Shown here: positions 1 through 64,000 of the stretch, piece after piece | How positions within the stretch are numbered: the first letter of the stretch is position 1 | Layout: each line of letters begins with the position of its first letter | From: Symmachiella dynata | GTDB taxonomy: Bacteria > Planctomycetota > Planctomycetia > Planctomycetales > Planctomycetaceae | DNA: 64,000 nucleotides | Direction: 5' to 3' | Assembly (NCBI RefSeq): GCF_007747995.1 | Contig: NZ_CP036276.1 | Location: 440,001-504,000, forward strand | The notes under the pieces: model-generated | Told to the model about the DNA's origin: nothing | What the model saw: only the letters and a program-made list of their open reading frames with translations | Database searches by the model: none | Position numbers and translations under genes: made by a program

Positions 1-1
1 G

Positions 2-199
2 GCAACATTTCTCACCGGGCTGCGGCCGGCGCGGTGGTACGGTTCGCGGCTGCTGCCGTTGGCGGGATGTGGTCTGCTGGTGTGGGTCCTGATTGGTGTG
101 CCGCAGTGGTGGGTCTACGGGTTTGCACCGCTGCTCGTGTTCTGCGGGTTACTAGTGGGGGTGATTCTGTATGTCGGCGACGTCCGCGATTACACATGA
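2..199 (+). CDS. C-terminal fragment of a membrane protein, cut by the window start
   Basis: An open frame enters from the left edge and ends at TGA 197-199, giving 65 residues with no start in the window. Two hydrophobic stretches are visible: one around LLPLAGCGLLVWVLIGV, and one around FAPLLVFCGLLVGVILYV. The chain ends in the polar tail GDVRDYT. This is the usual look of the last two membrane helices of an integral membrane protein. It ends 9 bp before the next gene, so the two are probably co-transcribed. A transporter permease is a reasonable guess, but nothing in the fragment identifies a family. Confidence 0.55.
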   Translation, partial: ATFLTGLRPARWYGSRLLPLAGCGLLVWVLIGVPQWWVYGFAPLLVFCGLLVGVILYVGDVRDYT

Positions 200-208
200 G
201 AGGCAGTC

Positions 209-1627
209 ATGAAACGCAAGTATTCGTTGTTCCGTAGTTTGGTGTTGACGCTCTTAATGACGTTGCCGCTTTTTATTGGAATCGCGGCATTGGTTGGCTT
301 CACCGGTGAATCGTGGAAGGAATACAAACGGTATCGCCGCAGCGTGGAGCCGCAGGGCTGGTCGGTCTATACGCGATTGGTCGTTCTCCGCGACGGGACC
401 CCGGCCATTGAAGAACAGATCCGTCATGAGAACCGTTACCAGCAAAAAATGATGACGTTGGAGGGTGTTGAGCTCCCGCGCGATGCGGAGCGTTTGCGGG
501 GAATCTACCTGCAAGATGATCTCGATGCACAGTCCAGACGGCTTCGACTTCAAGAGCGGTTGTTTACTCCAACCGAAGCTCTGAGGCCCAATCCGCCGCC
601 CCATTTTTACGATCCCAACCGCCCCGGTCATGTGTGGCTGTTTCGCGAGTCGGACCAGAATGCAGGCAAGTATTATTTGGTCAATATCGATCGTGATTTT
701 CAGCAGATCGAGCGTTATTTCGACCGCAACGGCATCCGCGATGACGAACCGGGCGCCGAGTCCAGTTTTAGCGAGCCGTTGGGGGTGATCGAGTCGGACG
801 GTGTAATCGTGTTCCAATCGGGACCAGAGATCGTGGCGATTGACTTTAAGAATCAATCGGTCACACAAATCAGTGACGACACGGCCTTAAGGTGGGGCTT
901 TCGTAAGGGGTATGGCGAAGGCGATTACCGCCGCGAGGTCATTTTGGTGTCCAAGAATAAAATTCAGACGATCGACTTTTCCGGCAACGAAGTGAACTCC
1001 TATGCGGTCGAGGGTCGTCGTGACGTCGAGTTATTCGTCACCGAAGACGATCATTTGTTAGTCAAAATGTACTCGAAACCGGTAGCAGAATCGACAACTG
1101 AAGGTCGCGTTAATATTTGGACGGAATCACTGTTTGAACTGCAGAACGACGGCCAAAAAAGTGAGTTAGAACAATACACGCGCCAAACACCTCGCTCTGC
1201 GCCGCTTGCAGAGACGGCAGGAATGCGCGCGGTTGATTGTTTCATCGGTCAAACGGGGTTAGGGATCATGTTTCCCGGGCCCGGCGTGTTGTTCTGTATT
1301 GAGTCGACGGGGGCCTACCTTGCCTCGCAGTACGAAAGTCGCCATGTCAAATTTGCAGAGAATTGGCAGCGGATTCACGCTCAGAGCCCCTGGGCGTTTC
1401 CCATGTCGGCATTTTTTGGCGCTATCGCCGCCTATTTTTGCTACAGTCGTCAGCGGCGGTATCAGGCTCGGTGGACGAAGACTTGGACGGTGTTTGTGTT
1501 TCTGTTTGGGCCGGCGGGGTATTTGGCGTGGCGGTGGCATCGGGAGTGGCCGCCGCCCGAGTTGGTGGGGGTGACGCGCGAGGAATTCGAGGGGCCGGCG
1601 GTGAATGGGTTGGAGGTGTTTGCTTAG
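209..1627 (+). CDS. Uncharacterised membrane protein with a large extracytoplasmic domain
   Basis: This is a 472-aa protein of no family I recognise. It has one N-terminal hydrophobic helix (about residues 10-30), then a long soluble middle part rich in beta-strand-like stretches. Those stretches include GVIVFQSGPEIVAIDF and VILVSKNKIQTIDFSG, which resemble propeller or PQQ-like blades. Two C-terminal hydrophobic segments lie around residues 398-413 and 425-445. The expected topology is a sensor-like domain outside the cytoplasmic membrane with a short cytoplasmic tail. ATG 209 follows the upstream membrane-protein fragment by 9 bp, with GAGAGGCAG nearby as a weak ribosome site, so an operon is likely. 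A degenerate copy of its last ~57 bp recurs at 2496-2551 (see the duplication entry). Confidence 0.6.
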   Translation: MKRKYSLFRSLVLTLLMTLPLFIGIAALVGFTGESWKEYKRYRRSVEPQGWSVYTRLVVLRDGTPAIEEQIRHENRYQQKMMTLEGVELPRDAERLRGIYLQDDLDAQSRRLRLQERLFTPTEALRPNPPPHFYDPNRPGHVWLFRESDQNAGKYYLVNIDRDFQQIERYFDRNGIRDDEPGAESSFSEPLGVIESDGVIVFQSGPEIVAIDFKNQSVTQISDDTALRWGFRKGYGEGDYRREVILVSKNKIQTIDFSGNEVNSYAVEGRRDVELFVTEDDHLLVKMYSKPVAESTTEGRVNIWTESLFELQNDGQKSELEQYTRQTPRSAPLAETAGMRAVDCFIGQTGLGIMFPGPGVLFCIESTGAYLASQYESRHVKFAENWQRIHAQSPWAFPMSAFFGAIAAYFCYSRQRRYQARWTKTWTVFVFLFGPAGYLAWRWHREWPPPELVGVTREEFEGPAVNGLEVFA

Positions 1628-2743
1628 CAGCGGGTGAGTTACATTACTTAGAAAACTAGGGGGTAGAAATCATGCATGCACTCTGCACATTGACCTTTAT
1701 GGTGTTGTTGACGTTGGTGACGAGCACCGCTCAGGCGGAGGGATTGATCCATCAGCTACCCAAAGACGGCGCTTGGGTTCGATACGATGTTAGCGGCGAA
1801 GCCAAGGGACCCGATGGGGCTGTCAAGGCGACTCTCAAGGGGACGCTCACGATCAGTTCAGTCGGCGAAACAACGGTCGATAACGAAAAATGCCGCTGGA
1901 TCGAACTCGATACCCAAATCGACTTCAAAACAAATGGGGGACGTGAAGGCAAACAGAGCGAGGTTTTGAAGCTCCTCATTCCGGAAAAATTCCTGACAAA
2001 AAATCAGAACCCGATTGACCAAGTCTTGAAAGCGTACAAGAAGAATTCGCAGGGCACGATTCAGCAACTTGACCCCAAAGACTCGTCGGGGCGTAGCTTT
2101 CAAGGGATGGACGAATTTTTCCATTCTCCGTTGAAGCAACTCAAAAAACTAGAAGCCGAAGTTGTCGAGACCAAACTGGGAAAACTGAAGTGTGAAGGTT
2201 GGCAAGGCCGTGAAACCAAAAATGAGACCGTTTTCAAGACTCAAACGCGCCTCCACGAAAAAGCACCATTTGGTGTGGTCAGTTTTCGCTATGAAAAGGA
2301 AAGAATCCGCAACGGACAATCCAACGGAAAAAGAGACTCGGTGTTGAAATTAGTGGACTACGGAAAGAATGCAAAAAGCCAACTCTCTGACAGTCAATAA
2401 TGCGAACGTATGAATTCTCTCAGTTGCTCGGCGAGATGGCTTGAGAGGAAGCCAGTGATTGTTTCGGAGGATTTCCGCGATCTCATCGCGAACCAGTGGC
2501 GAATGGGTTACAGGTGTTTGCTTAACGGTTGGCGGGTTACGTGACTTAGAACTAGTTTCAAAACTCGGTTGCGATTGTTCTCGAAACGTTCAGATCAGTG
2601 TCAGTGAGACGCGTCAGAGGGTTTTAAAACCACTTGTAAAAATCTAGAGGGTAGAAATCATGCATGCACTCTGCACATTGACCTTTATGGTGTTGTTGAC
2701 GTTGGTGACGACCACTGCTCAGGCGGAGGGATTGATCCATCAG
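1598..2743 (+). repeat. Tandem duplication: 3' end of the 472-aa gene plus secreted gene
   Basis: Two pairs of matching segments reveal the event. Bases 1598-1653 (end of the 472-aa gene and its stop) match 2496-2551 at about 44 of 56 positions with an offset of 898. Bases 1661-1755 match 2649-2743 at 93 of 95 positions with an offset of 988. The second copy therefore carries a decayed copy of the upstream gene's end, including the string AGGTGTTTGCTTA, in the spacer between the two secreted-protein genes. About 90 bp of extra sequence lies in the second spacer. Span given is from the first to the last matching base. Confidence 0.75.
1672..2400 (+). CDS. Secreted protein of unknown function, tandem paralogue 1
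   Basis: The protein has 242 aa and begins with a clear Sec signal peptide (MHALCTLTFMVLLTLVTSTAQAEG, cut probably after AQA). The mature part is about 220 residues and contains no motif I recognise. It starts with GLIHQLPKDGAWVRYDV and has an evenly charged beta-rich pattern ending in LVDYGKNAKSQLSD. It is a paralogue of the next gene (2660-3391). The two share the signal peptide almost base for base, plus scattered identities such as KLLIPE, LHKSAPFGVV/LHEKAPFGVV and DYGKNAKS/DFGKDAKS. ATG 1672 has GGGGGTAGAAATC in front of it. The most likely place of action is the periplasm or cell surface. Confidence 0.7.
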   Translation: MHALCTLTFMVLLTLVTSTAQAEGLIHQLPKDGAWVRYDVSGEAKGPDGAVKATLKGTLTISSVGETTVDNEKCRWIELDTQIDFKTNGGREGKQSEVLKLLIPEKFLTKNQNPIDQVLKAYKKNSQGTIQQLDPKDSSGRSFQGMDEFFHSPLKQLKKLEAEVVETKLGKLKCEGWQGRETKNETVFKTQTRLHEKAPFGVVSFRYEKERIRNGQSNGKRDSVLKLVDYGKNAKSQLSDSQ

Positions 2744-3391
2744 TTGCCCGAGGACGGTGCTTGGGCCCAATTTGATATTCAGGGCAAGGGAACGGATGCT
2801 GATGGCAGCACGGTTACACTTTCTGGAACAATCACTATGAGTTCTGTCGGCACGGCTGAGGTCGATGGAGAACAATGTCGCTGGATTGAGGTCGCTACGG
2901 AGGGCAAAAGAGACGACCAAGCATTTACGGACATCGTTAAGTTGCTCATACCCGAATCGCAGCTTGCGCAAGGAAAGGATCCGCTGAAGCATGTCTTAAA
3001 GATCTGGCATAAGCATTCACAGGTCCCCGGCGGCGCCAAGCAAATCGAAGACCTTGCCGGGCAAAATGCACGCTATCTTCGAAAGTTTCGTCCGTTACTA
3101 CATGGACCCTTTGAAATGGTGCAAAAGCTCGAAAAAGCACCAGTCGATAGCAAACTCGGCAAGGTCGATTGCGACGGGTATTCGGCCTCAGGAGAGGTCG
3201 AAATGGGGACGATTTTAATGAACTCACAGTACACCATACGTTTGCACAAAAGTGCCCCGTTTGGTGTGGTCACATGGCAAGCTGAGACTGAAGTGTCGCG
3301 AGAAGGCCAGGCTCTCGGAACGATGAGCACTAAATTCAAGTTGTCCGATTTCGGGAAAGATGCCAAGAGTGCGATTCCCGACGCCAAGTAA
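2660..3391 (+). CDS. Secreted protein of unknown function, tandem paralogue 2
   Basis: The protein has 243 aa and carries the same signal peptide as the gene before it (MHALCTLTFMVLLTLVTTTAQAEG). The mature part is only moderately similar to paralogue 1. It keeps the framework (GLIHQLPEDGAWAQFD, GTITMSSVG, CRWIE, DIVKLLIPES, KLGKVDCDGY, LHKSAPFGVV, DFGKDAKSAIPD), so the fold and role should be the same. No catalytic motif is visible. The start ATG 2660 is preceded by AGAGGGTAGAAATC, matching the first copy. A di-haem protein gene converges on it 110 bp downstream. Confidence 0.7.
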   Translation: MHALCTLTFMVLLTLVTTTAQAEGLIHQLPEDGAWAQFDIQGKGTDADGSTVTLSGTITMSSVGTAEVDGEQCRWIEVATEGKRDDQAFTDIVKLLIPESQLAQGKDPLKHVLKIWHKHSQVPGGAKQIEDLAGQNARYLRKFRPLLHGPFEMVQKLEKAPVDSKLGKVDCDGYSASGEVEMGTILMNSQYTIRLHKSAPFGVVTWQAETEVSREGQALGTMSTKFKLSDFGKDAKSAIPDAK

Positions 3392-3501
3392 CGATGGAAT
3401 TCAAATTCCAGTCACCGTGACGTTGCAGTGAGGCAGGCTAGGCTTTTTACGTTTCTTCCTAAGGAACCTTCCCCACGATTGTTTCCCGATTTCAGATGGT
3501 C

Positions 3502-4941
3502 TTAGGGTAGCACGTTATTTTTTGCGGCGTCCAGGAGCGTTTGTGCTTCATCCGCGGCTTTGGTTTCGGCGAAGCGTTTGACGATCAGCATCAGTTTGGC
3601 GGTCTTGATGCGGGGTTCGGTGGCGGCGCGGGCTTTTTTGAGCGCTTTGCTGGCTAGCTTTTCACGATTAGCGGCACGTTCGGCGTCGTCTGCCGGATCG
3701 GGTTTGGATTTGGGTTTAGGGGTACGGCGCTTGGTGGAGGTCAGTCGCTGCTTGGGATCGGCGAACGGGTCGGAAAATCGTGGATCGTTCAAAAAAGAAT
3801 TATCGGTCAGCGTGTGGAGGAAGGCGACCAGCGCGTTGATCTCGGTGTTGCTGAGATTGAGTCGTTCCGGCGTCTCGTTTTGGGGGCCGCCGCCTCGTCG
3901 TCCACGTCGCCCCCCGCGTCCCCGACCGCGCCGGCCGGAGAGTGAACGGTCCAATTGGGGATGATTTTGCACGCCGGAATTATAGTGCTCGATCACCTCG
4001 TGCAGATTTTTGAAGCGGCCGTCGTGCATGTAGGGAGCGCGGACGGCGATGTTCCGTAGTGACGGCGCTTTGAAGCGTCCGCCGCCGGCTCCGTTGTCTT
4101 TGTCGGTGTTCAGATCCAAACCATTGTTGGTGGCATTGCGGCTGATATGGCTGGTCGTGCCGTGGCAACGGTCACAGCGCGCCGAGCGTCCGACGCCGAA
4201 TCCTCCGGAAAAAAGTTGCAGTCCCAACAGTTCTTGCTGGTTGAATGTTTTTTGAAACGTCGGATACACACCGCCACCACCGGCGAAGGCTTGGTCATAT
4301 TTCGATTGGAAAGAAACCAACGAACGGACGAATTGAGCCAGTGCGCGGGAGATGCGGTTGCGGTTGATTTCCGGTGTGCCGAAAGCGGCTTCGAACAGGG
4401 GGGGATAGAAATCGACGCTGCGGAGTTTGATTTCGAGGTCGTCTAGATTCATGCCCATTTCGATTTCATCTTGGATGGGCATCAGCACCTGGTCTTCGAG
4501 CGTGGCCGCCCGTTCGTCCCAGAAGAAACGGCCGGGGGCGTAGAAGCGGGCATTGGTCAGTCCCATTGAGCGGCGCTTGGTCCGTTTACCGTGCAGTCCC
4601 TTGCTCAGTTTTTCCGGATCGGAAAATCCGTGTTTTTGTTGGTGGCAGGAGGAGCAGGAGGTGGTGTCGTTGGCCGAGAGTCGTTTGTCATAGAATAAGA
4701 CGCGGCCGAGTGCTGCTCCGGCATTGGTGATCGGGTTATCGGCCGGCGTATTGTCGGTGCCGATGGCATTGCCGTAACGGCGATCGGGGATAAGCAGGTG
4801 CGGCGGCAAAGTCACGTCGGCATATTCGTACGTTTTGGCCGGTAGGTGCGGAACCGGGAGCGCGGTCGCTGAGTCATCCGCCGCTTGGGCGGCGATGGCG
4901 ACCGTGAAAGCCGCCAAAATTAATGCCGTGAATCTTGCCAT
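3502..4941 (-). CDS. Di-haem cytochrome c peroxidase/MauG-family protein with basic C-terminal extension
   Basis: This is a 479-aa exported haem protein. It has a signal peptide (about 1-20) and two c-type haem attachment sites, CSSCH at 96-100 and CDRCH at 256-260. The segment APYMHDGRF near 302-310 would supply the distal Met ligand of the second haem. Order and spacing fit the bacterial di-haem cytochrome c peroxidase/MauG family, which reduces peroxides or oxidises a partner protein in the periplasm. Two oddities stand out. An Arg/Gly-rich run lies at about 337-352, inside the second haem domain. A Lys/Ala-rich tail of about 85 residues (395-479) lies beyond the usual family end. The gene stands alone and converges with the secreted paralogue 2. 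Whether it is a peroxidase or an oxidase of another substrate cannot be told from sequence. Confidence 0.85.
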   Translation of the reverse strand: MARFTALILAAFTVAIAAQAADDSATALPVPHLPAKTYEYADVTLPPHLLIPDRRYGNAIGTDNTPADNPITNAGAALGRVLFYDKRLSANDTTSCSSCHQQKHGFSDPEKLSKGLHGKRTKRRSMGLTNARFYAPGRFFWDERAATLEDQVLMPIQDEIEMGMNLDDLEIKLRSVDFYPPLFEAAFGTPEINRNRISRALAQFVRSLVSFQSKYDQAFAGGGGVYPTFQKTFNQQELLGLQLFSGGFGVGRSARCDRCHGTTSHISRNATNNGLDLNTDKDNGAGGGRFKAPSLRNIAVRAPYMHDGRFKNLHEVIEHYNSGVQNHPQLDRSLSGRRGRGRGGRRGRRGGGPQNETPERLNLSNTEINALVAFLHTLTDNSFLNDPRFSDPFADPKQRLTSTKRRTPKPKSKPDPADDAERAANREKLASKALKKARAATEPRIKTAKLMLIVKRFAETKAADEAQTLLDAAKNNVLP

Positions 4942-5075
4942 CGCTACGTCGTGCTCCGAGGTGTTGTACGAAATGTCTCCAAGGGGTTAAACGGGTTTTT
5001 TGAGGGGGAATTCGCGCTCTTTTACGGGCATTTATGCAATTGGCGGAATGTTCGCCGATGTCTATAAGGCGGGGT

Positions 5076-5639
5076 TCACACCTTGCCATCAAGAAAGGAA
5101 AGGTGTTTACCGTCAACAATCTTATCCACACTGGATTCGATCCAGTCAGTGAAGGTCCGTTCTTCAACGAATTGTGGGGGAAGAAACGCACCGCCACCGT
5201 ATGCAAAAATGCGACCGACAAATGGGCCGTTGATAATGAGCGAATAGACCCAGCCGCAGCCGAGTTCGGCGACGCAGATTGTGCCGACCAGTGGGTCCCA
5301 TTCATGGTTGTCCCATCGCTCTTCGTAACGATCGACATTTTGTACGTCGATCCATTTATCACCATGTTGCACGGCATCAGGGGTGATGATGCAGGGTTGA
5401 GTCAAACAGATCTCCGGTTGCGGCCGTTTAATGTCGTAACGATAGTGCCAATCAGCCAACGGGCTGAGTCGACATGGGCTAAAACCGCCATTTGCAATCG
5501 TCGTAATAAATTCGACATAATCCACCGGCAACGAAATCCCCGCTTGAGCTTCGAACTCACGGACTTCTTCTATCGAGAGCGGGGGTCGTATATTAATGCC
5601 AGAGTCTTGGACTTTTGTTTTGAGGTGTTCGAGCGACAT
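5076..5639 (-). CDS. SUKH-domain (SMI1/KNR4 family) protein
   Basis: I start this at ATG 5639 (MSLEHLKTKV), because GCGGGAGAAATGC gives a good ribosome site there. An in-frame start 48 bp upstream lacks one. The product is 187 aa. The SMI1/KNR4 signature is clear: SIEEVREFEAQAGISLPVDYVEF followed by ITTIANGGFSP, with later aromatic motifs (WDPLVGTICVAELGCGWVYSLI and GRIFAYGGG). In bacteria this superfamily commonly supplies immunity proteins for contact-dependent or polymorphic toxins. No toxin gene is adjacent, so it could be an orphan immunity gene or have another binding role. It acts in the cytoplasm. Confidence 0.75.
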   Translation of the reverse strand: MSLEHLKTKVQDSGINIRPPLSIEEVREFEAQAGISLPVDYVEFITTIANGGFSPCRLSPLADWHYRYDIKRPQPEICLTQPCIITPDAVQHGDKWIDVQNVDRYEERWDNHEWDPLVGTICVAELGCGWVYSLIINGPFVGRIFAYGGGAFLPPQFVEERTFTDWIESSVDKIVDGKHLSFLDGKV

Positions 5640-5749
5640 GCATTTCTCCCGCTGGGGAAGAACGGTTTTGTTATCCACCCAGCACAATACTGCCTGTGTG
5701 CTATCGACGATCGCAAACAGCTCTTGTTGTTAAGCGGCGGGGTCTTCCG

Positions 5750-6046
5750 TCAAAGTACAGTCAGGAGATAATTGCGAATCATTTGCCGTTCACCGGGACT
5801 GAGTCGGCCGCGAAAGCGGAGTTTGAGACGTTTCTGATCGTCGCGCCAACCTGAGATGGTCACCGATTCGGCAGAGAGATGGATGTCTCGAAAATAACCG
5901 ACAATCTCGTGCTGTTGGTGTTTGGCGATCCGTCCGGTGACCTGTGTTCCTCCGGCGCTGGTACGGATTTGAAACTCATAGCGGGGCCGGACCGTCAGCC
6001 AAATCACATATAAAACGATCGGGATGATTAGGTATTTCAGCCACAT
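5750..6046 (-). CDS. Small membrane-anchored protein, DUF3634-like
   Basis: The product has 98 aa, with one N-terminal membrane helix (about 2-18, LKYLIIPIVLYVIWLTV). A short cytoplasmic domain follows, whose layout resembles DUF3634: a beta strand after the helix (YEFQIR), VTGRIAKH, FRDIHL, VTISGW and KLRFRGRLSPGERQMIRNYL. The family has no known function. The family call rests on my memory of the pattern and is tentative. It lies in the same orientation as the SUKH gene, 110 bp upstream of that gene's start, with a divergent HisA-like gene on the other side. Confidence 0.5.
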   Translation of the reverse strand: MWLKYLIIPIVLYVIWLTVRPRYEFQIRTSAGGTQVTGRIAKHQQHEIVGYFRDIHLSAESVTISGWRDDQKRLKLRFRGRLSPGERQMIRNYLLTVL

Positions 6047-6202
6047 GACCCCAAAGGCTCAATGAGGGGAGTAGGAACGCTTAGCGATGTTTTCATGATA
6101 CGGTATTTTTGCGGCGAAAGTGAACCAAAGCGTTTGGAATCTTGCCGACGTTGTGATCGTTGTCGCTGACCGCCATACTTGGGAGACCTCCCATTTCTTC
6201 CC

Positions 6203-6949
6203 ATGGCGACGACTATGCAAATCATTCCAGTGCTCGACATATTAGATGGCAACGTGGTTCGCGGTGTGGCGGGGCGGCGTGATGAGTATCAACCGGTGGA
6301 GAGTGTGTTGGCTGCCGGCGCAAATCCTCTGGATATCGCACGCGGGTACCGCGACGCGTTGGGGTTAAAGCGACTGTATCTGGCTGACCTGGACGCCATC
6401 ATGCACGGACGTCCTAATCGCAAACTCTGGAAAAAATTGGTGGATGATGGATTTGAAATCCTGGTGGATGCGGGGGTGAAAACGATCGCCGATGCGCAAC
6501 AGGTGTATGCCAGTGGAGCGACGGCTGCGATTGTGGCGTTGGAGACATCGCCCTCGCGCGAATTGCTGGCTGAACTTTGCACGCAATACGGTCCGCCGCG
6601 GGTGATTTTCAGCCTGGACCTCAAACAGGGGCGTCCGCTGGGAACGTTGGATCAATGGCAAAACCCAGCGCCATTTGACTTGGCTGTCGAAGCTGTCAGT
6701 TTGGGGGTCGAGCAAATGATCGTGCTCGATTTGGCATGGGTCGGAACGGGGGAGGGCTTGGCGACGGAGGAGTTGTGTCGACGGTTGTTGGAGCGGTTCA
6801 CCCAACTGCAGGTGATCACCGGCGGCGGGATCCGTGGTCCGGGTGATTTACCGGTGGTTCAAGCGACCGGAGTGCATGGATTGTTGCTGGCCTCGGCGCT
6901 ACATAGCGGGCGGATTGATCGCGCCGCGCTCGATGCCTGGCGCGCGTAG
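6203..6949 (+). CDS. HisA/HisF-related TIM-barrel protein
   Basis: The product is about 248 aa. It aligns over its length with phosphoribosyl-formimino-AICAR-phosphate isomerase (HisA): QIIPVLDILDGNVVRG at the start (catalytic Asp of strand 1 kept), SLDLKQG in the middle (second catalytic Asp kept), and a C-terminal phosphate-site GGGIRGPGDL. The first phosphate-loop region reads VDAGVKT instead of the usual GGGIR, so true HisA activity is doubtful. HisA-like paralogues occur with tetrahydromethanopterin-linked C1 genes in planctomycetes and methylotrophs. That is the alternative I favour, but no other C1 gene is in view. The start is uncertain: ATG 6203 is used, ATG 6215 is equally possible, and neither has a good ribosome site. 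Confidence 0.7.
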   Translation: MATTMQIIPVLDILDGNVVRGVAGRRDEYQPVESVLAAGANPLDIARGYRDALGLKRLYLADLDAIMHGRPNRKLWKKLVDDGFEILVDAGVKTIADAQQVYASGATAAIVALETSPSRELLAELCTQYGPPRVIFSLDLKQGRPLGTLDQWQNPAPFDLAVEAVSLGVEQMIVLDLAWVGTGEGLATEELCRRLLERFTQLQVITGGGIRGPGDLPVVQATGVHGLLLASALHSGRIDRAALDAWRA

Positions 6950-6996
6950 TCTTAGTTTGTTTACGACTGGATAATGTGCCTGTGGCAAAGACAACC

Positions 6997-7032
6997 GGGT
7001 GGCTGGGGACGGACGCAGTCCGCCCCCAGTGC
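6997..7032. repeat. Palindromic repeat P1 (36 bp)
   Basis: This imperfect palindrome begins GGGTGGCTGGGGACGGAC and ends GTCCGCCCCCAGTGC, so it can fold into a long hairpin. It matches P2 at 8587-8622 at 33 of 36 bases. It sits between two convergent genes (HisA-like and RNase D), where it could act as a bidirectional terminator. Confidence 0.75.
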
Positions 7033-7157
7033 ATTGGACTCCCACATTTATTGCGGGCAGGTCAACCGTGCAATTATGCGTATGGGGGAGTTGAGGACTT
7101 TTGTCCTACATAGAAAGGTGCGTCGCGACGCCCCCTCCGGGTAGTGGCAGCGGGGGC

Positions 7158-8339
7158 TCAATCGGGTTCGTCGAATACGATTGGGTGGTTGGATTGCAGG
7201 TCGCCGACGCGCATGGTGATCTTGCCGTCTAGGAGGTCGGTTAGCAGGTCGCCGCAGACTTCGGCGCGCCAGCCTTGGGCGATGCGGGGGACGGTGCCGT
7301 TTTCCTTGTCGTAAACATGCCAGCGGACCAATTGCTTGAGATCTGAGGTCGTGCCGACCAGTTGCATGGAGACGTCTTGTTCCGCGCAGCGATTGGCCAA
7401 CGCGATGGACAGCAGTTTGCCCAAGATCTGTTCGTCCCGTTCCTTTTCCTTGCGGATTTGTTTGGGCCACTGGGCTTTGGGAAGATCGCGTCCGCGTGCG
7501 ATCGCTTCGAGGATGGCCGGCGCCATGTCCCGGTAAAACGGGCCGCGGTTCATGTCCCGCGTCGCCAGCAGGTCATTGACCGTTTGTGGTTGCCGTTTGG
7601 CGACATCGATCAATAGGTCGTCACGAAGGATTTTCCGAGCCGGACGGTCCCGTTTCTCAGCCTCGTTGCTGCGCCATTCGTACAATTCGCGGGCGACGGC
7701 CAAATCGCGGGAACGGAGCGAATTGACGCCCGACAATCGCCGCCAGTTTTCCCGAGTCCGCTCGGCGTCGATTTCATCGATCATGCGTTCAAACTCGTCA
7801 ACCGCCCAGCTACTCCGTCCCCGTTTTTCGAGTGTGGCTTGTTGTGTTCGCCAGACATCCAGCAAGTGCCGCACGTCCTCAATGGCGTAGTGCACTTGTT
7901 TATCGGATAGCGGACGACGGCGCCAATCGGTGCGTGTCTCCTTGCCATAAACTTCGACACCTAAGACGCGGTTGAGTAAAGCGGTATGGCCCAGCGGAAA
8001 GCTCAGTCCGATCAATCCCTGCGCGATTTGCACATCAATTAGCTTTTGGGGTCGCTTGCCGGCCAGATTGACGCAGAAACGGACCTCTTCGCGACCGCCG
8101 TGGACAACGATGGTCGTTTCCTCATCGGTCATCAAATCCCACCAGGGGGTGAGGTCTTCGAGCTTAAACGGATCGACCGCGACCTGACGATCCGCCGTGG
8201 CGAATTGCAGCAAGCAGAGTTGTGGCCGGAACGTGTATTCCGAGACGAATTCTGTATCAAACGCCACGAGGCCCGATTGGCGAATATGGTCGCAGAGTTC
8301 AGCAAAATCCTCTTGCTTGACGATTAACTCATCTGACAT
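7158..8339 (-). CDS. rnd: Ribonuclease D
   Basis: This is a DEDDy-type 3'-5' exoribonuclease that trims the 3' ends of tRNA precursors and other stable RNAs. I start it at ATG 8339 (MSDELIVKQEDF). The frame stays open upstream to 8771, but that stretch is repeat-derived and not coding-like. The 393-aa length fits the family (about 375 in E. coli). Exo I is intact (FDTEF, D28 and E30), as is Exo III (YAIED, Y151 and D155). Exo II reads HGGREEVRF, putting Glu85 where E. coli numbering has Asp85. Residues after about 215 look like the HRDC domain. Palindromic repeats flank the gene on both sides. Confidence 0.88.
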   Translation of the reverse strand: MSDELIVKQEDFAELCDHIRQSGLVAFDTEFVSEYTFRPQLCLLQFATADRQVAVDPFKLEDLTPWWDLMTDEETTIVVHGGREEVRFCVNLAGKRPQKLIDVQIAQGLIGLSFPLGHTALLNRVLGVEVYGKETRTDWRRRPLSDKQVHYAIEDVRHLLDVWRTQQATLEKRGRSSWAVDEFERMIDEIDAERTRENWRRLSGVNSLRSRDLAVARELYEWRSNEAEKRDRPARKILRDDLLIDVAKRQPQTVNDLLATRDMNRGPFYRDMAPAILEAIARGRDLPKAQWPKQIRKEKERDEQILGKLLSIALANRCAEQDVSMQLVGTTSDLKQLVRWHVYDKENGTVPRIAQGWRAEVCGDLLTDLLDGKITMRVGDLQSNHPIVFDEPD

Positions 8340-8586
8340 CTCTGTATTATCCTGACCGAGGCAGCATACCAACGATAGTGTCCCGAAATAGTGACAACCT
8401 ATCCGCAGCCGTGCAAGAGTAGAGATTTTTTCACTCATCCGCGTGGTGGTGAGCAACTCCCGTAGGGCAGGTTGTAACGGCCGTTGTTGGCCGACCGATG
8501 CTCTGGGAAGTGGGGGCCGTTTGAATTGACTCCGGACCCGGACCGACTGGTTTTTTGTATAAAAAATCATATGTAAGAGGGACGAT

Positions 8587-8622
8587 GGGTGGCTGGGGAC
8601 GGACAGAGTCCGACCCCAGTGC
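8587..8622. repeat. Palindromic repeat P2 (36 bp)
   Basis: It is the same unit as P1, reading GGGTGGCTGGGGACGGAC then AGAGTCCGACCCCAGTGC, with three differences. The hairpin pairing CTGGGG...CCCCAG is preserved. It lies 25 bp from P3, which is in the opposite orientation. Confidence 0.75.
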
Positions 8623-8646
8623 GTGAGGCGTAGGGATGTCAAACGA

Positions 8647-8680
8647 CCTGGGGGCGAGCAAGTGCTCGTCCCCAGCCACC
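8647..8680. repeat. Palindromic repeat P3 (34 bp, inverted family member)
   Basis: Read on the minus strand it begins GGTGGCTGGGGACGAGCA and continues CTTGCTCGCCCCCAG. It therefore shares the GGTGGCTGGGGACG head with P1 and P2 but has a different stem centre (GAGCA...TGCTC). With P2 it makes a head-to-head pair upstream of rnd. Confidence 0.7.
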
Positions 8681-8888
8681 TCCTAGCCTGGCATTTCTTG
8701 TTAGTCGATGTATTACGCGCTGCGCAGAATCGAATGATGATTGACGGGCCGCCAATCCAGAGAGCAACCAACCGGCTGCTCTACGTCGTGTAGGAATTGC
8801 CCTACCGAAACCGTTTGCGTTTCTCTACGATTTCTGATTCACGCAAATCCTTTGCGGCAATTCCACAACCTCCACAGTCTGCAGTCCT

Positions 8889-9752
8889 GTGAAAACCACA
8901 ACCGCTTTACGACAGCTCTTACAACGTCCGGGGATCGTGCGTAGCCTGGGGGCGCACGATGTCTTCTCGGCGTTGGTGATGGAACAGGCAGGGATCGACA
9001 TGCTCTTTGCCGGTGGGTTTGGCGTGGCTGCGTCGGCTTTGGGGATGCCTGATGTCGGTTTGATGACGCTGACCGAAATGGCCGAAGTCGTGCGGCGGAT
9101 GGCCGATCGGTTGACGATTCCGGTCGTTGCCGATGGTGATACTGGGCATGGTGATCTGCACAATGTCGCTCGTACGGTGCGAGACATGGAGACAGCTGGG
9201 GCAGCTGGCATATTGTTGGAGGACCAGGTGCATCCCAAACGGTGCGGGCACCTGGCGGGTAAAGCGGTGATTCCGGCAGCGGAGATGCGGTTGAAATTGC
9301 GCGCCGCTTTGGATGCGCGTCGCGATCCGGAATTTGTGATTTTCGCCCGGACTGATGCCCTGGCGGTCGAGGGGTTTGATTCAGCGATTGAACGTGCCCG
9401 CGGTTATGCCGAGGAAGGGGCCGATGTTTGTTTTGTGGAGGGTCCCACCGATGGGGAGCAGCTCAGGCAAATTCCACAAAAACTCGATGTGCCGCTGTTA
9501 GCCAACATGCTGACCGGTGGCGTGACACCGGTGGTCCCGTTCGCCGAGTTGGAACAAATGGGCTACAAAATTGCCGTTTGTCCCATTGCCGGATTGCTGG
9601 CGACAGGAGCTGTGATTCGCCGTTTGACGGAAACGGTGCTGCAAAATGGACAGGTTGACCCAACCACCGACGCGCTCATGACATTTGAGGAAGTGAAGTC
9701 CGTGTTAGGCCTGCAGGAAACACTGGACCTCCGTCGACGACTGGAAAGTTGA
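8889..9752 (+). CDS. Isocitrate lyase/PEP mutase family protein (oxaloacetate decarboxylase or 2-methylisocitrate lyase type)
   Basis: This is a 287-aa alpha/beta-barrel enzyme that makes or breaks a C-C or P-C bond next to a carboxylate. The family hallmarks are present: PVVADGDTGHGD (Mg-binding Asp cluster), the gating-loop motif EDQVHPKRCGH with the reactive Cys, FARTDAL, and EGPTDGEQL. The KRCGH sequence resembles 2-methylisocitrate lyase (PrpB) and oxaloacetate decarboxylase more than phosphonopyruvate enzymes. No prp genes are adjacent, so the substrate is left open. It starts at GTG 8889 and has no obvious ribosome site. It ends 97 bp before thyX. Confidence 0.78.
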   Translation: MKTTTALRQLLQRPGIVRSLGAHDVFSALVMEQAGIDMLFAGGFGVAASALGMPDVGLMTLTEMAEVVRRMADRLTIPVVADGDTGHGDLHNVARTVRDMETAGAAGILLEDQVHPKRCGHLAGKAVIPAAEMRLKLRAALDARRDPEFVIFARTDALAVEGFDSAIERARGYAEEGADVCFVEGPTDGEQLRQIPQKLDVPLLANMLTGGVTPVVPFAELEQMGYKIAVCPIAGLLATGAVIRRLTETVLQNGQVDPTTDALMTFEEVKSVLGLQETLDLRRRLES

Positions 9753-9849
9753 CGGCTAGGCTGCTATTTAGGGGGCTCCCCATTTTTTGTCTTTGCCTCG
9801 GGAGGGGAGCACCGGGGCTATCCCTACCAGACATTTGTGTAACGGTACG

Positions 9850-10758
9850 ATGACTACACGATCTGAAAAAGTGGAAGAACTACGGTGGACAAAGTTCCCC
9901 GTGTTGAATGACGGTTTCGTCTGCCTGGTCGATGTGATGGGGGACGATAGCAGCGTCGTGCAGGCGGCCCGCGTCAGTTATGGCGAAGGGACAAAAAAAG
10001 TCTCCGACGATCGCACGCTCATCCGGTACTTGTTGCGGCATCGTCATACGACGCCGTTCGAAATGGCCGAGATCAAATTGCTGGTGCGGGTGCCGATGGA
10101 TTGTTGGCGTCAATGGATCCGGCACCGGACGGCCAATGTCAACGAATACAGCACGCGGTATTCTGTGGCGATTGATGCCGCTCAGACAACCGCTCCGGAC
10201 CAATGGCGGCAGCAGGCCAATCTCAATCGGCAAGGAAGCAGCGGAGCGTTGCCGGTCGAAATTGGTGAAAAGCTCTCAGCTGCGGAGGCGAAGTTCCAAG
10301 CCGACGCCCGCCAACTCTACGATGAACGGCTCGAAGCGGGGGTGGCGCGGGAGCAGGCTCGTAAAGACCTGCCGTTGGCGACCTATACCGAGGCCTATTG
10401 GAAGGTCGATTTGCACAATTTGTTGCACTTTTTAGCGCTACGGATGGACTCCCACGCTCAGGAGGAGATCCGCCACTATTCCACAACGATCGGGGAAAAC
10501 ATTATCAAGCCGCTGTTTCCCGTTGTGTGGGAGGCGTTTGAGGACTATCGGCTGGGGGGGAAATTCCTCACCCGTCTGGATGCTGGGGTCATTCAACGGT
10601 TGATGCAATTGCAAAAACCGGGGGGATTGACCGAAGAAGATTTTCTCGCCGTTCAGGACGAGACCTGGCAAGATTTGAAGCGTTGCCGCGAACGCGATGA
10701 ATGCCGTACGAAATTACAGGACTTGGGGATTCTGCCCGTAGCGAACGGCACTCCTTAG
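9850..10758 (+). CDS. thyX: Flavin-dependent thymidylate synthase ThyX
   Basis: It makes dTMP from dUMP using methylene-tetrahydrofolate, FAD and NADPH. The ThyX signature RHRTANVNEYSTRYS is at about residues 88-102, and RHRHTTPFEMAEIKLLVR precedes it. The C-terminal NLLHFLALRMDSHAQEEIR also fits the family. ATG 9850 gives 302 aa. An upstream in-frame start at 9787 would add 21 residues of non-family sequence and was not used. ThyX makes an organism independent of ThyA and dihydrofolate reductase coupling. There is no strong ribosome site, and no operon partner is evident beyond the same-strand neighbours. Confidence 0.93.
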   Translation: MTTRSEKVEELRWTKFPVLNDGFVCLVDVMGDDSSVVQAARVSYGEGTKKVSDDRTLIRYLLRHRHTTPFEMAEIKLLVRVPMDCWRQWIRHRTANVNEYSTRYSVAIDAAQTTAPDQWRQQANLNRQGSSGALPVEIGEKLSAAEAKFQADARQLYDERLEAGVAREQARKDLPLATYTEAYWKVDLHNLLHFLALRMDSHAQEEIRHYSTTIGENIIKPLFPVVWEAFEDYRLGGKFLTRLDAGVIQRLMQLQKPGGLTEEDFLAVQDETWQDLKRCRERDECRTKLQDLGILPVANGTP

Positions 10759-10834
10759 CGATTGCCACATGCCTTGGGATGGAATTTGAACCAGTCTTAG
10801 AAATGAATATCAAAAACAACTGGAGCCCACAGTA

Positions 10835-11404
10835 ATGCCGAAGATTTTAATGCCCATCGGTGATGCGACCGAAGTTCTTGATACGATGTATCCCTACTTT
10901 CGTTTGCCGGAAGATGGGTACGAAGTCGTCGTTGCCGGCCCCGAGGCACGCCTGTACCACATGGTGACGCACGAAATTCCGCCCAATTCGGACGTGCCGT
11001 GGGATATCACGCAGGAGCGTCCCGGCTACCACATTCAGGCAGAGATCGCTTTTCGCGACGTGGATCCGACAGAATATGCCGGCCTGTTTATTTCAGGCGG
11101 TCGTGCGCCCGAATATCTGCGGTACGATCAAGACCTGCTCAAGACAACGCGGCATTTCTTCGAAACGGGCAAGCCGGTCGCCTCAGTTTGCCACGGTATC
11201 GAAATCCTGACGGCTGCTGATTGCATTCAGGGCAAGACTGTGACAACGGTCCCCAAATGTGCTCTCGATGCGGAGCAGGGGGGAGCGACCTATGTGGATG
11301 AAGCGGTCGTGACCGACGGGAATCTGGTGACAGCGGGCATCTGGATGAACAACACACAGTTGCTCAAGAAATTCATCGAAATGCTCAACGCAGCGACGAA
11401 ATAA
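10835..11404 (+). CDS. DJ-1/PfpI family protein
   Basis: This is a 189-aa single-domain protein of the DJ-1/PfpI (class I glutamine amidotransferase-like) fold. The nucleophile elbow is VASVCHGIEIL, with the reactive Cys followed by His as in PfpI-type proteins. GLFISGGRAPEYLRYD and VDEAVVTDGNLVTAGIW complete the signature. Members act as deglycases, chaperone-like stress proteins or peptidases, and the sequence does not decide among these. ATG 10835 begins MPKILMPIGD. An intrinsic terminator follows at 11477-11507. Confidence 0.85.
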   Translation: MPKILMPIGDATEVLDTMYPYFRLPEDGYEVVVAGPEARLYHMVTHEIPPNSDVPWDITQERPGYHIQAEIAFRDVDPTEYAGLFISGGRAPEYLRYDQDLLKTTRHFFETGKPVASVCHGIEILTAADCIQGKTVTTVPKCALDAEQGGATYVDEAVVTDGNLVTAGIWMNNTQLLKKFIEMLNAATK

Positions 11405-11476
11405 CAGCCGGGCATGTTGACATGCTTTGGCGAATAGCGGTCTACGTAACCGCTACCATGAGCAATTCTTTCCAAT

Positions 11477-11507
11477 CGCGATCCGTAGACCGGGTCGCGT
11501 TTTTTTA
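11477..11507 (+). terminator. Intrinsic terminator after the DJ-1/PfpI gene
   Basis: The stem CGCGATCC (11477-11484) pairs with GGGTCGCG (11492-11499) around GTAGACC, with one G-T pair, and runs straight into a stretch of T (11500-11507). Spacing and U-tract fit a rho-independent terminator. The rest of the 322-bp gap to the LysR gene shows nothing else recognisable. Confidence 0.75.
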
Positions 11508-11726
11508 TTGGTACTGCGGGGGAGGTCCCATTGTAATTGCCGGAAGATGAACAGGTTACGTCAACCGGCTGTATTTATGTGGATTGAGGTGCTCCCCGAA
11601 GTCGTTTTTGGGTTGAGCAATGACTGCTCGATTGCTTGACGCTGTGCAAATCTCTTCGTAGACTATCATCTCGTTTATCGATATTCTCGAAGGCGTCATA
11701 TCACTCACCCTTATACTTCGTGTCGC

Positions 11727-12671
11727 ATGCACCTCCGTTCCGTCGAAATATTCTGTGAAGTTGTTCATCAACGGAGCTTTTCCAAAGCTGCGGAAGTGTT
11801 CAATGTTTCGCAGTCCTCGGTGAGCCAAGCGGTGCAGTCGCTGGAAGATCGTTTGGGGGCGTTGTTGCTGGACCGCTCGAAGCGTCCCTTCGAGTTAACT
11901 CCGGCAGGAACGGTCTATTTCGCCGGCTGCCGGAAGCTGTTGGAATCGTTCCACGCGATGGAAGATCAGGTGCATCGACTGCAGGATAAGGTGGTGGGTC
12001 CGGTCCGCGTGGCGGCGATTTATTCAGTCGGTCTGGTGCAAATGGATTGCTACGTGCGGCATTTCGAGGAGTTGTATCCCGAAGCGGCCTTACGGATCGA
12101 TTTCGGCCATCCGGATGAAATCTATGAGGCGGTGCTGAAAGACGAAGCCGATTTAGGGCTGGTTTCCTTTCCTCAGACGAACACCGAATTGGTGAGCGTT
12201 CCCTGGCAGGAGCAAGAGCTGGCCCTGGTGACCGCACCGGATCACCGTTTGGCAACGCATGACAAAATGCAGATCGCTGAACTGAATGGTGAAGCTTATA
12301 TTGCCTTTACGCCGGAACTTACGATTCGCAAGATGATCGATCGGTGGTTGAAGGAACATAAAATTTCAGTGAATGTCGCCCACGCGTTCGACAACATGGA
12401 GAACATCAAACGGGACATCGAAATTGGTACGGGTGTCAGCATTCTGCCGATTCCGTCTGTCCAACGAGAGGTCGACATCGGTTCGTTGGCCGCCGTACGT
12501 TTGAGCAACGTGGAGTGGACGCGGCCATTGGGAATTGTTCATAAGCGGCACAAAGTATTCAGCAATGCGGTGGCGAAATTCATCGAATTGCTGCATGAGG
12601 ATCCTGGGTCATTCGCAGTGGGCGAATCGGGTGATCAAAAACCGGTGGCAGAGATCGGCATTCCATCCTGA
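11727..12671 (+). CDS. LysR-family transcriptional regulator
   Basis: The product is 314 aa. The winged-helix DNA-binding domain is at the N-terminus (FCEVVHQRSFSKAAEVFNVS, then QSSVSQAVQSLEDRLGALLL and RSKRPFELTPAG). A two-lobe effector-binding domain follows from about residue 90. It lies 205 bp upstream of gltB in the same orientation. GltC, a LysR-type activator of gltAB in Bacillus, is a precedent for such a neighbour, so control of glutamate synthase is a reasonable inference. The DNA-binding part alone cannot prove the target. The start ATG 11727 fits the family length. Confidence 0.85.
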   Translation: MHLRSVEIFCEVVHQRSFSKAAEVFNVSQSSVSQAVQSLEDRLGALLLDRSKRPFELTPAGTVYFAGCRKLLESFHAMEDQVHRLQDKVVGPVRVAAIYSVGLVQMDCYVRHFEELYPEAALRIDFGHPDEIYEAVLKDEADLGLVSFPQTNTELVSVPWQEQELALVTAPDHRLATHDKMQIAELNGEAYIAFTPELTIRKMIDRWLKEHKISVNVAHAFDNMENIKRDIEIGTGVSILPIPSVQREVDIGSLAAVRLSNVEWTRPLGIVHKRHKVFSNAVAKFIELLHEDPGSFAVGESGDQKPVAEIGIPS

Positions 12672-12876
12672 TTCGCCGGATCTCTCGATAGCGAATCAGC
12701 TGCGATTTTCGTGATCATCTCCAGAATATCGACGCTTCCGATTCTCCGGGAGCGATAAAAATAAAACGACGACACCTCCGTTTCGGCAGCGGCCCGCATC
12801 GTGCGGATGAAGCGTTCCGAATCGTCGTCGCTGAGTCTACGGAACAATCGACAACATACTTTCGGACAGAACTGAC

Positions 12877-15800
12877 ATGGAACAGAATTCAAATCAACAC
12901 GACGCTGCCCCATTTGTACTTGGCCAGCCCGTTAAGCAGGGGTTGTACGACCCGGCCAACGAAAAGGACAATTGCGGTGTCGGATTTGTTGCCGATATTA
13001 AAGGCCGTCAATCGCACCAAATGATCTTGGATGCCGACCGCATTTTGCGGCACATGAATCATCGTGGTGCGTGTGGTTGCGAACCCAATACCGGGGACGG
13101 TGCGGGAATGATGACCGCGTTGCCGCACGAATTCTTTGCCAAGGTTGCGAAAGCAGATTTGGGTTGCGAATTGCCTGAGCCGGGCAAGTATGGCGCGGGT
13201 ATCATCTATCTGCCGCAGGACGATGAAGAACGTCAGCAGTGCAAAAAACAGATGGAGGATTTGGTCCAATCGCAAGGCCAAACCACGCTGGGCTGGCGGA
13301 CGGTCCCGCAAGAACCGGTGCAGGCCGACATTGGTCCCTCGGCGCGGGCGACCGAGCCGGTGATGGAACAGTTATTCATTGCTGCCGCCGAAGGTCTTGA
13401 CTCCGAAGCATTTGAACGGCAACTGTACATCATCCGAAAACAGGCCAGCCGCGTTTTGCGGACCAGCGAAATGAAGCAGGCCTTGATGTTCTATGTCTGC
13501 TCCTTGTCGACAAAAGTGATCATCTACAAGGGACAATTGACGCCCGATCAATTGTTGCCGTACTTCCCGGATTTGCAGGACGAGGATTTCACCAGTCATT
13601 TGGCGATGGTGCACTCGCGATTTTCGACCAATACGTTCCCCAGTTGGGACCGGGCACAACCGCTGCGTTTCATGAGCCACAACGGTGAGATCAACACGTT
13701 GCGAGGCAATGCCAACTGGCTGTTCGCCCGACAAGGTGTGATGGAAAGCGAACTGTTCGGGGACGACCTCAAAAAACTGTGTCCGATCATTGAGCCACAT
13801 TGCTCCGACTCCGGAACATTTGACAACGCGCTGGAATTGTTGCTTCACGCCGGCCGCAGCCTGCCCGAAGCCGTGATGATGATGGTTCCCGAAGCTTGGC
13901 AGAATCACGAGTCGATGTCCGAAGCCAAGCGGGCGTTTTATGAATTTTATTCTTCGAAGCAGGAACCATGGGACGGTCCCGCCTCGATCGCGTTTACGGA
14001 CGGGCACTACATCGGTGCGGTCTTGGACCGCAACGGTCTGCGCCCCAGTCGTTACTATGTCACGCACGACGACAAGGTCGTGATGGCCAGTGAAGTCGGC
14101 GTGTTGGATGTCGATTCGGCCAACGTGAAAATCAAGGGTCGCCTGCAGCCGGGCAAGATGTTCTTGGTCGACTTCGAGCAGGGACGGATCATTGATGATG
14201 AAGAGGTGAAGCGCGAAATTGCTACCAAACGTCCCTACGGACAATGGCTGCAAGACCAGCGGATTCAGCTGACCGATCTGGCCGCTGCAGAGACTCCCGA
14301 GCCTTCCACCGGCAAAGACTTGTTGGCCAAGATGCAGTCGTTCGGTTATACGACCGAGACGATTCAGTACATGTTGTTGCCGATGCTCCGCGTCAAGAAG
14401 GACCCGATCGGCTCGATGGGGAACGATGCGGCGCTGGCTTGTCTGAGCGACAAACCGCGGTTGGTCTACGACTATTTCAAGCAGCTTTTCGCGCAGGTGA
14501 CGAATCCGCCGATTGATTCAATCCGCGAAGAGATCGTGATGTCCTTGGAATGTTTTATCGGTTCCGAGGGCAATCTGTTGGCCACCGAGGAAAAGGATTG
14601 CCATCGCCTCTCGATTCAACATCCGATTTTGACCGACGGAGAGATGGCTGCGATCAAAGCCATGGATCATCGCGGCTGGACCTCAAAGACGATCGATATT
14701 ACGTTTGCCCGGTCCGAGGGACCCGCCGGGTTGCGGTCGACATTAGATCGAATTTGCGAAGAAGCCAGCCAAGCGATCACCGATGGCCATAGCTTGGTCG
14801 TGCTTTCCGATCGCGCTGCCGGTCCGGACCGCGTTCCGGTCTCCGCGCTCTTGGCCTGTGGAGCGGTGCATCATCACCTTGTCCGCAACGAGCAACGCAC
14901 GCAATTGGGGATCGTGATCGAGTCGGCCGAAGCTCGGGAAGTGCATCATCACTGCTTGCTGATTGGTTACGGTGCCGATGCAATCAACCCGTATTGCGCC
15001 TTCGAAGCCTTGTGGCAATGCCGTGCTGACGGCGCGCTGGGTGAAGAATGGTGTGACGAGAAGGTTGTCTCCGCCTATCGCTTGGCTGTGAAAAACGGCA
15101 TGCTGAAGGTGATGGCCAAAATGGGCATTTCCACGCTGCAAAGTTACAAGGGCGCACAAATCTTCGAAGCGGTCGGCCTGAACGAAGAAGTCATCAACCG
15201 CAGTTTTGTCGGAACCGCCAGCCGCATCAAAGGGGTCGGCTTGGATATTCTGGCCGAAGAAGCGATTCGTCGGCACAATTTGGGATATCCGCTTCGTCAC
15301 GACGAATCGCAGTTGCCGATCTTGTCCAACGAAGGGCAATTCCAATGGCGGGCTGAGGGAGAAAAACATGCCTGGAATCCGCAGTCGATTTCCCGCCTGC
15401 AAGCGGCCGCCCGAACCGGCGACCGTACGGCCTACGATCAATTTAAGGAGATGATCAACGAACAGAATCGCCGCGATTGCTATTTGCGGGGACTGCTCAA
15501 AATTAAACCGGGCAAATCGATTCCGCTTGATGAAGTGGAACCGGCTGCGGAAATCGTCAAGCGGTTCTGCACCGGGGCGATGAGCTACGGCTCGATTTCG
15601 GCCGAGTCGCACGAATCGTTAGCGATTGCCATGAATCGCATGGGCGGAAAAAGCAATACCGGCGAAGGGGGCGAGGATTACGAACGTTTCAAACCCATGC
15701 CCAACGGCGACTCCAAGCGATCGGCGATCAAGCAAATTGCGTCGGGCCGTTTTGGCGTGACCAGTTGGTACCTGACCAACGCAGACGAACTGCAAATCAA

Positions 15801-17478
15801 AATCGCGCAAGGTGCCAAGCCGGGCGAAGGTGGCGAACTGCCGGGACATAAAGTCAATAAGATCATCGCCGACACGCGGCATTCGACTCCCGGCGTGGGA
15901 CTCATCAGCCCGCCGCCGCATCACGATATTTACTCGATCGAAGATCTCGCGCAGTTGATCTTTGACCTGAAAAACTCGAACCCTTCAGCACGAGTGAGCG
16001 TGAAGTTGGTGTCCGAGGTCGGGGTCGGTACGATTGCCGCCGGGGTGGCTAAGGGACACGCCGATCACATCCTGATTTCCGGCCACGACGGCGGAACGGG
16101 TGCCTCGCCTTTGACGAGCATCAAGCACGCCGGTTTGCCTTGGGAATTGGGTATCGCCGAGACGCATCAAACGTTGGTGCTCAACGACCTACGCAGCCGC
16201 GTGGTGTTGCAGACCGACGGTCAACTCAAGACCGGTCGCGACGTGGCGATTGCCTGCCTGTTGGGAGCGGAAGAATTCGGATTTGCGACCGCTCCGCTGA
16301 TCACCTTGGGGTGCATCATGATGCGGAAGTGTCACTTGAATACCTGCCCGGTCGGCATTGCGACTCAAGATGAAGAGCTCCGCAAGAAGTTTGCCGGCAA
16401 GCCGGAACATGTCGTGAACTATCTGTTCATGGTGGCCGAAGAATGCCGCGAAATCATGGCGGAATTGGGCTTCCGCACGATCAACGAAATGGTCGGCCGG
16501 GCCGATTGTCTGGAGACTGATGCTGCGATCAAGCACTGGAAGGCGGATGGTATCGACTTGTCGCCGATCCTCGCGCCGGCGAAGAAACCGCACCCGGGTG
16601 TTGAGGTGTACTGCACGATTAAACAGGATCATGGTTTGGACAAAGTCTTGGACCAAAAATTGATCAAAGATTGCCAGCCGGCGATCCAAGACGGCACCAA
16701 GGTCGCCTTGGAGATTGACGTGCAAAACATCGACCGCGCTTTGGGGACGATGCTCAGCCACGAGATTTCTAAAAAATGGGGCCCCGAAGGTTTGCCTGAG
16801 GACACGATCCATATCCGGGCGCGCGGTTCGGCCGGTCAAAGCGTCGGTGCCTGGATGGCGCACGGTGTGACGATCGAATTGTCGGGCGACGCGAATGACT
16901 TTGTGGGTAAGGGTCTCTCAGGCGGACGAATTGTGATTGCTCCGCCGGAGGATTCGACATTTGTCGCCGAGGAGAACTTCATCATCGGCAATGTGGCGCT
17001 CTACGGAGCGGTGCATGGCGAGGCCTTTTTCCGGGGCATGGCGGCGGAACGATTCTGTATTCGTAACTCCGGAGCCCGCGCTGTTGTGGAAGGGGTCGGT
17101 GACCACGGTTGTGAATATATGACCGGCGGGCGGGTGGTCGTTCTCGGTCCGACCGGCCGCAACTTCGCGGCGGGAATGTCGGGCGGGGTGGCGTATATTT
17201 ACGACCCGCGCGACGAGTTTTTGCAAAACTGCAATCTAGAAATGGTGGAACTGGAACGACTCGAAGAGGAAGCGGATATTTCCGAACTGCGAGAGTTGAT
17301 CCAGAAACACCAGAATTACACGGGATCGCCGGTGGCGGCACGAATCCTTGAAGACTGGGAGACGTCTGTTTCCCAATTCCGCAAGGTGATGCCGGTGGAC
17401 TACAAACGGGCTTTGGAACTCGCCCGTGAGGAAGACCAGCAGCAAGCTGAGGCGGTCACGGCCGCGGGGCAGAATTAG
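12877..17478 (+). CDS. gltB: Glutamate synthase (NADPH) large subunit
   Basis: The 1533-aa alpha subunit takes the amide of glutamine and passes ammonia to 2-oxoglutarate at FMN, making glutamate. Cys33 in DNCGVGF would be the N-terminal nucleophile of the class II amidotransferase domain after removal of a 32-residue propeptide. Next come the central domain, the FMN barrel ([19 protein letters not shown]) and the 3Fe-4S cysteines ([12 protein letters not shown], about residues 1146-1157). The C-terminal GXGXG beta-helix is seen in [14 protein letters not shown]. The length is typical. gltD follows after 198 bp that contain a short tandem repeat. The 205-bp leader shows no clear promoter boxes. 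Confidence 0.96.
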
Positions 17479-17481
17479 GCG

Positions 17482-17520
17482 GTAGACTGTAGACTGTAGA
17501 CTGTAGACTGTAGACTGTAG
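17482..17520. repeat. Heptamer tandem repeat GTAGACT, five copies
   Basis: Five perfect GTAGACT units run from 17482 to 17516, followed by degenerate ones (GTAGGCT, TTAGGCT, GTAGGG). About 60 bp further on, AAAGTCTACGGACTAAAGTC carries the complementary sense, so the region could fold back on itself. It fills the gltB-gltD spacer. Confidence 0.8.
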
Positions 17521-17676
17521 GCTTTAGGCTGTAGGGAAAGCGTTTCCGCGCAGCACCTAAAGTCTACGGACTAAAGTCGAAAGCCTCTCCCTCCCCCGCA
17601 CATTTCAGGTACGAACTATAGACACGGGAACGCTGCACACGCGCACCCGGTATTTCATGCAGAGTAAGGTAACGTT

Positions 17677-19161
17677 ATGGGTAAGCCGACCGGTTTTATG
17701 GAGTATGAACGGCAAGTCGCCACGGATCGCGCGCCGGAATTACGGGTTTTGGATTGGAATGAGTTCCACGAGCACATGCCGGTCGACGCCCTGCAGGAGC
17801 AAGGGGCGCGTTGTATGGATTGCGGTGTGCCGTTTTGCCATACGGGTGAAATGATCGGCGGCATGGCGGCGGGATGTCCGATCCACAATCTGATCCCCGA
17901 GTGGAATGATTTGGTTTACCGCGGCCATTGGCACGAAGCGTTGGATCGTTTGCACAAAACGAACAACTTCCCTGAATTCACCGGCCGGGTCTGCCCCGCG
18001 CCGTGCGAAGGTTCATGCGTGTTGGGCATCATCGAACCGGCGGTGACCATCAAGAGTATCGAGTGCGCGATTGTTGATCGTGGTTTTGAGGAAGGCTGGA
18101 TTGTCCCGCAACCGCCACAGGAGCGGACCGGTAAAACGATTGCTGTCGTCGGATCGGGCCCCGCCGGATTGTCTGCAGCGGCGCAGCTCAATAAAGCGGG
18201 GCATACGGTGACAGTCTATGAACGCGACGACCGCATCGGCGGCCTGTTGATGTATGGCATTCCCAACATGAAACTCGACAAGGAGATCGTCCAGCGACGG
18301 GTCGATTTGCTCAAAGCCGAGGGAGTGCAATTCGTTGTCAATTGTGCGATCGGCAAAGATCTGCCGGCCGACAAACTCAAGAATGATTTTGATGCGGTTG
18401 TTCTGTGTACCGGAGCGACCCGTCCACGGGATTTGCCGATTCCCGGCCGCGAGTTGGAAGGAATCCATCTCGCCATGGATTTTCTGCGGCCCAATACGCG
18501 GAGCCTGCTGGACTCAAAACACGAGGATGGCAAGTACATCTCCGCCAAGGACAAGCATGTGATTGTGATCGGCGGTGGTGATACGGGCACGGACTGTATC
18601 GGGACCTCGCTGCGACATGGTTGCAAGACCTTGACCAATTTTGAAATCGTCCCCGAACCGCCGGCCGAACGCGCAGCGAATAATCCGTGGCCGCAATGGC
18701 CCAAGATTTTCCGCGTCGATTACGGCCACGAGGAAGCTGCGGATCGCTATGGTGCCGATCCCCGCGTTTTTGAAATCGAAACGGTGGAATTCATCGGCGA
18801 CGAGAACGGGCATGTCAAAGCCTTGAAAACGACCGAAGTCGATTGGTCCAAGCCGGTGCCCAATGGCCCTCCGTTTAGCCGGGTGGAAGGTTCAGAAAAA
18901 ATCTTTGAGGCGGACCTCGTGTTGTTGGCTTTGGGGTTCTTGGGGCCGGAATCACCGGTTGCCGAGCAACTGGGCGTGACCTGCGATGGCCGTTCGAATT
19001 ATCAAGCCGAGCACGGGACCTTCACCACGAATGTGGACGGGGTTTTCGCTGCCGGCGATTGTCGTCGCGGGCAAAGCCTTGTGGTCTGGGCGATCAACGA
19101 AGGCCGGGCTGTGGCCCGCGAATGTGATCGCTACTTAATGGGATCGTCGAATCTGCCGTGA
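17677..19161 (+). CDS. gltD: Glutamate synthase (NADPH) small subunit
   Basis: The 494-aa beta subunit oxidises NADPH at FAD and passes electrons through 4Fe-4S clusters to GltB. It shows the N-terminal iron-sulphur motif (CMDCGVPFC, residues 46-54, then [12 protein letters not shown]). The FAD GxGxxG ([12 protein letters not shown]) and the NADPH GxGxxG ([11 protein letters not shown]) follow, and [16 protein letters not shown] near the end is the FAD-closing motif. ATG 17677 is preceded by GTAAGGTAACGTT, a fair ribosome site. The last 27 bp overlap the end of the convergent FMN-reductase gene. Confidence 0.95.
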
Positions 19162-19683
19162 GCCACGCATCGCCGCTGCGGCGGCCGCCCATTGGGAGGC
19201 CGTGCGGGTGAGATCGTCCATGCGCCTCAGCGCGCGTGAGCCGGTTAAGACGTCGCCATCGAATGATTCGGGGGTGGCGACAACAAAGTACGGCACGATC
19301 AGGCAGTGGAATTCCAACATTAGACTATTGGCCAACCCGGTCAGCGCCATGTAATTCCGCCGCCCGGCCGCTGTTCCCAGGATTCCGACCACTTTGTGCT
19401 TCCAGGCTTTCGTGGTCAATTCAATCAGATGTTTGGTGGTGGATCCCACGTCGAAATGATAAATCGGCGTCGCCAATAAGACGCTGTCCGCCGCAGCGAT
19501 CTTGGCCGACAGTTCTTGGATTTCAGGATCTTCCGCGTCGTCCCGTTCCAAGGCGGATGCATAATCTTGCAGATCAACCAAATCCACCGGTTCGTTCCAT
19601 TCGCACAAGACATCGAACGTTTGCCGCGCCAAGATGCGTGTCCGGCTGTGCGGCTTCAGGTTGCAGCTAATGACTAAGTGCAT
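19135..19683 (-). CDS. NAD(P)H-dependent FMN reductase-like flavoprotein
   Basis: This is a 182-aa flavodoxin-fold protein. It opens with [17 protein letters not shown], the FMN phosphate-binding loop position. It has [20 protein letters not shown] and [15 protein letters not shown], the two flavin-contacting loops of the NADPH-dependent FMN reductase family. Such proteins reduce flavins or quinones in the cytoplasm. It converges with gltD and overlaps it by 27 bp (19135-19161), so its C-terminal SRQIRRSH is encoded opposite the gltD end. No partner enzyme is adjacent. Confidence 0.75.
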
Positions 19684-20171
19684 CGGGTTTCTCGTAAAGG
19701 CGGTGGATGGTCGTCATACGGGAGGACGCTTAAACCGACTGGTCGGACGAAGGGAAGGGGGGCTTACTTTCGGTTATTTTTCTATCGCACTAGTTTTTCA
19801 AGAAGATTTCAAGCGACAATCCGCCAAATCTAGGATGGGACGCTTGAGTTCAAAGGGAAATCTGCCATGCTGGGAAGCTTAGAACCTTCCTGTGCAGGCG
19901 GTCGGGAGACGTTGACTGACGGGAGAACGTCTGGTTCGGCGAGCATTTCGTTAGCGGCGCGAACCTTTCTCTCGGATTGGTCTCATGAAATCGAGGGGCC
20001 TTCGGCTGGGCGCGCGGCAGCAAATTTGTCATCACATAGAGCTGGTTCTACCGGCGATTGCCTCAAGCAGAATATGACGTTGAATTCGTCCGGCACAGCC
20101 GGACTTACGGCTTTCGGTCAAAAATCACAGACATTTGCGTAATTGCAGACATTGAATTTCAGGAATTTGAC
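19684..20171. other. 488-bp intergenic region before ilvD
   Basis: This divergent gap must carry promoters for the FMN-reductase gene and for ilvD. Frames here are short, overlap each other and look non-coding. I see no leader peptide with a run of branched-chain codons, no T-box-like element and no repeat, only short palindromes such as CCGACTGGTCGG. Confidence 0.4.
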
Positions 20172-21866
20172 ATGACAGACACGACTACCTCCGACGGTTT
20201 GAACAAATACAGCTCGCGCATCACACAACCCAAGTCGCAAGGCGCCTCGCAAGCGATGCTGTATGGCACGGGCATGACCGAAGACGACATGAATAAGCCG
20301 CAAGTTGGGATTTCCAGCATGTGGTATGAGGGCAACACCTGCAATATGCACCTGTTGGACCTCGCCGCCAAGGTCAAGGAGGGAGTCACCGCTGCCGGGA
20401 TGGTGGGGATGCGGTTCAATACGATCGGTGTCAGCGACGGCATCTCGATGGGGACCTCGGGGATGAGTTACTCGCTGCAATCGCGAGACTTGATCGCCGA
20501 TTCCATCGAAACGGTCACCGAAGCCCAATGGTACGATGCCAATATTTCGCTGCCCGGTTGCGACAAAAACATGCCTGGTTGTTTGATCGCCATGGGCCGC
20601 TTCAACCGTCCATCGTTGATGGTGTACGGCGGAACGATCAAGCCGGGAACCGCCGGCGGTTGCAAGTTAGATATTGTCTCGGCGTTTCAAAGTTATGGCG
20701 AATATCTGGGCGGCTCGATCGATGAGGAACAGCGCCGCGATATTGTCCGTAACTCCTGTCCCGGTGCCGGCGCCTGTGGCGGCATGTATACGGCGAACAC
20801 GATGGCGTCGGCCATCGAGGCGATGGGGATGTCCCTGCCGTATAGCTCGTCGACTCCAGCCGTTGATCCGAAAAAGCTTGAGGAATGCTTCGCCGCCGGA
20901 GAGGCGATACGGCTTTGTTTGGAGCGGGACATCAAACCCCGCGACATCATGACCCGCGAAGCCTTTGAAAACGCGATGGTCGTGATCATGACGTTGGGTG
21001 GCTCGACGAATGCGGTGCTGCACTTAATTGCTATCGCCCGATCGGTCGATGTGCCGTTGACAATCGACGATTTCCAAGCCGTCAGTGATCGCGTCCCCTA
21101 TCTGGCTGATTTGAAACCCAGCGGAAAATATGTCGAAGAAGACCTGCATGATATCGGCGGGACGCCGGCGGTGATGAAGTATCTGTTGGCCGAAGGGTTG
21201 ATCAACGGCGATTTGCTGACCGTCACCGGGAAAACGATTGCCGAAAACCTGGAGGACTTGCCGGGCTTTACGGACGGACAAGATTTGTACCGGCCGTTGA
21301 GCAATCCGATTCAAGCGACGGGTCACTTGCAGATCCTCAAAGGGAATTTGGCCCCCGAAGGTGCGGTCGCCAAGATTACCGGCAAAGAGGGACAACGTTT
21401 TCAGGGACCGGCCAAGGTTTATGATTCCGAAGAAGACATGCTGGAGGCGCTGGAGCAAAAGGGTATCGAAAAAGGGGACGTTGTCGTCATCCGTTACGAA
21501 GGACCCAAAGGGGGACCCGGTATGCCGGAGATGCTCACACCGACATCGGCCATTGTTGGAGCCGGTCTAGGACAGCACGTGGCGTTGATGACCGACGGCC
21601 GTTTTTCGGGCGGGTCGCACGGATTCATTGTGGGGCACGTCACCCCCGAAGCACAGGTGGGCGGACCGATCGGTCTGATTCAAACCGGCGACGTGATTAC
21701 GATCGATGCTGAGAAAAACGAAATCAGCGTCGACGTTAGTGATGACGAAATGGCTGCGCGGAAAGCAGCGTGGGTCGCCCCGCCGTTTAAAGCAACACGG
21801 GGGACGTTGTACAAGTACATCAAAAACGTCAAGTCCGCATCCGAGGGGTGCGTGACGGACGAGTGA
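20172..21866 (+). CDS. ilvD: Dihydroxy-acid dehydratase
   Basis: It dehydrates 2,3-dihydroxy-isovalerate and its methylvalerate homologue to the 2-keto acids in valine, isoleucine and leucine synthesis. ATG 20172 gives 564 aa and has AGGA seven bases upstream. The frame is open 114 bp further up, but that extension is unlike the family. The iron-sulphur and Mg signatures are present: [27 protein letters not shown] and, at the C-terminus, [21 protein letters not shown]. The gene stands apart from other ilv/leu genes here. It ends 13 bp from the convergent hydrolase. Confidence 0.95.
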
Positions 21867-21879
21867 TGCAGTCACTCGG

Positions 21880-22854
21880 TCAGTGCATCACCCAATCGAC
21901 CACCCGCCAGTCGAGCCAGCGGCGGTCGGGGTCGTTGCCGTTTTTGGACATGTAGCCCATGTGCCCCCCCGAACGGGCAATGTGCAATTGCACCGAGGGG
22001 GGGAGCTTTACGTTTTCGAATTGATCGGCGGGGACGAGTGGGTCGTCGCCGGATGTGATCACCAATGTTTTCAGGCCGATGTTGGGGATGAACTGCGAGG
22101 CACTGCAACGGGCGTAATAGTTGGTCGCATTGCCGTAGCCCGACAGCGGGGCTGTGTACCAGTCGTCGAATTCCATCAACCGCCGTGGTTTGCGGGGAAA
22201 TTCAAAATGTTTCCCATCAAGCCGCAAATTGCGTTGCATGACTTGAGCGATCAGCAAACCCATAAAGTGTCGGTCGTACAGACGGCCGAGCGGCAGGTCG
22301 AGTGCTTTGACGCTGTGGAGCAAATCAATCGGAGGATTGACGGCCATTCCGCGGTCCAGTTCGGGCGGCAAAATCGATGGGTCTTCTCCCAGCAATTTGA
22401 GCACGATATTCGCGCTGAGTGAAAAACCGACGATCGCCACGGGGGAATTGGGGCAGAGGCGGATCACTTCTTTGAGCGCCGCCAGCGCGTCGTCGGACCG
22501 TCCTGCGTTGTAGGGTTGTACAGCCAGTCCCGCACCGGCGCCGCAGTCGCGATGGTCCATGCGAAACACCCGCGCGCCGGCGGAATTGAGTTTTCCGGCG
22601 ATGCGAATCATGTACGGGCTTTCGTAGCAACCGGCCAGCCCATGCATCATCAACACCACCCGGTCACCGTTGTTCCAGGTTTCCGGCTGATCGTCGTGCA
22701 GAATCAGCGCGTCTCCATCGGGCAAATCGAGCCGATGTTGTGTCGCGCTATAGACAAATTTGCTGCCCGGCAAGTAGGTACCAGCCAGCGTTTGAGCGTG
22801 CCCGCCCTTGAGCACGGGATGTGGTATAAATTCTGGGATTATGAGTGTCGGCAT
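21880..22854 (-). CDS. YheT-family alpha/beta hydrolase
   Basis: This is a 324-aa alpha/beta-hydrolase of the YheT/UPF0017 group. The N-terminal FIPHPVLKGGHAQTLAG is the group's signature. The oxyanion/HG segment is MMHGLAGCYES, the nucleophile elbow is IVGFSLSAN (Ser), and the C-terminal SGGHMGYM carries the catalytic His. Members are thought to be esterases acting on acyl chains, but no substrate is established. It is on the minus strand 58 bp downstream of the phosphatase gene, so the two may share a transcript. Confidence 0.85.
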   Translation of the reverse strand: MPTLIIPEFIPHPVLKGGHAQTLAGTYLPGSKFVYSATQHRLDLPDGDALILHDDQPETWNNGDRVVLMMHGLAGCYESPYMIRIAGKLNSAGARVFRMDHRDCGAGAGLAVQPYNAGRSDDALAALKEVIRLCPNSPVAIVGFSLSANIVLKLLGEDPSILPPELDRGMAVNPPIDLLHSVKALDLPLGRLYDRHFMGLLIAQVMQRNLRLDGKHFEFPRKPRRLMEFDDWYTAPLSGYGNATNYYARCSASQFIPNIGLKTLVITSGDDPLVPADQFENVKLPPSVQLHIARSGGHMGYMSKNGNDPDRRWLDWRVVDWVMH

Positions 22855-22912
22855 CGTTCGTCGAAAGTGGATGTTTCGAGAATGTCAGAATGAGAATGAT
22901 GAGCACAGGGTA

Positions 22913-24646
22913 CTAGACTTGCAGGCGTCGGAGCCCCAGCAGGCAAATGTCGTCGCGTTGGGCGCGGCCTCCGCAGAACTCCTCAACGTCGGCGATGAGT
23001 CGTTCCCCCAGTTCACCAATGCCTGTGGGCGCTTCGGCAATGCATTTTATCAACCGTTGCATGCCGTACAAATCATTGGCGGCGTTGGTGGCTTCGGTGA
23101 CGCCATCGGTGTAGAGCACAATCGCATCGCCGGGGGCCAAGTCGAAGACCGCTTCTTCGAATTCCAGATTCGCATCGACGCCCAGCGGCAAGTTGGCGTG
23201 ATCGACGCCCATGCGTTCGACCGTTTGATCGGCTTTTTTGAGCAGCGGCGGCAAATGGCCCGCGTTGGCAATCGTGAGTTGATGCGTCTGCGGATCGAGT
23301 ATTGCCGCGGCGTAGGTCACGAAGCGGTGTCCATGTCCGCCGCGGACCACATCGTCGTTGAGTTTGGTGAGCGCCCCGCCGGCGGTTTGTTCCATCAACA
23401 GATGGTAGCGGGCATCGGCATATAACCGCGCCATCATTAATGCCGCAGGGACTCCCTTGCCGGCCACGTCGCCGAGTGTGATGGCGATTTTGCCGTTTCG
23501 CAAAGTCACATAGTCAAAGAAGTCGCCGCCCACACTTTGCGCAGCTTCGTAGTAATGGAAAAACTCGTAGCCTTCAATGTGCGGCCGTTCGGTGGGCAGA
23601 AATCCCAACTGAATCTGGGTGGCGAAGTTCAGTTCCCGTTCGAGGTCGCGGAGTGTTTCGGCCCGATGGTAGAGTACCGCTTTTTCGACGACGACTGCGG
23701 CTTGGCAGGCGACGGCGATGAGCAGTTCCAGGTCGTCGGCAATGAATCCCGGGGCGGAGGTTTTGGAATCGATTTGGATCACACCCAAACGTGTTCCGTC
23801 TTGGCCGACGAGTGGCGCGCACATCAGTGAGCGAATGCGAAACTTGGAGATGCTTTCGCTGCTGTCGAACCGTTGATCGGTCCCCGCGTCGGCGCTGAGA
23901 AACGCCTGTCCCGTGTCGACCGCCTTTTGGATGATCGTTTGGCTGATTTCGACAATGTTGTCTTCGTGGTGATGCCGGGTTTTGGAGGCTTTGACGACCA
24001 ATTTGTCGGCATCGTTGTCGTGCAGCAAGACGACGCCGCGATCCGCCTGAGGGAAAATCTGAAACAGGCTGTCGAGGATCCGCGGCAGCACCTCGTCCAC
24101 TTCGAGTGCTCCCCCCAGATCGCGGCTAATGGCCAACACAGCTGCCAGCTTGGCCTCGGGTTGGACTTTGAGGCTGATGTGCGTGACCGACGAGGCATCC
24201 ATCGACGAAATCACGGCGGCATTGGAATCGTCCATCGGCACCGGCGGCAAAGATGCCGTCGTCTGGCCCACTACCGGTTTGACGTGCGCGGTGTCAGGGC
24301 TGATTTGGTGTGTGTCGCCGGGGACAGTGACCGTCGCTGGATCAACGGCCGGCGGCATCACCGCATGGAATCGCAGCACCACGTTGCAAATTTTGACGAG
24401 ATCCGTGTCCTGTAGTTGCGTACGGCCCTCGATCCGTTCGCCGTTGACGATGGTGCCGTTGCGGCTTTGCAGGTCTTCGACGAAATAGGTCCCGTGGTTC
24501 TCCAGGAACTGCGCATGGCGACGGCTAACCGCGGCATTGTCCAGGACAATTTCGCAGTTGGGATGGCGCCCGAGCACCATCTTTTCATGATTGAGCACGA
24601 CAATGCGTCCGGGGACATCCCCCTCAAGCATTTTGAGTACCCCCAC
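22913..24646 (-). CDS. FHA-GAF-PP2C (SpoIIE-type) serine/threonine phosphatase
   Basis: GTG 24646 is chosen because GGGAGG lies eight bases upstream. This gives 577 aa, and a longer TTG start is possible. Domains in order: an FHA phosphothreonine-binding domain (about 8-85; LGRHPNCEIVL, VSRRHAQF, SRNGTIVNGE), a GAF domain (about 155-330; ends APGFIADDLELL) and a SpoIIE-like PP2C phosphatase (about 345-575). The phosphatase has metal-binding GGDFFDY, GDVAGKGVPAA, YTDGVTEA and RDDICL. It would read a phospho-threonine partner and a small ligand and dephosphorylate a regulator, perhaps an anti-sigma antagonist. No such partner is next to it. Confidence 0.88.
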   Translation of the reverse strand: MGVLKMLEGDVPGRIVVLNHEKMVLGRHPNCEIVLDNAAVSRRHAQFLENHGTYFVEDLQSRNGTIVNGERIEGRTQLQDTDLVKICNVVLRFHAVMPPAVDPATVTVPGDTHQISPDTAHVKPVVGQTTASLPPVPMDDSNAAVISSMDASSVTHISLKVQPEAKLAAVLAISRDLGGALEVDEVLPRILDSLFQIFPQADRGVVLLHDNDADKLVVKASKTRHHHEDNIVEISQTIIQKAVDTGQAFLSADAGTDQRFDSSESISKFRIRSLMCAPLVGQDGTRLGVIQIDSKTSAPGFIADDLELLIAVACQAAVVVEKAVLYHRAETLRDLERELNFATQIQLGFLPTERPHIEGYEFFHYYEAAQSVGGDFFDYVTLRNGKIAITLGDVAGKGVPAALMMARLYADARYHLLMEQTAGGALTKLNDDVVRGGHGHRFVTYAAAILDPQTHQLTIANAGHLPPLLKKADQTVERMGVDHANLPLGVDANLEFEEAVFDLAPGDAIVLYTDGVTEATNAANDLYGMQRLIKCIAEAPTGIGELGERLIADVEEFCGGRAQRDDICLLGLRRLQV

Positions 24647-24993
24647 CGCAATCGCCTCCCCACCCCAGATACCATGCTGGTGAACCCAGTGATTCCGTCG
24701 CAGATCCAACAACCCCGTCTGCGACCCGCATCAATTCTAGCCCTTGGTCCGTGGTAGGGTCAATGCGCGTGTCCCGAGACCCGCTCTACGCCTGCGGATC
24801 GCACGGCAACGTTGGCAATTATTTCGATTTCAGGCCGTGTTTTGCTTGATTTGCCCCGATTTCAGCATTGTCGCAGCGGCTAGATTTGTTGGTGTATTTT
24901 GGGGAACGATGGCAGCAAACCCCGATTCGGTCATCGCTTGCGGTTCTGTGATGCTACATTGTGCAAGCAATGATGGCTTTCGACAGGCTGGAT

Positions 24994-25048
24994 GGAGGGA
25001 GTCTCGGGCTGATTATGTAGTACACTGGCGGAGCCAGTGGCACCCGTG
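24994..25048. repeat. 55-bp repeat R1
   Basis: It begins GGAGGGAGTCTCGGGCTGAT and ends GTGGCACCCGTG, and contains the palindromic core CACTGGCGGAGCCAGTG. It matches R2 (25830-25884) at 52 of 55 bases in the same orientation. The rest of the ~415-bp gap (24647-25061) shows no gene I trust. Confidence 0.8.
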
Positions 25049-25061
25049 CGCCGAAGTTCCT

Positions 25062-25235
25062 ATGCACCAATTTGTGGAAATCAAATTGCACCGGGTAGGA
25101 ACACGAGGACTCACGAAATTGGAAAATATCCGGTTTCATCAGATGGAGCTCAAAAACCTCATACAATCTGGAGAAAAGCTTCCCAGTTTCTTTGATGGAG
25201 TCACTGAATCAGCGATTAGAGAGTTCACCCAATGA
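25062..25235 (+). pseudogene. C-terminal remnant of an unidentified gene
   Basis: These 57 codons from ATG 25062 (MHQFVEIKLHRVGTRGLTKL to IREFTQ) look like real coding sequence. The frame overlaps the next gene by ATGA, the usual mark of translational coupling. Immediately upstream the frame runs into repeat R1 and then non-coding-like sequence. My reading is that the 5' part of a gene was lost at the repeat. A small intact gene is the alternative. No family is recognisable. Confidence 0.35.
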
Positions 25236-25678
25236 ATTTAGATGAATCAGATTACCGACAGATTTCCATTACGTTATTAGACGCCACGGCGCGGGCTGGT
25301 GGTATTGAGGACGTGGGAGCGGAAGTGCTTCAGGAGTTGATAGCGGATTTTGAAAACGCGATTACCCATGACAACTTTGACACGCTCCCAGACATTGGGA
25401 GGGTCTCAAATCTAATTTTGGCAGCAGCGTATCCAAAGTTCAAAAACGCTCTTGTCGAGATCACGCAATCCGAGAGTATGCCTGGTAGTGAAGTGGATTT
25501 TGACAAAAAGACATCAATATTGCTCGTAGTGCAAGGTGCTTTGGATGGCGTTGCTTGTTTTGATGACAATGAAGAGCGTAGGAATGGAGCGAAAAAGATT
25601 GCCAAGCATATCAAATCGCCACTCCCTACTCCGACCACTCCTTTCGATGATGTTGACCCATACATGACTTTCGAGTGA
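25232..25678 (+). CDS. Small acidic protein of unknown function (possible immunity protein)
   Basis: The product has 148 aa, is acidic, probably helical and cytoplasmic, without signal peptide or membrane segment. Visible features are MNLDESDYRQISITLLDATA at the start, a central DTLPDIGRVSNLILAAAY and a C-terminal proline run (SPLPTPTTPFDDVDPYMTFE). I recognise no family. It starts within the ATGA overlap at the end of the preceding truncated frame. It lies between repeats R1 and R2, and a DUF7691-like gene follows on the other strand. A remnant toxin followed by a small acidic partner is a common arrangement for toxin-immunity pairs, so immunity is a possible but unproven role. Confidence 0.5.
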   Translation: MNLDESDYRQISITLLDATARAGGIEDVGAEVLQELIADFENAITHDNFDTLPDIGRVSNLILAAAYPKFKNALVEITQSESMPGSEVDFDKKTSILLVVQGALDGVACFDDNEERRNGAKKIAKHIKSPLPTPTTPFDDVDPYMTFE

Positions 25679-25829
25679 CGTAGCTATAGCACATTGCGGA
25701 ATTATGTGGCGCGATATCGATAGTGGCCCAGTAAGATTCTGCTTCCTGAGACGACGAAGTCGGCAAGAGAGCGTCACAGCGAAGACCCGATTTTCCATAG
25801 CGGTTTCCCACGTTTACGCCGCTCCGCGG

Positions 25830-25884
25830 GGAGGGAGTCTCGGGCTGATTTTGTAGTACACTGGCGGAGCCGGTGGCACTCGTG
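25830..25884. repeat. 55-bp repeat R2
   Basis: This is the second copy of R1, in direct orientation, with three substitutions (GATTTTG for GATTATG, CCGGTGG for CCAGTGG, CACTCG for CACCCG). R1 and R2 bracket 781 bp holding the truncated frame and the 148-aa gene. Confidence 0.8.
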
Positions 25885-25953
25885 TGGACGTGGATTCCAG
25901 AAGACGCACCGACGGCCGCTCCGGTGCAAGCGATGGGTCGCTGCTCTTTTCGT

Positions 25954-26661
25954 TTACCACCAAAGGATATAGGCATCTTGACCTGAGTCGGCAATCTGTC
26001 GGAGCCAACCGGAAAGTTCGGTGACAAATTCGCGAGCCTCATCAGTTAGACTTATGACCATCGTTTCGCGGAGATGTTCGGGGATGAAGTCGGGAATAGA
26101 TCGTTTGAATTCGACAGCAACTTTAAGGGCTTGGATAAAACCAACTACTTCGTTTGTTGGCAGAAGCGAATAGTACGACCAGTCGGTGCGGAAGTCGTCA
26201 CCGAATAGCGGCGTACCGTGGTTCAGCGATTCCAGACAGCGAAATAGTTCCATAGGACACTCAGTCGATTTTGTGAATCCACACGCTGCTAAGTCATTGT
26301 AGAGCGCGGAAATCGCAGAGTGGTGCCAATGAGACGATTGACCTGAAAGATCAAGCCAGTCATCGCGCTGAATGCCCTGAATCAGACAATGCAATGCGAA
26401 CACATGAATTTCAGTTTCGACGTGCGAAACGAGCAGGCTTCCATCTTCGGGAACGGATGGCTGCGGCCGTGCGCTGTTCAGTGGGTGGCCGGTTTGAATC
26501 AGCGTCTCGAGCCACGCGATTGCCTTCGCGCGAGCTGATTCTTCATTCAACGTATCCGCAACTTGCGCAGATGCGGCTTCAAGTAGAGTATCCGATTTGC
26601 TGCCGACTGCTTCGTGAATGGCAGATATCTGGCAGCCATATAGATTCATGCGAAGTGCCAC
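25954..26661 (-). CDS. DUF7691-like protein
   Basis: The 235-aa protein is soluble with no signal peptide. GTG 26661 is used because GAGGA lies about nine bases upstream, and ATG 26649 is an alternative. The layout resembles DUF7691. The start is LRMNLYGCQISAIHEAVGSK, followed by a helical middle with ALHCLIQGIQRDDWLDLSG. A CLESLNHGTPLFG segment comes next, and the chain ends LSGWLRQIADSGQDAYILWW. The family has no known function, and the assignment is from memory of the pattern and tentative. It faces the 148-aa gene tail to tail across repeat R2. Confidence 0.5.
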   Translation of the reverse strand: MALRMNLYGCQISAIHEAVGSKSDTLLEAASAQVADTLNEESARAKAIAWLETLIQTGHPLNSARPQPSVPEDGSLLVSHVETEIHVFALHCLIQGIQRDDWLDLSGQSSHWHHSAISALYNDLAACGFTKSTECPMELFRCLESLNHGTPLFGDDFRTDWSYYSLLPTNEVVGFIQALKVAVEFKRSIPDFIPEHLRETMVISLTDEAREFVTELSGWLRQIADSGQDAYILWW

Positions 26662-26771
26662 GTGGCGTTCCTCAATAAGGCGATCCCAACGAACAGCTAA
26701 CGACAGCCGTAACTAGGCGGCCGCCCAAATACTTTGACTTCAAGGCCAGCAACATCACGTTTGCGGCAGCC

Positions 26772-27947
26772 TTACTCCTGTTTTATCGCAGTTGCTTGCT
26801 CAATATCCGAGTCTAGACCTTCGGTCCGTTTTTGGCGTAACAAATTTGCGGCTTTGAGGGTGTTTCCGTGAATGCGGACATCCTTTGTTCCGTTGAGCGA
26901 AATTGCCGTCTCGGTTCCGCTGATTTGGTTGTCGGAGATGATGAGGTCTTCTCCCGGCTGTTTGTTGTAGCGCGAGTTGCCCCAGAGATAGAGTCCCACG
27001 GTGGTGTCGTTTGCACCGTGAATGATGTTGCCTCGAAAGTTCAATCCTTTGGTGTAACCCAATTGAACGACAGCATGCTTTTTGCTCACGGCAGTGACGA
27101 TGTTGCTGTGGATCACCAAGTTCGTATTCCCATTTCCAACAATCCGGCCAGTGACCGTGTTTCCGCGAATGACCATGCCATCGACGCCGCCGGCCAGAAT
27201 TGATTTGCGGCACTGGTTGTTCTCGATGATCACATTCTTCAGTCCGCGGGCATGTTCGACATGAATCGTCGATCCGCTCGACTGCACAGAAGCTTCCAAG
27301 TCTCGGCAACCTGTCACGGTGTAGTCCCGGGAGCCTGGGCTGCCACCCATTTGAATTCCTTGCCGGATGAAATTGCGAAGCGTGCAATCGCGAACGGTGA
27401 TGCCTTGGCAGTTGTAGGAAAATGCCATGCAGTCGCCTGAAAAGTTCTCGGCAAAAACGTTCAAGACCGTGACGTTTTCGATCAGGTGATTTTTATTGTA
27501 AAACCACAGTCCCGCATTGTGCTCCGGCGTTTCGCCTTTGATATATTTCGGATGCGTGTTCGAGCCGTCTAGATGCAAGTCGCGAATCACCACGTTCTTT
27601 GTCCCGCCGACGACCGGAGCGCCGATCATCCGCCAGAAGTTGGACTGGTTGACATCGGGATTGAATTTCAAAATCGACGCCGCCCCCTCGCCGCGCAGCG
27701 TGGTGTTTGGAGGGACTTCGAGAATCGGCGTCTCGTTGTTGCGACGCGAAAGGAAAAAGGTCCCTGCCGGAATGAAGACCGTTCCGCCTCCAGCCTCGCC
27801 GCAAGCGGCCAATGCATTTTCAATCGCCGTCGAATCGTCCGTTTCATCACCGGCCGTCGCTCCATAGTCGGTAATGTTGAATTCCTTGGCCGTGGAAGTG
27901 CCGACCAATGTTGAAAAACAGATGACGAAGGCGATGAGTAGTCGCAT
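26772..27947 (-). CDS. Secreted right-handed parallel beta-helix protein (pectate-lyase-3 type)
   Basis: ATG 27947 gives 391 aa, with AAGGG nine bases upstream. The frame is open nine codons further. A signal peptide (MRLLIAFVICFSTLVGTSTA) precedes the N-terminal pectate-lyase-3 motif (FNITDYGATAGDETDDSTAI, then GGGTVFIPAGTFFLS). Regular beta-helix rungs follow (VIENNQCRKS, MVIRGNTVTGR, LVIHSNIVTAV, LNFRGNIIHGA). Such proteins are polysaccharide lyases, epimerases or glycosidases. I can assign no catalytic residues, so polysaccharide binding or cleavage outside the cell is the limit of the inference. It stands alone. Confidence 0.78.
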   Translation of the reverse strand: MRLLIAFVICFSTLVGTSTAKEFNITDYGATAGDETDDSTAIENALAACGEAGGGTVFIPAGTFFLSRRNNETPILEVPPNTTLRGEGAASILKFNPDVNQSNFWRMIGAPVVGGTKNVVIRDLHLDGSNTHPKYIKGETPEHNAGLWFYNKNHLIENVTVLNVFAENFSGDCMAFSYNCQGITVRDCTLRNFIRQGIQMGGSPGSRDYTVTGCRDLEASVQSSGSTIHVEHARGLKNVIIENNQCRKSILAGGVDGMVIRGNTVTGRIVGNGNTNLVIHSNIVTAVSKKHAVVQLGYTKGLNFRGNIIHGANDTTVGLYLWGNSRYNKQPGEDLIISDNQISGTETAISLNGTKDVRIHGNTLKAANLLRQKRTEGLDSDIEQATAIKQE

Positions 27948-28207
27948 TACGATGAACCCTTGGTAATGACTCAATTGGCGGCAAGCCGCAGGCGATGCTG
28001 TTTACTGCTGCGCGTCGCCCGCAATTCGCGTCACAAAATCGGAGAGAGATGGGAGATTACCACACCCACCAACAATAAAAAACTAGCACGCTCGGGACCA
28101 CGTCAGTGATTTCTCACACGCACCTGGACAGGAATCGTGCGGAACGCTAGCCTTTGCGTCCTACTTGTCGCTGTTTCATGGACGAATCAATAACGAGGTC
28201 TCTTAAG

Positions 28208-28975
28208 ATGATCAGAATTCTCCCCGGCACGATTCTGGGTTGCTGTGTGTTGTCCTTAATGGTGTGCGGTTGTGGGCCGGGCGAAACGCCTGTTGCTCAA
28301 ACGGATGGCGAATCGAAGGAAGTCGCCGGTGACGTCAAGCCGCGAGTTGAGCGGGTACTGACACAAGCAGAACAGGACCAGCTGACGCCCGATCAGGTGC
28401 TAGAGACGCTGCGGGATGGCAATCAGCGGTTCACGTCGGGGACGCTGACATCCAGAGATCATTCGAAACAAGTGCGCGAGGCAGCGCTGGGGCAGTTTCC
28501 TAAAGCTGTGATTTTGTCGTGCGTCGACTCGCGGATTCCGGTGGAAGATGTGTTTGATCGTGGAATCGGCGATATTTTTGTAGCGCGGGTCGCCGGCAAT
28601 TTCGAGAACACCGACATCCTCGGCAGCATGGAGTTTGCCTGCAAGGTTTCCGGCGCAAAACTCGTGTTTGTCTTGGGGCACGAATCGTGCGGCGCGGTAC
28701 GGGGAGCAATCGACGGCGTCGAACTGGGCAATATCACAGAGATGCTAGCCAACATCCGCCCGGCAGTCGATCACTTCACCGATTACGAGGGGGACAAAAC
28801 CAGCAGCAACAAAGAGTTTGTCCAAATGGTCGCCAAGCAAAACGTTCGCGAAACGGTCGAAAATATCCGAACATACAGTCCCATTCTGAAACAAATGGAA
28901 GCAGATGGTGAGATCAAGATTGTGGGCGGGATCTACGCTATGGAGACTGGTGAAGTTGAAATTCTGCAGGACTGA
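28208..28975 (+). CDS. Lipoprotein beta-class carbonic anhydrase
   Basis: It interconverts CO2 and bicarbonate at a zinc site. ATG 28208 gives 255 aa; an in-frame start 54 bp upstream was rejected because it puts the export signal off the N-terminus. The N-terminus is a signal peptide with a lipobox-like LMVCGC, so the protein is probably lipid-anchored outside the cytoplasmic membrane. The beta-class zinc ligands are present: Cys105 in SCVDSRIP (with the Asp-Arg pair), and His158 and Cys161 in GHESCGAV. Most beta enzymes are cytoplasmic, so the exported form is notable. Repeat RA begins three bases after the stop codon. Confidence 0.85.
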   Translation: MIRILPGTILGCCVLSLMVCGCGPGETPVAQTDGESKEVAGDVKPRVERVLTQAEQDQLTPDQVLETLRDGNQRFTSGTLTSRDHSKQVREAALGQFPKAVILSCVDSRIPVEDVFDRGIGDIFVARVAGNFENTDILGSMEFACKVSGAKLVFVLGHESCGAVRGAIDGVELGNITEMLANIRPAVDHFTDYEGDKTSSNKEFVQMVAKQNVRETVENIRTYSPILKQMEADGEIKIVGGIYAMETGEVEILQD

Positions 28976-28977
28976 GT

Positions 28978-29065
28978 CGTAGGTCAGGCTCCCGCCTGAC
29001 TCGGTACTCGTTGGACGTGCAAGGTCGTTCCGTCAGGCGGGAGCCTGACCTACGACAACTGGTGA
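28978..29065. repeat. 88-bp palindromic repeat RA
   Basis: Arms of 23 bp (28978-29000 and 29032-29054) are perfect reverse complements, both containing GTCAGGCGGGAGCCTGAC in one sense. They surround a loop with GGACGTGCAAGGTCG. The unit lies between two convergent genes (carbonic anhydrase and the YcxB-like protein) and may serve as a two-way terminator. RB at 29787-29874 is a second copy. Confidence 0.85.
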
Positions 29066-29088
29066 GACCGCCAATCAGGATCGTCCTT

Positions 29089-29748
29089 CTAGTGACGGTT
29101 CCGTTCCTCGTCGTTGTTGTTTGCCTTGTCATCAATAGCGACGATTTCGACGCCGTTGCTTCGCAGAAAATCGATCGCGATCTGTTCCTGCTCGCTGTTC
29201 ACGAATGAAATGCGAGCCGTTTCCATGAGCTTTCCAAAAACGACATAAAGTTGTTTTGTTCGGATGGCGACCATTCGATTCGGTGTAAATCGCGTGGTAA
29301 GTTCCTCGTCAAACGCCTCGCTGCCAATCGTCAATTCGTTGTCCCGAAAGTTCAGGCGTACCGTATAGGGCGCCTTCATGGCGAGTTCTTCGGCTTGGCG
29401 GCTAATCTGCCGTGACACTCTTGTTCGGACAATAGCAGGGGGTAAGCTGTCAAGCCAGTTGATCAACCGCGAGGTGGACATCGCAAAAGCGATCAGGCTG
29501 AGTATCAACATCAAGGCAACAGACCTTGCGTCACCCATTGGGGGGAGTGCATACATTATGGCAAAGATCAAAAAGCAGACCCCCGTCACCTTGCCCAGCG
29601 TTAGGATCCACGTGGTCCCCATCATTTTTCGCCGCATGCGCGCAATTCGATACTTGCTCAGAGCAACATGAGCCTCGATTCGATCGTCTCGCCAACGAGC
29701 AAGAAACGCATCGTCAAAAGTGAGTTCATAGTGAGAATCGATGGTCAT
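29089..29748 (-). CDS. Two-helix membrane protein, YcxB-like
   Basis: The product has 219 aa. A cytoplasmic N-terminal segment contains LTFDDAFLARWRDDRI. Two membrane helices follow (about 48-68 VTGVCFLIFAIMYAL and 75-95 VALMLILSLIAFAM). The C-terminal beta-rich domain (VRLNFRDNELTIGS, FTPNRMVAIRTKQLYVVFG, FLRSNGVEI) has the look of the YcxB-like family, whose function is unknown. The tail is rich in Asn, Asp and Glu. The gene is bracketed by the two 88-bp repeats RA and RB, and has no evident operon partner. Confidence 0.6.
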   Translation of the reverse strand: MTIDSHYELTFDDAFLARWRDDRIEAHVALSKYRIARMRRKMMGTTWILTLGKVTGVCFLIFAIMYALPPMGDARSVALMLILSLIAFAMSTSRLINWLDSLPPAIVRTRVSRQISRQAEELAMKAPYTVRLNFRDNELTIGSEAFDEELTTRFTPNRMVAIRTKQLYVVFGKLMETARISFVNSEQEQIAIDFLRSNGVEIVAIDDKANNNDEERNRH

Positions 29749-29786
29749 GCTTATTTCCCATTCGGGATCGATTTACCGAAGCCTGC

Positions 29787-29874
29787 CGTAGGTCAGGCAG
29801 CCGCCTGACTCATGTGCCATTGGACGTGCAAGGTCGTTCCGTCAGGCGGGAGCCTGACCTACGACAACTGGTGA
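29787..29874. repeat. 88-bp palindromic repeat RB
   Basis: This is a direct copy of RA. The right 50 bp are identical, while the left arm has two changes (GGCAGCCG for GGCTCCCG) and the loop differs at several bases. It lies 15 bp downstream of the squalene-cyclase-like gene's stop codon and upstream of the YcxB-like gene, both on the minus strand. Confidence 0.85.
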
Positions 29875-29889
29875 TTGTGCTGATCCGAC

Positions 29890-30942
29890 TCAACGTTGGT
29901 AAATCGGCAGGTACTGATACTCCACCGCCAGTGACAGTACCGCCATGGTTGTGGTGTACACGCGGCCGATGCGCTTTTCGCTGCCGTTGCCGGCGGTCCA
30001 ACTGCCGTCGGCCGATTGTTTTTCCAGCAGCACGTCGCGGATTTGGTCCTGCATTGCTGTCCAGTATTTGCCGCCCATTTGAAACATGCCCACGCCGCAA
30101 TAATAGACGCCATAAAAGTAATACGTCTCGTCGTAGCTGAGCGGGTTTTCCAGCAGATAATCGGCGCCGCGGAGGGCCTCTTGGCTGTGGTGTTCGCCAC
30201 AGATTTCCAGAGCCAAAATACCGGTGCCGGTGCGGACGGACGTGACGCTGCCGCCCGGTTGGTAGGCGAAGCCCCCGTCGGCGGCGCTGCTGCAACGTTT
30301 GATGTAGGCGACGGCGCGGTCGATGTTTTCAGCGGGGACATCGCAGCCCAGATTCTTCGCCGCGCGCAACGCCAACAGTTGCCAGCCGCTCACGCTGAGG
30401 TCGCTGTCGCTGCTGCGGACTTGATACCGCCAGCCGCCATTGTTCCGCTCCGACTTGGGGACGTTCTGCGCATTGAGGATCACGCGGATTGCTTTTTCCA
30501 GCGCCGTCCGCACCGGTTTGGCCCGTTCTTTGGAAACCATGCCGGCCACTTCGGCCAGCATCAACGTACTCACGCCGTGGCTGTACATCGGACCGTGACT
30601 GGTGCGAAAGGCGATCAGTCCAGCGTCGTATTGCCCGCTACGTTGGTGGTCGATGACCCATTGGATGCCGCGGTCAATGTTGTCAGCATAGGGACCTTCA
30701 CCGGGAACATGCCCGGCGGCGAGAAACGCCATCACGCCCAGCGACGTGGTCGCCGTCGATTCGCCATAGGCATCCGACTCCCAACAGCCCGATGGTTTTT
30801 GCGTTTTGGCGAGGTATTCGAGAGCGCGGTTGATGGCAGCATCAACGCGACGTTGTTCGGGCGTGGGTGGTTCGGCCCGCGTCGGTGTTGTGGACGCGAA
30901 CAAAAGTGCAGCAGTCATGCTGAGAATGAGCCAGCGGGTCAT
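29890..30942 (-). CDS. Secreted prenyltransferase/squalene-oxidase repeat protein
   Basis: ATG 30942 gives 350 aa starting MTRWLILSMTAALLFASTTP, a signal peptide; the frame is open 17 codons upstream without one. The mature protein is an alpha/alpha toroid of repeats typical of terpene cyclases and prenyltransferase beta chains. Examples are AINRALEYLAKTQKPSGCWE, GIQWVIDHQRSGQYD, RAVAYIKRCSSAADGGFAY and YLLENPLSYDETYYFYG. The catalytic DxDD of squalene-hopene cyclase is not visible, so it is probably not a cyclase. Such exported repeat proteins are common in planctomycetes, with no known role. Repeat RB lies just downstream, and the coiled-coil operon ends upstream. Confidence 0.78.
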   Translation of the reverse strand: MTRWLILSMTAALLFASTTPTRAEPPTPEQRRVDAAINRALEYLAKTQKPSGCWESDAYGESTATTSLGVMAFLAAGHVPGEGPYADNIDRGIQWVIDHQRSGQYDAGLIAFRTSHGPMYSHGVSTLMLAEVAGMVSKERAKPVRTALEKAIRVILNAQNVPKSERNNGGWRYQVRSSDSDLSVSGWQLLALRAAKNLGCDVPAENIDRAVAYIKRCSSAADGGFAYQPGGSVTSVRTGTGILALEICGEHHSQEALRGADYLLENPLSYDETYYFYGVYYCGVGMFQMGGKYWTAMQDQIRDVLLEKQSADGSWTAGNGSEKRIGRVYTTTMAVLSLAVEYQYLPIYQR

Positions 30943-30980
30943 GGGGCACTGTTCGTTTGGGTTAACCGGAAAATCATGAC

Positions 30981-31015
30981 AAAAAAACGGCACCCGATCC
31001 GTGACCGGGCACCGT
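30981..31015 (-). terminator. Intrinsic terminator of the leftward blaI-M56-coiled-coil operon
   Basis: Read on the minus strand, the stem ACGGTGCCCG pairs with CGGGTGCCGT (ten pairs, two of them G-T) around TCACGGAT and is followed by seven T. It lies 65 bp after the coiled-coil gene's stop, facing the right way to end that operon. Confidence 0.8.
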
Positions 31016-31079
31016 CTGTTATACCGCGCGGGATGAAATCATGCGCGTCCGCTTTGTGATTGGCGGCGCGGGGGGACGA

Positions 31080-32480
31080 TCAATAGGCTTCCACATTATT
31101 CTCCTCGCTGGGCAAGACTTCGGCTTCCTCTTCGATTTGCTCAGGCTGGTTGATTGGTGGAAGATCGTAGTCTGGCGTAGGGAGGGGCCGCTCCTCGTGT
31201 TCCTCTTCAATTTCCTCCTCCCTAAGAGCCTGGATGTCGATTTCCTCAATTTCAATCCGTTCGCTGTCTCTCTTTTTTATGTCCCTCTTGTCGAACGGCC
31301 TGAGTTCCTCTTCAACCTCGATTTCGATGTTGCGAGGATTGAGTTCAACTTCAATTTTGCCGCCATGTTTAACGTGTTGTTCGAGCAACTCGTGCATTTC
31401 ACGGACCTCGTTGCGGAGGTTGCGGATTTCGTGGCGGAGATCGTTGAGGGCTCCGTGGACGTCGTCGCGCGGGGCGTGGTCCGCGTGTTTTCTTTCCTGG
31501 CGATTCTTTGCTAGCTCCGCTTTCGAATGTTCTTTTCGCCACCGTCTCAGCAGTGCATTGCGTTCCTTGAGGAGTTCGTTAACTTCGGCATGGAGTTTGT
31601 CGGCTTGTTGCGACAATTCGTTGGCCTGTTCGTTTAATCCCCCTTCCCGGAGGTTGTCAGCAGCACGGCGGAGAGGTTCAATTTTGGGTAATATCTTATT
31701 AATTTCGGACCGAAGGTCGAAGTATTTTGACCTTAAGTTATCAGCCAATGCAATAGAGTGAATCCGTCCTTCAAGCAGAGGCCGCAGTTCTTGGCGTCGA
31801 TTTTGAATTGCTTTTTCAATCTCCTCACGCTCGTGCTGGACTGCCTTAAACACCGAATTGTTAGTGGGGTCTTTCAACTTCTCCTCGTAATTGCTGATCA
31901 TGTTATCTAGCTTCTCGGCCTCAAGAAGAAGTTCCACAATCTTCGGATCGCGTTCGATCAGGGTGCCGATCAATTGGGCTTCGACATTCAATTTTCTTAC
32001 TAACTCTTCGGCTTCATTGCGGGTGGGTTGGTCTAAGTCTGGGGCTTCGTCCGATCGGATGCGCAGCAAACCGGTGGATGACGGCTTCCGTTTGCTATCT
32101 CGTGGAGCTTCAAAGGGTTCTGCGCGTAATGCTTCTTGCTCAGCCGTGGGCTCGGCACCAAACGGATTCTCTGCTTGCTCGTTGGGAGTAAACGGAACGG
32201 CTTCTGCAAATTCGTTGCTTTCGTATTCGGCCGATGGGGCGAAAGCATCGAATGCGGCCTGCTCTTGATAATCTTCTGACGCGGTTGTGAAAAGGTCGTT
32301 GCTTTCTGCTTTGCTAGTGTCCCTATGATAGACACGCCTGCCGCTCATTGATTTAGAAGCCCAAGGGTGTTGAGGTACGGGGTCGTAATCACCGGCAATC
32401 GCGCCGAGGGTCAACCAGCCAGCAGAGGCCAGTGCGATCACCACGATCAGGGTCAGGGTTAAGATGAAAAGACGGCTCAT
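31080..32480 (-). CDS. Membrane-anchored coiled-coil protein of the M56 operon
   Basis: The product is 466 aa. One N-terminal helix (about 3-24, LFILTLTLIVVIALASAGWL) anchors or exports it. A low-complexity acidic stretch (40-155) and a long heptad-patterned coiled coil (about 155-385) follow, then an acidic Glu-rich tail (EVEEELRPFDKRDIKKRD onward). No enzyme domain is visible. Residues 170-240 match a coiled-coil segment of the tyrosine autokinase at 39768-42140 (34 of 71 identical, no gaps). The start overlaps the M56 stop by ATGA, so translation is coupled. A role as substrate, ligand or structural partner of the M56 protease is inferred from that coupling alone. Confidence 0.7.
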   Translation of the reverse strand: MSRLFILTLTLIVVIALASAGWLTLGAIAGDYDPVPQHPWASKSMSGRRVYHRDTSKAESNDLFTTASEDYQEQAAFDAFAPSAEYESNEFAEAVPFTPNEQAENPFGAEPTAEQEALRAEPFEAPRDSKRKPSSTGLLRIRSDEAPDLDQPTRNEAEELVRKLNVEAQLIGTLIERDPKIVELLLEAEKLDNMISNYEEKLKDPTNNSVFKAVQHEREEIEKAIQNRRQELRPLLEGRIHSIALADNLRSKYFDLRSEINKILPKIEPLRRAADNLREGGLNEQANELSQQADKLHAEVNELLKERNALLRRWRKEHSKAELAKNRQERKHADHAPRDDVHGALNDLRHEIRNLRNEVREMHELLEQHVKHGGKIEVELNPRNIEIEVEEELRPFDKRDIKKRDSERIEIEEIDIQALREEEIEEEHEERPLPTPDYDLPPINQPEQIEEEAEVLPSEENNVEAY

Positions 32481-34075
32481 GGGTTAGTCTCCTCGATTTG
32501 AAAAATGGGCGAGTCGGTTGGAAATGTTGAAGTGGATTCGTTGGGCGGTATATGTTGTAGGGTGTCGAGTTGGCGTTCGATGTCAGTGATCCGGTTGCGG
32601 ATGCGGGCGGGCCAGGATTTGAGGCGGGGATCCACGTTGGTCCGTGCCATGAGAGCTTCCAGGTTGTGGAGTTCTTCGCGCAGTCCGGCGAGTTCGGCTT
32701 GCAGTGTGATGTCCTCGGCAAGTTCCTCGAATAGCGGCGCTTCAATCGGTTCGTCGATTACTATCTCGTCAACGCTTGGCGATGGATCGAATGCTGTCGC
32801 GTCCGCGGGTGCCTCCACTACTTCGTCCGCAGTGGATACCGAGAGTGTCGGTAGTGCGAACGTTGCTGTTGGGCCGTGGAGGATCAAGGTGATCATGCTG
32901 ACGAGGACGATTCCAGCCAGACAGAGCGAACGGATTTTTGATGGTGGGTGCCGGGGCTTGTCGTTCTCGACGAGGCTTTCCACACGCTCCGACAGCGTTG
33001 AGCGATGTCCCGTTGCTGCCAGTGAACCGGTGAGGGTTTCGCCGCCGATTCGCCATTGGGCGACGGTTGTTAGGCAATTTGCTAAGGCGAAGCGGTCGCC
33101 GGTGCGGTCGATGGCCCATTCGTCACACAAAAACTCCGCCGCCCGCTGCCACTGCCGTCGCGCCCAGAAGTTGAGCGGTTGATAGGCAAAAGCAGTGCAG
33201 AGCAGCCGTCCCATGCACAACCACCAGATATCACGGCGGACGAGATGCGCCAGTTCATGGGCGAGCAACGACCGCAATTCCTCGCGAGTCAATTCCGCCT
33301 CCGCTCGAGTAGGAAGTACAATGTGCCAACGCCACAAACCAAACGCCGCCGGTTCGGCGTACTGGCCGGACGACAACAGGCGGACATTTTTGCTGCGGCG
33401 TTGTTGGGCTAAGAGGCCCGCCAATTCGTCCGCTGCGGGTCCCTCGGTCAGCAACCGGCAATCGGCGAAGCGTCGCCGCAGCCAAATCGTTTGCCCCCAC
33501 AACCGCGTGAGTCCTAACAGAAAACACCCCACCGCCGCGACCGAAACAGCAATCACGATGCGCGGATCCCAAGGAGCGGGAGGTGTCACGACTTCGGTCG
33601 TATTGATTGGCGGTGCGATGTGGGTCGGGGTGGGAATTGTCGCGACGATTTCCGGCGGCGCGAGTTTCAATTCATCGAAGTCATCGGCTGGGGGGATGTC
33701 AGTTTCTAACTCCGGTACGAAAGCGTCGTGCGGAGCTTCGTCTAGAGTGGCAATGTCGTCAGTTACGACCGGGATGTGCGGAGCAATCTCGATCATGGAG
33801 ATTGTTGGCGTATTGGTGCTGCTGTGATAATCCACCGTGGGGGTGCTGACTTCTGAATCCGGCAGCATGTCGGGTAACCATAAAGCCAACGGGGCGGTCA
33901 CAAACGCGGCTGTCGCGCCGGCTTTCCAGAGTGCGCTGCGCAATGCCGGGCGAGCGGTGCGATGCCAACAGAAGTACAACCACACGCCCGCCAACAAACA
34001 GGTAGAGTGCAACAGGTAGGTCGCCAGAAATGCCAAAACGGGAGCTGCGTAATGAGCCAGGTTAGTGGGCATCAC
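32477..34075 (-). CDS. M56-family (BlaR1-like) membrane metallopeptidase
   Basis: This is a 532-aa sensor protease. Two N-terminal membrane helices precede a Pro/Asp/Glu-rich stretch (about 85-165), and further helices lie around 175-195 and 385-405. The zinc site is AHELAHLVRRD (HExxH, about 272), with the downstream Glu in RAAEFLCDEWAID. Unlike BlaR1/MecR1 of staphylococci, the C-terminal part has no penicillin-binding domain. It ends in a short coiled coil (LAGLREELHNLEALMAR). It overlaps blaI by 14 bp and the coiled-coil gene by 4 bp. The expected job is to sense an envelope signal and remove the BlaI-type repressor by proteolysis; the signal is unknown. Confidence 0.83.
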   Translation of the reverse strand: MMPTNLAHYAAPVLAFLATYLLHSTCLLAGVWLYFCWHRTARPALRSALWKAGATAAFVTAPLALWLPDMLPDSEVSTPTVDYHSSTNTPTISMIEIAPHIPVVTDDIATLDEAPHDAFVPELETDIPPADDFDELKLAPPEIVATIPTPTHIAPPINTTEVVTPPAPWDPRIVIAVSVAAVGCFLLGLTRLWGQTIWLRRRFADCRLLTEGPAADELAGLLAQQRRSKNVRLLSSGQYAEPAAFGLWRWHIVLPTRAEAELTREELRSLLAHELAHLVRRDIWWLCMGRLLCTAFAYQPLNFWARRQWQRAAEFLCDEWAIDRTGDRFALANCLTTVAQWRIGGETLTGSLAATGHRSTLSERVESLVENDKPRHPPSKIRSLCLAGIVLVSMITLILHGPTATFALPTLSVSTADEVVEAPADATAFDPSPSVDEIVIDEPIEAPLFEELAEDITLQAELAGLREELHNLEALMARTNVDPRLKSWPARIRNRITDIERQLDTLQHIPPNESTSTFPTDSPIFQIEETNP

Positions 34076-34457
34076 GGTCCTCCTTTTCGCGGGCGCGAAT
34101 CAGCGCTTTGAGGCGGGCCAATTCATCGGCATCGACATCGCAGCCATCGAGCAAGTGCGCGACCATCTGCGTGACGTCGCCGGCAAAAAGCCGGTCGGCA
34201 AGGTCGGTGACCATCGAGCGGCTGACTTTTTCTTGATCGATCGCCGGCCGATAAATGTGTGCTCGGCCCTCGATCCGATGAGCGACGTAGCCTTTGCGTT
34301 CCATCTTGGCCAACATGGTGGCGATGGTGGTGTAGGCCAGCGGACGTTCGTCGTGCAGGTCCTCGCGGACATCAGCCACGGTCGCTTCGCCCCGCTTCCA
34401 GAGGACTCGCATAATGGCAAGTTGCAAAGCGGCGAGTTGATGATTGGGTTCGGTCAT
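34062..34457 (-). CDS. BlaI/MecI/CopY-family transcriptional repressor (leftward operon)
   Basis: The 131-aa winged-helix repressor has HQLAALQLAIMRVLWKRGEA, then TVADVREDLHDERPLAYTTI and ATMLAKMERKGYVAHRIEG, the DNA-binding part, and a helical dimerisation tail. The start at 34457 (ATG) is weakly supported by GGAG 12 bases upstream. It is transcribed with the M56 gene, whose first codons overlap its end. Its likely binding sites are the CTACTACC-type inverted repeats listed at 34477-34525, which cover its own promoter, so autorepression is expected. Despite the family name, a beta-lactam role is not supported. Confidence 0.88.
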   Translation of the reverse strand: MTEPNHQLAALQLAIMRVLWKRGEATVADVREDLHDERPLAYTTIATMLAKMERKGYVAHRIEGRAHIYRPAIDQEKVSRSMVTDLADRLFAGDVTQMVAHLLDGCDVDADELARLKALIRAREKEDRDAH

Positions 34458-34476
34458 GGGGTGGTTCGGCTCCTGT

Positions 34477-34525
34477 CTACTACCAAGGTAAGAGACATGC
34501 TACTACCGCAGTAGAATGTCGTCAA
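34477..34525 (-). promoter_or_regulatory. Promoter and two BlaI-type operators of the leftward operon
   Basis: On the minus strand TTGACG (34525-34520) and TAGCAT (34502-34497) are separated by 17 bp, a good sigma-70-like promoter. The inverted repeat CTACTACCGCAGTAG (34500-34514) lies across the spacer and -10 box. A second, weaker site CTACTACCAAGGTAA (34477-34491) lies just downstream. Site position predicts steric repression. Confidence 0.7.
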
Positions 34526-34619
34526 GTGGAATTCCGCAGGCTGAAAAAAGCAAAGGAAATCGCCCGTTCAGTCGGCGGTGCGGCCCAAGGGGATTGGTTT
34601 GAGGAACCGGAGGCTGTTG

Positions 34620-34696
34620 TGCGTAAAAATACGCATCCCTATTGACAGCTTGGCAGCGCGGCGGTATCGTGGCCGATTAGGTGTTAAAAAATACAC
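34620..34696 (+). promoter_or_regulatory. Promoter flanked by two palindromes, rightward blaI-M56 operon
   Basis: TTGACA (34642-34647) and TATCGT (34665-34670) are 17 bp apart. A perfect palindrome TGCGTAAAAATACGCA (34620-34635) lies just upstream of the -35 box. An imperfect one of the same plan, GTGTTAAAAAATACAC (34681-34696), lies at the expected transcript start. They are 61 bp apart centre to centre. They differ in sequence from the leftward operators, implying separate repressors. Confidence 0.65.
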
Positions 34697-34722
34697 ACAC
34701 TCAGCGGCCTAAAGGGATTGAC

Positions 34723-35115
34723 ATGCCACGACCACCACAGGCACAGCTCAGTCGGCGGGAACGTCAAATCATGGATATCGTTTATCGTCGCGGCTCCGCG
34801 ACGGCTGCCGAGATCCGCGCAGAACTCGCCGACCCGCCCAGCTATTCCACCGTCCGCACGTTGCTGCGGGTGCTCTTGGAAAAAGGGCACTTGAAACACA
34901 AACAAGACGGCCCGCGGTATGTCTATTCGCCCACACTCTCGGCCGAAAAGGCCCGCCGCTCGGCGCTGAAACAAGTCCTCACCACCTTCTTCGACGGCTC
35001 CGCCGAAAAAGCAATGGCCACACTCATCGACATGTCCTCGGCCAAGCTTTCCCAACAAGATCTCAACCAACTCGCCCAATTGATCGAACATGCCAAACAA
35101 GGGGAAAAGAAATGA
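34723..35115 (+). CDS. BlaI/MecI/CopY-family transcriptional repressor (rightward operon)
   Basis: ATG 34723 with AAAGGGA just upstream gives 130 aa (MPRPPQAQLSRRERQIMDIV). The upstream in-frame start at 34681 lies in an operator-like palindrome. The winged-helix part is RRGSATAAEIRAELADPPSY, then STVRTLLRVLLEKGHLKHK. The dimerisation tail has FFDGSAEKAMATLIDMSSAK. It is coupled to the M56/STN gene by an ATGA overlap (35112-35115). It likely binds the TGCGTA- and GTGT-type palindromes in front of it. It is only moderately similar to the leftward BlaI, so the two probably do not regulate each other's operon. Confidence 0.88.
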   Translation: MPRPPQAQLSRRERQIMDIVYRRGSATAAEIRAELADPPSYSTVRTLLRVLLEKGHLKHKQDGPRYVYSPTLSAEKARRSALKQVLTTFFDGSAEKAMATLIDMSSAKLSQQDLNQLAQLIEHAKQGEKK

Positions 35116-37730
35116 ACACACTCTTCGAGTCCTTTAGTTCGTCGTTTACCGGTAACAATGCGTCAGCATTTGCGTTCGATATGGCGGTGCGTTCAACGGT
35201 TCTGCTGCTAGTGGCGCTTATTGCATTGGCCATTTGCCGCCGCGCTTCGGCAGCGGCTCGGCATCGGCTGTGGTTGTTGTCGGTGGTGGGGGTGTTGTTG
35301 ATTCCCATTTTGTATCTGGCGGCGCCGCAACTGAAATTCGCGTTGCCCGGTGGTGATAAACCGGCGCGTTTCTCGGAAGCGACGTCGATCACTTCGCAAT
35401 GGCTGTTCACGGAAACAATTCCAAGCAGCAAGCCAAACAGTGCGCAGCCAGCAACGCCTGCTAGCCCTGAAACGTTAGAGACAGCAAGTAAGATGAGCGT
35501 GGTCGTTGATGCTCCTGCGTGGCACACCGGTGACGTGCTACTCGTCGCCTGGGCTGCCGGGGTGGTGATCGTGGGGCTGCTGAGTTTGATCAGCATCGCC
35601 TCCGCTCAGCTATTAGTGCGCAAGTCAGCGGTGTTGACGGATGATGCTTGGCAGGGTTTGTTGTTGTCGTTGCGGGAACAACTCGGGATTTCGCGGATGG
35701 TGCAACTGCGTAGCTGCGATCGGCCGATTTCACCGATGACGTGGGGGCTGTGGCGGCCGGTGATTTTGTTGCCGCGGGATTGTGCGAGCTGGACGGATGA
35801 GTGTCGTCGGGCGGTGTTGCTGCATGAACTGGCGCATATTCAACGGCACGACTGGTTGTCGCAGATGTTAGCTCAAACGGCGTGTGTGGTGTATTGGTTT
35901 CACCCGTTGGTGTGGTTCGCAAACCGTCAAGTGCGCAAAGAGAGCGATCGTGCCGCTGACGACGTGGTACTGACCGCCGGGATGCCGGCAACGACGTATG
36001 CGGAACAACTGCTGGTGATCGCCCAACAGATTTCAACCGAGTGGCTGCACCCGGCACCGGCGATGGCGCGGCGCGGGCAATTGTCGCAGCGGATTGGCGT
36101 ATTACTCGACCCTCGCCGTAATCGCCGCGGTTTGGGGCGACGTGCGGCGGTGCTGATGACGGTCGTTGCGATTTGCGCAGTGGCATTTATTGGAGTGGTC
36201 TCAGTGACGGTGGCTGAGGACGAAGCATTAGCAGCAAAACCAACTTCCGCATCGAAGCCCGCGACCGCTGATGACAAACTGACTGAGGCGAAAAAGCGGA
36301 TCGAACGGGCGTTGCAGAGTAAACTGGATGTGGAAATTGAGGACATGCCGCTTCAGGAGGTGGCGAAATACTTTGGTCGTCAATTGGATGTGAATGTGTG
36401 GATAGATGAAGCTGCGATCAACCAGCAGGGACTGCGCGTTGATACACCCATGACCATAAAACGAAAAAGTATCTCCGCCCATTCTGCATTAACGGAGTTG
36501 CTCGGACCATGGCAGCTAGTCGCCGTCGCAAACGGGGATGTATTACAGATCACAAGAGACCCGTTGACCAACCGAGAACGGATCGAGCGGGAATTGCAAA
36601 ACACAACGGAAGTCGACTTCCAGGATCAACCCTTAACCGACGTCGTCTTGTATCTTAAGGATTTGCACAACATCCAAATCGTCATCGACGATGCGGCGCT
36701 CAATGACGCGGGGATTGATCCTGACTCGCCGGTGAATATGACGCTGGCGGGGAACACGGCTGAATTCGCGCTGCGGTTAATACTGGAACCATTGGGGTTG
36801 GAAGCGGTGGTCGATGATGATGTGCTGAAGATCACCACTAAATCCGTGGCGGCGGGGATTTTGGAAACGCGCGTTTATGATTTGAAGAACATCTTGGGAT
36901 CGGCTTGGGGACCCCAGCAGGTCGACTTGTTGCGTCAAGCGATCATCAAGTGCGATACTCCGACTACGTGGACCGAGGCGGGGGGGGCGGGGGTGATCGC
37001 TCAAGGTCCTGCTACAGACGAGGAGCAAATCGACACCTCCGCAGCCGGGATTCTAGTCATCCGCCAGACAACAAACGTGCATCAGCAGATTCTGGAATTG
37101 CTGGCCGATCTGCGGTCGGTTTTAAATCCACCCGGCGAGAAAACAGCAGAGCTGACGACGCGGGAGAAAAACGAACAGGCAATCCGCAAAGCATTGGCCT
37201 CACCCACAGAGGTGGACTTTCAGGATCAACCGTTGACTGATGTCGTCTTGTATCTTGAGGATTTGCACAACATCCAAACCATCGTCGATGACGTGGCGTT
37301 GAACGACGAGGGGATTTCGACGGATACGCCGATTAGTCTGACCCTGGCCGGTATACCGCTACAGAAGGTCCTGCGACTCATGCTGGGGCCCATAAAACTA
37401 CAGGCAGTCCCTTATGGGGAAGTCTTGCTGATTACGACTGCATCCAGGGCCAAGGAACTGCAAATTGTGCGGATTTATGACGTGAGCGACGTGCCGTTTG
37501 GCCAGGATCCCAAAGTATTGGCCGCCACGATTCAATCCACCGTTGCGCCTGGCAGTTGGAAAGGGGCCAAAGGTGGTGGTGCGATAGCTCCTTTCAGTGG
37601 TTCGATATTGAGGCCGGAAAATCAAATTGACCCCTTTCGCGTAAACAATCTGCTCATCGTCCGCCAAACCGAACAGGGGCACGAGCAGGTGGCGGCGTTG
37701 TTGAAACAGCTACGGCGGGTAAAACGGTAG
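35112..37730 (+). CDS. M56 (BlaR1-like) metallopeptidase fused to three secretin-N/STN-like repeats
   Basis: This is an 872-aa membrane protease. N-terminal membrane helices (about 20-40, 52-75, 135-155) surround the M56 domain, with zinc motif LHELAHIQRHD at about 238-242 and the downstream RKESDRAADD. A further helix lies near 345-365 (AVLMTVVAICAVAFIGVVSV). Beyond it, outside the membrane, are three repeats resembling secretin N-terminal/STN domains. They start at about VEIEDMPLQEVAKYF (405), VDFQDQPLTDVVLYLK (500) and VDFQDQPLTDVVLYLE (700). The last two form exact 200-residue units, each with a second half ending in LVIRQT. No penicillin-binding domain is present. The signal sensed is unknown, but peptide, polysaccharide or envelope-protein binding by the repeats is the natural inference. 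The start overlaps blaI by 4 bp. Confidence 0.82.
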   Translation: MNTLFESFSSSFTGNNASAFAFDMAVRSTVLLLVALIALAICRRASAAARHRLWLLSVVGVLLIPILYLAAPQLKFALPGGDKPARFSEATSITSQWLFTETIPSSKPNSAQPATPASPETLETASKMSVVVDAPAWHTGDVLLVAWAAGVVIVGLLSLISIASAQLLVRKSAVLTDDAWQGLLLSLREQLGISRMVQLRSCDRPISPMTWGLWRPVILLPRDCASWTDECRRAVLLHELAHIQRHDWLSQMLAQTACVVYWFHPLVWFANRQVRKESDRAADDVVLTAGMPATTYAEQLLVIAQQISTEWLHPAPAMARRGQLSQRIGVLLDPRRNRRGLGRRAAVLMTVVAICAVAFIGVVSVTVAEDEALAAKPTSASKPATADDKLTEAKKRIERALQSKLDVEIEDMPLQEVAKYFGRQLDVNVWIDEAAINQQGLRVDTPMTIKRKSISAHSALTELLGPWQLVAVANGDVLQITRDPLTNRERIERELQNTTEVDFQDQPLTDVVLYLKDLHNIQIVIDDAALNDAGIDPDSPVNMTLAGNTAEFALRLILEPLGLEAVVDDDVLKITTKSVAAGILETRVYDLKNILGSAWGPQQVDLLRQAIIKCDTPTTWTEAGGAGVIAQGPATDEEQIDTSAAGILVIRQTTNVHQQILELLADLRSVLNPPGEKTAELTTREKNEQAIRKALASPTEVDFQDQPLTDVVLYLEDLHNIQTIVDDVALNDEGISTDTPISLTLAGIPLQKVLRLMLGPIKLQAVPYGEVLLITTASRAKELQIVRIYDVSDVPFGQDPKVLAATIQSTVAPGSWKGAKGGGAIAPFSGSILRPENQIDPFRVNNLLIVRQTEQGHEQVAALLKQLRRVKR

Positions 37731-38647
37731 CGGCCGTTGTGGAAAGGGCGTGTGCTTTGAGTCGCTGCATTGGGCGATTCCGTGCCACCGGTCTGTTTGC
37801 GATTTTCCGCAATTCCGGATTTTGGGGTAAATCAGAATTGCAAAGCGTTACCGGGCGAATCAGAATCATCGTTCGGTAGGCCCTGGTTTGCCTACTGGGA
37901 AGGCCGTTTTTTTAATTGACCCAAAGCCCGTTTCCAGCCCGTTTTTTATTGACAGCCTGTTCGAATCGTCCAAAATAAGGGGGCGGTCCGGTTTGATCGG
38001 CGCATTCCGTCGTAACGTACTGTTCGACGAGCGTGTTGTCGATGAAAAGTGATGTTGCGTTCAAACAACAATTGGGGCGCCGAATCGGGAAATGCTGTTA
38101 GGGGGCATCATCGGCAGGGGAAGGTGGAAAAGGAATTCGAGCTCAATACAGCGGGAATAGCCGCTTGGCGCGAGAGTCTGACCCTTCCTGTTCGACTTCG
38201 GTATGAAACGTGCTAGGGAGTTAGGCACGAATGTTGACAACCGGGAAATCGGCCGGTCGGTCTTGATAGCGATACGAAACGAAATACCGTTACGTTTGTT
38301 ATTCTAAGAACAGAACCGGCTAGACCGCCTGATGCAGTCTGGGAATTGATCCACGACGGATATCGACGTGTTAGACTGCTCAAAGGAAGCTGCGGCAAGA
38401 TGCCGCGCCAGTCGCAAGAAATTCGGCAACGTGCCGCATTCTGCCTGCGGCTAGCGTTTGATTTTACGACAGTACGGTGGTCAGTGACTGCCGGTCGGGG
38501 AATTGAGCCGTGCATGTTTCACGGGGCAAGGACGCATGGAATTGGAATCCAATGAGAACGGTGATTGCAACCGATGGGGACGGAGTCCGCGCTGAACGCA
38601 GGGATAGTGATCGTCAGAAGCACGAAGTGATTCGAGGAGTATAGCCG
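37731..38647. other. 917-bp intergenic region before the exopolysaccharide locus
   Basis: No coding frame here is convincing. A possible terminator lies at 37874-37913 (listed separately). A candidate promoter TTGACA (37949-37954), 16 bp, CAAAAT (37971-37976) follows it. The remainder has several small hairpins (for example CGGCAAGATGCCG at 38391-38403). This may be a long 5' leader of the exosortase transcript, but I recognise no riboswitch class in it. Confidence 0.45.
37874..37913 (+). terminator. Possible terminator after the M56/STN gene
   Basis: GGTAGGC pairs with GCCTACT around CCTGGTTT. After nine more bases comes a run of seven T (37907-37913). An alternative longer stem uses GGCC...GGCC right before the T run. 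The gap between the first stem and the T run weakens the call. Confidence 0.4.
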
Positions 38648-39631
38648 GTGGGAACCAGCGAAAAGAATTCAAAACCAGTATTCGGCGTCCAGGTTTGGGT
38701 TGGATTAGCCGTCCTGCTGGCAGCCGTTATGTGGGCCTATTGGCCGACGGTCACGACCATGGCGGGAAAATGGGAGAACGATCCCCAATACTCGCACGGT
38801 TGGCTGGTGCCGTTATTCGCAATTGCCTTGTTGTGGCTCCGCTGGGATAAGCTGGAACCGGAAAACCTCAAAACCAGTTGGTGGGGCGTCGGCCTGTTGG
38901 TGCTGGGGGCTGCGATGCGGCTGGGGGCTGGTTGGATCAACTTCGACTGGTTTGACGGGATGTCCATCATTCCGACACTAGCAGGCCTGTGCATGCTGTT
39001 CGGCGGTATGGCCGCCATGAAATGGGCCTGGCCGGCATTTGCCTTTTTGGTCTTTATGGTTCCGCTTCCGTTCCAAGTGGAACGGATGATGATGGGGCCG
39101 CTGCGAAATCTGGGCACCGTGACCAGTTCGTACGTGATGCAGACGCTCGGTCTTCCCGCCATCGCCGAAGGAAACATCATTCACCTGGGCGAACATACGA
39201 TTGGTGTGGCCGAAGCGTGTAGTGGATTGCGGATGTTGGTGATCTTTTTTGCCCTGTCGGCGGCTGTGGCCTTGATCATTGATCGCAACATTTGGGTCCG
39301 GTTATTGATTCTAGCCAGCGCGATTCCGATTGCGTTGATCTCCAATATTGCACGGATCACCGTCACCGGCATGGCGTATCAGTTGGCCAGCCCTGAATTG
39401 GCGGAAAGCTTGTTCCATGATTGGGCGGGTTGGCTGATGATGCCGTTTGGACTGTTGCTACTTTGGGGAGAATTGTGGCTGCTTTCGCACCTGTTCATTG
39501 AGGAATCCGACGACGACTACGACTCGTTGGCCATGGGTTTCTCCAGGACGGCGACAGCGGCAAATCCCAAGGATGGTGGGGCCGATTCGGATGCGAAAGG
39601 GTCGGGCAAAATTCATTTGCCACTACCTTAA
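38648..39631 (+). CDS. Exosortase (EpsH-like transpeptidase)
   Basis: This is a 327-aa integral membrane protein with about eight hydrophobic helices. The exosortase/archaeosortase catalytic residues are visible: Cys near 191 in EACSGLRML, Arg near 236 in SNIARITVTG, and His near 257 in FHDWAGWL. GTG 38648 is supported by AGGAG nine bases upstream. Exosortases cut PEP-CTERM-like signals and attach proteins to an extracellular polymer or lipid. Its position at the head of an exopolysaccharide cluster with an EpsI gene fits the EpsH-type subgroup. No PEP-CTERM substrate protein was seen in the window. The subgroup (XrtA, XrtU or other) I leave open. Confidence 0.9.
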   Translation: MGTSEKNSKPVFGVQVWVGLAVLLAAVMWAYWPTVTTMAGKWENDPQYSHGWLVPLFAIALLWLRWDKLEPENLKTSWWGVGLLVLGAAMRLGAGWINFDWFDGMSIIPTLAGLCMLFGGMAAMKWAWPAFAFLVFMVPLPFQVERMMMGPLRNLGTVTSSYVMQTLGLPAIAEGNIIHLGEHTIGVAEACSGLRMLVIFFALSAAVALIIDRNIWVRLLILASAIPIALISNIARITVTGMAYQLASPELAESLFHDWAGWLMMPFGLLLLWGELWLLSHLFIEESDDDYDSLAMGFSRTATAANPKDGGADSDAKGSGKIHLPLP

Positions 39632-39646
39632 GGGCGGAAAGAATAG

Positions 39647-39678
39647 AAACCTCGTCACCCGTGGTGGCGACGAGGTTT
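39647..39678 (+). other. Perfect hairpin between exosortase and autokinase genes
   Basis: AAACCTCGTC (39647-39656) and GACGAGGTTT (39669-39678) are exact complements around ACCCGTGGTGGC. No T run follows, so it is not a standard terminator. It may stabilise the transcript end or attenuate reading into the autokinase gene. Confidence 0.6.
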
Positions 39679-39767
39679 GAGTTGAAACATATTTGCGTAG
39701 AAATTTTTCAGCTGGACATGGGCAGCCGGTAATAGACCGACTGACTTTACCCCTGAGCCGAGACATC

Positions 39768-42140
39768 ATGATGCAATCAAATCAAGAACCAAACCACTAC
39801 CGAAACGGAAATGCCGGCGTTCCAGCGTACACCAATGGTGGTGGCGGTGGTGGTGGTGGAGCGCTCGTACCGGTTGGTAATGGCATGGAACCATCGCCGG
39901 CCTCGATGGGGGGCAATGAGGGAGCCGGTCAGGTTGATCCCAAGGCATTGTTGAATGCATTTCGTCGCCGGTGGTTTTTGGCGGTGACGGTCGGTTTGTT
40001 TTGTGGAGGGAGCGCAGCAGCTGCGGTGTACTTGTTGGTGCCGCCGAATTACGTCGCGTCATCCATCGTTTACATCGACGCCACACCAGGGACGGTGTTG
40101 CAGGATAGCAGTTCGTTTAGCAGCGATTTTGATACCTTCAAGCGAACGCAAATGTTCCGCGCGTTGCAGCGCGTCGTGTTGGATACCGCTTTAAGCGAAC
40201 CGGTTCGCAACAGTGAACTGAAGCGATATGGGTTCAAAACAATCGGCGACCTACCGCTAATCAAGGCGCAAGCGTTTCCGATCGATTGGTTGGAAGCGAG
40301 ACTCTCCGCGTCGGGACGCCAAGAGGAATTCTTTGCGATCAAGATGGAGTATAGCGAAAAACCGGAGGAGTTGGCGGAGATCGTCAACGCCATCACGCAG
40401 GTCTATTATCGCGACATTGCGAACGAATCGAAGCTCCTTGACAAAAAGCGGATTGCTATGTTGATCGAGTTGTCCGACGACTACGAGCAAGAGACCAAAA
40501 AGAAGCTTGACGAGATAGCAAAACTAGGGCGGCGCCTGGGCATTACCAGTGAAGAGGAACTTAGCCTGGACATTGCCGCCGACAACGCATTCTCCAGAGA
40601 GCTGCAGCAACAATACTTTGACCTCACGATCATGCGGTACAATTTGAAATTAGAGACCCGGATTACGGAAAAAATTGGGGATACCGTCGAGGAAAATCCT
40701 GATATTCAAGCCGAAATGATCGAGACACTCATCGATCGTGATCCGAAAATGGCTGACCTATTAGTCAAAGCCGATGCGATTGAGGCGAATATCCGTCGAT
40801 ATGAAGAAACATTGAAAGACACGGAAAACAACTCGGTGCTGAAGTCTGCACGCCGTGAGCAAGAAACAACTCAAGAAGCGATCGCAAAATACCGTGAAGA
40901 ACTCCGGCCGATCATCGAGCAAAAAATCCGTGAAAGTGGCAACGCTCAAAACCCAGACGATTTACCCGCTGAGGAACGGATTGCGAGGATGGATGTTATC
41001 CTCGAGCAATTAAAAGAAGAGCTCGACAATCGGAAAATACAAAAAACACAGATCGTAACGGACTCGTTTGAATTGCAACAACTGCAAAAAGAAGCAGCCA
41101 AGTTAGAGGCTCGAACTGATGAGATCAATAACAAAATCGATGTGCTGAAGATTGAATTGGGTGCACCGGATCGAATTAAAGTCGCGCAATGGGCTGAAGT
41201 TCCGCGGATCAAGGATTGGGAATCGCTGTACAAAAAATCGGCGATGGCCGGCTTGGGCGTGTTTGGACTGTTTGTCGCCGCCATTGTTTGGTTTGAATTC
41301 CAAGCAAAACGGATTGATACCTTGGGCGACGTGACCGGCGGTTTGAACTTGCGAATCATGGGAGCCTTGCCGCAAATGCCGCGGTGGGCCAGCCAAAAAT
41401 CCTCCAAGGCGAAGAAGACAGCCAAGAGTGCGTTTTGGCACAGCGTGCTGACCGAATCGATCGACGCGGCTCGGACGGTGTTGATTCGCGATGCGAATGT
41501 GGAATCGACCCGGCTGGTGATGGTTGGCAGCGCAATTTCCGGTGAAGGCAAAACAACGTTGTCCTGCCATCTGGCAGCCAGTTTGGCCCGTGTCGGCCGA
41601 AACACGTTGCTTGTCGACTGCGATTTCCGAAAATCCAATGTGCACCGAGTCTTCGGTGTCGAAGAACAACCCGGCTTGAGTGAAGTTTTGTTGGGGACAG
41701 CGTCGCTGGAAGAGGCGATTAAATCGCCGAGCGACGACGGCCCGGATGTCCTTCCCGCCGGTCAATTCAATTCGCAGCTATTGGCGGCACTGGCTCAAGA
41801 TGGTTTGGGCAAGATCTTCGAAGAACTCAAGAAGAAATACGAATTCGTTGTCGTCGATTCCTCCCCAGTGTTGCCGGTCACCGATTCGTTGATGGTCGCC
41901 CAGCACGTGGATGCGGTGATCCTTTCGATTCGCCGCGACGTGAGTCGTCGTCCCAAAGTGGCCGCCACACGCGACCGGTTGGCCATGTTGGGCGTTCCGG
42001 TATTAGGCGCGGTTGTGATCGGTCTGGATGGTGAGACGAGCGGATACCGTTCCGGATACGGCGGTTACGGGTACGGTTCGCGCTATGGCTACGGCTACCA
42101 ATACAATCGTTCGCCCGAACCAACACCTTCGCAATCGTAA
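39768..42140 (+). CDS. Polysaccharide co-polymerase with BY-type tyrosine autokinase
   Basis: The product is 790 aa from ATG 39768 (a second ATG follows at once). A Gly-rich N-terminus (GGGGGGGGALVPVGN) is followed by a Wzz domain with a first helix (about 65-90, FLAVTVGLFCGGSAAAAVYLL). A long coiled coil outside the membrane (about 200-480) and a second helix (about 495-515) lead to a cytoplasmic kinase. The kinase has Walker A SGEGKTT (about 590), Walker A' LLVDCDFRKSN and Walker B FVVVDSSPVLP. The C-terminal Tyr cluster (SGYGGYGYGSRYGYGYQY) is the autophosphorylation tail. It controls chain length and export of the exopolysaccharide. Codons 40716-40928 encode a segment shared with the coiled-coil protein at 31080-32480. 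Confidence 0.9.
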   Translation: MMQSNQEPNHYRNGNAGVPAYTNGGGGGGGGALVPVGNGMEPSPASMGGNEGAGQVDPKALLNAFRRRWFLAVTVGLFCGGSAAAAVYLLVPPNYVASSIVYIDATPGTVLQDSSSFSSDFDTFKRTQMFRALQRVVLDTALSEPVRNSELKRYGFKTIGDLPLIKAQAFPIDWLEARLSASGRQEEFFAIKMEYSEKPEELAEIVNAITQVYYRDIANESKLLDKKRIAMLIELSDDYEQETKKKLDEIAKLGRRLGITSEEELSLDIAADNAFSRELQQQYFDLTIMRYNLKLETRITEKIGDTVEENPDIQAEMIETLIDRDPKMADLLVKADAIEANIRRYEETLKDTENNSVLKSARREQETTQEAIAKYREELRPIIEQKIRESGNAQNPDDLPAEERIARMDVILEQLKEELDNRKIQKTQIVTDSFELQQLQKEAAKLEARTDEINNKIDVLKIELGAPDRIKVAQWAEVPRIKDWESLYKKSAMAGLGVFGLFVAAIVWFEFQAKRIDTLGDVTGGLNLRIMGALPQMPRWASQKSSKAKKTAKSAFWHSVLTESIDAARTVLIRDANVESTRLVMVGSAISGEGKTTLSCHLAASLARVGRNTLLVDCDFRKSNVHRVFGVEEQPGLSEVLLGTASLEEAIKSPSDDGPDVLPAGQFNSQLLAALAQDGLGKIFEELKKKYEFVVVDSSPVLPVTDSLMVAQHVDAVILSIRRDVSRRPKVAATRDRLAMLGVPVLGAVVIGLDGETSGYRSGYGGYGYGSRYGYGYQYNRSPEPTPSQS

Positions 42141-42231
42141 CGCGAAATTTACAGTCGGCGGCTGATGTCGACGGAAATGGTGAGGACGGCGTTAGTTTCC
42201 AAACAATTCGTTTGTCGTTGAAAGATCCGAG

Positions 42232-42939
42232 ATGGTACGCATAATTTCACTGGTCATCGCCTTGGTCATTATCATTGGAACCGGCATAGTTCACGGTAAC
42301 TATGCAGGCCGCTGGGGCGCGGCGGACGCATTGATTCTGGCGGCCAAAAAAATCGATAATATCCCGATGGATTTCGGAGATTGGAAGGGACGCGATCGCA
42401 AGATCGATCCCGAGGATACGAAGCGGGCACAGGCTGAGCGGATTTTCGCCCGCGAATATGTCAACGAAAAAACACGTATGGCCATGTCGGTCTTGATCGT
42501 CTGCGGTCGTCCTGGAACAGTCAGCGTGCATACCCCCGACATTTGTTTTCAGGGGCAAGGACGTATCATGATGAGCGCTGTCCCCGAGACCGTCACGGTC
42601 GATTTGGGTGAAGAGTCCGGCAAGCCGCTCGTCGAAGAATTCCAAACGGCCGACTTTCATCGTCCCGATGCCGCTAACCGTGAGCAACAGCGGGTCTATT
42701 GGACCTGGTCGACTGATGGAACTTGGGTCGCACCGAGCAATCCTCGTGTGGAATTCATCTGGAACAACACTTTGTACAAGCTTTACATTGTGCGCAGCGT
42801 TTCGCCGCTTGAGGAGTTGAAAGAGGGCGAGCTTGATCCGTCGTTGCAATTCGCCGAACAGTTGATTCCGGTGCTGAACAAAGCACTGTTTGATTTACCG
42901 TCGGGAGAAACCAAAGCAGCACCCGTGGCTGCCAAATAA
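42232..42939 (+). CDS. EpsI domain protein (DUF3485)
   Basis: The 235-aa protein has one N-terminal membrane helix (about 3-22) and an extracytoplasmic EpsI domain. The recognisable stretches are GDWKGRDRKIDPED, a CGRPGTVSVHTPDICFQGQG segment (matching the EpsI HxPExC pattern) and YKLYIVRSV near the end. EpsI is found with EpsH exosortases, sometimes fused, and is needed for exopolysaccharide production in known cases; its biochemical role is unsettled. ATG 42232 lies 91 bp after the autokinase stop. The gap to the deacetylase contains a perfect hairpin (43045-43066). Confidence 0.85.
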   Translation: MVRIISLVIALVIIIGTGIVHGNYAGRWGAADALILAAKKIDNIPMDFGDWKGRDRKIDPEDTKRAQAERIFAREYVNEKTRMAMSVLIVCGRPGTVSVHTPDICFQGQGRIMMSAVPETVTVDLGEESGKPLVEEFQTADFHRPDAANREQQRVYWTWSTDGTWVAPSNPRVEFIWNNTLYKLYIVRSVSPLEELKEGELDPSLQFAEQLIPVLNKALFDLPSGETKAAPVAAK

Positions 42940-43044
42940 GAAGTCTCGACGCGATCAGCGATCCTCTCTGACTGGGACACTCACTGTGAGCAGTCATCCT
43001 GTTCGGGCATTGATGATTCGCAACGACCTCCCCCAATCGATTTG

Positions 43045-43066
43045 ACGGTCGGCTGCTGCCGACCGT
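43045..43066 (+). other. Perfect hairpin before the deacetylase gene
   Basis: ACGGTCGGC and GCCGACCGT pair exactly around TGCT, 32 bp ahead of the deacetylase start. No T run follows. It could be a processing or attenuation site within the operon. Confidence 0.6.
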
Positions 43067-43098
43067 TGAGCCCACCCCGAATTCCGACCGCAGATCCT

Positions 43099-43980
43099 AT
43101 GTTGAACGCCTTTACTGTCGATGTTGAAGATTATTTTCAAGTCGGCGCGTTCGCAGATCGAATTCCCACATCGAGCTGGGATGATTTCGAAGGACGCGTT
43201 GTCCCCAACACGCGGTCTGTGTTGGACCTGCTTGAAAAACATCAGGTGCGCGGCACCTTTTTTATCCTGGGTTGGACGGCGCAGCACTATCCTGAATTGG
43301 TTCGCGACATCCAGCGCGGCGGGCATGAAATCGGTAGCCATAGTCATTGGCATCAGCTGATCTACGAAATGACACCGGAAGAGTTCGCCGACGATCTGAA
43401 ATTAAGTTGCCGCATCATAGAAGACATCACCAGTGAACCGGTGAAGATGTTTCGTGCTCCCAGTTTTTCAGTCACCGGGCAATCGTTGTGGGCACTGGAC
43501 ATTTTGGCGGAAAACGGTATTGAGTTTGATTCGAGCATTTTTCCCGTGCACCATGACCGGTATGGAATTCCCGACGCAGAACCATTCCCGTATCGCATCG
43601 AGAATGAGCAGGGCGGACTGTGGGAGTTTCCCCCTTCGGTCTATCGCGTGGCCAATCGGATGAATCTTCCGGTTGCCGGCGGCGGGTATTTTCGACTCTA
43701 TCCGGCGCGGCTGACCATCGAATGCATCCACCGCATCAATCGCAGCGGGCAGCCGTTTATGTTTTACATTCATCCGTGGGAAGTCGATCCCGAACAACCG
43801 CGGCTACCGTGCGGCTGGCGTTCGCGGTTTCGGCACTATCAAAACCTCGGTTCCACCCATCGGAAGTTGGATCGTTTGTTGGGCGAAGTTTCCTTTGGAA
43901 CAATGACGGACGCTTTGCAACCCTCGCTCGAACAATCGGCATGCACGGCGTCCTCCACAAAAATATCAGCGGGCTCGTGA
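43099..43980 (+). CDS. Polysaccharide deacetylase, exosortase-associated type
   Basis: ATG 43099 gives 293 aa beginning MLNAFTVDVEDYFQVGAF, the usual start of the exosortase-linked polysaccharide deacetylase group. The NodB metal site is seen in DVEDYF and EIGSHSHWHQ (His-x3-His), with MFRAPSFSVT for the third motif. The C-terminal part (GGGYFRLYP to FMFYIHPWEVDPEQP) is the DUF3473 extension. It would remove N-acetyl groups from the exopolysaccharide or its lipid-linked unit. The frame is open 57 bp upstream without a ribosome site. Confidence 0.9.
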   Translation: MLNAFTVDVEDYFQVGAFADRIPTSSWDDFEGRVVPNTRSVLDLLEKHQVRGTFFILGWTAQHYPELVRDIQRGGHEIGSHSHWHQLIYEMTPEEFADDLKLSCRIIEDITSEPVKMFRAPSFSVTGQSLWALDILAENGIEFDSSIFPVHHDRYGIPDAEPFPYRIENEQGGLWEFPPSVYRVANRMNLPVAGGGYFRLYPARLTIECIHRINRSGQPFMFYIHPWEVDPEQPRLPCGWRSRFRHYQNLGSTHRKLDRLLGEVSFGTMTDALQPSLEQSACTASSTKISAGS

Positions 43981-44061
43981 GAGTGGTCCCGCCCTACTGC
44001 CCACATGCGGTGGGTTGATGAACGTTCTAACTGTTTGGTTCGGCCCCACTGGAGCCTATTT

Positions 44062-45489
44062 GTGACGACGGTTGCCCAAAAATTATTGTTGATCGCACGC
44101 GATTTCCCACCGGATTTCTCGCCTGGCGTTCCGCGGATTGAACGCTTCGCTCGAAATCTGCCGGAGTCCGGATGGCAACCCTTGATACTCGCGATGGAAC
44201 AAGAGGCTGCCGATTCACAAGCAGCGACGAAGCTTGATGATCCATCACTGAACTCGATCATCGTCGAACGTTGCCGGATGAAGAAGTGGTATCGCTCCCA
44301 ACCTGCTGCTGCAACGACGAATAAAACTCAAACAACCGCAAGCGCACCCCCTGAGGGAAAACAACCTGCGCAATCTGAAACGCCGGCCCGGCCGTCTCGG
44401 TTGCGGCCGCTGCGGCAGTGGTGCGTCAACCTCAAGGATCTGCTGATCATCACACCCGACAAGGCCATCGGTTGGGTGTCCCCAGCGGTCGCCACTGGGA
44501 AACGGATGATTCGCGAACACAATCCGCAAGCGATCATGACATCGGGGCCGCCACACAGTATTCACCTCATTGGCCGACGGTTGAAACTCGCGACCGGTTT
44601 ACCCTGGGTCGCCGATTTTCGAGATCCCTGGGCACGGCGGCCTTGGGGGCATAAAAAACAAAATCCGTGGGGACAAAATTTGTACCCTTGGTTCGAGCGC
44701 CGCTGCGTCGAGACGGCGGATCGAGTCATCCTGAATACCGAAGCGATGGCCGACGACTTCCGTCGATTTTATCCGCAATGGGAATCAAAATTTCTCGCCA
44801 TCCCCAACGGCTGTGATGGCCATTTGGTAGAGCGAATCGAACAGCTCCTCGGTGAAATTCCCGCCCGCAGCGCTGCAGAGCCATTAACACTAACGCACGC
44901 CGGATCCTTGTATCGTGAGCGCGATCCACGCCCACTGATCGAAGCCATTGCACTACTCAACCAACGCGGCATTGCCATTCGTTTTGAACAGATCGGAAAT
45001 TGCAGCGGCGATTTCAATATTCCCACGTTTTTGCGGGATCATGATTGCGGCGAGTACGTCTCACTCACTCCGCCCGTCCCGCGCGATGAAGCATTGCGCC
45101 GCATGGCGGCAGCCGATTTGCTGTTGTTAATTCAACCCGGCACGGACCTGCAAATCCCGGGAAAACTCTTCGAGATGCTGCCGTTTCGCAAACCAATCCT
45201 GGCCGTGGCACATGCGGGTGCGACGGCCGATGTGATCAACCAGTATCAATTGGGAGCGGTGGCGACCGACCACACACCTCAAGCGATGGCTACGGTCCTG
45301 GAGAACCTGATTCAGCATCGACAGCGGTCCGACGCCGACTTACGCTGGGACAAGGCCATTCATGATTTTGACGGTCGAACATTAACAGCCGAACTGGCCG
45401 CCACATTAAACGCGGTTACTTCTGGCAGCAACGAATCTACGACCACAGCGGACGTCGAAACCCCACCGCAAGTCACGATGACATCCTGA
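44062..45489 (+). CDS. GT4-type glycosyltransferase
   Basis: GTG 44062 is chosen because GGAG lies seven bases upstream. It gives 475 aa starting MTTVAQKLLLIARDFPPDFS. This is a two-lobed GT-B protein: an N-terminal acceptor lobe (LPWVADFRDPWARRPW, VILNTEAMADDF), then the C-terminal nucleotide-sugar lobe (LTHAGSLYRERDPRPLIEAI, LLLLIQPGTDLQIPGKLFEM, KPILAV). The region between residues about 90-130 is low-complexity (Thr/Pro/Ala). It adds a sugar to the growing repeat unit on the cytoplasmic face. The sugar cannot be predicted. Confidence 0.82.
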   Translation: MTTVAQKLLLIARDFPPDFSPGVPRIERFARNLPESGWQPLILAMEQEAADSQAATKLDDPSLNSIIVERCRMKKWYRSQPAAATTNKTQTTASAPPEGKQPAQSETPARPSRLRPLRQWCVNLKDLLIITPDKAIGWVSPAVATGKRMIREHNPQAIMTSGPPHSIHLIGRRLKLATGLPWVADFRDPWARRPWGHKKQNPWGQNLYPWFERRCVETADRVILNTEAMADDFRRFYPQWESKFLAIPNGCDGHLVERIEQLLGEIPARSAAEPLTLTHAGSLYRERDPRPLIEAIALLNQRGIAIRFEQIGNCSGDFNIPTFLRDHDCGEYVSLTPPVPRDEALRRMAAADLLLLIQPGTDLQIPGKLFEMLPFRKPILAVAHAGATADVINQYQLGAVATDHTPQAMATVLENLIQHRQRSDADLRWDKAIHDFDGRTLTAELAATLNAVTSGSNESTTTADVETPPQVTMTS

Positions 45490-45545
45490 GATCATTCGGC
45501 AATCGCTGACTAGTATACATTCCCTCACCAAGTTAAAGATGTGAA

Positions 45546-47072
45546 ATGTCTGATAAAGCATTAGCAGTTCGAGGCGTAGTCTTCAATTGGCTAGGCCGCG
45601 GCTGCGCGATTATCATCACCTTTTTCCTCACGCCTTACCTCGTTTCCAAACTGGGCGACGAGTCGTACGGGCTGTGGTCAATGGTGATGGCATTCACCAG
45701 CTACTACGCCATGGCCGACATGGGCCTGCGCGGCGCGGGCGTGAAGTACATCGCTCAGTATCTCGCTGTGAAGGATTACGAATCGGTCAACAAAGTGTTT
45801 GTGACGTCGTTGGCTGTCTATGCGTTAATTGGGGCTGTGATCCTGGTTATCGTGGGGATTGCCTCTGTGATCCTTCCCTACACGATTGATTTGGGCAATC
45901 ATTCGATCCGCGAAATGCAGTGGGTCATCTTCTTGACCGGCGCCACAATGGCCACCCGAATGCTCTCACAGGTTTACGGGGCTGCGCTGTCTGCCATGCA
46001 GCGCCACGATATTACCAACATCGTCGCTGTGGCGATGCAGTTGTTTCAAGCCGTTGCCGTCGTGGCTGCGTTGTTGGGTGGATATGGACTGTGGGGCATG
46101 GCAGTGGCCACCTTTACTGTCACACTCACGGGTCAATTGTTGCGGACGGCATTCTCCTATTGGCTGTTGCCGGAACTCTCTATTTCGACCCAGTATTTCG
46201 ACAAGCAGATGCTCAAGCAGGTCTTCAGGTTCAGTGGAGTGAACGTGATGGCCAACACAGCTGCACGGCTCCTTGTCTATGGAGGCGGCCTGATTGTCGG
46301 ATACATGTGGGGGCCGGCAATGGTTTTGTTCTACACAATTCCCGAGTCGATCACCCAAAAAACGTCTCAATTGGGTTCTGCCATTACACAGGTGATCGAT
46401 CCGTTGGCTAGTAGGCTCAATGCCCAAAAAAACAAATCAGCGATGTTGGAGTTGATGGTTTTACCGCCGCGGTTACTGACCGTGTCCTCGTTGTCGCTGG
46501 CGATTTTCTTTGCGTTTTTTGGTGGCTCGGTTATTCGACAATGGATGGGGCCACAATACGTCGAGCAGATGACGCCGGTCCTATGTGTGTTGGCGGTTGC
46601 TCGGGCATTGAAGATGTCGACTGGGGGATTGCAGGCTGTCTTGCGAAGCATGGCCAAGTTGCGGGTGATTGCGATTGCAGCAATGCTGGAGATCTGTATC
46701 ACGTTAGTATTCGGTCTGACTGGCGTCTGGTATTGGGGGCCGATTGGCATGGCCTACGCAATTCTCATTGCCCAATTTCTGGTGGGGCTACTGTTCGTCC
46801 CTGCGGCAACTTGCAAGGCACTTGACCTGCCAATTCGCCGCTTTTATTTGGATGTCTGGCCACCCAGTCTGGCTGCTCTCCTGCCTCCATTGTGCGTAGC
46901 ATTTTTGCTTGACTATTTCTGGGCTCCAGGTCGATTGTTGGAGCTGGCAGTTGTTTGCGGCTTAATTTTAGTGACGGCGGGGATTAGTGCGTTTTTTATA
47001 TGCGTACCCCGCAACCGCCGTTCAGACATATTGGTCTCGCTTACTTTTCGCAGTCCCGTTAAGCCCGCCTAA
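45546..47072 (+). CDS. Oligosaccharide flippase (Wzx-like)
   Basis: This 508-aa membrane protein has about 12-14 hydrophobic helices. It begins KALAVRGVVFNWLGRGCAII and TFFLTPYLVSKLGDESYGLW, the usual opening of the polysaccharide transporter (PST/MATE-like) family. It should flip the lipid-linked repeat unit to the outer face of the cytoplasmic membrane for polymerisation. ATG 45546 lies 56 bp after the glycosyltransferase stop. Membrane helices continue to about 495, with a basic C-terminus (RSPVKPA). Confidence 0.88.
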   Translation: MSDKALAVRGVVFNWLGRGCAIIITFFLTPYLVSKLGDESYGLWSMVMAFTSYYAMADMGLRGAGVKYIAQYLAVKDYESVNKVFVTSLAVYALIGAVILVIVGIASVILPYTIDLGNHSIREMQWVIFLTGATMATRMLSQVYGAALSAMQRHDITNIVAVAMQLFQAVAVVAALLGGYGLWGMAVATFTVTLTGQLLRTAFSYWLLPELSISTQYFDKQMLKQVFRFSGVNVMANTAARLLVYGGGLIVGYMWGPAMVLFYTIPESITQKTSQLGSAITQVIDPLASRLNAQKNKSAMLELMVLPPRLLTVSSLSLAIFFAFFGGSVIRQWMGPQYVEQMTPVLCVLAVARALKMSTGGLQAVLRSMAKLRVIAIAAMLEICITLVFGLTGVWYWGPIGMAYAILIAQFLVGLLFVPAATCKALDLPIRRFYLDVWPPSLAALLPPLCVAFLLDYFWAPGRLLELAVVCGLILVTAGISAFFICVPRNRRSDILVSLTFRSPVKPA

Positions 47073-47109
47073 AGTTTCAATATCCTGATATCGTCGAAGC
47101 CGTTTTGTC

Positions 47110-48417
47110 ATGCCAATGACCCTTCACACACGTCAAACGTGCCAGGATCGCAAATTGCGCGTACTTGCGCTGGTTCCTCCAGACAAGACTGGACGGACGG
47201 TTTCGCGATTCACCTTCTTTCGGGAAGAGTTGGATGCGTTTTCCGCTGCCGGGGTTGAGATCCACACGATCAGCGAGCATACGGACAAGCGCGTGCGAAT
47301 TAATGATGTCACGTTGCATCCCATTCCTCGAATTCGTGACCTTGGGCATACGCTCAATTCGTTGACTTTTTTTCGCCGTAGTTTGATTCCACACAAAAGC
47401 CTTTCGGATCGCCTCTTATCGCAGCTCAAAATTGCACGTTACGACTGTGCTATTGCATCGGTGCTGCGCGAGCAAGATATCGACATTGTCTACAGCCCTT
47501 TTGCTTGGCCGCAAAGCACCGCTGGTGTCAATGCCGCCCACCATGTTGGAGTGCCTGTCGTAGCGAGTCTTCGTGGAGCAGATGGGTTTAGTGTGCCCGA
47601 GATCAATTACGGATTGTTGGAAAGACGACCGCAAATGGCGGCGACACTCCAGCAGGCAGACCACGTTATCGGCGTATGCCGTGGATTGGCCGATTCAGCA
47701 ATCTCAATGGGCGCACCGGCCGATCGCGTTTCGGTCGTTTGGCAAGGAGTTCACCTGGAGAATTTCTCTCCTGGCAATCGTGCAGACAGTCGACGCAAAC
47801 TCAATTTGAATGATCGTCCGACAGTTCTATTCGTAGGGAATTTTGTACCTGTCAAAGGCATTGCGACACTGCTGGCAGCCTTCGACCACTTGATTGCCGA
47901 TATGCCCCAAGTACAACTTGTGATGTGCGGAACCGGCTCTGAATTGGAACGTATCGAACGCTTTCGAAACGAACGGCCCGATGTGCGGCGGGTCATTCTT
48001 CCCGGCCGTGTCTCTCGCGAAAGTATTCCTGATTATTTTCGTGCAGCAGATGTGTTCGTGTTGCCCAGTTTAAGCGAAGGCGGGCCCAATGTCCTCGTCG
48101 AGGCAGCTGCATGTGGCTTGCCGGCCGTTGGATCGATCGCAGGCGGAATTCCAGATTACATTGATGACAACGTAACCGGCTTGTTGTTTGAGTCGCAGAA
48201 CGCAGAACAACTCGCCGAGAAACTAAAATATATGCTGCAGCATCCCGAACTCGCAGAACAAATGGGCCGCGCTGGCCGTGAACGTGCGATTGAGCAATTT
48301 GGTTATCAACAGATGATTAATAATTTGTTGAACGTTTTCGAAGAAACAGTTACCGCATTTGGTGCAGATAATAGACCACAAACACAAGCCGTAAACTCCC
48401 CGGCAGCAGTCTCTTGA
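47110..48417 (+). CDS. GT4-type glycosyltransferase
   Basis: The GT-B protein has 435 aa. Its N-terminal lobe has VLALVPPDKTGRTVSRFTFF and VASLRGADGFSVPEI. The donor lobe shows VLFVGNFVPVKGIATLLAAF, then VMCGTGSELERIE, ADVFVLPSLSEGGPNVLVEA and the family ExxxxxxE segment. It lies 37 bp after the flippase in the same operon direction and should add one sugar of the repeat unit. The start ATG 47110 is followed by a basic stretch (HTRQTCQDRKLRV). Confidence 0.85.
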   Translation: MPMTLHTRQTCQDRKLRVLALVPPDKTGRTVSRFTFFREELDAFSAAGVEIHTISEHTDKRVRINDVTLHPIPRIRDLGHTLNSLTFFRRSLIPHKSLSDRLLSQLKIARYDCAIASVLREQDIDIVYSPFAWPQSTAGVNAAHHVGVPVVASLRGADGFSVPEINYGLLERRPQMAATLQQADHVIGVCRGLADSAISMGAPADRVSVVWQGVHLENFSPGNRADSRRKLNLNDRPTVLFVGNFVPVKGIATLLAAFDHLIADMPQVQLVMCGTGSELERIERFRNERPDVRRVILPGRVSRESIPDYFRAADVFVLPSLSEGGPNVLVEAAACGLPAVGSIAGGIPDYIDDNVTGLLFESQNAEQLAEKLKYMLQHPELAEQMGRAGRERAIEQFGYQQMINNLLNVFEETVTAFGADNRPQTQAVNSPAAVS

Positions 48418-48504
48418 TCCTGGCTGCTGTGCGATGATTCGTTCGTTGACGGTCTCGTTATTTTTAAGCTATTTGCATTGCCGTTAGTACTGGGAGTGAA
48501 ACTT

Positions 48505-49416
48505 TTGAATCCGCCGTCGTCGTTACCGTGTATTGTCTGCGGAACAAACAACTCGACCAAATGGAAAAAGAAACCTCCGGTACGAGCTGACGTGCGCTTA
48601 GATATTCCGTTGCAAATTGCTCAATGTTCGAAGTGTGGCCATGTGTATCAATGCCCGCAAATAGACAAGTCATATGGCAGTGAGTACTACGATGCCGTTT
48701 ATCATGGTGAGTGTGAAGACAACGCCTATTGGAAACCTGAGAACAAATTGCGTCATGCCGAGGTTTTGTTGGCCACGCTAACGAAGCAATGCCCGAATGC
48801 CAAAACTGTGTTAGAGATCGGCTCAGGCATGGGCGCTTTTATGCATGTCGCGCAAAACCATGGTTTAGAGGTTGTGGGGACAGAGATTTCTGAAGCTGGT
48901 GTCCTTAAGGCCAAGGAAGCTTTTGGGATTGATCTGTTTTGCGGCCCCGTCGAAGAACTCGAAGAGACCGAGCCTTTCGATGTTGTGGTCATGTGGGACG
49001 TGATTGAACATTGCCCTCGCCCTGACCAAGTCATTGCGAACGTTCTGGAGCGACTGTCTCCGAGCGGAAAATTGTTGTTAACGACAGGGAATTACCAAAG
49101 CAAAGATCGAATTCACTCTGGAGAGGATTGGTGGTGCTGGGATTTTGACCACTATCATTATTTCCATCCTGCAACCATTGAACGACTTGCCTTGAATCAG
49201 GGATATCGAGAGGTAAAAACCGAGCGGGTCGAACGAATTCGGTCTGCTGAGAAACTCCAACGCAAAAAATCACCGCCACCCAAGAATCCTTGGCGGCACT
49301 TCAATCCACTGCACCTTGGCCGTGCGATTCGCTGGAACTGCAGGGAAATGTATGCCAAATCGCAATGGCCCGACCATTATGACATTGGCATCATGCTGTG
49401 CAGTATTTCAAAATAG
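48505..49416 (+). CDS. SAM-dependent methyltransferase with N-terminal zinc-ribbon-like Cys cluster
   Basis: I start at TTG 48505, because GGGAG lies eight bases upstream. Earlier TTG 48478 and GTG 48496 are alternatives. The product is 303 aa. Cys pairs CIVCG and CSKCG near the N-terminus (about residues 9-12 and 41-44, with CP nearby) suggest a metal ribbon. The class I methyltransferase core follows: VLEIGSGMGAFMHVA (SAM loop), VVGTEISEAGV (ribose Asp/Glu), FDVVVMWDVIEHCPRP. A similar N-terminal ribbon is known in NDP-sugar C-methyltransferases, so methylation of a sugar of the exopolysaccharide is a fair inference. It is in line with the neighbouring genes. Confidence 0.75.
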   Translation: MNPPSSLPCIVCGTNNSTKWKKKPPVRADVRLDIPLQIAQCSKCGHVYQCPQIDKSYGSEYYDAVYHGECEDNAYWKPENKLRHAEVLLATLTKQCPNAKTVLEIGSGMGAFMHVAQNHGLEVVGTEISEAGVLKAKEAFGIDLFCGPVEELEETEPFDVVVMWDVIEHCPRPDQVIANVLERLSPSGKLLLTTGNYQSKDRIHSGEDWWCWDFDHYHYFHPATIERLALNQGYREVKTERVERIRSAEKLQRKKSPPPKNPWRHFNPLHLGRAIRWNCREMYAKSQWPDHYDIGIMLCSISK

Positions 49417-49486
49417 AGTGTGCCTTGCCCGTTGAGCCTCTGTTGCATTGGCAACACGAAAAACATCCGAACTGAGAGCTTAGAAA

Positions 49487-50575
49487 ATGCAACTCTCCAT
49501 TATCGCCGGCGCTCGGCCGAATTTTATGAAGATCGCGCCGTTGATCCGTCCGTTGAAAGACGTCGGATTTGCGACGAAGATCATCCATTCCGGACAACAC
49601 TACGACCAGAAAATGTCGCAGACGTTTTTTGACGAGTTGAACATTCCGCACCCCGACCTGAATCTCGGTGTGGGATCCGGTTCGCACATTTGGCAGATCT
49701 CTGAGGTGATGCGGCGGCTGGAAACGGAGTTCACCGAGAATCCTCCGGCGGCGGTTGTGGTGGTGGGGGATGTCAATTCCACGCTCGCTGCAGCGCTGAC
49801 GGCTGTCAAATTGGGGATCCCCGTGGCGCACGTCGAATCGGGGCTGCGCAGTTTCGACCGGGCAATGCCTGAAGAGATCAACCGCATCATGACCGATGCG
49901 ATTTCGGATTGGCTGTTTACCTCTGAACCTTCGGCTCAAACCAACTTGGAACGCGAAGGTGTGCCGGCGGAGCGAATTCATTTTGTCGGCAACGTGATGA
50001 TCGATACCCTGCTGTCGCATCGCAAACAGGCGCAAGCATTGCATTCCAGTCGTGAATTGGGGTGCGGCGATAAAGATTATGTCGTGCTCACCTTGCATCG
50101 GCCCTCGAATGTCGATGACCCGGAGCGTCTGGAATCAATCCTCAAGGCTGTGCATGACATTTCCGAGGATTTTCCCGTACTGTTTCCCATCCATCCACGG
50201 ACTCGGGGACAGTTGCAAAAATTTGGCTTCGCTGAACGGCACGATTTGAACGGGTACCGCATGGTCGAGCCACAGGGGTATCACTCAATGCTCAGCTTGA
50301 TGGACGGCGCGCGATTTGTGCTGACCGATTCGGGGGGCATGCAAGAAGAAACAACCGCTTTGGGGGTTCCCTGTCTCACATTGCGTGAAAACACGGAGCG
50401 GCCTTCGACCATCGAGAGCGGCAGCAATCAATTGGTCGGCTGGCGAACGGATGATATTCTGGCAGCGGTGGGCCGCATCAAGTCCAGCCCGGATCGTTCG
50501 AGCCAAATTCCAGAAAAATGGGACGGGAAAACGTCGACGCGCATTGCGGAGATATTGCACAGGGATTTGGCATAG
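49487..50575 (+). CDS. wecB: UDP-N-acetylglucosamine 2-epimerase, non-hydrolysing
   Basis: It converts UDP-GlcNAc to UDP-ManNAc, a donor for exopolysaccharide repeat units. The product is 362 aa. Signature stretches are IAGARPNFMKIAPLIRPL, HSGQHYDQKMSQTFFDEL, VVVVGDVNSTLAAALTA, VAHVESGLRSFDRAMPEEIN and DSGGMQEETTALGVPCL. The length is typical of the non-hydrolysing class. ATG 49487 lies 70 bp after the methyltransferase stop. It is the only obvious nucleotide-sugar-forming gene in the window, so the other sugars must come from elsewhere in the genome. Confidence 0.93.
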   Translation: MQLSIIAGARPNFMKIAPLIRPLKDVGFATKIIHSGQHYDQKMSQTFFDELNIPHPDLNLGVGSGSHIWQISEVMRRLETEFTENPPAAVVVVGDVNSTLAAALTAVKLGIPVAHVESGLRSFDRAMPEEINRIMTDAISDWLFTSEPSAQTNLEREGVPAERIHFVGNVMIDTLLSHRKQAQALHSSRELGCGDKDYVVLTLHRPSNVDDPERLESILKAVHDISEDFPVLFPIHPRTRGQLQKFGFAERHDLNGYRMVEPQGYHSMLSLMDGARFVLTDSGGMQEETTALGVPCLTLRENTERPSTIESGSNQLVGWRTDDILAAVGRIKSSPDRSSQIPEKWDGKTSTRIAEILHRDLA

Positions 50576-50671
50576 CAGCAATAGTCGTTTTTCGAGCAAT
50601 CTGATCGAGTGCCGTATTGCGGACAAGGGATCGGCTGAAATCATCGGGCGCAGTCGTGTTGTTGGGATGAA

Positions 50672-51904
50672 ATGGTCATTGATACTGTGGAACACAACCT
50701 GGAGCAAAGCGAGTTCACCGGCCGTCGATTGACGGTCGCGTTTGTCGTGCACAATTTTAGTGTGGGCGGCCTGGAGCGGTGCATCGCACGGTTGGCGAAC
50801 GCATTGGACCGGCAACGATTCCGGCCGGTGATTATCTGTTTAGATAAAAACGGAACAGCGGCACAGTGGCTTGAGCGCGACGATATTTTAGTGATTGAAT
50901 TGCACAAAAAACCGGGCAACGATTTGGGTGTGGTGCGTCGTTTGGCGAAAACGCTACGCGAGATGTCTGTCGATATCGTGCATTCGCACAATTGGGGCAC
51001 TTTGGTGGAAACAACGTTGGCTCGCAAATTGTCCGGAACAGCGACGCACCTTCATGCGGAACGAGGCATGGAGCTCGATGCTTTGAACTCATCCTCCTGG
51101 AAACGCAAGTTGCGAGGACGGGCGACACGATGGGCCTTGGAGCGGTCCGATTGCGTGGTTGCCGTTGCGGAGGCGGTTCGCCGACAAGTGCTTCAGCGGT
51201 GCGGTCGGTTGCATCAAGAGATTCTGGTCATTCCCAACGGAGTGAGTCGCCCGGAGATAGATCCTCAGGGACCGACGGCAGAAGAGATCCGTCAACAATA
51301 TTCGATTCCAAGCGATGCGGTCGTTGTTGGCAGCGTGGGGCGCTTGGTGCCGGTCAAGGATTTTGGGCTCGCCATCGATGCTGTCGCTCACCTAGCCGGT
51401 AACGGTCGCAACGTGCATTTGATGCTTGTCGGAGATGGATCGGAGTTGCCGCGGTTAACGGCCCATGCGGCAGCATCCGGTGTTGCAGACAACATTCACC
51501 TCGTCGGCCATCGCGAAGATGTGGCGAATTGGCTAGCTGCTATGGACGTCTATGTGAATTGCAGTTTGAATGAAGGCATGAGCCAATCCGTCTTGGAGGC
51601 GATGTCGACTGGGTTGCCGTTAGTTGTGACCGATGTGGGTGACAGCGGCTTGTTGGTGGGTGGTGAAGAAGCCGTGGGCCGCGTCGTACCGAGCGGCGAC
51701 GTCGAGGCATTCGCGACAGCGCTCGATGAAATGATCACGGATAATCAACTGCGTCGCGAATTGGGGCAGCGTTCGATCTTGCGTCACCAGGAGTGTTATA
51801 GCTTAGACGGTATGATCGCACGGTATGAAGCACTTTATGAGACTTTGTCGGGTGCGCAGTCTTGCGTGGGCGACAGCATTCAAACTACGGAGCCCGTGAC
51901 GTGA
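50672..51904 (+). CDS. GT4-type glycosyltransferase
   Basis: This GT-B enzyme of 410 aa opens VAFVVHNFSVGGLERCIARL, has IVHSHNWGTLVETTLARKL, VIPNGVSRPEIDPQG, GSVGRLVPVKDFGLAIDAV and a donor-site VNCSLNEGMSQSVLEAMSTG. Its last codons overlap the polymerase start (GTGA at 51901-51904), so the two are translated in tandem. It probably adds a later sugar of the unit before polymerisation. The sugar cannot be predicted. Confidence 0.85.
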   Translation: MVIDTVEHNLEQSEFTGRRLTVAFVVHNFSVGGLERCIARLANALDRQRFRPVIICLDKNGTAAQWLERDDILVIELHKKPGNDLGVVRRLAKTLREMSVDIVHSHNWGTLVETTLARKLSGTATHLHAERGMELDALNSSSWKRKLRGRATRWALERSDCVVAVAEAVRRQVLQRCGRLHQEILVIPNGVSRPEIDPQGPTAEEIRQQYSIPSDAVVVGSVGRLVPVKDFGLAIDAVAHLAGNGRNVHLMLVGDGSELPRLTAHAAASGVADNIHLVGHREDVANWLAAMDVYVNCSLNEGMSQSVLEAMSTGLPLVVTDVGDSGLLVGGEEAVGRVVPSGDVEAFATALDEMITDNQLRRELGQRSILRHQECYSLDGMIARYEALYETLSGAQSCVGDSIQTTEPVT

Positions 51905-53286
51905 GTATTTCACTCGTCGCATTCCTAGCACTATTCGTCCTATTTGGCTTGCTTGCTTTTACGCGGCCGGCGTGGGGTGTTTGTCTATACATGCTGACCT
52001 TCTTCGCATCCCCTCCGTATTGGTGGTGGGGCCGCGATATTGCCACGTATCGCTGGAATCTCTACGGCGGTGTTGGACTACTGATCGCTGTACTCATATC
52101 CAGGTCGGTCAATCCCAACTCAAATCAACCTGTGACTGCCAAGACCCGGCGGCTGATCACGTTGGCGACCCTATTGCTCATCAATGCTACGGCCGTGCAT
52201 TTTCTATTGTCTAGGAATTGGGGCGTGAGTTTTGGGAGTTACGAACTCGTCGCGAAATTCGTCTTGTTGTTTTTCATGATGATCGCGGCGATCCGTACGG
52301 AAAGAGATTTCAAGCTGGTCATCATGACCTTGATCATTGGGATGGGGTACATTGGCTGGGAGGCCACGATCAACGATCGGGGTAAGATGGTTGCCGGACG
52401 ATTGGAAGGCGTGGGGGCTCCGGGGGCTACACAAGCCAACGAACTTGCTTCGTTGGCGGTTACGATCATTCCACTGGCCGGCGCGTTTTTTATGGCTGGT
52501 AGTAGATACCAGAAATTCACAGCATTCTTGGCCGCGCCCTTTATCTTGAACGTAATTTTGCTCTGCAATAGTCGTGGTGCATTTCTTTCGATGATTGCCA
52601 GCGGTGTTGCGTTTGCGGCGTTTGCGCCCAAAGCGATTCGTTGGCGCGCCTTCAAATTACTCTGTTTGGGGGGGGTTGCTGTTTGGCTACTGCTGGGAGA
52701 TCCCGAGATTGTCCAACGCTTCATGACTTCATTCACTTCTTCAGAAGAACTCGATTCGTCCGCATCCTCCCGATTGCAATATTGGAAGGCCGGAATCCGC
52801 ATGATTTCCGACTATCCGCTCGGTGCGGGTGGATTTGGTTTCAAACGTGTTCATGGGCCCAAGTACATCAAAGAGGTGAATGATCAAGATTTCGACGGGA
52901 GGTCGGTCCACAATGGATACATTAACGAGACCTGTGAATGGGGCATACAAGGCTTTCTGTTGAAAATGCTGTTCGTCACAACGGGGTTGTTTGTATTAAG
53001 ACAGACGATCAACCATTGCACTCGCCAAGGCCGTACGAACGAGGCCTTGTATGGGTGTGGAATTGCCGCTTGCATGACGGCGTTTCTCGGCACATGTATG
53101 TTCGGTGACCGACTCGATGCGGAATGGGGATTTTGGATGATGGCTTTGATTGTTGCTTATAGCCGAATTTACGGACCAACATTTCAGCAGTTTGGTCGGC
53201 CGCAGCAACTACAGCAAATCCCACAAAACCAGAACGTGCCGGTTGTGCCCGGAATGCAGCAGCCTGTTGCATCGCCTCAGTACTAA
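51901..53286 (+). CDS. O-antigen ligase/polymerase-like membrane protein (Wzy/WaaL-type)
   Basis: Start GTG 51901 forms a GTGA overlap with the glycosyltransferase. The 461-aa protein (starting MSISLVAFLALFVLFGLLAF) has about ten to twelve hydrophobic helices. A large outer loop is seen after the middle helices (RLQYWKAGIRMISDYPLGAG, then HNGYINETCEWGIQGF). The WKAG...HN arrangement is typical of the O-antigen ligase superfamily. It should polymerise the exopolysaccharide repeat units or ligate them. The C-terminal tail is Gln/Pro-rich (QFGRPQQLQQIPQNQ). Confidence 0.82.
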   Translation: MSISLVAFLALFVLFGLLAFTRPAWGVCLYMLTFFASPPYWWWGRDIATYRWNLYGGVGLLIAVLISRSVNPNSNQPVTAKTRRLITLATLLLINATAVHFLLSRNWGVSFGSYELVAKFVLLFFMMIAAIRTERDFKLVIMTLIIGMGYIGWEATINDRGKMVAGRLEGVGAPGATQANELASLAVTIIPLAGAFFMAGSRYQKFTAFLAAPFILNVILLCNSRGAFLSMIASGVAFAAFAPKAIRWRAFKLLCLGGVAVWLLLGDPEIVQRFMTSFTSSEELDSSASSRLQYWKAGIRMISDYPLGAGGFGFKRVHGPKYIKEVNDQDFDGRSVHNGYINETCEWGIQGFLLKMLFVTTGLFVLRQTINHCTRQGRTNEALYGCGIAACMTAFLGTCMFGDRLDAEWGFWMMALIVAYSRIYGPTFQQFGRPQQLQQIPQNQNVPVVPGMQQPVASPQY

Positions 53287-53327
53287 TCTGTCGCTCTTTG
53301 ATTCTGATCCTTGAAGCAATAAGCACC

Positions 53328-55502
53328 ATGAGTCGATTACGCTTGTTCCACAAACTCCGAAAAATGCCGCCGCACGAAATTCGTACGCGGCTGGCGGAGA
53401 AAGTGCGCGTGCGACGCGAACGGAAATGGTATGTCAATCCGGCCGACGTCGCCGCGCAGCACGCTGCCGATCTGATTGGTAATTGCCTCGAACTGGTTCC
53501 CGGTGCAAAAGCGGACCAACTGCAACGACTCAAAACGGAGCATCCCGAAACGCACGAGCAACTGGCGACCGCTGCAACGACGCGTGCCGAAGCGGTGCTG
53601 GCGGGGCAGTCGGAGATATTGGGCTTCCCGCTCGACTTGAACAACCCCGTCGATTGGATGGCCGACCCGCGTACCGATTATCTCTTTCCCAGACAGTTCT
53701 ACGCGGATATGTCGCTGTACGAAATCGGCAACGGCGTCGATGTAAAGTATGTCTGGGAATTGGGCCGGCATCAGTTTCTGGTGGAACTAGCCCGTGGGTG
53801 GCGGTTTGGTGGACAACAACATTCTGCGGTGCGGGCTCGTGAATTGTTGCTGGACTGGATTGAAAACAATCGCCAGTACGAAGGAGTGCATTGGACCAGC
53901 GCACTGGAGTTGGCCATGCGGGGCATCTCTTGGATCTGGACGATCGCCATGCTGGCCGATTGGAAGGGCTGGCAGCCGGGCGACTTCGAATTGATTTCGC
54001 GCAGCCTGCGCGAACAAGCCGAATATATCGAACACCATTTGTCGTATTATTCCAGCCCGTACAACCATTTGGTGGGTGAAGCGGCCGGGTTGTATTTAAT
54101 CGGCTGCGCGTTGTCCGGCACGCCGGGCGCGGAACGCTGGCAGCAGTTAGGGCACCGCGTTTTGAACGAACAGGGGCCACGGCAATTCTACGACGACGGA
54201 TTTTGCGTCGAACAGGCGACCGGTTACCACTATTACACGTTAGGATTCATGTCCCTAGCACTCGTCGCTGCTCGCGATCAGGGGCAGCCAATCAAGAGTT
54301 TGGAACCGGTCGTGCAGAATGCCTATCGGGCAGGGTTGGCCTTTCGGCAACCGGGGGGGCGTTGGCCGGCAATCGGCGATGTCGATTCTGCGCGAGCCAT
54401 TCCGGTGCACCATAATGATTTTTGGGAATTCGATTCCCTCTGCGTGCTGGGCGCCGTCCTCTTCGAGGACCCGCAATTATTGCCGCCGGAAAACACGTTT
54501 TCGGAAGAAGCATATTGGTTATTGGGTTGTGACGCGCAAAAGTTCACGGCGGCAGACGCAAATGAATTGCCGTTCACCGCGACAGTCTTACCCGAGTCGG
54601 GTTATACAATCGCCGCTTCGGGCCAGGACTGGATTTGTTTCGATGCCGGACCATTGGGCGACGGTTTACATGCCGATGCCACGCCGTCGACGGCGCATGG
54701 TCATGCTGATGCCTTGCAGATTCTGTATCGCCATCAAGGTCGCGATATTCTCATTGATCCCGGCATGCCGTTTTATTTTGGCGACGACGCTTGGGTCGGG
54801 CATTTTCGCTCAGCCGAGGCTCACAATACGATCGACGTCGACGGCATCGAAATGGCCAAACGGGCTGGACGTTTGGCGTGGTCACACGTAGCACCCCGAC
54901 CTCACCTGGATGCACGACTCGCTGACGATGCGTGGTTAATGCGTGGGCGTGCTGAATGGGGGACCGGAACGACTGTCGAACGCAACATCCTGGCAATTCC
55001 TGGGCAGGGAATGTGGGTGGCGGATCGCATCACGACCGACCAGCCGCGCAGCATCACCTGGAATTGGCAAATGGGCGAAGAGCGATCATTGCCACAGGTG
55101 TGGACCAACGGACTGGATATCACAACGTCCGAACAACCGGCCGTCGAGGATTCACCCGCGGGCTGGTTCGCTCCGGGATACGGAGTTCATAGGCAAGGGC
55201 GGCGAATCCAATGTCAATCACCCGCGACCGACAAGGCGCTGGTCGTCACGTTTTACGGGGACAATCCTTTGCCGTTGGATGTTCGAGTCGGTGACCTTGC
55301 CATCTCCTGTCCGCTCGACGGCGCTGGGACAACCGGTTTGACCGCGGATGAGAATGACGCCGAAGTCGTGTGGCGATTGGAGATCGACGGGCAGCAGGTG
55401 ACGTATGCAGCCGGCGGTTCGGCCGCAGGTCAGACGGACCTCGCGGGCGTCGGCGATTGGTGCGTGACAAAAACGGTGGAGCAATTGAGCTCTGTCTCAT
55501 AA
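53328..55502 (+). CDS. Heparinase II/III family protein
   Basis: ATG 53328 gives 724 aa, with no signal peptide. The frame is open ten codons upstream, without a ribosome site. An N-terminal alpha-toroid region (WELGRHQFLVELARGWRFGG, TSALELAMRGISWIWTIAML, HHLSYYSSPYNHLVGEAAGL) is followed by the heparinase II/III beta-sandwich domain (HGHADALQILYRHQGRDILI, GHFRSAEAHNTIDVDG). The family cleaves acidic polysaccharides by elimination. In exopolysaccharide loci such proteins are found next to polymerases, and may edit or degrade the polymer. Without an export signal, its site of action is unclear. Confidence 0.82.
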   Translation: MSRLRLFHKLRKMPPHEIRTRLAEKVRVRRERKWYVNPADVAAQHAADLIGNCLELVPGAKADQLQRLKTEHPETHEQLATAATTRAEAVLAGQSEILGFPLDLNNPVDWMADPRTDYLFPRQFYADMSLYEIGNGVDVKYVWELGRHQFLVELARGWRFGGQQHSAVRARELLLDWIENNRQYEGVHWTSALELAMRGISWIWTIAMLADWKGWQPGDFELISRSLREQAEYIEHHLSYYSSPYNHLVGEAAGLYLIGCALSGTPGAERWQQLGHRVLNEQGPRQFYDDGFCVEQATGYHYYTLGFMSLALVAARDQGQPIKSLEPVVQNAYRAGLAFRQPGGRWPAIGDVDSARAIPVHHNDFWEFDSLCVLGAVLFEDPQLLPPENTFSEEAYWLLGCDAQKFTAADANELPFTATVLPESGYTIAASGQDWICFDAGPLGDGLHADATPSTAHGHADALQILYRHQGRDILIDPGMPFYFGDDAWVGHFRSAEAHNTIDVDGIEMAKRAGRLAWSHVAPRPHLDARLADDAWLMRGRAEWGTGTTVERNILAIPGQGMWVADRITTDQPRSITWNWQMGEERSLPQVWTNGLDITTSEQPAVEDSPAGWFAPGYGVHRQGRRIQCQSPATDKALVVTFYGDNPLPLDVRVGDLAISCPLDGAGTTGLTADENDAEVVWRLEIDGQQVTYAAGGSAAGQTDLAGVGDWCVTKTVEQLSSVS

Positions 55503-55558
55503 ATCGGGCTGGCTCAGGCGTGCGGAGAGTGACTTCCGCCGTAATATCAACAGTGACT

Positions 55559-56836
55559 ATGCAAACCTCGGTGCCCATGACTGAAACCATGCAAGCAACC
55601 GCCATTGATGCACAACCGCCAGCGAATCAGCAGCGGCGCATTCTTGTGGTGAGTGCGTCATTTCCTTCCTCGGTGATGCCCACCTTTGGCGTCTTCGTGA
55701 AGGAGCGTGTGCGTGCGATTGCCAAGCTACCTGGGTATTCCGTTCGGGTGATTGCTCCGATTCCCTATTTTCCGCCGATCAAAAAACTCTCCCGCTGGTA
55801 CGACTGGTCTCAAGTTCCCTTACGAGAAACAATCGACGGTTTGGAGATCGTGCGGCCGCGTTATCCGATGCTGCCCAAAGTGGGAGGATACATTCAAGCA
55901 AACCTGATGTACCCCGGTGTCTTGCAGGCAGCCAAGCGGATTCGCCGTGAATTCGATTTTGACATCATCGACGCTCACTTCGCCTATCCGGCCGGTGTGG
56001 TGGGAACGAAATTGGGAAAACGATTTGGAAAGCCGGTCGTCATCACCGGACGCGGCGAGGATATTCACCGTTTTCCCGAAAGCCCCGTGGTGGGGGATCG
56101 CATTCGTTGGGCGATGCGTAATGCCGACCAATTTGTGGGAGTCAGCGAAGAGATCGCAGCCAAGATGATTTCGCTGGGCGCCGATCCTGCTCAGACTCGC
56201 GTGATCGGCAATGGTGTCGATTGCCAAAAATTCCAACCGCTGCCCCGCGACGAAGCGCGCCGCAAGTTAGATTTGCCCGCCGATGCGCAAATCGTGATCA
56301 GCGTTGGCGATTGCTTTGAGAACAAAGGCTTTCATTTACTGGTCGACGCGTTAGGTCGCCTCAAGACCTCACACCCGCAACTGCACGCGGTGATTGTCGG
56401 CGGCTCGCCGCGTTACGGGAATGATTACACGAGCGTCATCAAAGAGAAAATCGCCGAGCATGGTTTAGAGGACCGCGTGCATTTGCCGGGGCGGCGGCCT
56501 CATGAAGAATTGTCGACGTGGTACAGCGCTGCCGATTTGTATGCCATTCTTTCCGCACGCGAGGGGTCACCCAACGTGCTGATGGAAGCCCTCGCCTGTG
56601 GCGTTCCGGCCATCGGCACGCCGGTGGGCGGCATTCCCGAGACCCTAGCCGACGACCGGTTGGGATCGGTTTTGCCAGAGCGGTCCGTGGCTGCTGCGGC
56701 CGACGGATTGACCGCCGCTTTTGCACGGGAGTGGGACCGCAAGGAGATCCGGAAGATTTTAGAGACCCACGATTGGAGTTCCACGGCACTGCAAGTCGCG
56801 GATGTTTTTGATCAGGCTACCGGCATCGTCGATTGA
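55559..56836 (+). CDS. GT4-type glycosyltransferase
   Basis: ATG 55559 (MQTSVPMTETMQATAI) gives 425 aa, beginning 56 bp after the heparinase stop. ATG 55577 and GTG 55529 are alternatives, and no start has a strong ribosome site. The GT-B signatures are RILVVSASFPSSVMPTFGVF, then AHFAYPAGVVGTKLGKRF, VIGNGVDCQKFQPL, VISVGDCFENKGFHLLVDAL, and a donor site ending AREGSPNVLMEALACGVPAI. It should add a sugar to the lipid-linked unit. It is followed by the asparagine synthase-like gene. Confidence 0.83.
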   Translation: MQTSVPMTETMQATAIDAQPPANQQRRILVVSASFPSSVMPTFGVFVKERVRAIAKLPGYSVRVIAPIPYFPPIKKLSRWYDWSQVPLRETIDGLEIVRPRYPMLPKVGGYIQANLMYPGVLQAAKRIRREFDFDIIDAHFAYPAGVVGTKLGKRFGKPVVITGRGEDIHRFPESPVVGDRIRWAMRNADQFVGVSEEIAAKMISLGADPAQTRVIGNGVDCQKFQPLPRDEARRKLDLPADAQIVISVGDCFENKGFHLLVDALGRLKTSHPQLHAVIVGGSPRYGNDYTSVIKEKIAEHGLEDRVHLPGRRPHEELSTWYSAADLYAILSAREGSPNVLMEALACGVPAIGTPVGGIPETLADDRLGSVLPERSVAAAADGLTAAFAREWDRKEIRKILETHDWSSTALQVADVFDQATGIVD

Positions 56837-56891
56837 GCTAGCGCGCGGCGGTCCCTTTGACCAACGCGGACAACTAAAGATAAGGCAACCT

Positions 56892-58784
56892 ATGTGCGGC
56901 ATTACCGGCATTTACTATCGAGACAAGGACCGTCCCGCGGAAGAAGCGGTTGTCCGCGCGATGTGCGACGCGATCGTGCATCGTGGGCCGGATGATCAAG
57001 GCCAATTTGTCGACGCTAACGTCGGCATCGGCATGCGGCGGCTGTCGATCATCGATCTGGCCGGTGGGCATCAACCGATGTTCAACGACGATCAGTCCAT
57101 CGCCATCGTCTTCAACGGCGAAATCTTCAACTGTGTTGAACTGCGCAAAGAGTTGGAATCGCACGGACACCGGTTTCGCTCGCATAGTGATACCGAAGTC
57201 CTGGTCCGCGGCTACGAACAATGGGGGGACGATCTCCCCAAACGCCTCAACGGGATGTTCGCGTTTAGTATTTTGGATCGCCGGCGTCATCGGGTCCTGA
57301 TTGCACGTGACCATATTGGAATCAAGCCGCTGTATCTCTACGAAAATGGCGGGCAAATCGCCTGGGCTTCGGAGATCAAAGCGCTGCTCAAGGTGCCCGG
57401 CATCACGGCCGAACTGGACCGGGCAGCGATGTTCGATTTTCTGCAATTCGGCTATGTCCCCGCTCCACGAACGATGTTCGCGGGAATCAGCAAACTGGAA
57501 CCGGCCACTTGTATGGTCATCGAAAACGGCCAAACCAAGAGTTGGAAATATTGGGAGTTGGATTACACGACCGAGCAACACAGCCTCGGCGATTGGTGCG
57601 AGCAATTGCGGGAATTGCTGGAAGACGCGGTCCGATTGCAGTTGATGAGCGATGTGCCGTTGGGGGCATTTTTATCGGGCGGACTCGATTCCTCGTCGAT
57701 CGTGGCGATGATGCACGAACTCGGTGTGGGGAATATTTCTACTTATGCGATTGGCTTTGGCGGCGAAGACGCGTTTCATAACGAGTTGAGTAAAGCGGCC
57801 ATCGTGGCCAAGAAATTCGAAACGGACCACCACGAAATCGTCGTCGAGCCGAACGTGACGGAGTTGATGTACCCGTTGATTGAACATCTGGACGAACCGA
57901 TTACTGACACGTCGTTTCTGGTGACCTATCTAGTGAGCAAGATGGCGCGGGAATCGGTAACGGTGATTCTGTCCGGCGTCGGTGGTGATGAAATTTTCGG
58001 CGGGTATCGCCGGTACTTGGGGCCGCGACTGCAAAGCATGTATCAAATGGTACCGGGCGCAGTCCGCCGCGGAATGGTGATGCCGCTGCTCAATCGTGTG
58101 CCGGTCGATCGCGGATCAGCGGTCAAGTCGATGTTGCGTTATGCACGTGGTTTTGCCTCGCAGGCGGAATTGCCGCCGCCGGACCGTTATCAAGGTTATG
58201 TCAGCGTCTATAACAACGGACAACGACACGGGATTTTGTCTCCCGAGTTGGCGGAGTTGGAGACGCACCACCGTTCGCGACAGGTCGCCGATTATTATGC
58301 GGCCGCCGGCAGCCACGACCCGCTGAATCAAATGATGTATGCGGACCTCAAGACAAGCTTGGTGGATAGCTTACTGGCTTTCACTGACAAGATGAGCATG
58401 GCGGTCTCGCTGGAAGCGCGTGTGCCGCTATTGGATTATCGTCTCGTCGAAATGGCGGCGCGGATTCCTTCGTCGATGAAACTGCGCGGAATGCGGGGCA
58501 TGAAACATATCTTCAAGGAATCGATGCGCGGCCGATTGCCGGACAATATCATTACCCAAAAGAAGCAAGGCTTCGGCACGCCGATCAGCCGTTGGTTCCG
58601 TTCCAGTCTGCAGCCGTTGCTACAAGATGTCTTATCCCGCGAGCGAATACAGAGTCGCGGTTACTTCGATGCCGACGCGGTCACGGCACTGATGGATGAC
58701 CACATGCAACAGCGCGCCGATCATTCGGAGCACATTTTGGCATTGTTAACGTTTGAGATTTGGCATCAAGTGTATTTGGATTGA
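56892..58784 (+). CDS. asnB: Asparagine synthase (glutamine-hydrolysing), exosortase-locus type
   Basis: ATG 56892 puts Cys directly after Met (MCGITGIYYRD), as needed for the N-terminal nucleophile. An upstream in-frame start would bury it. The product is 630 aa. The glutaminase part has NGEIFN and RGYEQWGDDLPKRLNGMFAF. The synthetase part has the ATP loop FLSGGLDSSS (about 258-267) and GVGGDEIFGGYRRY. Asparagine synthase paralogues in exosortase clusters are thought to amidate a sugar acid or other precursor of the polymer, so the free-asparagine role is not assured. The stop and the next start share one base. Confidence 0.88.
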   Translation: MCGITGIYYRDKDRPAEEAVVRAMCDAIVHRGPDDQGQFVDANVGIGMRRLSIIDLAGGHQPMFNDDQSIAIVFNGEIFNCVELRKELESHGHRFRSHSDTEVLVRGYEQWGDDLPKRLNGMFAFSILDRRRHRVLIARDHIGIKPLYLYENGGQIAWASEIKALLKVPGITAELDRAAMFDFLQFGYVPAPRTMFAGISKLEPATCMVIENGQTKSWKYWELDYTTEQHSLGDWCEQLRELLEDAVRLQLMSDVPLGAFLSGGLDSSSIVAMMHELGVGNISTYAIGFGGEDAFHNELSKAAIVAKKFETDHHEIVVEPNVTELMYPLIEHLDEPITDTSFLVTYLVSKMARESVTVILSGVGGDEIFGGYRRYLGPRLQSMYQMVPGAVRRGMVMPLLNRVPVDRGSAVKSMLRYARGFASQAELPPPDRYQGYVSVYNNGQRHGILSPELAELETHHRSRQVADYYAAAGSHDPLNQMMYADLKTSLVDSLLAFTDKMSMAVSLEARVPLLDYRLVEMAARIPSSMKLRGMRGMKHIFKESMRGRLPDNIITQKKQGFGTPISRWFRSSLQPLLQDVLSRERIQSRGYFDADAVTALMDDHMQQRADHSEHILALLTFEIWHQVYLD

Positions 58785-59965
58785 TGATGATGACTCTTAG
58801 CTTACAAATCCTATTTTGGGTCAGCTTTGGCACCATCTTTCTGACCTACTTCGCCTATCCGGTGACGTTGTTGTTACTAGCACCGTTGCGCAAATCGCAC
58901 GCCATCGACGATGCGACGCCAACGGTGACGCTGATCGTAAGCGCCTACAACGAAGCTGCCGTGATTCGCGAAAAAATTGAGAACTCACTCGCCTTAGACT
59001 ACCCACGTGAATCGCTGGAAATCATGGTGATTTCCGACGAGTCGGATGATGGGACCGATGAAATCGTTGAGGAATATGCGGATCAAGGAGTGGTCCTGTA
59101 CCGGCAAGTGCCGCGACGCGGAAAATCCTTCGGTCTCACGCAGTTTCTCGAGCGGGCAACCGGAGAATTGGTGGTCTTCAGCGACGCCAACTCCATTTAT
59201 GAACCCTCAGCGGTCCGAAAACTCGTGCGGCACTTCGCCGAAGAACGGGTCGGCTTTGTCGTCGGGCATCAACGGTATATCGAAGAGGATTCAGCAGCGA
59301 GCGTTTCGGAGTCACTGTATTGGCGGTACGAAACGTGGCTAAAAATCCAGGAAAGCAAAATCGGTTCGGTCGTGTGCGGCGATGGTGCGATTTACGCCAT
59401 CCGCACGCATTTATTCGAGCCGCTTCGTGAGGATGACATCAATGATTTCACGATTCCGCTGAAAATTGTTTGCCGCGGTTATCGCGGACTGTTTGACACC
59501 GAAGCGGTCTGCTATGAACGAACGGCGGCTGATTTCGGCGGCGAATTTCGTCGCAAGGCGCGCATCGTCAATCGAAGCTTTCGCGCAGTGCTCAGAAATC
59601 CCGGCGTTCTCAATCCGTTCCGCGTAGGACTATTCTCCTATCAACTGGTGGTTCACAAATTGATCCGCTGGTTCGTACCGCTGTTCATGGTCACCATGTT
59701 CATCGCGAATGTGGCGCTGGCAGTGCAGGGGAGTCTGTTTTATTCGGTGATCCTGGGATTGCATATCGGTTTCTATCTGCTTGCGTTATTGCGGCTGGTG
59801 CCCGCCTTGCGGGATGTGAAACCGATTTATATTGCGAATTATTTTTGTGTGGTCAACGCAGCTGCGGGACTGGGACTGTTGAACGTGATGTTCGGCAAGA
59901 GCGTCTCGACCTGGAATCCGGAACGTGAGGAAACGCAACCAAGCGTTGTGACCTCAGCAAAGTAA
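58784..59965 (+). CDS. GT2-type membrane glycosyltransferase, paralogue 1
   Basis: The start codon ATG 58784 shares a base with the asnB stop; ATG 58787 and 58790 follow directly. The 393-aa protein has an N-terminal membrane helix (LQILFWVSFGTIFLTYFAY). The cytoplasmic GT-A domain follows (VTLIVSAYNEAAVIREKIEN, VVFSDANSIYEPSAVRKLV, with the DxD-like DAN, and VVCGDGAIYAIRTHLFEPL). C-terminal helices lie from about residue 300. The layout matches processive or poly-GlcNAc-type family 2 enzymes. Paralogue 2 follows with the same plan. It probably elongates or starts the exopolysaccharide. Confidence 0.83.
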   Translation: MMMTLSLQILFWVSFGTIFLTYFAYPVTLLLLAPLRKSHAIDDATPTVTLIVSAYNEAAVIREKIENSLALDYPRESLEIMVISDESDDGTDEIVEEYADQGVVLYRQVPRRGKSFGLTQFLERATGELVVFSDANSIYEPSAVRKLVRHFAEERVGFVVGHQRYIEEDSAASVSESLYWRYETWLKIQESKIGSVVCGDGAIYAIRTHLFEPLREDDINDFTIPLKIVCRGYRGLFDTEAVCYERTAADFGGEFRRKARIVNRSFRAVLRNPGVLNPFRVGLFSYQLVVHKLIRWFVPLFMVTMFIANVALAVQGSLFYSVILGLHIGFYLLALLRLVPALRDVKPIYIANYFCVVNAAAGLGLLNVMFGKSVSTWNPEREETQPSVVTSAK

Positions 59966-60012
59966 GCACTCTTCTTGTCGCTCATCTCGTGTTTGAAATT
60001 AGTTGGAATCTG

Positions 60013-61212
60013 ATGGATCTGTTCTGGCACATCCTGTTTTGGTTGTCCTTGGGACTGTTGGTTTATACCCAGTTGGGCTACCTGGCCATTTCGGCGATTT
60101 TTGCGGCACTCTCCAGGCGTCGCGATGTACCCGCGATCGGTGAATGGCCCAATGTGACGTTGGTCATTCCGGCGTACAACGAAGAAAGTGTGTTGCAGGC
60201 CAAGTTGGAAAATGCACTGGCGATGGATTATCCCGACGATTGTTTGGAAATCATTGTTGCCAGCGATGGCAGTTCGGATGGTACCGTGGAAATCGCCCGC
60301 AGCTTTGCGGATCGTGGCGTGCGGCTATTGGATTTTACCGATCGTCGGGGTAAAGCCTCGTTATTAAACGACGCTGCTGCCGCAGCGGAAGGCGAGCTGC
60401 TATGTCTGTGCGATGCCAATGTCATGTTTCAAGCGGACGCGCTCAAGAAAATGGTGACGCGACTGCAGGACGCGACGGTTGGAGCAGTCAGTGGTGATGT
60501 CCGTTTGAAGAGTCGCGATTCGAATTTCGGTGAAGGAGAGGCGTTTTATTATCGCATCGAGCGGGCCTTGCAGCTGTCAGAATCACGGATTGGGTCGATG
60601 ATGGGTGTCGATGGTGGGATGTATGTGATCCGCCGCGAATTGTTTGAGCCGCTGGCACCCGACACAATTCTGGATGATTTTACCACCACGATGAACGTCA
60701 TTCGTCAACGTCGCAGCGTAGCCTACGAACCGGATGCCGTGGCCCATGAAAATGGCACGCCGACTGCTCGTATGGAATTCAAACGCCGCGCCCGCGTGAC
60801 CAGCGGAGCGATGCAAATCCTCAAACGGCGGCAATGGCCGCCACTGGCCCGACCGGTGGAATTATGGCAATTCGTCTCGCACAAACTTCTCCGTTGGATT
60901 GAACCGGTTTTATTGGTTGCGATATTCGTATCATGTGCGGTCTTATGGAACAGTGGAATCTTCTATCGAATCGCACTGATTGGGCAAATCATATTTTACC
61001 TGCTTGGCCTAGCTGGTACGCTTGCGGTAACTTTTCGCGAGACGCGCGTGGGCGGAATTGTGTTTTATTTCGTGATGAGTCATGTCGCCATGATGGTGGG
61101 CATCGTTAAGGGGTTATTCAACCGGCAGCCGGTGACCTGGACGCGTACGGAGCGTACACCAACAACTGAAAAGCCGGAGTCAACCAGTGCGGCGGTGTCG
61201 CAACATCGCTAA
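60013..61212 (+). CDS. GT2-type membrane glycosyltransferase, paralogue 2
   Basis: ATG 60013 (MDLFWHILFWLSLGLL) is used because it aligns with the start of the upstream paralogue; GTG 59989 would add eight residues. The product is 399 aa with an N-terminal helix. A GT-A domain follows (VTLVIPAYNEESVLQAKLEN, IIVASDGSSDGTVEIARSF, LCLCDANVMFQADALKKMV, GSMMGVDGGMYVIRRELFE). Helices extend from about 300 to 380. It is recognisably similar to the preceding gene over its whole length, so the pair arose by duplication. Both sit in the exopolysaccharide operon and likely use different acceptors. Confidence 0.82.
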   Translation: MDLFWHILFWLSLGLLVYTQLGYLAISAIFAALSRRRDVPAIGEWPNVTLVIPAYNEESVLQAKLENALAMDYPDDCLEIIVASDGSSDGTVEIARSFADRGVRLLDFTDRRGKASLLNDAAAAAEGELLCLCDANVMFQADALKKMVTRLQDATVGAVSGDVRLKSRDSNFGEGEAFYYRIERALQLSESRIGSMMGVDGGMYVIRRELFEPLAPDTILDDFTTTMNVIRQRRSVAYEPDAVAHENGTPTARMEFKRRARVTSGAMQILKRRQWPPLARPVELWQFVSHKLLRWIEPVLLVAIFVSCAVLWNSGIFYRIALIGQIIFYLLGLAGTLAVTFRETRVGGIVFYFVMSHVAMMVGIVKGLFNRQPVTWTRTERTPTTEKPESTSAAVSQHR

Positions 61213-61384
61213 GTGGCAAGTGCGGTTGTTGTTGGACCGAGTGGACCCACCTGACCGATATTGAGTGTAGAGTTTTTAGGCAAGACGCATCGCAAACCGG
61301 AGTTTGCCGGGGAACACCGATGGATAACCGATCGTGTGTCTTCTGAAAACGATTCTGATTTAGGCAACATTGAGGGCAGTGGCA

Positions 61385-62440
61385 GTGCAAATGGTCTCAG
61401 ACCACATCATGGCAGTCGACGTCAAGGCGATTGGCCCCAGCGAAACATCCGCTTGGGACGATTATGTGGCCCGTCACGTTTCCGACGCGCTGTTTTTTCG
61501 CGCCGATTGGGATAAGCCGTTTCAAACGTACCGCTTAACGGTGGAGCGACTCGCCGCCTTTCGGGGCGGCACCATTGTCGGCGTCTTGCCTTTGGTCCAT
61601 CAACGTAGCCTGCTGTTTGGCAAGCACATGGTTTCGTTACCGTGGTTTGATACGTGTGGACTCCTGGCTGACGATGCCGAAAGCCGTGACGCATTGATGG
61701 CTGAAGCGGTCAAGCGTGCTGCGCAGCGAGGCGTCGACGAAGTGCAATTGCGGCAGCGCGAACCGGTGGAAATTTCGGAGTATGTGCGGACCGACAAAGT
61801 GCTGATGCAACTGGAACTCCCAGCCACGGGAGAGGAACTTTGGGACGGGTTCTCACCGAAGGTTCGCAATCAAATCCGCAAAGGGCAAAAAGCGGGGGTG
61901 ACGGTCGAAAGCGGTGACTGCAAATTGTTGGATGATTTTTTCAACGTCTATTCCGTGAATATGCGCGATTTGGGCAGCCCGGCGCACAGCCGCCGATTTT
62001 TCCAAGCAGTACTCGATGCCTTTCCCGAAGAAGCAACCGTGCATATCGCTCGCTTGGAAGGGACAGCCATCGGCGGTGGGTTCACCATGTCCAACGGCGC
62101 CGCGTGGGAAATTCCCTGGGCTTCGAGCCTGAGAACATACAACAAGCTGTGCGTTAACCATGTGATGTATTGGCACATGTTGGAACAAGCCTGCGCCGCT
62201 GGAGCGATATCGTTTCGCTTCGGACGCAGTACTCCCGATTCAGGGACCTACAAATTCAAAAAGCAATGGGGGGCTCAACCGGTCAACCTGTACTGGTATC
62301 TGTTGCCGGCCAAACCGGGGCTGGTTCCCGATATGTCACCCCCCAAGGAATCGTACGGCAAGGCGGCCGAAATCTGGCAAAAACTACCGGTCTGGCTCAC
62401 ACGCATCATCGGTCCGCAAATCATTCGCAAAGTAGCCTAA
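61385..62440 (+). CDS. FemAB/GNAT-type acyltransferase, exosortase-associated
   Basis: GTG 61385 is preferred because GAGGG lies eight bases upstream; ATG 61391 or 61409 are possible. The product is 351 aa. FemAB-like features are TCGLLADDAESRDALMAEAV, LWDGFSPKVRNQIRKGQKAG (the acceptor-loop motif) and FRFGRSTPDSGTYKFKKQWG. Such proteins use activated amino acids or acyl groups to modify cell-wall or surface polymers. In exosortase clusters they occur with the deacetylases, so acylation of the exopolysaccharide, or transfer of an aminoacyl group to it, is the likely task. A 172-bp gap separates it from the preceding GT2 gene. Confidence 0.8.
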   Translation: MQMVSDHIMAVDVKAIGPSETSAWDDYVARHVSDALFFRADWDKPFQTYRLTVERLAAFRGGTIVGVLPLVHQRSLLFGKHMVSLPWFDTCGLLADDAESRDALMAEAVKRAAQRGVDEVQLRQREPVEISEYVRTDKVLMQLELPATGEELWDGFSPKVRNQIRKGQKAGVTVESGDCKLLDDFFNVYSVNMRDLGSPAHSRRFFQAVLDAFPEEATVHIARLEGTAIGGGFTMSNGAAWEIPWASSLRTYNKLCVNHVMYWHMLEQACAAGAISFRFGRSTPDSGTYKFKKQWGAQPVNLYWYLLPAKPGLVPDMSPPKESYGKAAEIWQKLPVWLTRIIGPQIIRKVA

Positions 62441-62488
62441 GCCCGTGCGATTTTCCGCGCACGTAATTCTAAAACCTCGACGATCAAC

Positions 62489-63490
62489 ATGACTGCAAAC
62501 CTGTTAATCACCATCGATACGGAAGAAGAGGGCCTGTGGGGCGGTCAGTACCGCACTACCGGGAACACCGTGGAAAATGTGTGCGCTGGTGTCGGTCGAT
62601 TTCAAGAACTGTGCGACCGGTATCAGATTCCTCCAACCTACGTGATCGATGCACCTGTCGTGACCGATGCCGACTGTGTGGATCTGTTGCGAAAGATCCA
62701 GGACGACGGACGCGGAGAGATCGGTACGCACGTGCATCCCTGGTGCAATCCGCCACAGGATTCCTATTGGGACAAGCAGACTTCGTTTCTGTGTAATCTG
62801 CCCGAAAAATTACAACGCGAGAAAATCGTCTGGCTGACCGATGAAATCGAAAAACAGTTCGGCCGCCGTCCCACCTCGTTCCGTGCGGGACGGTACGGAC
62901 TCGATATTGTGGGTGCGCGAATTTTACGTGAACTCGGCTACACCGTCGATTCCAGCGTGATTCCCTTCAGCAACTGGTCATCCGAAGGGGGGCCGAATTT
63001 CGAATACGCGCCGCACACGCCCTATTTCGTCGGCGATCGTGGCTTGTGCGAACGATGTGAAACCGGTTCCTTGCTCGAGGTTCCCGTCTCCGTCGGATTC
63101 AATCGTCCCGATTTCCAACGAGCGCAGTCGATTCGGAATTTTGCCATGCTGCCCTGGTTGCGGCGGATGCGGAGCGTCGGGATCCTCGATCGGTTGGGCA
63201 TCGTGCGTCGCATCAAATTTAGCCCCGAACAGGCGCGGGCACAGGACATGAAACAACTCATCGACGCCTATCTGGCTGGCGGGGCACCGGTGATGGTGAT
63301 GTTGTTTCACAGCACTTCGCTGGTGGCAGGGCAATCGCCGTATGTGAAAACGGCAGAGCGTCTCGAGGAGTTTTTCGCCGATTTGGCGGAAGTGTTCGAA
63401 TATTGTTTAACGCAACGCGGCATGGTGCCCGCCACGTTGAGTGGGTTTGCCGAGCAGTATACACAATCGCCCAGTATGGCGACGACGTAA
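62489..63490 (+). CDS. Polysaccharide deacetylase, second type
   Basis: The 333-aa NodB-like protein starts LLITIDTEEEGLWGGQYRTT and has GEIGTHVHPWCNPPQDSYW (His-x-His metal site) and PTSFRAGRYGLDIVGARIL. It lacks the exosortase-type start FTVDVEDYF of the first deacetylase at 43099, so the two belong to different subgroups. It may act at another position of the polymer or on a different acceptor. ATG 62489 lies 48 bp after the FemAB-like gene. The N-terminus has no signal peptide. Confidence 0.82.
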   Translation: MTANLLITIDTEEEGLWGGQYRTTGNTVENVCAGVGRFQELCDRYQIPPTYVIDAPVVTDADCVDLLRKIQDDGRGEIGTHVHPWCNPPQDSYWDKQTSFLCNLPEKLQREKIVWLTDEIEKQFGRRPTSFRAGRYGLDIVGARILRELGYTVDSSVIPFSNWSSEGGPNFEYAPHTPYFVGDRGLCERCETGSLLEVPVSVGFNRPDFQRAQSIRNFAMLPWLRRMRSVGILDRLGIVRRIKFSPEQARAQDMKQLIDAYLAGGAPVMVMLFHSTSLVAGQSPYVKTAERLEEFFADLAEVFEYCLTQRGMVPATLSGFAEQYTQSPSMATT

Positions 63491-63553
63491 TCAATATTGC
63501 TGGTTCGGTTCGTTTGGGATCGAAACAGCGATACCTGTAGAGAGGGTGATATC

Positions 63554-64000
63554 GTGGAGGAAGCGGAACTCATTTCCATCGTGGTTCCTATGTACAACGA
63601 GGAAGGCAACGTCCGCCCGTTGTACGAGGCGATCGTCAAAGAATTCGACGAACTGTGGTGCACGTTCGAGTTGATCTTCGTCGACGACGGCAGTAGTGAC
63701 GAATCCGTGGCAACTGTCAAAAAGCTGCATGACACGGACGCGCGAGTCAAATTGGTGCGCCTGTCACGGAACTTCGGCCATCAAGTGGCGCTGACTGCAG
63801 GGTTGGAAGCCGCGCGGGGGGCGGCCGTCGTCATGATGGACGGCGACTTGCAACACCCACCGGCGCTGATTCCCGACATGATCGCCCGTTGGAAGGAAGG
63901 CTACGACATCGTCTATACGGTGCGTGAAGAGACCGAAGGCGCGGGTTTCATGAAACGTTTCACAGCCGCCGGTTTCTATGGGTTGATCAATCGTTTGGTC
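63554..64000 (+). CDS. GT2-type glycosyltransferase, cut by the window end (N-terminal 149 codons)
   Basis: GTG 63554, with AGGG eight bases upstream, opens MEEAELISIVVPMYNEEGNV. The DPM1/GtrB-like GT2 pattern follows (VDDGSSDESVATVKKLH, FGHQVALTAGLEAARG, MMDGDLQHPPALIPDMIARW, with the DGDLQ metal motif). The frame is open to the last base, with about half of a typical 310-330-aa protein present. The likely product is a polyprenyl-phosphate glycosyltransferase that charges lipid carrier with one sugar. Confidence 0.82.
   Translation, partial: MEEAELISIVVPMYNEEGNVRPLYEAIVKEFDELWCTFELIFVDDGSSDESVATVKKLHDTDARVKLVRLSRNFGHQVALTAGLEAARGAAVVMMDGDLQHPPALIPDMIARWKEGYDIVYTVREETEGAGFMKRFTAAGFYGLINRLV

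Follow-up and report, generated by a model that had tools for sequence, protein, structure and literature searches.

The locus raises the question of how the third protein of a BlaI-M56 operon in Symmachiella dynata came to resemble part of a polysaccharide co-polymerase kinase whose gene lies about 9 kb away, and of what use that resemblance may be. Positions refer to the window, that is, the whole stretch of 64,000 nucleotides that was analysed (Table 1). The third protein, hereafter CCP, is a coiled-coil protein predicted to be exported. Its gene lies directly 3' of the M56 gene on the same strand, the ends of the two genes overlapping by 4 bases, and no Pfam family scored above its cut-off in the protein.

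Table 1. Features of the CCP and kinase loci (window coordinates)
Feature	Coordinates	Strand	Basis
CCP, coiled-coil protein, predicted exported, 466 aa, third gene of the BlaI-M56 operon	31080..32480	-	ORF
CCP residues 4-22, hydrophobic, signal peptide or membrane anchor	32415..32471	-	hydropathy 2.4 over 19 residues
CCP residues 150-169, remnant (first part) of hairpin 1	31974..32033	-	profile positions 1-20 of 41
CCP residues 165-248, segment resembling the kinase (core at 31761-31973)	31737..31988	-	37/84 identities
CCP residues 198-212, YEEKLKDPTNNSVFK, copied hairpin loop	31845..31889	-	11/15 identical to kinase
CCP residues 270-302, hairpin 2, common to other third proteins	31575..31673	-	profile, 43.9 bits
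CCP residues 340-368, C motif characteristic of M56-operon third proteins	31377..31463	-	profile, 46.2 bits
M56 (BlaR1-type) metalloprotease, 532 aa	32477..34075	-	PF05569, 62 bits
BlaI-type repressor, 131 aa	34062..34457	-	PF03965, 113 bits
Dyad CTACTACCGCAGTAG, candidate BlaI operator	34500..34514	.	overlaps promoter-like site 34525-34497 minus (promoter scan at chance level, 2 found against 1.8 expected)
Terminator-like stem 3' of CCP	30985..31017	-	15 pairs, loop 3, T tail (terminator scan, 8 found against 5.0 expected)
Polysaccharide co-polymerase with BY-kinase domain, 815 aa as listed	39693..42140	+	TIGR01007, 121.2 bits
Kinase residues 342-412, matching periplasmic arm part	40716..40928	+	alignment to CCP

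Pairwise re-alignment of CCP residues 170-240 with kinase residues 342-412 returned the ungapped match of 34 identities in 71 positions that the first-pass annotation had counted, with 52/71 positives and 70 bits, and the anchors it had named (ERDPK/DRDPK, YEE-LKD, NNSV and ELRP) are all present in both segments. When the whole proteins were aligned, the match widened to about 80 amino acids, covering CCP residues 165-248 and kinase residues 337-420 (E 8e-18 for this single comparison). The match has a Smith-Waterman score of 205. CCP residues 151-375 were shuffled 2000 times in each of three ways, and no shuffle came up to that value: the best scores were 86 for plain shuffles, 92 for shuffles within heptad positions and 167 with residue classes fixed in place, and the reversed sequence scored 49. 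Moreover, the kinase segment scored 177 with CCP against 44 at best with 21 other M56-operon third proteins. Searched against the whole genome at E<=1, the kinase segment hit three places, its own gene, CCP (E 4.4e-16) and a separate Wzz-like protein that stands alone (E 5e-4), and no unrelated coiled coil in this genome matched the segment as well. Coiled-coil composition as the cause of the match was ruled out by the three kinds of shuffle and the 21 other third proteins. Although spurious matches are common among coiled coils and both parts are charged helical hairpins, convergence or chance likeness can be set aside as extremely improbable, given these controls and the fact that the match starts where hairpin 1 of CCP ends; the earlier claim that it was not accidental thus stands.

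The kinase side of the match belongs to a Wzc-type co-polymerase with BY-kinase, the TIGR01007 score lying above the cut-off of 108 and the Wzz family PF02706 reaching 19.1 bits, under its cut-off of 25.5. Hydrophobic helices were found at kinase residues 98-116 and 516-534, and the matching segment lies between them. As to the start of the kinase, the frame of a congener opens at the codon equivalent to the ATG at 39768. Throughout the region the kinase runs collinear with related kinases, as a profile built without the two neighbouring kinases (that of the window and that of the congener) matches it at positions 1 to 293, whereas the match of CCP to that profile is confined to residues 151-246. 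A profile of 27 other Wzz/kinase rows detected CCP residues 160-246 with 24.1 bits (E 3e-8), so that homology of the CCP hairpin to co-polymerase arms can be recognised with the neighbouring kinases left out. In the tree, the CCP copy clusters with the two neighbouring kinases against the 27 others (UFBoot 95). The reverse direction, with CCP as donor and the kinase as recipient, was rejected on the strength of this unbroken collinearity of the kinase with its relatives. Searches of the PDB gave only two matches for CCP, at E 0.2 or worse, and significant matches for the kinase in its kinase domain, some extending to residue 519; a profile of the arm region listed coiled coils, the best at E 0.004, with no Wzc among its 30 sequences.

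On the recipient side, the build of the third proteins of BlaI-M56 operons is highly variable while the C-terminal motif of 29 residues is kept: it is present in CCP and in 15 of 20 outgroup third proteins, three of the five that lack it being truncated where the stretch ends. This motif suggests that CCP is a partner of the M56 protein. Hairpin 1 occurs in the congener's CCP and in 9/20 outgroup third proteins, and its profile, which was iterated on the same set used for scoring, is matched as far as position 41 by the congener and eight outgroups but only over positions 1-20 of 41 by CCP, which falls outside the coiled-coil subset of third proteins as defined by a full hairpin 1. In CCP, hairpin 1 ends at residue 169 and the kinase-like part follows from there; in the congener's CCP, the kinase-like segment is absent and a full hairpin 1 is found instead. 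The segment is therefore very probably a piece of the kinase periplasmic arm that took the place of the latter half of hairpin 1 together with the linker behind it. Of the earlier interpretation that CCP can pair with or mimic the Wzz part of the co-polymerase, mimicry is supported, as a likeness by descent to the part between the two membrane helices of the kinase; pairing enters below, within a tentative mechanism.

Gene order at the locus is conserved in the congener (12 of 12 proteins), whose M56 protein is 85% identical. The CCP gene itself is a mosaic. Identity to the congener at third codon positions is 10/44 for hairpin 2 and 30/30 for the C motif (p 2e-12), 88 of 90 bases are the same in the C motif region (CCP residues 341-370), hairpin 2 DNA is saturated, and the N-terminal part retains 66 of 130 identical residues. 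Silent divergence varies elsewhere at the locus as well, with 0.81 in the start of gene 29890-30993 and values of up to 0.72 for the second M56 gene. Mosaic genes arise through recombination between diverged alleles, and the CCP gene resembles them in having a foreign middle within a conserved frame, an abrupt DNA boundary and flanking genes in order; it differs from the usual ones in that an internal hairpin from a neighbouring gene of a different pathway makes up the foreign part.

The silent sites of the CCP segment are saturated against both neighbouring kinases, although dS between those two kinases is 0.32 over the same stretch. This saturation suggests that the copy predates the split of the species, and a diverged allele was therefore likely exchanged, though this is not proven. 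Equal codons were counted in 16/34 positions for the CCP segment against 51/62 for the two kinases (p 5e-4), but the share is not separated from that of the CCP N-termini (40/66, p 0.21), so that the age of the segment is less certain than dS alone indicates. Because the silent-site test does not set the segment apart from the CCP N-terminus, arrival of the segment by recombination, as part of a diverged CCP allele and with one of the breakpoints where the conserved C motif begins, is put forward as somewhat probable and not more. A recent local copy from the neighbouring kinase followed by very rapid change in place, with no allele exchange, would fit the short distance between donor and recipient and the fast evolution of CCP as a whole, to which its N-terminal part attests; it is nevertheless improbable in view of the saturated silent sites, of a segment that is no closer to its own kinase (34/71) than to that of the congener (35/71), and of the saturation of hairpin 2, which is not derived from the kinase. 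The case can be traced: an internal part of an envelope machine is found in the probable partner of a sensor protease that belongs to another system nearby, with the donor lineage, the recipient, a probable older form and the DNA boundary all visible.

With respect to function, the segment has kept 48% amino-acid identity despite saturated silent sites and has therefore been under selection. Its loop is identical to the kinase at 11 of 15 residues compared to 23 of 56 elsewhere in the segment (p 0.04, for a block chosen by eye). By order and motif, the link between the planctomycete arm and E. coli Wzc (arm 'motif 3') being without significant match (profile comparison, probability 0.5%), the CCP loop may correspond to the Y..HP tip of the Wzc arm. 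That tip docks onto Wza, and single changes of Wzc Y334 and T335 had little effect while a quadruple change abolished export (PMC12881504). CCP lacks the kinase domain, the Wzz head (no PF02706 match at E<=1) and the second membrane helix of a Wzc-type co-polymerase, possessing one hydrophobic stretch instead of two flanking a periplasmic part.

The operon recalls the BlaR1/MecR1-BlaI relay in combining a BlaI-type repressor and an M56 protease with a candidate operator at the promoter. According to PMC9834060, the outer sensor domain of BlaR1 controls the protease that cleaves BlaI. In contrast to BlaR1, no Pfam family of penicillin-binding sensor domains was found in the M56 protein here, nor in CCP, and a separate, putatively exported third protein is present, for which a sensing role may be envisaged. 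Among the titles listed by literature searches, none deals with this planctomycete BlaI-M56 operon, which does not prove absence from print. To our knowledge, no signal is known for the M56-BlaI operons of this family, and CCP provides a testable partner candidate for them, recognisable by the C-terminal motif.

The segment may allow CCP to contact the export machine. The copied hairpin would probably serve as an arm module of CCP in the periplasm, packing against the kinase arms or binding their docking place on an outer-membrane Wza-type translocon, and the M56-BlaI relay would thereby sense the state of exopolysaccharide export; this coupling is proposed tentatively, its chances falling just short of even. 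Poly_export proteins, as candidate Wza-type partners, are encoded in this genome near 2537179, 1246182 and 1580607 (genome coordinates). If the copied hairpin does still bind its old partner, it would exemplify a BlaR1-like relay gaining a new input without an antibiotic-binding domain. A bolder version, which we regard as rather unlikely, has the hairpin acting as a decoy that slots in among the ringed kinase arms or fills the docking site on the translocon, and so reports assembly of the machine to the protease. The third proteins would then be interchangeable sensing modules attached to an invariant C motif, and a new target would be gained by adopting part of whatever is to be sensed.

A plainer explanation with the same origin, in which hairpins were swapped in a fast-changing exported coiled coil and the segment is merely a spacer making no contact with the export machine, is quite plausible, if not the one we would choose. 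It agrees with the congener's CCP managing without the segment, with the much differing builds of third proteins that retain the C motif, and with the lack of an operator common to the BlaI-M56 and exopolysaccharide operons; it accounts less well for the identity held across saturated silent sites, and for the loop being the best kept part, since a plain coiled coil would be expected to preserve its core positions instead. Regarding operators, the dyad CTACT-N5-AGTAG has one match in the 64-kb window, at the BlaI promoter (0.12 expected), and a dyad of the same pattern is present in the congener. The window scan gave no candidate BlaI operator before the exopolysaccharide operon, and TACANNTGTA with one mismatch allowed has two matches in the window, neither close to either operon. 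Control of the exopolysaccharide operon by BlaI was rejected on these grounds, and no regulatory link was found, because the sole candidate operator precedes the BlaI-M56 operon.

The segment is not general to planctomycete coiled coils, since its profile (A3) was found at E<=0.001 in 2 of 170 genomes of the family, those of S. dynata and one congener, and the CCP form carrying it in one genome so far. With the CCP segment alone as query, 4 of 150 genomes gave matches at E<=0.01, of which two were weak and lay in frames of 3536 and 885 aa. In a class sample of 397 genomes, with up to 13 candidates scored per genome, profile matches were obtained in at least 20. A widespread planctomycete module was ruled out by the family count and by the class matches, as 15 of the 18 weak ones outside the genus have a kinase domain in the same frame. 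The three without it (L156, L157 and L159) have E values of 5e-4 to 8e-4.

The exported coiled-coil protein (CCP) encoded by the third gene of the BlaI-M56 operon was compared directly with the polysaccharide co-polymerase bearing a BY-kinase domain (hereafter the kinase), and the ungapped 71-residue match claimed in the first-pass annotation was recovered with its 34 identities, in an alignment that lengthens to 84 residues. CCP residues 151-375 were shuffled in three ways, 2000 times for each: freely (best score 86), within heptad positions (92) and with every residue class held in place (167); the observed score is 205. In a set of 22 M56-operon third proteins (products of the gene directly after M56), the kinase segment scored 177 with the CCP and 44 with the runner-up, and a profile of 29 Wzz/kinase rows gave 37.1 bits for the CCP and 5.6 for the next third protein (24.1 and 7.2 bits without the two neighbouring kinases). 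The earlier observation is right and beyond chance; its interpretation, that the CCP can pair with or mimic the Wzz part, is half right.

Features of the window discussed in the text
Feature	Position	Strand	Remarks
CCP	31080-32480	minus	466 aa
C motif	31377-31463	minus	CCP residues 340-368, C-terminal coiled-coil motif of 29 residues
Dyad CTACTACCGCAGTAG			before BlaI, on promoter-like site
Terminator-like stem			after CCP
Kinase	39693-42140	plus	listed frame of 815 aa; G001 frame starts at counterpart of ATG 39768
Second BlaI-M56 pair	34681-37730	plus	divergently placed
Exopolysaccharide cluster	38648-61212	plus	

A search of planctomycete genomes found the segment to be rare. A profile of the CCP, the kinase and the kinase of the congener G001 matched 2 of 170 family genomes. 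One is the window's own genome (a single contig of 7.77 Mb, of which the window covers bases 440001-504000), where it hit the kinase, a stand-alone Wzz-like protein and the CCP; the other is G001, where it hit the kinase and its Wzz-like protein. With the CCP segment as lone query, 4 of 150 genomes matched at E<=0.01, two of them weakly. In a class sample, with at most 13 candidates scored per genome, 20 of 397 genomes matched; outside the genus there are 18 places, with weak matches (E 6e-7 to 8e-4), and in 15 of these the frame also has a kinase domain. Within these family and class-sample searches, the CCP is the sole non-co-polymerase clearly bearing the segment. The stand-alone protein (C1:1355064; L003, L050; 473 aa) is a paralog of the window kinase without a kinase domain, and has counterparts in G001 and in G002, the third genome of the genus.

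G001 (L047) has all 12 query proteins from window 28154-43980, with their order conserved; its CCP, of 423 aa, matches the window CCP at residues 1-31, 59-169 and 258-465, with no match in the stretches between. In G002, neither M56 (at E<=1e-20) nor the CCP (at E<=1e-4) found a match. M56 matches were present in 42 of 150 family genomes, and the gene after M56 was read in 20 of the 40 outside the genus. An iterated profile of hairpin 1, with scores that are optimistic because it was iterated on the set it scored, reached its last position (41) in the G001 CCP and eight outgroup proteins and matched a ninth from position 6; no such match was seen in the other 11 of the 20 outgroup proteins, which are other builds or cut. 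The window CCP fits this profile at positions 1-20 only (residues 150-169), and its kinase-like core begins at residue 170. On the simplest reading, hairpin 1 would be the older state, with its second half replaced in the window CCP. The transplanted piece in a mosaic gene is the new point of this analysis, and it is visible because one congener, G001, probably has the older form.

Stretch by stretch, DNA identity to G001 was 110/123 in the last 123 bases of M56, 70/93 over CCP residues 1-31, 60/99 over residues 137-169, 65/132 in hairpin 2 (263-306), 88/90 in the C motif (341-370) and 148/180 over the 60 codons from residue 370. Third positions were identical at 10 of 44 in hairpin 2 versus 30 of 30 in the C motif (p 2e-12), and the shift falls at about residues 326 to 342. 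From these identities, the CCP middle is therefore not the direct counterpart of that of G001; hairpin 2 of both proteins belongs to one family. Nor is silent divergence even across the rest of the locus: dS is 0.81 over the opening 100 codons of the gene at 29890-30993 and as much as 0.72 in the second M56. This counts against the CCP mosaic as a unique event.

The kinase genes of the two species differ by a dS of 0.34 and the M56 genes by 0.32; silent sites of the CCP segment against either kinase are saturated (NG86 undefined). The segment is equidistant from both kinases (34/71 to its own, 35/71 to that of G001). Identical residues use the same codon at 16 of 34 positions in the segment versus 51 of 62 between the kinases (p 5e-4). 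The segment's share does not differ significantly from the 40/66 of the two species' CCP N-termini (p 0.21) or from the 33/92 of the kinase and the Wzz-like protein (p 0.30). In the tree, the CCP forms a long branch that joins the two neighbouring kinases to the exclusion of 27 others (UFBoot 95); these two kinases group together with a support of 80. By inference from these comparisons, the departure of the segment from the kinase lineage came later than the split of the kinase from the Wzz-like protein and probably earlier than the species split. The segment is rather likely to have reached the window genome within an exchanged allele; possibly, it was instead lost in G001, with restoration by exchange.

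In the kinase, the segment sits between hydrophobic helices (residues 98-116 and 516-534); the consensus at this place, IxRYExxxxDxxHPxLxxYRxEL, is common to 17 such proteins. In E. coli Wzc, residues 330-345 are ISKLYTKVHPAYRTLL, and its contacts with Wza are K332, Y334, T335 and H338; colanic acid production was lost when all four were changed, and changing Y334 or T335 singly had little effect or increased it (PMC12881504). The 2021 Wzc structure presents the contact region as a mobile helical bundle required for function (PMC8285477). The planctomycete arm would correspond to Wzc only in its order and motif; profile comparison gave a probability of 0.5%. The loops YEEKLKDPTNNSVFK (CCP) and YEETLKDTENNSVLK (kinase) share 11 of 15 residues versus 23 of 56 in the rest of the segment (p 0.04, for a block chosen by eye).

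The outer sensor domain of BlaR1 governs the protease that cuts BlaI (PMC9834060), whereas no such domain was found in the window operon. A separate exported protein, the CCP, could take over its work, and with a kinase-arm hairpin it could join the kinase arms or, alternatively, compete for their docking site. For the copied hairpin as such a module we see slightly less than an even chance: descent, loop retention and a shared compartment, itself predicted from the N-terminal hydrophobic stretch, support an arm function, and against it count the absence of a common operator and the occurrence in one genome. Less probable again, though still a serious candidate, is that the segment is a mere spacer. 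The exopolysaccharide cluster around the kinase comprises an exosortase, an EpsI-like protein, glycosyltransferases and O-antigen-ligase-type, heparinase-type and asparagine synthase proteins; the five Poly_export (Wza-type) matches of the genome all lie outside the window.

The operon runs BlaI, M56, CCP with overlapping ends; promoter and terminator scans were near chance, the dyad being the exception. The C motif matched once each in the window genome, G001 and, more weakly, G002, and in 44 of 170 family genomes at E<=0.001. Of the best 28 of 46 places, 18 are found no more than 5 kb behind an M56 match, on its strand; without the 13 profile-source genomes, this is so for 5 of 15, and two of the other 10 are in genomes outside the M56 search. 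The motif occurs in 15 of the 20 outgroup third proteins (L081-L100), in coiled-coil and secretin-like builds alike (the latter as read from sequence), and is therefore a plausible handle for M56. The M56 of the second pair has secretin/TonB-type short domains and is 872 aa long; its counterpart in the congener has 781 aa, a difference apparently due to an additional repeat unit inside residues 301-491. In another M56 operon, the third protein (L082:3267-5450, G052) has two HPEV-loop stretches resembling co-polymerase hairpins; it scores weakly against the Wzz/kinase profile (5.6 bits) and may be a second, independent case.
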